Part shown: one piece after another, positions 1 to 29,894 of the stretch | Layout: the number at the start of each line of letters is the position of its first letter | Numbering within the stretch: the first letter of the stretch is position 1 | Origin: a virus | Length of the DNA stretch: 29,894 nt | Virus record (IMG/VR): IMGVR_UViG_3300049846_002206 | Location: 1-29,894 of that record | Direction: 5' to 3' (one strand) | Translations under genes and position numbers: made by a program | Notes under the pieces: generated by a model | The model's input: only the letters and a program-made list of their open reading frames with translations | Told to the model about the DNA's origin: nothing | The model's database searches: none

Positions 1-76
1 AATTATACGAAGAAACAAAATTAAACATCCTGGATTTGTTCCAGCATTTAAAGAACTAGAAATATTATATGCCTAG
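1..76 (+). CDS. Mu gp43-like DNA circulation protein, C-terminal fragment
   Basis: This is the last 24 codons of a gene that begins before the window, read in the frame starting at base 2 and ending at a TAG at 74-76. The visible tail contains HPGFVPAF and ends KELEILYA. That resembles the usual end of Mu gp43 / DNA circularisation N-terminal family proteins (a HP-x-FVPGG-x-PLEVL pattern). It overlaps the next gene by 8 bp, as expected just upstream of a gp44 homologue in Mu-like tails. The identification rests on a short tail plus position. A short frame ending by chance is possible but less likely given the motif. Confidence 0.6.
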   Translation, partial: IIRRNKIKHPGFVPAFKELEILYA

Positions 77-1184
77 CCGTGTTGAATTGAGCGTTGGCGG
101 CAACGTTCATGGCGGCTTCATCAGCGGCGAAGTCAATCTTTCCATGGAGCAAGCTGCGAATGCTTTTTCCATACGCTATGCAGACCGCTGGACGCCCAAA
201 GGCGACGCGTGGCCCATCGAGGCCGGCGACGCATGCAAAATCCTCATTGATGGGGAAACCGTGCTATCCGGATATGTAGACGAGAGCACGGTCCGCTATA
301 ACGATAAGACTCAAGAATTAGAGATTACGGGCAGAAGCAAGACTGCAGACCTGATTGATTGCTCGGCGCATCATAAGCCGGGCCAATGGAAAAATCAGAA
401 GATTGATAAGATATGTGCCGATTTATGTAGTCCATTTGGGATTAGTCTAAATATTAAGTCTGGATTGCTTGGCGATAAGTTCGAGCGATTCTCTGTCGAT
501 ACCGGAGAAACAGTTATCGAAGCCATCGGAAGAGCCGCAAGGCTCCGTGGCCTATTCCCGCTTTGTAATCATGCTGGCGAGTTAGAGCTTAAGCAGGCTG
601 GCACGGAGAGAACTTCGACGCTTTTGCAGTCCGGAATCAATGGCAATATTCTGAGCGCGCAGCGTACCGAGGGCTGGCAGGAAAGATATAGCGATTATTT
701 CTTTCGTGGCCAGCGTGCTGGGAATAACGATGCGTTCGCCGGGCCTGCCGCTCATCTCACTGGAGATGTTCAGGATGAGCTGATGATTGACCGCGGAAGG
801 TATCGACCATTGGTCGTTGTCTCCGGTGGGCAGGATGGATTCAAAGATCTTAAAACGCGCGCTATATGGGAAAAAAACCGCAGAATGGGCAGGAGCGAGC
901 GAATCAACGTGCTTGTCTCCGACTATAAAAACGCCGAAGGCATTTGGAAACCCAACGTGCTAGTTTCTGTGCTGGATTCACGTTTGAGGGTCGGAGATGT
1001 TGATAAAAATAAACCGGCTGAACTTATCATCGTCTCGGTTCGGTTTAGATTCGGACCAGAAGGCTCCGACGGTGGCTATATAACAGAGCTTGAGCTGACT
1101 CATCCCCAGGCTTTTACTTTAGAGCCGGTGCCAAAGAGAAAACGTAAGGCGCCACTTAAAACCTTGCCATCGCCAAACCAATGA
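69..1184 (+). CDS. Mu gp44-like baseplate hub protein
   Basis: A 371-residue protein, close to Mu gp44 (about 379 residues). It is expected to form the trimeric baseplate hub that sits on the spike and connects it to the tail tube (equivalent to T4 gp27 / P2 gpD). The N-terminus (MPSRVELSVGG) and the repeated beta-type segments ('FISGEVNLSMEQAANAFSI', 'ILIDGETVLSGYVDE') match the family start. The C-terminus is lysine/arginine rich (KRKRKAPLK). It overlaps the gp45 start by 4 bp (ATGA), so translation is probably coupled. The call rests on family pattern and on the conserved order gp43-44-45-46-47. No odd features. Confidence 0.85.
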   Translation: MPSRVELSVGGNVHGGFISGEVNLSMEQAANAFSIRYADRWTPKGDAWPIEAGDACKILIDGETVLSGYVDESTVRYNDKTQELEITGRSKTADLIDCSAHHKPGQWKNQKIDKICADLCSPFGISLNIKSGLLGDKFERFSVDTGETVIEAIGRAARLRGLFPLCNHAGELELKQAGTERTSTLLQSGINGNILSAQRTEGWQERYSDYFFRGQRAGNNDAFAGPAAHLTGDVQDELMIDRGRYRPLVVVSGGQDGFKDLKTRAIWEKNRRMGRSERINVLVSDYKNAEGIWKPNVLVSVLDSRLRVGDVDKNKPAELIIVSVRFRFGPEGSDGGYITELELTHPQAFTLEPVPKRKRKAPLKTLPSPNQ

Positions 1185-1714
1185 GAATCTTCCAGAAACT
1201 AGAAGCCAGGATTCTAAACTTGATTGGTCGCGCAATCGTTACGCTTGTCAATGATTCTCCAAAATGCCAGACGCTTCAAATAGAGATTTTCAAAGATGAG
1301 CTTAGGGATGATGTCGAGCACTTCCAACCGTACGGACTTACTTTCAGGCCACCAGTTGGCTCGGAAGTAATCGCTCTTTCGCCGACCGGAATAAAGGATA
1401 ACGTAGTTGCAATATGCGCGACTTATCGAGACCATCGTCCGACAAATATTCAAGCGGGAGAGGGCGGACTATACAACGCGACAGGATTCAAGTTCTTCGT
1501 AAACGCAAGCGACGTTGTAAACATTGCCGAGAAGAACGCAGCAGACTTCGTTGCGCTGGCTGCCAAGGTGGCGACCGAGCTGAGTAATATCCGCAGCTAT
1601 ATTAATTCTCATACGCATACCGGTGTTACTTCTGGCGGCAGTTCAACGGGCGCTCCAGCTTCGCCTATGTCTGCGCCCGGATCTGTGGCGGCCTCCAAAA
1701 CAAAAGCAACCTAA
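1181..1714 (+). CDS. Mu gp45-like baseplate spike (membrane-piercing) protein
   Basis: A 177-residue protein, expected to form the trimeric needle that punctures the outer membrane at the start of injection. The N-terminal part holds the OB-like spike base (roughly residues 20-85). The C-terminal part (about 105-160) would form the narrow beta-helical tip. A His-Thr-His motif at residues 144-146 (SHTHTG) is the HxH arrangement that binds a metal ion near the spike tip in P2 gpV / Mu gp45-type spikes. Beyond it lies a Gly/Ser/Pro/Ala tail with GAPASPMSAP, common in this family. It is flanked by ATGA (upstream) and TAATG (downstream) start-stop overlaps. Confidence 0.85.
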   Translation: MRIFQKLEARILNLIGRAIVTLVNDSPKCQTLQIEIFKDELRDDVEHFQPYGLTFRPPVGSEVIALSPTGIKDNVVAICATYRDHRPTNIQAGEGGLYNATGFKFFVNASDVVNIAEKNAADFVALAAKVATELSNIRSYINSHTHTGVTSGGSSTGAPASPMSAPGSVAASKTKAT

Positions 1715-2163
1715 TGCTAAAACTTGCGTTCGACAAAAATAAGCTTGAAGAGGCCGACTTAGTCATAACAAGCTCCGGTCATTCGGAGGCGGACCCATTA
1801 GAGACCGCGGCGATTATCAGTTTATTCACCAACCGTCGTGCGCTTGACGCTGATAAGATTCCGGTTGGTGTCGATCGCCAAGGATGGTGGGCAGACCCTT
1901 ATCGCGATCAAGATGACCAAGATTCGTCCATCGGCTCTCGATTATGGGTTCTTGAGGGCGCCCCCGATATCGACGCTACGATACAAAAAGCCAAAGAATA
2001 CTGCTCTGAGGCATTTGCATGGTGGTTGCGCGACGGGGTAGCCTCTTCTGTGTCTGTGGACGCTAAAAGGTTGGCCCCTGGCATTCTTGGAATATCTGTG
2101 GAAATTACTAAACCCAATGAAACCTCACCCAGAAAACTAGGGCCTTGGCGCTTCCTTTTATAA
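1714..2163 (+). CDS. Mu gp46-like baseplate protein
   Basis: A 149-residue protein in the place and size range of Mu gp46 (the gp46 / gpW-gp25-like wedge component). It is expected to sit in the inner baseplate wedge and link the hub to gp47. Visible family features are 'DRQGWWADPY' (residues 50-59), the central 'GSRLWVLEG' and the C-terminal 'PNETSPRKLGPWRFLL'. The start is a TAATG overlap with the gp45 stop, and the stop is one base before the gp47 start, so gp44-gp47 read as one translational unit. Confidence 0.85.
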   Translation: MLKLAFDKNKLEEADLVITSSGHSEADPLETAAIISLFTNRRALDADKIPVGVDRQGWWADPYRDQDDQDSSIGSRLWVLEGAPDIDATIQKAKEYCSEAFAWWLRDGVASSVSVDAKRLAPGILGISVEITKPNETSPRKLGPWRFLL

Positions 2164-2164
2164 T

Positions 2165-3229
2165 ATGCCATTTACACGACCAACACTCTCGGACTTAATC
2201 GGAAGATTCAAGTCCGACATGATGTCCCGCACAAATAGCGGGGATGCTGTTCTGCGTAGAACCGTTGAATCGGTTCTCGCGCGTGTTGTGCCAGGTGGCA
2301 TGCATGGCCTATACGGATATATTAATTATTTCAGCAAACAATCTCCGCCGCAGCCTGATAGTGATTTAGAAACGCTTCTCAAATGGAGCGACCTAACCAT
2401 CGACCCGCCTTATATCGATGCTGTATCAGCGACGGGAACGGCTACATTTACCGGCACAGATACGACGTTGATTCCAGCGGGAACCGAGATAATCAATCTC
2501 TCCGGCATCACTTACATTACCAATGCTAATGCCAATATAGCTGGCACTACAGTCAATGTGGCCATTACCGCGGTAGATCCCGGCTCAGCCGGTAACGCGG
2601 AAGCCGGAACCACGTTCACGCTGGTTAATCCAATCTCCGGCATTAACAGCCAAGGCACCTATATCGCATCCGGTGGCGGCGACGCGGAAACTCGTGAGCA
2701 GCTTTATAATCGCATGCAGCGACAACTCAGTACTCCCCCAAGAGCTGGTGGCATCGGAGATTATGAAAACTGGGCGCTCGAAGCATCAACCGAAGTGGCA
2801 AAAGCATGGGAGTTCCCGGGAGAGCCAGAGGTTGGCTATATCACGATTGTAATCGCGACCGCTGACCTTGGGACGCCAAGCGGCGGGCTCATTACAATTG
2901 TTCAGAACTATATAGATTTGAAACGCCCTATCCTCATGGCGGTTCCGATAACCGGAAGCCCGGCCATTGTTAGGGCACCCAATTATCAGACTCTAAACCT
3001 AACTATCCAAGACGCTCTTGCGTCTCAGCACAACGCTATTGAAGCGGGCATTCTTGGATATCTTCGAGCCAAAGCAATCCCTGGAGCCATTGTACAAATG
3101 ATTCTTCTTGAAAATGTCGCACAAGAATTCGACGAGGACGCGACAATTACATCTCCAGCAACGAGCGCAGACCCTGGAGCCTATGGACTTTATAACGCGC
3201 TCAATATCACATGGACGGGTAGCGTATGA
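2165..3229 (+). CDS. Mu gp47-like baseplate protein (Baseplate J family)
   Basis: A 354-residue protein, matching Mu gp47 (about 360) and the Baseplate_J family (P2 gpJ, T4 gp6). It forms the wedge ring that holds fibres. The N-terminus (MPFTRPTLSDLIGRFKSDM) is typical. A central beta region (about 95-170) carries the repeated 'G-T-x-x-x-x-T' pattern followed by 'GGDAETREQLYNRM', the hallmark 'E-T-x-x-x-x-R' segment of the J domain. Its end overlaps the next gene by 4 bp (ATGA). In Mu the next gene is gp48. Here three receptor-type genes intervene. Confidence 0.88.
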   Translation: MPFTRPTLSDLIGRFKSDMMSRTNSGDAVLRRTVESVLARVVPGGMHGLYGYINYFSKQSPPQPDSDLETLLKWSDLTIDPPYIDAVSATGTATFTGTDTTLIPAGTEIINLSGITYITNANANIAGTTVNVAITAVDPGSAGNAEAGTTFTLVNPISGINSQGTYIASGGGDAETREQLYNRMQRQLSTPPRAGGIGDYENWALEASTEVAKAWEFPGEPEVGYITIVIATADLGTPSGGLITIVQNYIDLKRPILMAVPITGSPAIVRAPNYQTLNLTIQDALASQHNAIEAGILGYLRAKAIPGAIVQMILLENVAQEFDEDATITSPATSADPGAYGLYNALNITWTGSV

Positions 3230-4272
3230 GACGAATCACTGGCGCAACAGTAAGCGCCAATCTATTTGGGTCTGGCAAAGACGGCTTTACTGTAGGCAAT
3301 CCACCGAGCCCACCAGCGACCATTGTTAGTGATACTTGGTGCAATGACGTCCAAGAAAATATTTTGAATGTTATTGAGTCGAACGGCATAACGCCGGGCT
3401 CATCAACGACCCAGCTTAAGGATGGCATTGATGCACAAATTAGTACCCGAATAAGCTCAGCGGGTAATCTGGAGTATGTTGGCAATGTTATCGTCGGCGC
3501 TACCTATACGAAGCGTAGTTTATCCATTTCCAGTCAGGAAACCAATGCCAATGGTCTTGCATTTAAAAGCGATGGGAAAAAGTTTTATATTATTGGCAGC
3601 AATAGTGACAGCGTCTATCAATATAGTACGCCAACGGCATGGAATCTAACTTCAGCATCCTATGACTCGATTAGCTTTAACGTTTCTGCTCAAGCCACGA
3701 ATCCGATAGACATAGTATTTAATGCTGCTGGTACCAAATTTTTTGTAATTAACCAGCCATCTGCATTTCAATATTCGACATCTACTCCATGGGTATTGAC
3801 TGGGTCCTCGTATGATGGCGTTAGTTTTAATTTCACCACGCAGACCACGGGGCCGAGATGCGTAGTTTTCAATTCTACGGGCACAAAAATGTTTGTTGCT
3901 TCAGACGTATCTACGCAAAAAATATTTCAATATACCCTTCCAACCCCATATGTGCTTACAGGCGCTACCTATGACTCCGTGAGTCTTACTATTAGTTCCC
4001 AGTCCACGTCACCGGTAGGGATCGCATTTAGCAACAATGGGGATAGAATTTTCGTGGTAGACGGAACAAGTTTTATTGTTTACGAATACAACTTGCCGAC
4101 CAATTATATTTTGACCGGAGGATCCTATAGTGGAAATTCTTTCGATCTTAGCCCCTATTCTGCCCCGACCGGACTGGTTTTTAGCCCAAACGGCGGGAAA
4201 ATGTTTGTGGTTGGCGCAGCGGAAGACAAGATCCATGAATTTTATACTAGTAAAGTTTTCATGCCGTCCTAG
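3226..4272 (+). CDS. tail fibre protein with beta-propeller-like repeats
   Basis: A 348-residue protein. The first ~70 residues include 'TIVSDTWCNDVQENILNVIE', a pattern seen at the start of many phage fibre proteins (T-V-x-A-D-W-L-N-x-V-Q-E-E-I). This is probably the baseplate attachment end. Residues ~88-345 contain five repeats of about 50 residues, each with 'G-[LIV]-x-F-x-x-x-G-x-K-[FM]-[FY]-[IV]', then 'QYST-P-x-x-W-x-L-T' and 'SYD'. This is the signature of a five-bladed beta-propeller of the lactonase / NHL-like kind. Probable role: receptor recognition. It overlaps gp47 by 4 bp and is followed by an AGGAG site for the next gene. Confidence 0.7.
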   Translation: MRRITGATVSANLFGSGKDGFTVGNPPSPPATIVSDTWCNDVQENILNVIESNGITPGSSTTQLKDGIDAQISTRISSAGNLEYVGNVIVGATYTKRSLSISSQETNANGLAFKSDGKKFYIIGSNSDSVYQYSTPTAWNLTSASYDSISFNVSAQATNPIDIVFNAAGTKFFVINQPSAFQYSTSTPWVLTGSSYDGVSFNFTTQTTGPRCVVFNSTGTKMFVASDVSTQKIFQYTLPTPYVLTGATYDSVSLTISSQSTSPVGIAFSNNGDRIFVVDGTSFIVYEYNLPTNYILTGGSYSGNSFDLSPYSAPTGLVFSPNGGKMFVVGAAEDKIHEFYTSKVFMPS

Positions 4273-4283
4273 GAGATTATTAA

Positions 4284-4781
4284 ATGCCATTAACTGAAGG
4301 TACCGTAAAAAGAGCCGTTGTCGCCTCTGGCGATAATTTTAAGATTTTCGACAATGGCGATGGCTTCATCCAGGCCGTTGCTCCTGTCGATGTCAACGGC
4401 GACCCCATTGGTATTGTTACTAACCCTCTCCCTGTTACGCTTAAGACTATCACGACCAACTATGTCAGCGGCTCGAGCGCCGTCTATAGCGCTGTCATTT
4501 CTAATGCAGCATGCATTTTAAGAGAAATTGAAGTAGTGCTGAGTGAAACGGCCACGACCCAAGACCTCTGCTTAATGATTTTCAACTCGACCACGGTTCC
4601 TGCTGATGCGACGGCTCCATTTAGAAGATATAGGGTTCCTGCTCGAGGAATGATGAGCAAGGTATTCCCTACGGGTCTTGTATTAAGCACAGGATGCTCG
4701 GTGGCCTTGAGCACAACTTTTGATAGTAAGACTATCGCTAGCGGCAATAACTCTGGATGGTTCCAGGCGTTGACGGGGTAA
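4284..4781 (+). CDS. small phage structural protein, likely fibre-associated
   Basis: A 165-residue protein I do not recognise as a named family. It is beta-rich with few charged residues. The N-terminal half has 'VAPVDVNGDPIGIVTNPLPV', a pattern common in short virion-associated proteins near fibre genes. The C-terminal half reads like a jelly-roll decoration domain (alternating hydrophobic strands, ending 'SGWFQALTG'). A good AGGAG ribosome site lies 9 bases before the ATG. Its position between two putative receptor-binding genes suggests a fibre tip, collar or chaperone-like adaptor. No enzymatic motif is visible. Confidence 0.5.
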   Translation: MPLTEGTVKRAVVASGDNFKIFDNGDGFIQAVAPVDVNGDPIGIVTNPLPVTLKTITTNYVSGSSAVYSAVISNAACILREIEVVLSETATTQDLCLMIFNSTTVPADATAPFRRYRVPARGMMSKVFPTGLVLSTGCSVALSTTFDSKTIASGNNSGWFQALTG

Positions 4782-4784
4782 CCA

Positions 4785-6239
4785 ATGACAGTATCTGTTG
4801 TTGGCGACTCATTATGGGCCAAGAGAAGCACTGGCCTCAACGAGGGTGTTCCCAATTATTCATGGTCGCCGCTCGATATGCGCCCAATAGCTTATTATAG
4901 AGCTGACAGCGGGATTGTGTTTGATTCTGGCGTGCAGGTAAAGCAATGGCGCGATAGCTCTCCCAATGGTTGGTACATGGAACAGACGGTTCCTGGGGAC
5001 CAGCCGGACCTTATCAATGTGACTGCCGGAGGCAGGACCGTGAAAGGCGTTCAGTTTGTTAAGGCGAGCACGGAGTTCATGCGCGCATTTGAAGCGCGCT
5101 CTCCGGGAAGCTCCGAAATAACCGTTTATGCGATAGCGAGATTGGACATTGCGGATTCTGGCGGTCAATTCTTTGATGTTGGTAATGATGCCGGGGCAGT
5201 TTTTGTTGGTGCATACCCAAGGAGCGTTTTGGGATGCTACGCGCAGCTTGGCGAATCGGTCGACAGCATCGGTCGGTCTGGCGAGATTCACTTGCTACTA
5301 TTAACAGCCGGTCTTTCTGGATCTAAGTATTTCAATTCGTATATTGATAATTATTCTGTGTTTACGACATCGGCTCCTGTTGATAATTTATTGACAAGCG
5401 ATGCGCCCACCATGGGCGCGGTCTGGAATCTCAGCGTCCCGGGCGCATTCCAGTATTCGGATTGTACTATTTTAGAGGCTGGATATTATAATCGGGCCAT
5501 CTCTCAGACGGAGCGCGCTAGGCTGAACGACTATGCGAGAGTAAGATATTATACGACGGATACTGCTCCCTGGTCTCCAAAGGATTTGGCGCCAGCGATG
5601 TGGTGCAGGTCGGATGCTGGCATAACGACAACCAGCAGTCGCGTTAGCGGCTGGGCAGATATATCTGGGAATGGCTGGAATTTTGAGCAAACCGTTTCTG
5701 GAAATAGACCGGTGATGACAAACGCTTTTGGTTTTAATGCGGTGCATTTTACGTCTGCAAACACGGAATGCCTTCAGAGTTTTGAAAGTAGAGCGTTCAC
5801 TAATGCCGAAGGATTCTTTTGGGTTGTATGCTCTGCTGGTAGCGTTGGGTCCCCGGACCCTCAGGTGATATTTTCTAGATTAGAAAGTTCCGGAATGGAG
5901 ATATATACGGACCCATCTTCTAATCTTGGCTTTAGAATAGATGCCCAAAATGTCGAAGATACAACCTCAATCAATGGCGTATTGCTCGCGGCTTCCGCTG
6001 AGTACAGCGTATCCGGCAATACATTCTTTGGCTTCAAAAACAACACACAGGTCGCATCTGGCACTGATACGCTTGGCTCCGCGAGCAGCAAACTGACGGT
6101 TGGCGCTCGACTTACTACCGGGACATTGAGCAACGGCGCAAGCGTTGATGTTTTTGAATGCGGCTTTGTCCCTAGAACGCTAACCGTTCCAGAAAAAGCG
6201 AAGCTGCAAACTTATTTCAATAAGCGCTATGGCATATGA
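4785..6239 (+). CDS. tandem LamG/concanavalin-like lectin tail protein
   Basis: A 484-residue protein built from two copies of one ~230-residue unit. Copy 1 begins near residue 30 ('DMRPIAYYRADSGI ... WRDSSPNGWYMEQTV') and copy 2 near residue 267 ('DLAPAMWCRSDAGI ... WADISGNGWNFEQTV'). Each copy ends with a Tyr/Phe-rich strand and a short helix ('QTERARLNDYARVRYY' and 'VPEKAKLQTYFNKRYG'). This is the layout of concanavalin-A/LamG-like sugar-binding domains of phage tails. It overlaps gp48 by 4 bp (ATGA). Probable role: binding surface sugars. The duplication gives two binding sites per chain. No hydrolase residues are evident, though a depolymerase role cannot be excluded. Confidence 0.6.
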   Translation: MTVSVVGDSLWAKRSTGLNEGVPNYSWSPLDMRPIAYYRADSGIVFDSGVQVKQWRDSSPNGWYMEQTVPGDQPDLINVTAGGRTVKGVQFVKASTEFMRAFEARSPGSSEITVYAIARLDIADSGGQFFDVGNDAGAVFVGAYPRSVLGCYAQLGESVDSIGRSGEIHLLLLTAGLSGSKYFNSYIDNYSVFTTSAPVDNLLTSDAPTMGAVWNLSVPGAFQYSDCTILEAGYYNRAISQTERARLNDYARVRYYTTDTAPWSPKDLAPAMWCRSDAGITTTSSRVSGWADISGNGWNFEQTVSGNRPVMTNAFGFNAVHFTSANTECLQSFESRAFTNAEGFFWVVCSAGSVGSPDPQVIFSRLESSGMEIYTDPSSNLGFRIDAQNVEDTTSINGVLLAASAEYSVSGNTFFGFKNNTQVASGTDTLGSASSKLTVGARLTTGTLSNGASVDVFECGFVPRTLTVPEKAKLQTYFNKRYGI

Positions 6240-6826
6240 CATTATTGTTATTACTCGACGCAGAGCAAACATCCGTCGATACCTCGCTTCTTGATTCGAC
6301 AATCATAAGATATCGCAATCAACTGCTAGAATTGCTTCCTCCTGGTCTCGCATGGACCAGAATACAAACGTCTAACCTATCTAAGTTATTAGAGGTTTGC
6401 GCTGCTGAAATGGCGCGTATTGACCTAAGGCTATCAGACTTGGGACTGGAGGTTATTCCGTCCACGGCCGACGAAATGCTCCCAGAATGGGAAAGCCTAT
6501 TCGGATTACCGGATGATTGCATTGGGATATCCGGCTCAATAACTGAACGCCGGCAGAACGTTGTCACTAAGCTAAACAGCAAGAAGGCCCAATCCTTTGC
6601 CGACTTCCAATCAATAGCAACATCGCTTGGTTACGGGGCAATCACGATTACCGGATATAAGCCATTCAAGGTTGGTCTTAGCGCGGTCGGAGATCCACTG
6701 ACCAATGAACCATGGGTATTTGCAAAGGTAATCCATGTCGGCACCGGACCTGACAATACAAAGCTCACCTGTGTTTTCCGCAACCATGTCCATGCCCATG
6801 GTTGGTTAGATTTCGTGTTCACATGA
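6236..6826 (+). CDS. Mu gp48-like baseplate/tail protein (YmfQ, DUF2313)
   Basis: A 196-residue protein. 'IIRYRNQLLELLPPGLAWTR' is the typical opening of the YmfQ/DUF2313 family, followed by the E-x-x-R-I-D-x-R helix ('AAEMARIDLRLSDL') and 'LPEWESLFGLPDDC', a near-diagnostic segment. The C-terminus (FRNHVHAHGWLDFVFT) also matches the family's 'H-x-H-x-x-L-x-F' ending. In Mu, gp48 directly follows gp47 and is needed to load fibres. Here it follows the fibre block instead. It is the last clear baseplate gene in the window. Confidence 0.85.
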   Translation: MTLLLLLDAEQTSVDTSLLDSTIIRYRNQLLELLPPGLAWTRIQTSNLSKLLEVCAAEMARIDLRLSDLGLEVIPSTADEMLPEWESLFGLPDDCIGISGSITERRQNVVTKLNSKKAQSFADFQSIATSLGYGAITITGYKPFKVGLSAVGDPLTNEPWVFAKVIHVGTGPDNTKLTCVFRNHVHAHGWLDFVFT

Positions 6827-6833
6827 AAAATAT

Positions 6834-7244
6834 ATGCTTGAAACCGTCTCGAACTTTATCTTCGAGCACATACCCGCCATCGCCACCTGGCTGTTCTTCA
6901 CCTATCTAACGGTTGTTCTTGATACTCGCGTTTTCGATAAAGCCACCATCGATGAACTTGGTGACCATAAAGCATTGCATTGGATTCGTAAGTTCTTGCC
7001 CATACTTATTATAGTCCTCTCTGGCTCAATAGGATTCTTCTGGAATGATCCAGAATCTTTAGGCTATGACAGAAATGCGAGCGTCGCATATTTCGCAATC
7101 GCCGGCGCCCTGGCCGAGCCATCGTGGGCTATTTTAAGCGCTATTGCTAAAAAACGAGGGTTTAAAGTATGGCTGCCAGGCGGTTCTTTGCCGCCGCCAC
7201 CGATAGAGAAAAAACCTCCGGATAACAAAGATGCCAAGCAGTAA
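6834..7244 (+). CDS. holin-like three-helix membrane protein
   Basis: A 136-residue protein with three predicted membrane segments: about 13-29 ('IPAIATWLFFTYLTVVL'), 53-70 ('KFLPILIIVLSGSIGFFW') and 82-104 ('ASVAYFAIAGALAEPSWAI'). A basic patch follows, then a proline-rich charged tail (PPPPIEKKPPD). Size, topology and position (just before a coiled-coil membrane protein and an amidase) fit a holin that permeabilises the inner membrane for lysis. I see no match to a named holin class, so a different phage membrane role is possible. It overlaps the next gene by 14 bp. Confidence 0.5.
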   Translation: MLETVSNFIFEHIPAIATWLFFTYLTVVLDTRVFDKATIDELGDHKALHWIRKFLPILIIVLSGSIGFFWNDPESLGYDRNASVAYFAIAGALAEPSWAILSAIAKKRGFKVWLPGGSLPPPPIEKKPPDNKDAKQ

Positions 7245-7824
7245 AATTATAGGAATTGCATTTTCCGTCCTGGTAACATTTTCGGTTGTTTGTGCGATTT
7301 TCATTTATACCCAGCAACGTGCACTGCATAATGCAGAGGTAAGCTCTCAGATATACCAAGAGGAAAAACTAAAACTTCTAAATAAACTCGATACGGACAA
7401 GAGCTTTCGAGAGAAGCTCGTCGACGAATCTCTTCAGCATAGGCATGTTATCGAGAGCCTTGAAAAGAAACTGTCCGCTAATCAGCATGCTTTGCAGCAG
7501 GCCAAGGCGGCCACTCAGACATCTACTGGCATAGACCCGGTAAATATTAGTCCTGAAACGGTTATTCTTAGGGAGCGCGTTACTTTGCTTGAATCCTCGG
7601 TGTCTGAGCATGACCAAGAAAATCGTCTATTGAAGCTTGCGCTCACCAAGAGCGACGCATCGATTGCTGACGCTGAAAGGCTCACTGAGCTTGAACATCA
7701 GCGAGCCGAGTCAATTTATCATGACTATAGGCGAGAGCGTCGTCGCAAGATACTATTCGCGATTGGAGGCGCTGTCGTAGGCGCCGGAATTGGCGCTGGT
7801 ATTGTTGCCGTTGCTGCCCACTAA
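7231..7824 (+). CDS. coiled-coil membrane protein, spanin (Rz)-like candidate
   Basis: A 197-residue protein. It has an N-terminal hydrophobic anchor (about 6-26), long charged helical stretches (about 40-95 and 110-170, heptad-like, Q/E/K/L rich), an Arg-rich patch (about 167-173, RRERRRK) and a second hydrophobic segment of the glycine-zipper type (about 174-195, GAVVGAGIGAG). One anchor plus coiled coil just downstream of a holin-like gene is how Rz-type inner-membrane spanins look. The second membrane segment is not typical of Rz. The Cys at position 21 is preceded by SVV, a poor lipobox, so a unimolecular lipoprotein spanin is not well supported. No separate Rz1 frame was found. Confidence 0.4.
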   Translation: MPSSKIIGIAFSVLVTFSVVCAIFIYTQQRALHNAEVSSQIYQEEKLKLLNKLDTDKSFREKLVDESLQHRHVIESLEKKLSANQHALQQAKAATQTSTGIDPVNISPETVILRERVTLLESSVSEHDQENRLLKLALTKSDASIADAERLTELEHQRAESIYHDYRRERRRKILFAIGGAVVGAGIGAGIVAVAAH

Positions 7825-7861
7825 AACATAACGCTTTGCCTAGGAAATCCTCCAAGGCCTG

Positions 7862-7909
7862 CCCCCATCTTTCTTTACTCCCGTTTTGAAAGGTGGGGGT
7901 CTTTTTTTT
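7862..7909 (+). terminator. strong intrinsic terminator
   Basis: The 12-base arms are CCCCCATCTTTC (7862-7873) and GAAAGGTGGGGG (7888-7899). They pair fully with one G-U, around a 14-base loop, and are followed directly by C and eight T (7902-7909). It closes the tail/lysis-membrane transcript before the amidase gene. In the opposite direction there is no T run, so it should not stop leftward transcription. Confidence 0.85.
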
Positions 7910-7923
7910 GCTTAAGGAGACTT

Positions 7924-8604
7924 ATGCCAGATCATAAAATCCATTCTTCGCGACGCGAAGCCGTACTATTGGAACCATCTGTCTCTGGGCCGGGCGTCGC
8001 CATTTATGACGTATGCGACCTGCTTCCAAGGCTACCAAATAAGCCGCCAAGCATTCGCCCGAAATCAAATATCAAGATGATAACCTTGCATCATAGCGAC
8101 AGCTCCAACTTAGCGAAGGACGGCTTCCAGGAATTGATAAACTGCGCCGCGTTTTGCATCCGCCCCGAAGAAAAAACTACGGTCATCGGAAGCGACGGCA
8201 AGCCGCACGTCGCATTCAAGGGACGTGGCTTTCGCTCGATAGCTTATCATTTTTGGATACCACGGTACGAAGACATTATTGATGGATACCGAGCGGTATA
8301 TCGTGGGCTTAGGGATGCAGAGATAGGAAGCAACTGCCAAGGAATCAACGCGATGAACGTGGGAGTCGTATACCAAGGGAATACAACAACGATGCCGGTA
8401 AGCGTAAACCATCAGACGTGTCTAAGCTTTTTGATTCCGCATTTAATGGCAGAATACAAAATTAGCGACGCGTCAATGTTTTTCGGTCATTGCGATGCAG
8501 ACAAACATGGCGGCAAGGTTAAGCCGGCATGCCCAGGAACCACAGGAACCCAGTTAATGGTCGCGCAGAGGGATTATTTAAGAAAAAGCGAATTCATGGT
8601 TTAA
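7924..8604 (+). CDS. N-acetylmuramoyl-L-alanine amidase (endolysin)
   Basis: A 226-residue zinc amidase of the Amidase_2 / PGRP fold, which cuts the amide bond between muramic acid and L-Ala in peptidoglycan. Visible residues are the first zinc His in 'LHHSD' (56-57), conserved 'YHFWI' (108-112), the central strand 'NVGVVYQGN' (145-153), the second zinc His in 'FGHCD' (189) and the zinc Cys in 'PACPG' (203), with a lysine at 198/200 as in T7 lysozyme. There is no signal peptide, so release would need the holin. AAGGAG lies 6 bases before the ATG. A terminator lies just upstream, so it needs read-through or its own promoter. Its last 11 bp overlap the convergent gene. Confidence 0.88.
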   Translation: MPDHKIHSSRREAVLLEPSVSGPGVAIYDVCDLLPRLPNKPPSIRPKSNIKMITLHHSDSSNLAKDGFQELINCAAFCIRPEEKTTVIGSDGKPHVAFKGRGFRSIAYHFWIPRYEDIIDGYRAVYRGLRDAEIGSNCQGINAMNVGVVYQGNTTTMPVSVNHQTCLSFLIPHLMAEYKISDASMFFGHCDADKHGGKVKPACPGTTGTQLMVAQRDYLRKSEFMV

Positions 8605-8833
8605 ATTCTTTCTCATCTGCTAACGCTTTTATCGCATCGGTATATGGTCCCAGAGAGCAATCTTTTGTGGCCGCATAATTCAAACTTTTCAAATATGAAA
8701 CGGTCGCCTGCGCTCCGGACAAATGACCATAACGATAGGAGGCGTCCTCTCGATCCCTAAAAATACGCGTTAATTCCTTGGCCAGCTGGTCGCATAGCTG
8801 CTGAACCTCTGGGTATGCAAAAGATGAATCCAT
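8594..8833 (-). CDS. small unknown protein, last gene of leftward operon
   Basis: A 79-residue soluble protein with mixed helix and no recognisable domain. The N-terminal helix ('PEVQQLCDQLAKELTRIF') is followed by 'REDASYRYGHLSGAQATVSYLKSLN', which looks like a helical phage early protein. It starts with a TGATG overlap on the stop of the upstream gene, so it is probably translated by coupling. Its 3' end overlaps the amidase end by 11 bp on the other strand. Function unknown. Confidence 0.6.
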   Translation of the reverse strand: MDSSFAYPEVQQLCDQLAKELTRIFRDREDASYRYGHLSGAQATVSYLKSLNYAATKDCSLGPYTDAIKALADEKEFKP

Positions 8834-9120
8834 CAGACCGTTGCCTCTAGCGTTTTACCGTCATCGCAAAATATATAAAACGAGCTGGCTTCCATGCTCT
8901 TCATATAGAAAATGCAGCGATAGACTTCGTCGTCGCTATGGTGCTGAAAAACTACAATATCAGGAGAGTCAAGATCGATATGTAAGGCGCCAGCATGTTT
9001 GGATAACCTCTGCATTTCTTTGGTTTCTTTGGAATAAACGGCCAACGTATTGCGCGGAACAGTAACCCATGCGATGCGCTGAACGGTTCTTGGCTGACGA
9101 TGTTCGACGCTAAGACTCAT
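8833..9120 (-). CDS. small unknown protein
   Basis: A 95-residue protein of unknown function. 'ALHIDLDSPDIVVFQHHSDDEVYRCIFYM' and 'SSFYIFCDDGKTLEATV' suggest a compact alpha/beta fold without membrane segment or signal. It overlaps both neighbours: its start lies 11 bp inside the end of the upstream gene and its stop shares TGATG with the next start. This supports a real place in the operon. Confidence 0.6.
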   Translation of the reverse strand: MSLSVEHRQPRTVQRIAWVTVPRNTLAVYSKETKEMQRLSKHAGALHIDLDSPDIVVFQHHSDDEVYRCIFYMKSMEASSFYIFCDDGKTLEATV

Positions 9121-9244
9121 GTTTTAATGGCGTCTTTGGCGTCCTAGACCGTATTTGCATTTGAAAAGGATTCTTCAATTGTTTGCAATCTACGAAGATT
9201 GCCCGAAGTTTTTCCGCAATGTTCCTAAGCGATTCATCGGCCAT
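9110..9244 (-). CDS. 44-residue unknown protein
   Basis: A short frame starting MADESLRNIAEKLRAIF at 9244, where TGATG shares bases with the stop of the lipoprotein gene upstream. A longer reading from 9316 is possible but would run deep into that gene, so the coupled start is preferred. It has one amphipathic helix and a basic C-terminus (KTPLKHES). Function unknown. Confidence rests on the overlap pattern only. Confidence 0.45.
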   Translation of the reverse strand: MADESLRNIAEKLRAIFVDCKQLKNPFQMQIRSRTPKTPLKHES

Positions 9245-9762
9245 CACATTACCATAGCTTCCGCAAAAACTTCGCTTTGTGTCTTGTCGTAACCTGAAAT
9301 TTCGTATTGTCCGCACGATATTCGCATCTGCATGCCATTATAACGCACTTTTCTCACGCGCTCGCACGACTCATCCATCTTGCCGTTTTCTATATACGGG
9401 CGTGGGCCCCCGCAGTACAGTCCAGAAATCTGAGAACGGAAGCAAACCCAAATCTTAGGCGGATTCTCCCGGTCAATATTGGGCCATTCCACAATCGCAA
9501 AATACTCCACGCGCTTCGTCACAAGCGTTCGCCATCCCCTGGCCACCCTATGATCGCCGTTGGCAAGCGGCGAACCATCTACCGGAACAAGCGGGAGACT
9601 TCCATGATATTCAGAAACAATGCGCTGCTCATCGGTATATTTGCATGGGTAGCTTTTGGCTTCTGATGGCAGGCTTTGAGCAGGTACGGATTTGTGACCG
9701 CATCCTGTGATGGATATACAGATAATGATAATCATGGCGATGTTACTTATGCGTAGTTCCAT
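9244..9762 (-). CDS. predicted phage-encoded lipoprotein
   Basis: A 172-residue protein with a type II signal peptide: a short basic start (MELRI), a hydrophobic core (about 7-17, 'NIAMIIIICIS') and the lipobox ITGC with Cys at 21. It should be lipid-anchored and face the periplasm. The mature part has further Cys ('YPCKY', 'VCFRS', 'LYCGG', 'ESCER', 'ISCGQ'), likely forming disulfides, and no enzyme motif I can name. The start at 9762 is chosen because GGAG lies 8 bases upstream and it gives a compact signal peptide. It overlaps the preceding gene by 16 bp. Phage lipoproteins of early operons sometimes block superinfection. That is only an inference here. Confidence 0.65.
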   Translation of the reverse strand: MELRISNIAMIIIICISITGCGHKSVPAQSLPSEAKSYPCKYTDEQRIVSEYHGSLPLVPVDGSPLANGDHRVARGWRTLVTKRVEYFAIVEWPNIDRENPPKIWVCFRSQISGLYCGGPRPYIENGKMDESCERVRKVRYNGMQMRISCGQYEISGYDKTQSEVFAEAMVM

Positions 9763-10007
9763 AGAAATCTCCGCCAAAACGCCCAACGATTGCGACTCTT
9801 CAAAAAATAATTGCGCCTATCCATTACGCATAACCTCTCAAATTCCCGTTGCCTAGATGTCTCCGTCCTTTCACGCACATGAAACGCGCCATCATCCAGG
9901 GGCACAATCGCGCTTCCGTCTTTGAACCACATCACGTTTTGTCGTTGTCGTTCTTTATGTTCTTGTTCTATCGTTTCATTCACAGCACGCCTCTTATTTT
10001 CTTCCAT
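9747..10007 (-). CDS. small basic unknown protein
   Basis: An 86-residue charged protein (MEENKRRAVNETIEQ...) rich in Arg and Trp near its end (NRWAFWRRFLWNY). No domain recognised. The ATG at 10007 gives a 28-bp overlap with the upstream gene. A GTG at 9983 preceded by AGAGG gives a neat GTGA overlap and may be the true start (78 residues). No membrane segment. Confidence 0.5.
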   Translation of the reverse strand: MEENKRRAVNETIEQEHKERQRQNVMWFKDGSAIVPLDDGAFHVRERTETSRQREFERLCVMDRRNYFLKSRNRWAFWRRFLWNYA

Positions 10008-10396
10008 CGGTATGAACCGATATTCGCAGTTACATCTTTGAACCCGCACCAAACTAAATAACCGCCGTCTTGGCGCTCCTGCATTTGATTGCTGGACAGA
10101 ACGCATTTGGGCACCATCTCATCTTTAGATCCATCAAACCGCTCATGATCGCATAACCAAACCGCAGAATACGGCAATCCGTCCGATGTTTTCGGCAACG
10201 AACCGTAAAGACTCACATGCCTAGACTTCCCGCGGTTGCGCTTGAAGTTTTCCGACAACTCAATGTTACACCGCCCCTCAACAATACGTCGGCGGGGCGC
10301 CTCTTGTCGCCTCATTTCTGCATGCTGACTCGGCATCGCCGCTGCCGTAATCACAGCGGCCGCTACGCCGGCAATAACCGTGTTTCCGGTTGTCAT
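9980..10396 (-). CDS. exported small protein of unknown function
   Basis: A 138-residue protein with an N-terminal export signal: a short polar start, a hydrophobic core at about 7-20 ('VIAGVAAAVITAAAM') and possible cleavage near SQHA (residues 23-26). The mature part has four Cys ('GRCNIEL', 'VWLCDHE', 'PKCVLSS', 'VWCGFKD'), consistent with disulfides in the periplasm. 'LYGSLPKTSDGLPYSAVWLC' resembles 'YHGSLPLVPVDGSPL' and 'WVCFRS' of the lipoprotein two genes downstream, so the two may be distant relatives. It overlaps the membrane-protein gene upstream by 4 bp (ATGA). Confidence 0.55.
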   Translation of the reverse strand: MTTGNTVIAGVAAAVITAAAMPSQHAEMRRQEAPRRRIVEGRCNIELSENFKRNRGKSRHVSLYGSLPKTSDGLPYSAVWLCDHERFDGSKDEMVPKCVLSSNQMQERQDGGYLVWCGFKDVTANIGSYRWKKIRGVL

Positions 10397-10737
10397 GGCA
10401 TCACCAGCCTCAAAATAAATCCGCTGCCTATAAAAACCCAGTTTGCTTTCTGTAGGCTAGACGCCATTTTGAGATGGCGCCGCTCTTGCCAACGAACGAT
10501 ATCACTTATATCTATTGCGCGTCCATGCACGATAACTTCTTGGTCAAGATTTCCTCTATAATAAGCCCATGAACTTATTGCTGACAGCATCAATGATGCA
10601 AGAAGCATGAGTGCCAGGCTTATTTGCCAATAGCTAGGCTCAGACGATATCAACAAGCCGCCGATAAGCGTTTGCAGTAGCAATTGAACAAGCGTCAGTT
10701 CGAAGAAATACCTTGGTGAATTATATGAGAAGTCCAT
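10393..10737 (-). CDS. small inner-membrane protein
   Basis: A 114-residue protein with two clear membrane segments (about 12-31 and 37-58) and a weaker third near the end (about 98-112). Between them is a charged loop ('HGRAIDISDIVRWQERRHLK'). Function unknown. It starts with a TAATG overlap on the preceding stop. It sits between soluble and exported genes in the same overlapping operon. Confidence 0.6.
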   Translation of the reverse strand: MDFSYNSPRYFFELTLVQLLLQTLIGGLLISSEPSYWQISLALMLLASLMLSAISSWAYYRGNLDQEVIVHGRAIDISDIVRWQERRHLKMASSLQKANWVFIGSGFILRLVMP

Positions 10738-10949
10738 TATTCATCCCCGAATAAATTTTCCGGTTTCGTTCTGGCAACGTAAGGAACCAATCGAATCTCG
10801 ACCTTATACGCGTTATGAATTGAGATTCCCGGATCGAGCTTGAGCGCGATGCGACCGCTCTCTCCAGCATATGCGATGCCAACCCGTCGAGGATATTTCG
10901 CATCCTCAAGACCAATCTGAATTGTATAATCTGGCGCTTTCCCGCTCAT
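10737..10949 (-). CDS. small phage protein with IG-A-x-L-D-like strand pattern
   Basis: A 70-residue protein. The pattern 'DYTIQIGLED ... VGIAYAGESGRIALKLDPGISI' resembles the many ~60-70 residue phage/prophage proteins with 'IG-x-A-W-x-x-x-D-G-x-G-x-x-L-x-L-D-x-x-P'. That family has no well-defined function that I know of. The ATG overlaps the stop of the 43-residue membrane peptide upstream (CTATGA). Confidence is fair for the gene and low for the family link. Confidence 0.5.
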   Translation of the reverse strand: MSGKAPDYTIQIGLEDAKYPRRVGIAYAGESGRIALKLDPGISIHNAYKVEIRLVPYVARTKPENLFGDE

Positions 10950-11077
10950 AGACGCCTGTTCTTTCTATGCTCGAGTTCAGCCTCTGCCCTCTGCGCACGA
11001 ACGGCAAAGTAGCTTATAACTACAAACGCGATCGTATAGTGAGTAATCAGAAACCAATCGAAATCGTTCATTTGCAT
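10946..11077 (-). CDS. 43-residue single-span membrane peptide
   Basis: A very short gene read from the ATG at 11077 (shared TAATG with the ERF gene stop) to the TGA at 10948-10946 (overlapping the next ATG as ATGA). It encodes an acidic start (MQMNDFDW), one membrane span (about 8-26, 'WFLITHYTIAFVVISYFAV') and an Arg/Glu-rich cytoplasmic tail (RAQRAEAELEHRKNRRL). Precise coupling on both sides and a clean positive-inside topology argue that it is real. Function unknown. Confidence 0.6.
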   Translation of the reverse strand: MQMNDFDWFLITHYTIAFVVISYFAVRAQRAEAELEHRKNRRL

Positions 11078-11832
11078 TAGATTGCCTTTCTTCTTTTCGT
11101 ATACATTTCTCTAAGAGTTGCCTTCGGAATATTCTCCGCTTCCGCAGACTTTCTCAAGAGTTCCCAAACCCTCTTGCCCGGGCCCTCAACCGCTTCGTCG
11201 TTTTCACAGGTCACTGAATATTCTGGCGCATAGGCGTCTAACCACTGCTCGAGGTTTAGCTCGCCGCGCCCTTCTGCCATTGCAATCAAGTCTTTAGAGA
11301 CCCTTATCTCGAATTCAAGGGCCTTCCTAAGGGCAGGAGATGGACCGGGCGACTGCTCCAAGGCTTTCTGTTTCGTGGGCTTTGCTGGCTCCGACTTTTC
11401 AGATGCTGCGTTGCCATCATCATCATGCTGCGTAAGTCCGACAATAGCCGTCAATCCATACCTTCTCGCATAGGTAATCGCAGAGCCTATGCCCTGTGGA
11501 GATTGAACGGTTGGCCGCATAGTAAGTCTGCCGCTAATAAATTCACCAGATTCATGCAGCAATATCGTTTCAACCGTTACAAACGTTCCATCGTTTGATT
11601 CGGCGAGCTGAACAACCGATAACCCATTTTTTGTGAGCGGCTCGCGTACTGCATCCCAGCAGCTACTAAGGTCTGCGTAAGTCGAGCCCTTGCCGTCCTT
11701 CATGAACTGCTTATTCTCCGCTCTCTTGGAAGCGGGTTCCATTTGTGATTGAGCTTTCACCAACGCTCCCGCCAGCTTGATGATGCTTTGTGAGCGGCCA
11801 GCGTTCGCTGGCATTTCGAAAACTTCAGTCAT
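11077..11832 (-). CDS. erf: ERF-family single-strand annealing recombinase
   Basis: A 251-residue protein of the ERF superfamily (P22 Erf type), which binds single-stranded DNA and anneals complementary strands for recombination-dependent replication or circularisation. Visible signature: 'STYADLSSCWDAVREPLTKNGLSVVQ' split around residues 50-75, and 'PQGIGSAITYARRYGLTAI' at about 112-130, followed by 'DDDGNAAS'. The C-terminal part (about 150-251) is variable and charged, as usual. The start overlaps the preceding stop (ATGA) and the stop overlaps the next start (TAATG). No exonuclease partner gene is seen. Confidence 0.88.
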   Translation of the reverse strand: MTEVFEMPANAGRSQSIIKLAGALVKAQSQMEPASKRAENKQFMKDGKGSTYADLSSCWDAVREPLTKNGLSVVQLAESNDGTFVTVETILLHESGEFISGRLTMRPTVQSPQGIGSAITYARRYGLTAIVGLTQHDDDGNAASEKSEPAKPTKQKALEQSPGPSPALRKALEFEIRVSKDLIAMAEGRGELNLEQWLDAYAPEYSVTCENDEAVEGPGKRVWELLRKSAEAENIPKATLREMYTKRRKAI

Positions 11833-12038
11833 GGCCTGATGCTTTCTAGACCGAGAATCTGTCGGTCTGACATGATAGTATGCATGTATTGGTCGATTAA
11901 CTCAACAATATCTTCTGCCGTTGGTCGTCTACCCTCATGACCCTCGATATCTTGAATCCTTCTCTTGGCTAGCATCTTCATTTCGTATGCGGCCTGTTCC
12001 TTTGCACTGTATCTCAGAGTCATTGCTTCTTTTCCCAT
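11829..12038 (-). CDS. small helical unknown protein
   Basis: A 69-residue protein starting MGKEAMTLRYSAKEQ. The start at 12038 is preferred over longer readings (12059 or 12107) because GGGAGG lies 8 bases upstream and the ATG overlaps the previous stop as TAATG. It has two amphipathic helices ('AAYEMKMLAKRRIQDI' and 'AEDIVELIDQYMHTIM'). Function unknown. Lying just upstream of erf suggests an early DNA-metabolism accessory. Confidence 0.6.
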   Translation of the reverse strand: MGKEAMTLRYSAKEQAAYEMKMLAKRRIQDIEGHEGRRPTAEDIVELIDQYMHTIMSDRQILGLESIRP

Positions 12039-12361
12039 TAGAAACCTCCCATTAGACATTCGCAAACCCTTCGACCGCGTCCGAAACAATTTCCGCACGT
12101 GGCCCATTCGTATTCCTTATTCGCTATCTTACCGTCCCCTTCACATCCAAAACATTCATTGATGCCCGAGCCATTGCAATCATGACAGGTCGGCATCATA
12201 CCCGTCTCTTGAGCAATGATATACGCAGCCCTCGCCCTACCCAAATATTCTGCCCGCTGCTCGCCCTTACAATTTTCAGCGAGCGCTTCCCATTCAAGGG
12301 CTCTTTCGATCATGAACAGCGCAGGATGAGGCTTTCTAACAAGACGTAGCATTGTAGTCAT
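12038..12361 (-). CDS. DnaJ-type zinc-knuckle protein
   Basis: A 107-residue protein with four CxxC-type knuckles: C59-C62 with the 'CNGSG' turn, C70-C73 ('CFGCEGDG'), C89-C92 ('CGNCFGRG') and C100-C102. This is the arrangement of the central zinc domain of DnaJ without the J domain. The N-terminal half is helical ('ERALEWEALAENCKGEQRAEYLGRARAAY'). Such proteins are common in phage early operons, with proposed roles in protein or DNA interaction. It begins in an ATGA overlap after GGGGGAG. Confidence 0.7.
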   Translation of the reverse strand: MTTMLRLVRKPHPALFMIERALEWEALAENCKGEQRAEYLGRARAAYIIAQETGMMPTCHDCNGSGINECFGCEGDGKIANKEYEWATCGNCFGRGRRVCECLMGGF

Positions 12362-12564
12362 TTCTCCCCCGTGCTTACTTCAATCGATGAGGCGTAATCA
12401 GACACAATCTTTACCGAGTCAAAGTCCTGCTTTTGTACAAAGGCTTTGATTAGATAATTGCACGCCTCGGCCTGCCCCAATGCAAAATCGATTGACCCTT
12501 GTCGTTTGATCGCATTAATAATCTGAGCCGCCTCTTGCTTGATTGGATCGTTCTTGTGTTCCAT
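12358..12564 (-). CDS. first gene of leftward early operon, unknown
   Basis: A 68-residue soluble helical protein (MEHKNDPIKQEAAQIINAIK...). The start at 12564 is preferred because it lies directly at the predicted transcription start of the leftward promoter. The longer reading to 12612 would cross that promoter. There is no ribosome-binding site, so the mRNA is probably leaderless. It ends in an ATGA overlap with the zinc-knuckle gene. Function unknown. Confidence 0.6.
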   Translation of the reverse strand: MEHKNDPIKQEAAQIINAIKRQGSIDFALGQAEACNYLIKAFVQKQDFDSVKIVSDYASSIEVSTGEK

Positions 12565-12571
12565 GGATAAC

Positions 12572-12600
12572 AATGTATTGCCTATCGGCCATTGCGTCAA
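12572..12600 (-). promoter_or_regulatory. leftward early promoter
   Basis: Read on the minus strand: TTGACG (12600-12595), a 17-base spacer, TACATT (12577-12572). Predicted start is about 12565, one base from the ATG of the first leftward gene. Operator O1 lies inside the spacer. Confidence 0.6.
12577..12592. promoter_or_regulatory. operator O1
   Basis: ATTGCCTATCGGCCAT matches operator O2 at 13 of 16 positions. It fills the spacer of the leftward promoter and touches its -10 box, so binding would block that promoter. The probable ligand is the 76-residue HTH regulator encoded at 12701. A weaker partial match (GCCTATAA on the minus strand) lies around 12616-12623. Confidence 0.55.
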
Positions 12601-12664
12601 GTAATAAATCAATTTATTTTATAGGCGTAAAAAGGGGGTTAATTGTGGTTGCCCGCTAAAGGTC

Positions 12665-12693
12665 TTGACATCTGGTCAGCGATTGCCTATAAG
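12665..12693 (+). promoter_or_regulatory. rightward promoter of the regulator gene
   Basis: TTGACA (12665-12670), exactly 17 bases, TATAAG (12688-12693). This is a near-consensus sigma70-type promoter. The predicted start is about 12700, next to the ATG at 12701. The -10 box lies inside operator O2. Confidence 0.75.
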
Positions 12694-12697
12694 CAAT
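12682..12697. promoter_or_regulatory. operator O2
   Basis: ATTGCCTATAAGCAAT is a 16-bp near-perfect palindrome with one mismatched pair, of the kind bound by Cro/CI-type dimers. It covers the -10 box of the rightward promoter, so the regulator would repress its own gene. Confidence 0.65.
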
Positions 12698-12700
12698 GGT

Positions 12701-12931
12701 ATGGCTTTACTGGGTGAACGAATCAAACGGCTGAGGGTTGGGGCGAAGAAGACCATGAGGGCGTTTTCTATTGAAACTGGGATTGGCGCTGAGACGGTAT
12801 GGAAGTACGAGACGGGCAAGATAGAGGACCCCGGGGTTCATAACTTCCATAAAATGGCCAAGTCATTCGGAATCTCAATGGATGAGCTTTATCTGGGTTC
12901 GAAAAAAAGCCTGCGCCCTCCCAAAAAATAG
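12701..12931 (+). CDS. Cro/CI-type HTH transcriptional regulator
   Basis: A 76-residue protein that is almost entirely an XRE/Cro-CI helix-turn-helix domain: 'LGERIKRLRVGAKKTMRAF' (helices 1-2), 'ETGIGAETVWKYETGK' (recognition helix region) and 'FHKMAKSFGISMDELY' (helices 4-5). No peptidase, dimerisation or RecA-cleavage domain follows, so it looks more like Cro or a minimal repressor than CI. The ATG at 12701 fits the domain start. An upstream TTG at 12665 is the -35 box and is rejected. No ribosome-binding site precedes it. It probably binds O1 and O2 and controls both early directions. Confidence 0.82.
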   Translation: MALLGERIKRLRVGAKKTMRAFSIETGIGAETVWKYETGKIEDPGVHNFHKMAKSFGISMDELYLGSKKSLRPPKK

Positions 12932-12940
12932 GAGGCTCCC

Positions 12941-13360
12941 ATGGGTTATTATAGCGACCTAGCTCTTGAATGTTATGAGAAGGGAAGGCCGCTATTGCCC
13001 GGTGTGCCACTTCCATATCAAAAACAGAGTGCGACCTCTAGAGAAGCCGCTGAGTCCTCACGGAGCAGAGCCGGCTCGGACAGAACTAAAATAATTCAAT
13101 TCCTGCACTCTAAGGGCAATTATGGAGCAACCTGTGATGAATTAGAGATTGCCTTGAACCTCACACATCAAACTGCAAGCGCCCGGATAGCAGATTTAAA
13201 AAGACTCGGGATAATACAAGAATCCAAGGCAACAAGGCTAACGAGGTCTAAGCGTAAAGCCTCAGTTTGCATGCTTTCCTCTTCTTCGGATTCGTTGTTG
13301 CATTCCAACAACTCAACCTTTATACGGTCGTCACAAGGTTCCTCCCTTATGAACCTATAG
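12941..13360 (+). CDS. winged-helix DNA-binding protein
   Basis: A 139-residue protein with a winged-helix domain at about 45-110: 'DRTKIIQFLHSKGNYGATCDELE', 'NLTHQTASARIADLKRLGII', then a wing ending 'TRSKRKASVCML'. The family pattern (HQTASAR-x-x-x-L) is common in phage and prophage early regions, where the proteins are thought to act in replication or regulation. The last ~28 residues are a serine-rich low-complexity tail that does not look like part of the domain. AGGAGG lies 6 bases before the ATG. It lies 9 bases after the regulator gene and is likely cotranscribed. Confidence 0.65.
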   Translation: MGYYSDLALECYEKGRPLLPGVPLPYQKQSATSREAAESSRSRAGSDRTKIIQFLHSKGNYGATCDELEIALNLTHQTASARIADLKRLGIIQESKATRLTRSKRKASVCMLSSSSDSLLHSNNSTFIRSSQGSSLMNL

Positions 13361-13387
13361 AAGCGATTCTTGTCAGCCAAAAAAGCG

Positions 13388-13405
13388 TGTCAAGTTAATT
13401 CGACA
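13388..13405. promoter_or_regulatory. 18-bp imperfect palindrome, possible operator
   Basis: TGTCAAGTTAATTCGACA pairs at 7 of 9 positions. It lies in the 148-base gap between the winged-helix gene and the HNH-like gene, the first non-coding gap of the rightward arm. No convincing promoter overlaps it. It could bind a regulator or be chance. Confidence 0.25.
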
Positions 13406-13508
13406 TTCCGCTTTATACGCAGCATCAGCGAATGAATTATTTCCTTAGTACTTTTCAATATTACAGGATTCCGTTCGCGGATAACTGGAAGATTTCAACT
13501 ACGGCGTT

Positions 13509-13811
13509 ATGTTTCTGAAGGAGACAAAGTTTAGGAGCAGGGCCTATCTTGAGCATGTGCGGCAATATCCATGTTGCAACTGCGGAAGAGATGCCCCAAG
13601 CGACCCTGACCATTGGGGACCGCGCGGCATGGGTCAGAAGTGCAACGATACATTTACTCACCCGCTCTGCAGGGCTTGCCATTGTTATCGCACAGACCAT
13701 GGATTTTTCCCTGGCAAAACCAAGGAGGAAACCATTACAATCATGCTTCTTGGGCAGAGGGCCTGCTTGAGTGATTTCATCAAGAAAATATATGCGGGGG
13801 ACGGAAAATGA
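13509..13811 (+). CDS. HNH-like nuclease, DUF968/Ref-type
   Basis: A 100-residue protein with the zinc and His arrangement of small phage HNH/DUF968-type nucleases: 'PCCNCG' (21-26), 'DPDHWG' (33-38, candidate catalytic His), 'KCNDTFTHPLCRACHCYRTD' (44-63) with the paired C54-C57-H58. These proteins (Ref of P1, YbcN/Rap neighbours) cut or process DNA in recombination. Position beside RusA and opposite ERF supports this. The ribosome-binding site is weak. The stop overlaps an ATG in another frame (ATGA at 13808). Confidence 0.75.
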   Translation: MFLKETKFRSRAYLEHVRQYPCCNCGRDAPSDPDHWGPRGMGQKCNDTFTHPLCRACHCYRTDHGFFPGKTKEETITIMLLGQRACLSDFIKKIYAGDGK

Positions 13812-14253
13812 AAACGATATATTCAAAAGACCAAGATTTATTGCCTATACCGTTAAAGGCTGGCCCAGTGTCGCGTCTGTTCGTGCAAAACGAATTTGTG
13901 CAAACCACCTTGGCAAAGATACACAAATCCCGAAATGGGCGGTTGAGTATGAAGAACGCGTCAGGCTTGATGCGCTTGAGGCGCTCGTTAAATACAAAAA
14001 CGCCTTCGGCATTGACTGGCCTTGGCTCGGACATTACTGCGTCTCAATCAGAATATTTCGACCGCATAAGACGAGCGCGGAGATGAGCGAGATTATGGAA
14101 TGTATCAACCGTACAAATTTAGATTTGTTTTATAGCGCTAAAAGAAATAGCCGCGAGGTCAGTGCTAGTATCCAATTTGAGAGTCACGAGCCAAGGGTAG
14201 AGGTGTCCATTTTCAGAAGCATTGCTCCTCTAGAGGCGTCGCGTGCAGCCTAG
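13792..14253 (+). CDS. unknown protein of the replication/recombination block
   Basis: A 153-residue frame with protein-like composition (e.g. 'IPKWAVEYEERVRLDALEALVKYKNAFGIDWPWLGHYCVSIRIF', quoted in parts: 'YEERVRLDALEALVKY', 'DWPWLGHY', 'VSIRIFRPHK'). Not recognised. The start is uncertain: ATG 13792 is chosen, GTG 13771 is also in frame, and neither has a good ribosome site. A second frame with a well-placed ATGA start at 13808 runs 92 codons through the same DNA (to 14086), so a frameshift between the two cannot be excluded. The end overlaps the RusA start by 11 bp. Confidence 0.5.
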   Translation: MRGTENENDIFKRPRFIAYTVKGWPSVASVRAKRICANHLGKDTQIPKWAVEYEERVRLDALEALVKYKNAFGIDWPWLGHYCVSIRIFRPHKTSAEMSEIMECINRTNLDLFYSAKRNSREVSASIQFESHEPRVEVSIFRSIAPLEASRAA

Positions 14254-14722
14254 TCAATCAGTTATAGTTACGCTTCCAACTAGAGTGCGCCACGCAACTA
14301 TTTCAATCGTGGTGTTCGGCATTGCACAGCCCAAGCAACGCCCTAGAAAAGGGGCGTTTAGCTGGTATACGCCAAATGAGACCAGAAATTATGAAACGCT
14401 AGTCCGCACCGTTTCCGGCTTGGCTGTTTCCCAATTTCAAGCGGAGACCGGGGTCACGTGGCAGAGAGACGCCGAATACGCGGTCAATATAGTTGCATTT
14501 ATGCCGGATGGAAGACTTCGGGACACTGATAATATTATTAAGACTTGCTTAGACGGCATGCAGCCCATTATTTTTACTAATGATGCGAAAGTTAAATCTG
14601 TTTCTGGTACCGTATTGTTGAATCAACCTAATCCAAGGGCCGAAATTACCGTTCGAAGAACTGAGAAGTTTTCCGAGCTTGCGGAGAGAAGCAGAAGACT
14701 TCTTCTGCTGGATGTATTATGA
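14243..14722 (+). CDS. rusA: RusA-type Holliday junction resolvase
   Basis: A 159-residue protein of the RusA family, which resolves four-way DNA junctions as a dimer. Visible: 'FGIAQPKQRPRKG' (25-37), matching the G-x-P-x-x-K-x-R-P opening; 'TPNETRNYE' (43-51); and the catalytic block 'RLRDTDNIIKTCLDGM' (91-106) with Asp94, Asp96 and Lys100, followed by Asp114 in 'FTNDAKV'. These match RusA's D70, D72, K76 and D91 in order and near spacing. The start is GTG with GAGG a few bases upstream. The stop overlaps the next gene as ATGA. Confidence 0.88.
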   Translation: MQPSQSVIVTLPTRVRHATISIVVFGIAQPKQRPRKGAFSWYTPNETRNYETLVRTVSGLAVSQFQAETGVTWQRDAEYAVNIVAFMPDGRLRDTDNIIKTCLDGMQPIIFTNDAKVKSVSGTVLLNQPNPRAEITVRRTEKFSELAERSRRLLLLDVL

Positions 14723-14943
14723 ACGAGGACTTCGAAAAGTTTTTGTCTCTTATGAGGCAGTGCTACGAAAAAGGGATTTCGGATGATAACGGCAACGAAA
14801 GTTTCACATGCGTTTGGCGAGAGATGCAGCAGCGCTCGTTGAAGATAGCTTGCATTGCTTTTGATGAGTGGCTTTCATTTGAAATTCAGGCTGAGTCTTT
14901 TGAAAGAAGGTGGAGGCAAGATGGCGAAGCTGCATTGGGCTGA
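14719..14943 (+). CDS. small unknown protein
   Basis: A 74-residue acidic helical protein ('NEDFEKFLSLMRQCYEKG', 'DEWLSFEIQAESFERRW'). No domain recognised. It starts in an ATGA overlap with the RusA stop, and its end overlaps the next gene by 23 bp. The overlap region carries that gene's GGAGG site. Confidence 0.55.
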   Translation: MNEDFEKFLSLMRQCYEKGISDDNGNESFTCVWREMQQRSLKIACIAFDEWLSFEIQAESFERRWRQDGEAALG

Positions 14944-15826
14944 GGGCAAGCAGCCCGGCGATGTTCTTTACAAAGCTCTATGTGGCTGGCTTGTCCCGGT
15001 GGTTGCTCAGATTCATGAGAATGTAACCTGTAAGGATTGCTCCAGGATTCTTTGCGCGAGATTGAGCAGTTCGGAGATTCCGAATAGCTGTTTTGTCGCT
15101 AATGTCCCTTTTGTCCCTAGGCCTGTAATCGATTGGCGTGAGGTTTTTTCGGGGATTGATGCGAGGCCGCTCATAGATGAAAAGACCGGATTCCCCTTTA
15201 TAAAGCAGCGTGTTATTAGTGCTTTGCGCTGCAGTTGCCATCGTTGTGAGACGTGCCGTGGATTCCTTGATATAGAGCGGATGCCTAGCGATAATCCTTG
15301 GAAAGACGGCAAAAGAATCCAGCGGGAGTTTAGGTGGCCGAATGTAGCCTCGGCTCTCGAATGGTTCATCGATTTATCCTCATCAGGCTATCCTACCAAG
15401 AGCGTTAGCGAGACGCTTTCACAGCTTGGCATAGTAGGGGCCCTAATTCGCACCACAAACGCCGGACAATCTACGGCTACCATACGGGCCGCCGAAGACC
15501 ATGTGGAGGTTGAGCGAGCATTGTCGAGCATTGGCTCGGTAGAAAAACAAATCATTACTTTAGCCCGTACGGTTGGTAAACGAGTATTATCGAAGAAAAT
15601 GAGATCTGTTCGTCGGGAGCCTGTGCCATCTAAGATTTTGGGCGAGGTTTTTGCTATGAGCGAAAATGAAGTTTTATCGACAGCCAAAAGAGGAAGATTG
15701 ATGGTATATCAGTATTTGAGACCGCGTGGGTTTATCCCGGAAGAACGAAGGAGAACGCGTGATGTTGCAAGAATACCCAAGGCCACTAACGACCGGCGAA
15801 GTAGCTCAGATGTTTGGAGTGGATAA
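14921..15826 (+). CDS. zinc protein with sigma-region-4-like C-terminus; candidate late regulator
   Basis: A 301-residue protein. The N-terminus (about 4-43) is a small zinc module seen in many phages: 'KLHWAEG', 'ALCGW' (C21), H32 and 'TCKDCSRIL' (C37, C40). A second cysteine cluster lies at 104-112 (CSCHRCETC). Residues ~195-267 read like the DNA-binding end of sigma factors or RinA/ArpU late activators: 'VERALSSIGSVEKQIITLA', then 'KILGEVFAMSENEVLSTAKRG' ending 'RLMVYQYLRPRGF'. The ATG at 14921 is chosen for GGAGG upstream. It sits at the end of the early genes, directly before the late leader, as Q- and RinA-type regulators do. The role is an inference; no named family is certain. Confidence 0.55.
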   Translation: MAKLHWAEGKQPGDVLYKALCGWLVPVVAQIHENVTCKDCSRILCARLSSSEIPNSCFVANVPFVPRPVIDWREVFSGIDARPLIDEKTGFPFIKQRVISALRCSCHRCETCRGFLDIERMPSDNPWKDGKRIQREFRWPNVASALEWFIDLSSSGYPTKSVSETLSQLGIVGALIRTTNAGQSTATIRAAEDHVEVERALSSIGSVEKQIITLARTVGKRVLSKKMRSVRREPVPSKILGEVFAMSENEVLSTAKRGRLMVYQYLRPRGFIPEERRRTRDVARIPKATNDRRSSSDVWSG

Positions 15827-15971
15827 GGAAACTGTTCGACGTTGGTGCGAAAGGAAAAAGTTTAGAACGGCATGGCGGACACTGGGCTCCGCATGGCGCA
15901 TTCCTGCAGATGAGGCGGAGGCGATTAAGAAAAAGAGGATGGCTATTATGCCTATCCGTCGGAGGCCCTAG
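15762..15971 (+). CDS. excisionase/MerR-type small DNA-binding protein
   Basis: A 69-residue protein with a winged HTH of the excisionase (HTH_17) type: 'LTTGEVAQMFGVDKETVRRW' (10-29) then the wing 'RTLGSAWRIPADEAEAI', with the typical 'G-S-x-W-R-I-P' turn. The start at 15762 is chosen for AAGGAG 8 bases upstream. It overlaps the preceding gene by 65 bp. Such proteins act as recombination directionality factors or as regulators. With no integrase in the window, a regulatory role at the inverted repeats just downstream is equally likely. Confidence 0.75.
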   Translation: MLQEYPRPLTTGEVAQMFGVDKETVRRWCERKKFRTAWRTLGSAWRIPADEAEAIKKKRMAIMPIRRRP

Positions 15972-15997
15972 CCACAAAGTCCACAACAATCTATTAT
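15969..15997 (+). promoter_or_regulatory. possible late promoter
   Basis: TAGCCA (15969-15974), 17 bases, TATTAT (15992-15997). The -10 box is good and the -35 box weak, as expected for an activator-dependent promoter. The left arm of a perfect inverted repeat lies in the spacer. Confidence 0.35.
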
Positions 15998-16023
15998 ATC
16001 GTATTTGATTACCCTTGTGGACT
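15978..16023. repeat. perfect 9-bp inverted repeat, candidate regulator site
   Basis: AGTCCACAA (15978-15986) and TTGTGGACT (16015-16023) are exact reverse complements, 28 bases apart. They flank the TATTAT box and predicted start. They could be two half-sites for a dimer that loops DNA, or a stem in RNA. The nearest candidate binder is the excisionase-type protein ending at 15971. Confidence 0.55.
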
Positions 16024-16040
16024 CCAAAATTTAAGGGTAA
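16009..16040 (+). promoter_or_regulatory. leader hairpin overlapping the inverted repeat
   Basis: TTACCCTT (16009-16016) and AAGGGTAA (16033-16040) are exact reverse complements with a 16-base loop. The left arm shares two bases with the right arm of the 15978/16015 repeat, so the two structures compete. Together with the hairpin at 16056 and the terminator at 16104 they make a structured leader. Confidence 0.45.
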
Positions 16041-16055
16041 AAATTAGTAAGCTGG

Positions 16056-16076
16056 TCATCCTATGCTTAGGAATGA
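16056..16076 (+). promoter_or_regulatory. leader hairpin
   Basis: TCATCCTA (16056-16063) pairs with TAGG-A-ATGA (16068-16076) around a TGCT loop, with one bulged A: eight base pairs. It lies between the proposed late promoter and the terminator-like hairpin. It may be a pause or protein-binding element. Confidence 0.4.
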
Positions 16077-16103
16077 TCTAGCCCATTACTGATACCGCAA
16101 ACC

Positions 16104-16142
16104 GAAACCCCAGTCCAATCCCTTGGCTGGGGTTTCTCTTTA
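16104..16142 (+). terminator. terminator-like hairpin before the late genes
   Basis: GAAACCCCAG-T-CCAA (16104-16118) pairs with TTGGCTGGGGTTTC (16123-16136) around a TCCC loop: 14 pairs with one bulged T, followed by TCTTTA. The stem is strong and the U tract short. It sits in front of the fibre and head genes, so it either ends early transcripts or must be read through by an antiterminator for late expression. Confidence 0.65.
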
Positions 16143-16152
16143 AGGAGCGACT

Positions 16153-16341
16153 ATGAGTTTTAAAATGCCAGATAAGAAGACGATCATTACTGTAGTTTTG
16201 GCGGGAGCCGCCGGCGCTTTCGCCGCCGCTAAGGCGAGTTGCGTCAAAGATGCGGTTTCTCCTGCGGCCGTAACGGCTCCTGTGACTAGCGATGCTGCGC
16301 CTACGGATTCTGCGACGACGCCTGATGAACCAGGAAAATAA
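16153..16341 (+). CDS. 62-residue membrane or exported peptide
   Basis: A lysine-bearing start (MSFKMPDKK), one hydrophobic Ala/Gly-rich span (about 10-27, 'TIITVVLAGAAGAFAAA'), one Cys at 30 and a Thr/Ala/Pro/Asp-rich tail. The Cys is not in a good lipobox (Lys at -3). AAGGAG lies 7 bases before the ATG. It is the first gene after the terminator-like hairpin. Function unknown. Ala/Pro-rich tails are also common in small virion or membrane-anchored proteins. Confidence 0.55.
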   Translation: MSFKMPDKKTIITVVLAGAAGAFAAAKASCVKDAVSPAAVTAPVTSDAAPTDSATTPDEPGK

Positions 16342-16360
16342 TATTTAATCGCCTGTTCAG

Positions 16361-19300
16361 ATGAAACTAACCGATAGCGCTGGCAAACGCGTAACATCAA
16401 TTGCCAAGAGCGGTTCGGCTCAGATTACTGGCGATGCGACTCTTACTGCTGGCTCTAACATAACGCTGACGCAGTCCGGTCAGGATATTTCGATTGCTTC
16501 GACTGCCTCGGGCTCCATTGGAGTTTCTGATGAGGGAAGCAGTTTAACTTCTGCCGTCACTTCATTTAATTTTGTTGGCGCCGGCGTTACTGCGACCGGC
16601 GGCCCTGCAATTACTGTTACAATCCCCGGTTCCGGAAGTGCGACGATTACGACCCAGGAAGAGGGCTCTACTCTTTCAAGCACAGTCACGACTCTCAATT
16701 TTGTTGGAGCCGCATATACTGCATCCGGGGCTGGCTCGACCACGACGCTTACGAGCGATGGTGATGTTGATGCGATTGCGAATCTAGCGGCGACCGCTGG
16801 AATGCTTTCGAGAACTGGCGCTAATGCGTTTGCCGCAAGAACGCTTCAGGCCGGTTCTACAAAAATATCGATTTCAAATCCCACAGGGTCTGCTGGAGAC
16901 CCAAGCTTCGATGCAGTCGAAGCAAACTTTACACTTAATAATATCGGCGGGACTCTTGGCGCTACCAAGGGAGGCACTGGGCTATCGACTCTCGGCGCGG
17001 CCAACACAGTTCTTAATGTTAATAACGCAGGCACTGCGATCGAGTCCGATAAACTTGTTGCTGCGAATTGCGGGACGACGACGGGCACAGGCGATACTTT
17101 TGTTTTCGCTACTTCTCCTGTACTGGTGACTCCAAATATTGGGACACCGAGCGCTGGAACATTAACAAGTTGCACGGGGTTACCGATAAGCACTGGGGTA
17201 AGCGGCCTCGCGGCTGGCATAGCGACATTTCTGGGAACACCCAGCAGCGCAAATCTTATTTCTGCGGTTACAGATGAGACGGGGACGGGCTCCCTCGTCT
17301 TCGCGTCAAGCCCGGCTTTGACCGGCACGCCGACGGCTCCTACTGCTGCCAATGGCACCAATACTACTCAGGTTGCGACAACTGCGTACGTTCTTGCGAC
17401 GCGCCATGATCAGCTCGCTGCTCCGACAGCAAGCGTATCTTGGAACAGCCAGAGGATTACCAGTCTTTTAGACCCCGCCGCCGCCCAGGACGCGGCCACC
17501 AAAAATTATGTTGATAGCGTTGCCCAAGGCCTCGATGCAAAGGGCTCAGTCCGAGCAGCAACAACTACCTCGGGAACACTCGCAAGTTCATTTCAGAACG
17601 CGTCCATAATTGATGGGATTACATTATCGACTGGCGATAGAATACTCATCAAGAATCAGTCTTCTGCATCTGAAAATGGCATCTATACTGTAAATTCTTC
17701 TGGTGCCCCGACCCGCGCTACGGATATGGATATCTGGGGAGAAGTCCCGGGCGCATTTGTTTTTGTTGAGACGGGCACAGCCAATGCCGATACTGGCTGG
17801 GTTTGTACTGCAGATGCCGGCGGGACATTAAATACCACATCCATTACATGGGCCCAGTTTTCTGGAGCCGGCACTTATACCGCAGGAACCGGGCTAACAC
17901 TAACTGGCTCTCAGTTCGCGATTGATTCAACGGTTGTTACTCTCACTGGCAGCCAGACTCTTACTAATAAGACCCTCACATCTCCGACGCTAACTACTCC
18001 AGTTCTTGGCACGCCTTCTTCTGGGACACTGACGAACTGCACTGGATTGCCGATTAGCACAGGCGTGAGTGGGTTAGCGGCAAACGTTGCTACGTTTTTA
18101 GCGACCCCATCTTCGGCGAATCTCATCTCTGCGATGACCGATGAAACAGGGACCGGGGCCTGTGTATTTGCGACAAGCCCAACACTGGTGACGCCGCTTC
18201 TCGGCACGCCGACGTCAGGCACGCTTACAAATTGCACGGGTCTTCCGGTTAGCACTGGTATTTCTGGTCTTGGGACGGGCGTAGCCACGTTTTTAGCGAC
18301 CCCGAGTAGCGCTAATCTAATCGCTGCCGTGACTGATGAGACCGGCAGCGGCGCTCTTGTTTTTGCCACGAGTCCCACGCTTGTTACGCCGGCGCTTGGT
18401 ACGCCAACCTCAGGAACGCTAACCAGTTGCACTGGATTGCCGGTTAGTACTGGGATAAGCGGCCTTGGAACTGGAGTTGCGACCTTCCTAGCTACGCCAT
18501 CGTCCGCTAATCTCATCAGCGCAGTTACTGATGAAACAGGAACCGGTGCTTTAGTTTTTGGAACTTCGCCAAGTCTATTTGGCAATATTCTTCTCGACAA
18601 TACAGGAACCGCTTCCGAGCTTCGTTTCCGAGAACCGTCCGCATCAGGCTCAAACTATACCGCATTCAAGGCTCAGGCTCAGGCAGCCGATCTTACCTAT
18701 ACGCTACCCCCAAGCATTGTTACGAATGGATATCTAAAAACTGATGCTACAGGTGGCCTGACATGGGCAACCGTTGCCGGCGGAAGCGCGCTTATTGTTC
18801 AGAAGGATGACGCTGACGTTGATACCGCATGCGCTACGCTTGATTTTCAAGATTCTGATGTCTCGGGGCTGGTAACGAGTTCTCCATCCGGGGAGGCCAA
18901 TGTCTTCCTAAATAAATACGTCGCCCTTGGCGGAAGAACGAGCACAAGCGGCCAGCAAGTCACTGGGATGTTTAGCCATATCCCGGCCTCTCTTCCGGCG
19001 GGCGTTCCGTATTATGAAGTTTTTGATGAGGCGACCACGAATCTCCTCGTTAATCCGCGCTTTGAGACTGCGACGACCGGTGCAGCCGCTCTCGGCGCGA
19101 ATGCGACCATATCCAGGATAACATCGAGCCCGTCTGCGCCATTCAGTGCAACGGCATGCCTCAAGGTTATAGTCTCACCTGCTGCCGTTAATCAGGGAGT
19201 AATATGGTCCGGGATAACAGTTTCGCCTAGCACCGCGTATACATTTTCGTTTTGGATATTGGGCAACGCAGGGCTAGAGGCGCTTAAGGTTGTAAGCGAT

Positions 19301-20893
19301 GGCAATAACTCGGTCGCAGTCGGTGAAGTATTTACCTGTCAAAAATCTACTTCCGCATGGAAGAGATATGAATACAGATTTACGACTGGCGCTTCTGATA
19401 CAGCAACTGATTTGTGGATAGCGAGCAACGACGCGACAAACCCAGTCACGTATTATGTTTGGGGAATTCAATTTGAGCAAAAGGCCAAAGCCACATCGCT
19501 TTGCACTGGCGCATGGGGTAAAGGTTTTGCGTGGACGGGTACCGCTGACAATAGTACGAGCACGAGGGATGCGGGCTATCATCTACTCGGCGCAATGGTT
19601 GCAGGCACGGTATCTCCGCAGGTAATCTATCGAGATGGCGGGTTTTTTGAGGGCAGGCAAAAGTTTATTCTTCCAGGTCTGAGCGACGGAAGCGACGGCT
19701 CGCATCTTCTTACTATTACCGGAGACCTGCCAACATATCAGACATTTGGCGGCGACAGCGGAATCGTAAAAATTGAAAATTCCGGCGACGGAACCGCCCT
19801 CGTTATAGAGTCAAAAACAACCGGTGACATGGGACTTGTTGTAAGCGTGCCGAATCTCACCAGCGGCACCGGGTTCGGCGTCTTCATGAACTCGACGCTG
19901 AGCGCGCTGACGTCAGGGGCGAAGCTCTTTAGCCTTGGCGATAAATCCGGCAGCAACCACGTTGTCTTTGGTAAGACGGATTTTAGTCATGGCGCTGCCA
20001 CCATACCATTGGCCAAGAAGACTATTTTCTATGGTGGCGGAGCATACGCGCTATTAGCATCGGGTGCGGGAACGGTATCGACCACGAACGGCGTGAATAC
20101 GATTTCTGGCACCGGTACGAACTTTTTGTCCAGAGTCGGATCTGTAATTAAATTTAATAATGGTCAGATACTTACGCTTTCTTCGGCTTCATCCGATACG
20201 GCTGGCGTTCTCAGTGGGACGGCTAACGCCGGAAGGACGAACGAGTCTTGGCTGTACGGATCTCCCCAGTTTTCTCCCGGCATTATGCACATGGAGAACA
20301 GCGGCGGCGGGCTATCAGCCGACCATGCAGCTTCTGGCGTAGCGAATTTCACGACAGCGCTATGGCCGGACGCAAATGGTCGTTGGCGATCGATGCGTAG
20401 CGCGACATCGAATGCGCTGGCAGCTCCGACTGCGGATACCGATGGCAACCTGATATCGGAAGCTATCATTGCGATCAAGGCCAGCGATCAGACCAAAACA
20501 ACAGATACTACGGCAGCCGCCGACTCTGCTTTAGTGGTAGCGCTTGCCGCAAACAAATCATACAACATTACAGGTTCAATCTTTTTTACGGCGAACACGG
20601 CGCCGGACATTAAATATGGATTTTCTTGGCCTTCTGGTGCAACCGCGAAAATTCTTGGCTCAGCCATGGAAAGCGGTTCCACGAACAAGAGCAACGATAT
20701 TTTTGTCACTTCTGCTGCTACGATTACGTGGAGCACGACAACAGGCGCCAACAATTGTATAATTGTCCAAGGAACAATAACAACGTCTTCTACCGCGGGA
20801 AATCTTAGCTTCATTTGGGCGCAAAATACTTCAAGCGCTAGCGCGACAACGGTTCAATCTCAGTCAATTCTGAAAGTTGAGCCAACATCATGA
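16361..20893 (+). CDS. giant modular tail fibre/virion protein
   Basis: A 1510-residue protein, Thr/Ser/Ala/Gly rich. Order of parts: two 'EEGS-x-L-S-x-x-V-T-x-x-N-F-V-G-A' repeats (about 55-135); one copy of a 65-residue repeat (252-316); '[13 protein letters not shown] ... TAYV' linker; a domain with '[17 protein letters not shown]' and '[11 protein letters not shown]' (about 425-495), a common fibre module; three tandem 65-residue repeats (541-735); a carbohydrate-binding-module-like jelly roll from 'NLLVNPRFE' (about 893-1070); and a C-terminal beta domain with '[13 protein letters not shown]' (about 1415) often seen at virion protein ends. No peptidase or chaperone tail seen. The start has a weak ribosome site. 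It overlaps the next gene by 4 bp. Location upstream of the terminase is unusual. Confidence 0.7.
17114..17308 (+). repeat. dispersed copy (R1) of the 195-bp fibre repeat
   Basis: Encodes 65 residues of the pattern SP-x-L-x-TP-x-x-GTP-x-x-GTLT-x-CTGLP-x-STG-x-SG, ending in [14 protein letters not shown]. It is followed by a different linker, 672 bp before the tandem copies. Confidence 0.85.
17981..18565 (+). repeat. three tandem 195-bp fibre repeats (R2-R4)
   Basis: Copies start at 17981, 18176 and 18371, exactly 195 bp apart, and the next unit starts but breaks off at 18566 (SPSLFGN). The peptides are nearly identical while the DNA is heavily divergent at third codon positions. Confidence 0.9.
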
Positions 20894-21672
20894 CGCTTTA
20901 TGATGAGATGTTGTTCAAGGTTACGGCGATTGATTTCGCCGGAGAGCTTTTCGACGGTGAGCATGTTTCCATGGGTAGCAGCCGTGCCGATGGCTCGATG
21001 AAGGGAATCCCCTATAGACAGTCTGGTCGAGATTCCTGTTGTCATATTCATTGGTGCAACGACAATACTGGGTATCATTGGGAAGCTTGGCCTAATTATA
21101 CAGAGCATGGGATCCAAATATCGCTTGATTTGATGGATGGCGACACAGTTCTCAAGAATTGGCGTCCTGAGCTGATAAGAGGGGCGGACCTGTCGGACGG
21201 CGCCGCTGTCCATAGCCGGTTCAGAAGATTTTCTATTTCATTAATGCAAGAGATTGATGCCATTAATAAGCAAAATCTTGATCCAGATAAATATCTAGAA
21301 GCACTTAAAAATATTCCATATGATGCGCGCGTTGCCAGGTCTTTTGTTGCTGGCTCTTCGGTCGCCTTCGTCAATACCCAATGGTGTGAAGCGCTTAGGG
21401 TTACTAATGCCCGTAGCCCATTCATCTTTGAGCCTTGGTCTAATTTTACCGCTCCAGGGTCAACCATGGCGCTTGATATCTACGACAAGGATTTGAATCT
21501 AGTATATCAACAAGAACCCAGATATGTAACGAACCCCGAGGTGGGCGATGGCGATTCTTTATACAGGATCGGAGAGCAATGTATTTTGCGTCTGGCCGAT
21601 GAAGTTGAGCGTTGCAACCAAGAATTAATCGAAGAAACAGGAGAGGTATTGCCATGGCTAGATACTCAGTAG
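20890..21672 (+). CDS. internally duplicated protein of unknown function
   Basis: A 260-residue protein made of two related halves about 116 residues apart. Half A has W64-x-x-W67-x-N69-Y-T and LDLMDGD (79-85); half B has F180-x-x-W183-x-N185-F-T and LDIYDKD (195-201), with equal spacing (W to D is 13 in both), then a similar helix ending ('MQEIDAIN' / 'ADEVERCN'). I do not recognise the family. Soluble, no signal. The overlap with the fibre stop (ATGA) suggests a fibre partner, such as an assembly chaperone or virion component. Confidence 0.6.
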
Positions 21673-21836
21673 ATGAAAAATATTTGAATGCTGCGCTTAT
21701 GACTATTCAGCAGCTTGCAATGAAGGAAGTGCAACCGATTGTCGATGCGCTTCGCGCTGACGCGCAGAAGATTGAAGAAACATCTATCATTGCTCCGTCT
21801 AATGGTAAATCTGAACAAATCGAAGCTAGTGCATAA
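21654..21836 (+). CDS. 60-residue unknown protein
   Basis: A short helical protein starting [16 protein letters not shown]. The start at 21654 is chosen because GGAGAGG lies just upstream. It overlaps the previous gene by 19 bp. One long helix ('LNAALMTIQQLAMKEVQPIVDALRADAQKIEE', in parts) suggests a small oligomeric virion or chaperone protein. Function unknown. Confidence 0.55.
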   Translation: MARYSVDEKYLNAALMTIQQLAMKEVQPIVDALRADAQKIEETSIIAPSNGKSEQIEASA

Positions 21837-21841
21837 TTAAT

Positions 21842-22948
21842 GTGTCTAAAACTCTTATCCAAAACGGCGCGACCGAGCGTATCGGCGTTAAGCTTGTAGA
21901 CGCCTCGGGCTCGCCGATTACCGGTCAATCTGCGAATATTGCTATATCCATTCGCAATACGGCCAACGGGAACTACTGGTCCGGATCGGCGTTTGGAGCT
22001 TCATTCGCGACGGTAAACCCAACCGAAATCAGCTCATCCAATGAGCCCGGCGCATACGATTACGCCTTCACGTCCAATGTCAATAATATTCTATGCGAGA
22101 TAAATGCGAGGACAACGGCCGCAGGAGCATCGGTAAAAGAGTGGGGGCCGGATTATCTTCAGGTCGGCGGACTTCCTGGTAATTTTGGCGATCTCAGCAT
22201 TGCTCCATCGACCGGGATTGTTAGTATTGCTCAGCAGAGCATAGCGGATTCATTAAAATTGGCGCCGGTGGCTGGAGCGCCAGCGTTTGGATCTGTATAT
22301 TCGAGCCTTACAAGTATCGGCAATTCGCAGAATGATTTGAACAATTCTCTTACGGACTTAGATGCGGCGATTACAGATCAATTCCATACGACCTGGGGAA
22401 CAACGAATGCTGGCCAGGTAAAAAACTTATTAATACTATTCAATACGATTTCCGGCGGAGGGGCAGACATAAACGCTATCCGGGACGCAGTATGGAATGC
22501 GGTTCTGTCAAACTATGTAACAGCGGGCACAGCCGGAGCGGCGCTTGGCGCTGTTGACGTATCGGCGTTAGAGCCAATTGTTAATAATCTTATCGAGGAA
22601 ATAGCCAAAATTGCTTTGCCTATTCTTACTGCAGCGCAGATTAGAGGGAAAATGTGGGTCGGACAAAAAGGTGATCTGATTAAATTGCCGATGTACCGCG
22701 ACGGGCAACTTGAGACCGTCACCCCTGATACGGGTACAGTTAAGATGCGATTCGAGAAAATTGGAACCGACGAAGCGGATGTTATTGTCAACGCTACCTT
22801 CTCTGGTGGCATGATTAGTTATACGACTATTGTCGGCGATGGAACTCGGGAATCTGCTGGTAGATGGCGGCAGCAGGGCTCTGCGGAGTTTAGCGGTAAA
22901 ATAAGGTACACCGAAGATGAAATCGTCGATGTATTTGTTCCAGTATGA
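21842..22948 (+). CDS. BppU-like phage structural protein
   Basis: A 368-residue protein from a GTG start. The N-terminal ~105 residues form a beta domain ('IGVKLVDASGSPITGQSANIAI'), reminiscent of phage decoration domains. The middle contains 'INAIRDAVWNAVLSNYVTAGTAGAAL', the I-W-D-A-x-x-x-x-H-T-T-A-G-T-x-G pattern found in phage tail proteins. The C-terminal ~95 residues ('GDLIKLPMYRDGQLETV', 'VKMRFEKIG', 'YTEDEIVDVFVPV') resemble the N-terminal domain of BppU/DUF2479 baseplate proteins. Probable role: virion attachment or fibre linker. Overall match to one named family is not certain. Confidence 0.55.
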   Translation: MSKTLIQNGATERIGVKLVDASGSPITGQSANIAISIRNTANGNYWSGSAFGASFATVNPTEISSSNEPGAYDYAFTSNVNNILCEINARTTAAGASVKEWGPDYLQVGGLPGNFGDLSIAPSTGIVSIAQQSIADSLKLAPVAGAPAFGSVYSSLTSIGNSQNDLNNSLTDLDAAITDQFHTTWGTTNAGQVKNLLILFNTISGGGADINAIRDAVWNAVLSNYVTAGTAGAALGAVDVSALEPIVNNLIEEIAKIALPILTAAQIRGKMWVGQKGDLIKLPMYRDGQLETVTPDTGTVKMRFEKIGTDEADVIVNATFSGGMISYTTIVGDGTRESAGRWRQQGSAEFSGKIRYTEDEIVDVFVPV

Positions 22949-22957
22949 TCGCCATAC

Positions 22958-23266
22958 ATGAAGCAAGATTCAGAAGCAAAGAGGCTCAGGGACCTAGATA
23001 GGCACCTTGGTGAGCTTATCGATAAAAGAGACCTGCTAGAGCTACAAGAAAAGGCGTATGAGCATCATGTGGCGGATTTAGAAAAGCAGTATTCAAACGG
23101 ATTCATAATTCGGTATCAACGCGACGTCCTCTACGAGGATTATATTAATAAATTGCGCTTGCTCGGAGAATCCATGAGGGCCTTAGATCGAGAGATCCAG
23201 CTGGTACGCTCAGATGCTGCAGAAATCATGTCCCAAATAAAGGACAAACAAGAGCCTAGCGCATGA
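22958..23266 (+). CDS. coiled-coil unknown protein
   Basis: A 102-residue, almost wholly helical and charged protein ('KRLRDLDRHLGELIDKRDLLELQEK', in parts; 'AHHVADLEKQYS'-like middle). Heptad-like Leu spacing suggests a coiled coil. No ribosome site is obvious. The end overlaps the ParB-like gene by 4 bp (ATGA). Role unknown. Confidence 0.55.
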   Translation: MKQDSEAKRLRDLDRHLGELIDKRDLLELQEKAYEHHVADLEKQYSNGFIIRYQRDVLYEDYINKLRLLGESMRALDREIQLVRSDAAEIMSQIKDKQEPSA

Positions 23267-23814
23267 AGGTTTCCGAGATTCAAAAAGAAATTGATGAATC
23301 TGGGTGCCAGACGGCGGAAATATCGGTTCTTGTGCCGAATAAAAAGAATCCGCGTAAAAACGCATATGCCGCTAAAAGGCTCGGCAAGGCCATATCCAAA
23401 ATAGGATTCGGCGCTCCTATTATCATTCAGAAACGAACCAATCGGGTAATTGCAGGGCATACTAGGCTGATTGCGGCCAAAGAGCTTGGCCTAAAAAGAG
23501 TCCCAGTTCGCATCCTTGATGTCGATGACAAGCGTGCCCAGGCCATGTCTCTGTCCGATAATAGGCTTGGGGAAATAGCCGAGTGGGATCTAGCGTTACT
23601 AGCTAAGCAGCTAGAAGAGTTTACTCTAGAAGAGAATGATGACTTGGGCTTCGATGCTCAGTTCCTTGAAAACATGGCCAAAGAGATTCCGGATTTTGGA
23701 CCTATCGAATCTTCAGAGAATAAAGAGTTCAAGGCTTGCGAGAATTGCCAGAAGTTGCAAGAGCAACTCAATCTCGCATTTATGAGAATTCAGGAATTAG
23801 AATCATCCAAATAG
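23263..23814 (+). CDS. ParB/sulfiredoxin-fold protein
   Basis: A 183-residue protein with a ParB N-terminal domain: 'NKKNPRKN' (26-33), 'IIIQKRTNRVIAGHTRLIA' (53-71) with the GHTR motif at 65-68, and 'RAQAMSLSDNRLGEIAEWD' (91-109). In phages this domain often stands next to terminase genes, frequently fused to a DNA methylase. No methylase follows here. The C-terminal part has a CxxC ('ACENCQKLQEQL') and a short coiled coil. Possible roles: nuclease, DNA-binding partner of packaging, or a CTP-using switch. No helix-turn-helix is seen after the domain. Confidence 0.8.
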   Translation: MKVSEIQKEIDESGCQTAEISVLVPNKKNPRKNAYAAKRLGKAISKIGFGAPIIIQKRTNRVIAGHTRLIAAKELGLKRVPVRILDVDDKRAQAMSLSDNRLGEIAEWDLALLAKQLEEFTLEENDDLGFDAQFLENMAKEIPDFGPIESSENKEFKACENCQKLQEQLNLAFMRIQELESSK

Positions 23815-23858
23815 GCTAGACGCGTTCGGCTTATGCGCGCGCGAACCTTATACAGCAT

Positions 23859-24338
23859 ATGGCGAAATTTACAGAAGAGACGTCCAAGCGAATTTTGGAG
23901 GCACTAAAAACTACGGGTCTTGTGAGAGCGGCTGAGCTTGCTGGGATTCATCGGGACACGTTCCGCAGATGGCATCGCCAGGGAGAACAGGACATAAGGG
24001 ATAATAAGAAGACCGAGCTTGCGGACTTCGTGCGAGAGATTAGCAAGGTCACCGCCAATCGGTATGCAATCTTAGAATCTAGTATTCTTGTGGCCGCGAC
24101 CAAAGACCGGGATTGGCGAGCTGGAGCTTGGTTATTGGAGCGAAGCTTGCCTGATGAGTTTGGCCGCAAAGACATGCTGAAGATTCAGCTAGATGGTGCT
24201 ATTCAGGGACTTCTTGACGCGGTAGAGCCGCATATGACAAGAGATGGATACGCAGAACTACTCTCAGCGCTTGCTAAGGTCCAAGGGGATACCTTGGAAC
24301 AAATGGATAGCTCAGAAACAGAGCCGGCTATCCAGTAA
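23859..24338 (+). CDS. terminase small subunit
   Basis: A 159-residue protein with an N-terminal HTH ('TSKRILEALKTTGLVRAAELAGIHRDTFRRW', in parts), which recognises the packaging start, and helical middle ('WRAGAWLLERSLPDEFGRK'), a pattern typical of small terminases that guide the large subunit. The C-terminus (SSETEPAIQ) is acidic and would contact the large subunit. It overlaps the large-subunit gene by 95 bp, an unusually long overlap. Confidence 0.8.
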   Translation: MAKFTEETSKRILEALKTTGLVRAAELAGIHRDTFRRWHRQGEQDIRDNKKTELADFVREISKVTANRYAILESSILVAATKDRDWRAGAWLLERSLPDEFGRKDMLKIQLDGAIQGLLDAVEPHMTRDGYAELLSALAKVQGDTLEQMDSSETEPAIQ

Positions 24339-25632
24339 TATTTCCGCGGCCGACGTTAGTCTTTTAGATTTCGTTGTTCGCATTAATCCAAGGTATGAGC
24401 GGCCCAAACATCTCGCTCCAATTATTGATTGCCTAGAGCGTGCCAGAAAGGAGCCTATTAGGGCTCTTATTCATGCGCCTCCTCAGCATGGCAAGACTGA
24501 TACGATTGGCTCTGCCATTGTTTGGATTTTGAAGCAGGCCCCCGAAACAAGGTTTGCTTATATTACCTATGAAGCTCATCTAGCGTGGGCCAAGTCATCT
24601 CGATTTAGAAAGTGGGCCGAGCAAGAGGGTGTAGAGTTAGAGCCCGATACTCGCTCTAAAGAGCAATGGGCTACCAAGATGGGCGGCGGCCTAATCGCAA
24701 CTGGCGTTGGCGGGCCGCTTACTGGGCAGCCAGTAGATATCCAGATTATTGATGACCCTTATAAGAATCGCCAGCAATCCATGAGCCCGGCTTATCAGCA
24801 AATGCTGATGGATTGGAAGCGTGACGTCGCAGATTCTCGCTTGCATAATGGTTCGAGCCAAATAATTTCCCATACTCGGTGGCATCGGCATGACCTTATT
24901 GGGACAATGCTGGATGAGCATCCAGGAGACTGGAGAAACATAGTTCTTCCGGCCATCAATGATAGCGGAGAAGCGCTTTGGCCATTGCGGCATTCTCTGG
25001 AGCGCCTTCAAAAGATTCAGCGAGACTCTCCCTCTATGTTCGAGGGCCTCTATCAAGGAAGACCTCCTGTTGATGAGGGCCAAATATTTACTGCGCCCCA
25101 TTATGTGGATGACTGGCCCAAAATTGGCCGCGTTGGCCTCGGTGTCGACCTTAGTTACAGCAAGGATAAGCAAGCCGACAGGTCAGCCATTGTTGTGCTT
25201 CGGCAAACGTCTATTCCTCATCCGGATGGGAAAGTTTATGTATGGGAAGATTGCGTGGTAAGACGCGAGCCCCTGGAAATGTTTGAATCCAACATGCGAA
25301 GGATTCAGGGCAAGTTCCCTGGTTCAAGATTCCAATGGTCTTGTAGCTCTATCGAGAAGGAAATTGCCAATCAGCTCAAGCGTCGTGGCATTCGACTTGA
25401 TGAGCGCACCATTGGCACTGACAAGCTTACTAGGAATCAGGACGTCGCGATTGCCTGGAGACAGGGAAGGATTCTCATTCCGTCGAATGCCGAATGGGCG
25501 GACGACGCAATCCCGGAGGTTGTCAGTTTTACCGGGATTCCCGGAAAACCAGATGATATTACAGACGCATTAGCAGATGCATATAGAACATTTCAAACGG
25601 TTCCAATACATTCATTTAAACACAATCTTTAA
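24244..25632 (+). CDS. terminase large subunit
   Basis: A 462-residue packaging motor and nuclease. ATPase part: Walker A 'APPQHGKT' (78-85), Walker B 'IQIIDD' (166-171) and the coupling 'SHTRWHRHDL' (209-218). Nuclease part: 'LGVDLSYSKDK' (299-309, Asp302) and 'KPDDITDALADAY' near the end, with the conserved acidic residues of the RNase-H fold. The ATG at 24244 lies 95 bp inside the small-subunit gene and has only a weak ribosome site. Alternative starts are not ATG. The portal gene follows after 3 bases. Confidence 0.9.
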   Translation: MDTQNYSQRLLRSKGIPWNKWIAQKQSRLSSNISAADVSLLDFVVRINPRYERPKHLAPIIDCLERARKEPIRALIHAPPQHGKTDTIGSAIVWILKQAPETRFAYITYEAHLAWAKSSRFRKWAEQEGVELEPDTRSKEQWATKMGGGLIATGVGGPLTGQPVDIQIIDDPYKNRQQSMSPAYQQMLMDWKRDVADSRLHNGSSQIISHTRWHRHDLIGTMLDEHPGDWRNIVLPAINDSGEALWPLRHSLERLQKIQRDSPSMFEGLYQGRPPVDEGQIFTAPHYVDDWPKIGRVGLGVDLSYSKDKQADRSAIVVLRQTSIPHPDGKVYVWEDCVVRREPLEMFESNMRRIQGKFPGSRFQWSCSSIEKEIANQLKRRGIRLDERTIGTDKLTRNQDVAIAWRQGRILIPSNAEWADDAIPEVVSFTGIPGKPDDITDALADAYRTFQTVPIHSFKHNL

Positions 25633-25635
25633 AGC

Positions 25636-27237
25636 ATGGCAGACATTATTGAGCAGCTGGAAGCGACGCGCCCAGATTATGAAAAAGAGCGCCGGTGGCA
25701 TAAGCTGCTCCTTGATGCGTATTCTGGAGGCGGGGGTTTCCAGGGCGCCATTAAGCAAGCGACCTCTAGTTATTGGGGCCCAGCCGCCGAGATTTACTCA
25801 AATGCCTTCTATGGCGTTAACCGTTTGGTGCGCGACGTAAGCAATTACTCTGCCTACAGCATCGTGGCCGGGGTAAGCTATCTTGATAGGCTGCCACGAG
25901 AAGATCAGCAAAAATATGACGCACGCGGGGACATGTCGTATTATCCCAATCATATTCAGGGGATTACAGACTTAAAGCTCTCGTTCCTTCATAGCAAAGA
26001 GTTCCAGATTGAAAATAGGCCGGATGAATTGGATTCATGGCGGCAGGATGTCAACGGTAAGGGCTTGAGATATGCCGATCTGATGATGTCCGTGGACCTC
26101 AAAGCGGCCATCTGTGGATGGATTCCTGTCTTATTCGATGTCCCCACGGTCCCTGGCAGCATCACAAAAGCTCAAGCCGCCGAGCTTGGTATTGCGCCAA
26201 GGATGATACCGCTTCTTCCGGCCAATATTATCGACTATCAACTCGATAGCGAAGGTGATTTCATCTGGTGCAAAATCAGAACTGATTATCTTGACAGAGA
26301 GAGCCCATTTTCCAAAGCTAGCAGGATTTCAAGATACACAATCTGGTATCCGGATAAATTCCAGATATTTGAGATTGAAGAGACGGATGGCAAGAAAACT
26401 CTCATCAATAGAGAGGAGGGCGGCCATCAATTTGGAACAGTTCCGCTGCTGACTCTTCCCTATAGCCCATGCGCTGATGACCCCATTAAAGGCACGCCGA
26501 TGCATGGGCAGGAATCGTTGGCTGCGCGAGCATTATTTAGCCGCACGAGCGAACTCGACGAGCATATGATGAAGCAGCAAGCCGCCGCTTTGGTCTATGC
26601 AACGAATAATCCCGAGCAGGTTGGTAGTTTATTGGTGGGCCCAGAGAATGGCCTCACCATTCCTCTCGATGCGACTCAGCAACATTATTATCTAGCGCCA
26701 CCTTCTAGCGTTTCCGAAGTTTATAGGGCGAGGAATTCAGATCTCGTCACAGAGATATATAGAATGGCTGGCGTAGACTTCTTGCTTAACTCGCAAGTTC
26801 CTCTCAGCGGCATCTCTAGGCGTTACCAGTTTATGCAGCTCAATGCTGACATCGCAGCCTTTGCTCAACAGAAAGCGAAGTTCGAGCAACGAGTCGATGG
26901 GATGGTTGGTGCCATGCTTGGCCTTGATGATGAGATTTTGGAAGGCATTAGGATTACGCCTCCATCTAATTTCGATGTGGAGGATATTGCAGAGCAGATC
27001 CAGAACACCTCTGACATCTTGCAGCTAGGCCTTGGACCAACGGCGGATAAAGCAATCAGGATGAGAATCGTGGAGCATGCTATCCCGAACCTTTCTGATG
27101 AGGCCAAGTCTCAAATCGAGGATGAGCTTGACCAGGAAGCCGAAAACCAAGCCAACGATGCCGCCCTTGAGCAAGAACTAAATCAAAATCCAAATACTCA
27201 GCCCCAACCTGATGCGACGCCTGGGACCGATGCGTGA
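25636..27237 (+). CDS. portal protein
   Basis: A 533-residue protein in the portal position, between large terminase and Mu F-like protein, with portal-like length. It begins with a helix-rich clip/stem region and has 'PTVPGSITKAQAAELGIAPRM', 'FGTVPLLTLPYSPCADDP' and 'HGQESLAARALFSRTSELDEHMM' before an acidic, Asn/Gln-rich tail (AENQANDAALEQELNQNPNT). That layout fits the DUF4055-type portals. The call rests mostly on context, since portals share little sequence. It overlaps the next gene by 4 bp (GTGA). Confidence 0.75.
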   Translation: MADIIEQLEATRPDYEKERRWHKLLLDAYSGGGGFQGAIKQATSSYWGPAAEIYSNAFYGVNRLVRDVSNYSAYSIVAGVSYLDRLPREDQQKYDARGDMSYYPNHIQGITDLKLSFLHSKEFQIENRPDELDSWRQDVNGKGLRYADLMMSVDLKAAICGWIPVLFDVPTVPGSITKAQAAELGIAPRMIPLLPANIIDYQLDSEGDFIWCKIRTDYLDRESPFSKASRISRYTIWYPDKFQIFEIEETDGKKTLINREEGGHQFGTVPLLTLPYSPCADDPIKGTPMHGQESLAARALFSRTSELDEHMMKQQAAALVYATNNPEQVGSLLVGPENGLTIPLDATQQHYYLAPPSSVSEVYRARNSDLVTEIYRMAGVDFLLNSQVPLSGISRRYQFMQLNADIAAFAQQKAKFEQRVDGMVGAMLGLDDEILEGIRITPPSNFDVEDIAEQIQNTSDILQLGLGPTADKAIRMRIVEHAIPNLSDEAKSQIEDELDQEAENQANDAALEQELNQNPNTQPQPDATPGTDA

Positions 27238-28469
27238 CACCGGAAGACGCTAGAAAACTTAGCGAGAATATTATACGGCGCTATCGCGGAAGCGTACTCG
27301 GAAAGATTAAGCTAAACGAAAAAGTCCTAGACGATAAGTACCAAGCGCTCGTTGACGAAATAGCGGCCATCGTTCGTTCTCATGGTGATAGGCCCCTAAC
27401 CGGACCCATCCAGAATAAGATTCGAGCTGCCGTGGTCGGCGTTATACCGCTTATCGAGCAACAGATAAAAAAGGCCGCTCTAACTGGCAATGATGCGGCT
27501 CGGGCCCAGGCTAAGGCAATATTCAAGAACGCCTTTACTGAGTCATTCAAAAGCGTAACCGATGCTAATAGGGCGGCGTCCGCGCGTTTAGCCGGAAGAG
27601 TTTATAGGGATGGCGTTTCGCTTAGCTCAAGGTTATGGCGCAATCATAAAGAAATCGGCCGAAGGATGGCTGGCGATATTATGCAGTCCGTCCGGGCCGG
27701 CAAAAGCATTGCTAAGACCGCGGACGAGTTACTGAGAGATTTTGGCAATCCCTTATTGAGAATACCCAAATATATCGATCGCATAGCTGAAAAAGCTAAG
27801 GCGATTCCAGAAATCGGGTCTGAGCCATTACTCTCGGCAATAGGTAGACATTCCAGGAAGCTAAGAGGCGCACGCGATGATTTTACTATACGCGTGCAAA
27901 CGGAGCAGTTCCTCAAAGAAATAAAGACAGCGCAGAACGGCCAAATCGATAAGATTGTGAATCAATGGACGATGGACCGAATGCGCAAGCATGCTCGGAT
28001 GATCGCTCGTCACGAAACGATAGAAGCCTATAAAGATTCCTATCAAGACAGCATCAGCGATAAGCCATACGTCAAAGGTATCGAATGGAGATTATCGCCT
28101 GACCATAAAGTTCCAGATCCATGTGATATCCTAGCGAAGCAGAACCTATATGGATTGGGGCCTGGAGGTTACCCGGTAGATAAAGTTCCTGCGACGCCGC
28201 ATCCTAATGACAAATGTTTGCAGATAGCGATCATTGATGTCGACCATTTCAAGAGGCTGAGAGCCGAGAAAAGGGATGAGGAGCCGCCTCCTACGCCATG
28301 GAAAGACCCTGATATCGAAACGGGGCAAGAATGGCTTCAATCGCAGAGCAAGGATAAGCAGCTCAAGATTCTTGGGCCAACACGTCAGAAGATTTTTAAT
28401 AACGAGCCGGGTAGGGTTCTAACCACTACCGGCAATATCCGTAAGGTGAGAAACATTCTCACAGATTAA
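27234..28469 (+). CDS. Mu F-like head morphogenesis protein
   Basis: A 411-residue protein with the Mu F C-terminal domain: 'MIARHETIEAYKDSYQDSI', 'KGIEWRLSPDHKVPDPCDILA' (in parts) and 'YGLGPGGYPVDKVPATPHPNDKCL', with conserved H...D-x-C-D and PHP-x-x-x-C residues. It is a minor head protein injected or used in head assembly. The first ~270 residues are helical and basic. GTG start, overlapping the portal gene by 4 bp. Confidence 0.85.
   Translation: MTPEDARKLSENIIRRYRGSVLGKIKLNEKVLDDKYQALVDEIAAIVRSHGDRPLTGPIQNKIRAAVVGVIPLIEQQIKKAALTGNDAARAQAKAIFKNAFTESFKSVTDANRAASARLAGRVYRDGVSLSSRLWRNHKEIGRRMAGDIMQSVRAGKSIAKTADELLRDFGNPLLRIPKYIDRIAEKAKAIPEIGSEPLLSAIGRHSRKLRGARDDFTIRVQTEQFLKEIKTAQNGQIDKIVNQWTMDRMRKHARMIARHETIEAYKDSYQDSISDKPYVKGIEWRLSPDHKVPDPCDILAKQNLYGLGPGGYPVDKVPATPHPNDKCLQIAIIDVDHFKRLRAEKRDEEPPPTPWKDPDIETGQEWLQSQSKDKQLKILGPTRQKIFNNEPGRVLTTTGNIRKVRNILTD
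28446..28462 (+). repeat. perfect 7-bp hairpin at the end of the Mu F-like gene
   Basis: GTGAGAA (28446-28452) and TTCTCAC (28456-28462) pair fully around a 3-base loop. No T run follows, so it is not a normal terminator. It may pause or stabilise RNA before the scaffold and capsid genes. The 205 bases to the scaffold start hold only three tiny frames (17, 11 and 24 codons) and no recognised element. Confidence 0.5.
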
Positions 28470-28674
28470 ATTATGGGAGAGGGCGCACCGCCAAAGTCTA
28501 AGCTCGTAACTAAAACCAAGCAATGACGAGCGAGTCATCATCGCATGACATCGACTAAATGGCGCCGAGCGTCCAATCCCACCAATTACCCGTCCATGAG
28601 TACCTATGCTTATGGGCCAAACGGAAATCATAGGGACGGTCTACCCGGAGACCAAAGAAACCGTGGGGAGCAAC

Positions 28675-29349
28675 ATGCCTGAAGAAAAGACAGAATTGGT
28701 TAGTCAAGAAGCAGCACAGCAAAATGGTGAATCGTCCAGATATTCATTTAGCCAAGAAGATGTAAATCGTATTGTTGCTAAAGAACGAAAGCGATTCGAG
28801 CAAGAGCTTGCAAGCCGTCCTGCCCCAGAATCCTTCCAAGAGCTTCAAAGAAAGCTCGAGGCGGTATCCGAGGAGAAGGAGCTGGCTGGCAAGTCTCAAA
28901 TGGAAAAGATCCAACATCAATATATGAAAGATCTTGAAAAGAGAGAGCGCCATAATCTGGAGCTGCAAAAGAGATTGGAATCACTCGATAACGAGTATAA
29001 GCAAGCGCAGGAAACGCTACGAAACGAAAGAACATCGCGAGCATTTCGTGATGCGCTTTTGTCTAATGGTGTCCATGCGCCTGCTGCAGAGGATGCACTC
29101 AAGGTTCTGATGTCGACCGTAAGAGACGTCGAGCAAACAGAGGACGGCCGGATAAAGGCCACCTTTGGCAAGCTCATGGATGAGGAGCCGGCAAAGATTG
29201 CGCAGCAGTTTTTGCGCGAGCGTCCTTTTTATGCATCTGCCTCCTCAGGGGGAGCAGGTACGCGTCCATCCAATGGGTCTCCGATTCCAAAAAATATAGG
29301 TGAACTAGGCGCTGACCAATTATGGGAACTCGCAGGGCAATTCAAATAA
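28675..29349 (+). CDS. capsid scaffold protein
   Basis: A 224-residue, strongly helical, charged protein: 'SFSQEDVNRIVAKERKRFEQEL' (in parts), a long Glu/Lys/Gln coiled coil (about 50-125), then 'DALLSNGVHAPAAEDALKVL', the HK97-type phage scaffold pattern (DUF4355/minor structural). The C-terminal 'LGADQLWELAGQFK' would contact the capsid. The start at 28675 is chosen for GGGGAG just upstream. The longer reading from 28606 lacks such a site. The capsid gene follows after 29 bases. Confidence 0.8.
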   Translation: MPEEKTELVSQEAAQQNGESSRYSFSQEDVNRIVAKERKRFEQELASRPAPESFQELQRKLEAVSEEKELAGKSQMEKIQHQYMKDLEKRERHNLELQKRLESLDNEYKQAQETLRNERTSRAFRDALLSNGVHAPAAEDALKVLMSTVRDVEQTEDGRIKATFGKLMDEEPAKIAQQFLRERPFYASASSGGAGTRPSNGSPIPKNIGELGADQLWELAGQFK

Positions 29350-29378
29350 ACACAAACAAAACACAAAGGATTTAACTC

Positions 29379-29894
29379 ATGGCTTTTACATTACCCGAAG
29401 CGCTAAAGCGCATCACTAACCCGATGATGGCAGGAATTGCCAAATCGGTTGTTACCTATGATGCATTTTCTGCTTCAATCGCAATTGAACCAGTTGAAAG
29501 CAACTCTTTCGACTATACCCGCGAAGGCACGCTGCCTTCGACGGCATTCATCCCTGATTCCGGAACGACCTCGGAAGAAAGCTCCGGAACCGACGACGTA
29601 ATCAACGTCAAATTCCGACGCTTGGTTGGCAATCTTGACACGGATGTTCTCGCCGAGCTTGGCGGTGTTGGCGTTGCCCCTGGAGCGCATCGCGCACGTC
29701 TCATTGGCAAAAAAGCCAAGGCGACCTGGCGAGCTGTTCAAGATAAGATGATCACTGGCGGTTATGCTACCGGCTTTGCCCTGGGAAGCTCAGCTAACCC
29801 GTTTGCGGCGATCACAGCAATTGCTGTCGGACCGCATATTGATAGCGTTCGTCTTGGTGGCGGCTCTATCAAATATACAAATGCTGGCACGCTC
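29379..29894 (+). CDS. major capsid protein, N-terminal part
   Basis: 172 codons of an open frame cut off by the window end. It starts MAFTLPEALKRITNPMMAG. AAAGGA lies 8 bases before the ATG in an A/C-rich, unstructured leader, consistent with strong expression. Features: an N-terminal helix, 'TREGTLPSTAFIPDSG', 'VNVKFRRLVGNLDTDVL'-like strand region and 'KKAKATWRAVQDKMITGG', typical of HK97-fold capsid proteins placed after a scaffold. No protease is fused in the visible part. Confidence 0.75.
   Translation, partial: MAFTLPEALKRITNPMMAGIAKSVVTYDAFSASIAIEPVESNSFDYTREGTLPSTAFIPDSGTTSEESSGTDDVINVKFRRLVGNLDTDVLAELGGVGVAPGAHRARLIGKKAKATWRAVQDKMITGGYATGFALGSSANPFAAITAIAVGPHIDSVRLGGGSIKYTNAGTL

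What the first reader, a model, noticed from the sequence alone, without database searches (positions are those of the whole stretch)
12564..12701. Two divergent promoters that each appear to make a leaderless mRNA
The rightward promoter (TTGACA-17-TATAAG) predicts a start near 12700, and the regulator ATG is at 12701. The leftward promoter (TTGACG-17-TACATT) predicts a start near 12565, and the first ATG is at 12564. Neither gene has a ribosome-binding site, while most other genes in both arms do. Lambda cI from PRM is the known case of a leaderless repressor mRNA; having both divergent early genes leaderless would be unusual. If real, translation of both would depend on 5'-AUG recognition by 70S ribosomes, a possible physiological switch.
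Basis: partly seen in the sequence, partly recalled or inferred. Interest (0 to 1): 0.62.

Follow-up and report, generated by a model that had tools for sequence, protein, structure and literature searches.

The report
Divergent phage promoters abutting start codons
In an uncultured phage, the two outward-facing promoters of the control region sit so close to the first AUG of each gene that both messages probably begin at the start codon with no leader, an uncommon layout that has already been shown experimentally in the phage PY54.

Summary
The anatomy is confirmed. TTGACA-17-TATAAG ends 7 nt before ATG 12701. TTGACG-17-TACATT ends 7 nt before ATG 12564. Among all 1105 ATGs of the window, these two rank first and second for a sigma70-type promoter 5-9 nt upstream. 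The favoured start is the A of the AUG on both sides (a pyrimidine-purine step at position 8). The same scoring recovers lambda cI and PY54 cro as leaderless and lambda cro as leadered. The window is the best of 202 divergent ORF pairs for having the layout on both sides.

This points to a 76-aa XRE-type regulator repressing itself and the leftward operon.

Two claims weaken. Lack of a Shine-Dalgarno site is common here: only 12 of 36 genes have a good one, although 8 of 13 neighbouring genes do. A divergent phage pair with both mRNAs leaderless is already known: PY54 cI and cro, by RACE. The "physiological switch" is speculation. No close relatives were found, so conservation could not be tested. 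Verdict: a probable new member of a known kind, of modest interest.

The parts
12701..12931 (+). 76-aa XRE/HTH_19 regulator, first gene of the rightward transcript; no Shine-Dalgarno site
   Evidence: Pfam HTH_19 E=2.2e-9; PHROG transcriptional regulator/repressor families; five-helix model similar to 434 Cro, P22 c2 N-domain, C.AhdI and C.BclI; SD dG -0.7
12665..12693 (+). rightward sigma70-type promoter TTGACA-17-TATAAG; -10 ends 7 nt before ATG 12701
   Evidence: score 12.5, rank 1 of 1105 ATGs
12358..12564 (-). 68-aa orphan ORF, first gene of the leftward operon; no Shine-Dalgarno site; its stop overlaps the ATG of the next gene (12361), which has a strong one
   Evidence: no family match; low-confidence three-helix model
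12572..12600 (-). leftward sigma70-type promoter TTGACG-17-TACATT; -10 ends 7 nt before ATG 12564
   Evidence: score 11.4, rank 2 of 1105 ATGs
12577..12592 (.). putative operator OL, ATTGCCTATCGGCCAT, in the spacer and -10 edge of the leftward promoter (centre at -20.5)
   Evidence: 2 mismatches to the palindrome ATTGCCTATAGGCAAT; 0 of 2000 shuffles reach the paired-dyad score
12682..12697 (.). putative operator OR, ATTGCCTATAAGCAAT, over the rightward -10 (centre at -11.5); 105 bp from OL, 10.0 helical turns
   Evidence: 1 mismatch to the palindrome
12038..12361 (-). second gene of the leftward operon, overlapping the 68-aa ORF at ATGA, with a strong Shine-Dalgarno site (dG -8.6)

Best explanation
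This is the control region between the divergent early operons of a phage. Two strong sigma70-type promoters point outward. Each has its -10 element 7 nt from the first AUG, so RNA polymerase most likely starts on the A of that AUG, or within 3 nt of it. Both first genes are then translated from leaderless mRNA (70S binding to a 5'-terminal AUG), while downstream cistrons use Shine-Dalgarno sites or overlapping stop-start junctions. The rightward first gene encodes a small XRE-type DNA-binding protein. It most likely dimerises on two near-identical 16-bp palindromes, one on each promoter, and represses both itself and the leftward operon, which contains the Erf-type annealing protein gene. The 105-bp (10-turn) spacing would permit co-operative binding through a loop. 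Shown here: positions, scores, operators, missing Shine-Dalgarno sites, protein family. Inferred: start sites, leaderless translation, repression, looping. The missing leaders may simply follow from compact packing of promoter and operator against the coding sequence, and may keep expression of the regulator low.
For: Promoter positions rank 1 and 2 of 1105 ATGs. The only purine 5-9 nt after the leftward -10 is the A of ATG 12564. On the right, the T12700-A12701 step lies at position 8, next to the modal position 7 (PMC5730371). Controls scored the same way: lambda cI gap 6, PY54 cro gap 6 (both leaderless), lambda cro gap 24 (leadered). Operators on both promoters. HTH regulator. Weak SD energies at both starts. 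The best alternative promoters score 4-9 bits against 11-13, and none supplies a Shine-Dalgarno site.
Against: No transcript data. The host is unknown, so its sigma factor and tolerance of leaderless mRNA are unknown. Position 8 is one base past the modal position 7. G12698/G12699 could give a 2-3 nt leader. An out-of-frame ATG lies at 12696. No relative preserves the region, so conservation is untested. The leftward ORF has no homologue and might not be the first gene. Many genes here lack Shine-Dalgarno sites, so their absence is weak evidence. PY54 cI, which is leaderless by RACE, shows no recognisable promoter at the expected gap, so promoter position does not fully predict the 5' end.
Confidence: 0.66

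Rival explanations
1. Only the rightward (regulator) mRNA is leaderless. The leftward gene is read from a longer transcript started further upstream and is translated without a Shine-Dalgarno site (S1/AU-rich-dependent initiation).
For: Weaker leftward candidates exist: TTAACC-15-TAAAAT ending 51 nt and TTTACG-17-TTTATT ending 38 nt before the ATG. The upstream leader would be AU-rich. One leaderless regulator is the common case: lambda cI, PaaR2, SetR. In Vibrio phage K242, whose repressor is the nearest named relative, the divergent partner has a leader-length gap (best -10 ends 18 nt upstream).
Against: The proximal promoter scores much higher (11.4 against 8.4 and 7.7). It carries the operator, which an unused promoter would not need.
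Confidence: 0.17
2. Both transcripts carry very short leaders of 2-5 nt rather than none, because the start is chosen at G12698/G12699 (right) or A12568 (left). Translation is then leaderless-like but less efficient.
For: Start selection varies by a few bases with discriminator and nucleotide supply (PMC5730371). G12699 is at position 6.
Against: Pyrimidine-purine steps at position 8 coincide with the A of the AUG on both sides. A12568 is only 4 nt from the -10.
Confidence: 0.12
3. Coincidence: the host uses other promoter signals, or the two ATGs are not the true starts.
For: Promoter-like matches in the region are at the chance level by a simple consensus count. The host is unknown.
Against: Rank 1 and 2 of 1105 ATGs. 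Operators sit on both promoters (0 of 2000 shuffles). The XRE domain begins at residue 5 of the ATG-started protein. Upstream in-frame starts are only TTGs (and one ATT) lying inside or just above the promoters.
Confidence: 0.05

Closest known systems
Phage PY54 immB region (cI/cro), PMC4488713
   Same: Divergent regulator/early pair in a phage; both mRNAs begin at the AUG by RACE; a 16-bp palindromic operator between the genes
   Different: In PY54 both genes encode repressors (CI and Cro) and Cro binds a single site. Here only one gene is a recognisable regulator, the other first gene is an orphan, there is an operator on each promoter, and no sequence relationship was found
Lambda cI from PRM
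   Same: Leaderless repressor mRNA; the -10 ends 6 nt before the ATG by the same scoring (7 nt here)
   Different: Lambda cro has a leader and a Shine-Dalgarno site (gap 24). Here both sides are leaderless-like. The regulator is 76 aa, too short to hold a LexA-type peptidase domain
C (controller) proteins of type II restriction-modification systems
   Same: Short single-domain XRE regulators with leaderless, self-regulated transcripts (PMC4824078, PMC5333194); fold match to C.AhdI and C.BclI
   Different: No restriction or modification gene partner among the neighbouring genes identified; operators lie on the promoters (repression) with no site placed for activation
PaaR2 (E. coli O157:H7 prophage) and SetR (SXT/R391)
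   Same: Leaderless mRNA for a phage-type regulator facing a divergent operon
   Different: Only the regulator is reported leaderless there

Membership tests
Leaderless mRNA (both genes) | 5' end at the start codon or within a few nt | not testable with these tools
   Needs 5'-end mapping. The predicted start is position 8 after each -10, the A of AUG
Leaderless mRNA (both genes) | No Shine-Dalgarno site | tested here: met
   dG -0.7 and -1.5 kcal/mol, background median -2.1
Leaderless mRNA (both genes) | Start codon is AUG | tested here: met
Lambda-type immunity switch | Two divergent genes that both encode DNA-binding repressors (CI/Cro) | tested here: not met
   The leftward 68-aa product matches no HTH family
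Lambda-type immunity switch | Symmetric operators overlapping divergent promoters | tested here: met
   Two 16-bp palindromes, 0 of 2000 shuffles
XRE-family regulator | HTH_3/HTH_19-type five-helix domain | tested here: met
   HTH_19 E=2.2e-9 above its cut-off; five helices modelled
Restriction-modification C protein | Linked restriction and modification genes | tested here: not met
   None among the genes scanned near the regulator

The most novel reading that the evidence does not exclude
Leaderless initiation on both sides is a deliberate translational switch. Conditions that favour 70S/5'-AUG initiation would raise the regulator and the first lytic gene together, so that their balance depends on the host's translation state as well as on operator binding.
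Probability: 0.06. Interest if true: 0.6.

Novelty: new member of a known kind. Interest (0 to 1): 0.3.

Why it matters
If confirmed, it would be a second, unrelated example (after PY54) of a divergent phage control region with both mRNAs leaderless. That would suggest that packing operator and promoter against the start codon, rather than a special use of translation, drives leaderless phage regulators. It also gives a compact 136-bp test fragment.

Tried and rejected
Conservation in relatives: no match to the 1.8-kb region in phage records. No relatives of the regulator, the leftward ORF, terminase, portal or the HNH gene in IMG/VR. The Erf gene gave 57 IMG/VR loci and 4 genome loci. The 57 IMG/VR loci were checked: none holds the leftward ORF and only weak HTH matches turned up. 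The single relative of the gene at 12941 is not in the same context. Host assignment failed: nearest portal, terminase and ParB-like matches are 22-40% identical and scattered over unrelated hosts. A third operator was sought and not found. 5' mRNA structure is unremarkable. A link to the disputed MazF leaderless-translation hypothesis was considered and dropped for lack of evidence.

Full report
Setting. The window is a 29,894-base virus record held as one contig: terminase and portal, an Erf-type annealing protein, amidase, RusA. It has no close relative in the phage records or IMG/VR collections searched. Host unknown.

Observation. The distance from the end of the -10 to the A of the ATG is 7 nt on each side. 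A consensus count of promoter-like sites in the region is not above chance (that tool also rejects TATAAG by rule). The informative test is position relative to start codons. With a sigma70 weight matrix and spacer term, ATG 12701 and ATG 12564 rank first and second of 1105 ATGs for a promoter ending 5-9 nt upstream. At the exact 7-nt gap, 1 and 3 of about 59,700 positions reach these scores. The matrix frequencies are my approximation of the E. coli compendium, so ranks matter more than bits.

Start-site prediction. Bacterial polymerase prefers position 7 after the -10 (PMC5730371); that a purine preceded by a pyrimidine is preferred is general knowledge. On the left the only purine 5-9 nt downstream is A12564 (C12565-A12564 step). 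On the right T12700-A12701 lies at position 8; G12698 and G12699 are weaker alternatives that would leave 2-3 nt of leader.

Controls. The same scoring gives lambda cI a gap of 6, PY54 cro a gap of 6 (both leaderless by experiment), and lambda cro a gap of 24 (leadered). PY54 cI, leaderless by RACE, shows no canonical promoter at that gap, so the method has false negatives.

Ribosome-binding sites. Duplex energy with the 16S tail is -0.7 (right) and -1.5 (left), inside the background. Of 36 likely genes only 12 reach -4.5, though 8 of 13 neighbours between 8594 and 14943 do.

Operators. The intergenic region contains two 16-bp near-palindromes, ATTGCCTATCGGCCAT (12577-12592) and ATTGCCTATAAGCAAT (12682-12697). 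They are the only matches within 3 mismatches of ATTGCCTATAGGCAAT in the window. No shuffle of 2000 reached the combined repeat-and-dyad score. One sits in the leftward spacer and -10 edge, the other on the rightward -10. Centres are 105 bp apart, 10.0 turns at 10.5 bp. That supports both promoters being real and regulated together.

Regulator. The 76-aa protein is an XRE/HTH_19 domain with little else. The model (pLDDT 78) resembles 434 Cro, SinR, P22 c2 and C.AhdI/C.BclI, but only at Foldseek E of 0.002 or worse, as expected for such a short common fold. The leftward 68-aa product is an orphan with a low-confidence helical model.

How unusual. Across 202 divergent ORF pairs from the loci collected here, the window is the best for both sides together and the only pair with both scores at 10 or more; none of the 78 pairs from the Erf, genome and K242 loci reached 8 on both sides. 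The other loci were fetched for having such a promoter, so the sample is not random. Of those ATGs, 64% open ORFs of 40 aa or more, against 24% of random ATGs.

Known precedent. PY54 cI and cro both yield leaderless mRNA by RACE (PMC4488713). Leaderless regulators are also reported for C proteins (PMC4824078, PMC2997769, PMC5333194), PaaR2 (PMC8630535) and SetR (PMC4542580). So this is a probable new member of a known arrangement. The translational-switch idea has no specific support here.

Noticed in passing
IMG/VR sample L064-L183: Consensus sigma70 promoters with ATG 6-7 nt after the -10 are widespread in viral contigs and often open long ORFs, including non-regulatory genes (thymidylate-synthase-like, primase-like and others, judged by eye); 64% open ORFs of 40 aa or more against 24% of random ATGs.
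   Followed up: partly
window 69-7244 and 16361-28606: Most genes of the structural arm lack a Shine-Dalgarno site, so the host may use little SD-led initiation.
   Followed up: partly
L063 (Vibrio phage K242) 2970-3003: The nearest named relative of the regulator (35% identity) has an extended -10 (TGGTAATAT) ending 6 nt before its ATG, so it may be leaderless too; its divergent partner is not.
   Followed up: partly
window 23263-23814: ParB-like/nuclease-domain protein next to the terminase small subunit gene.
   Followed up: no
window 12601-12632: AT-rich stretch directly upstream of the leftward -35 that could act as an UP element.
   Followed up: no
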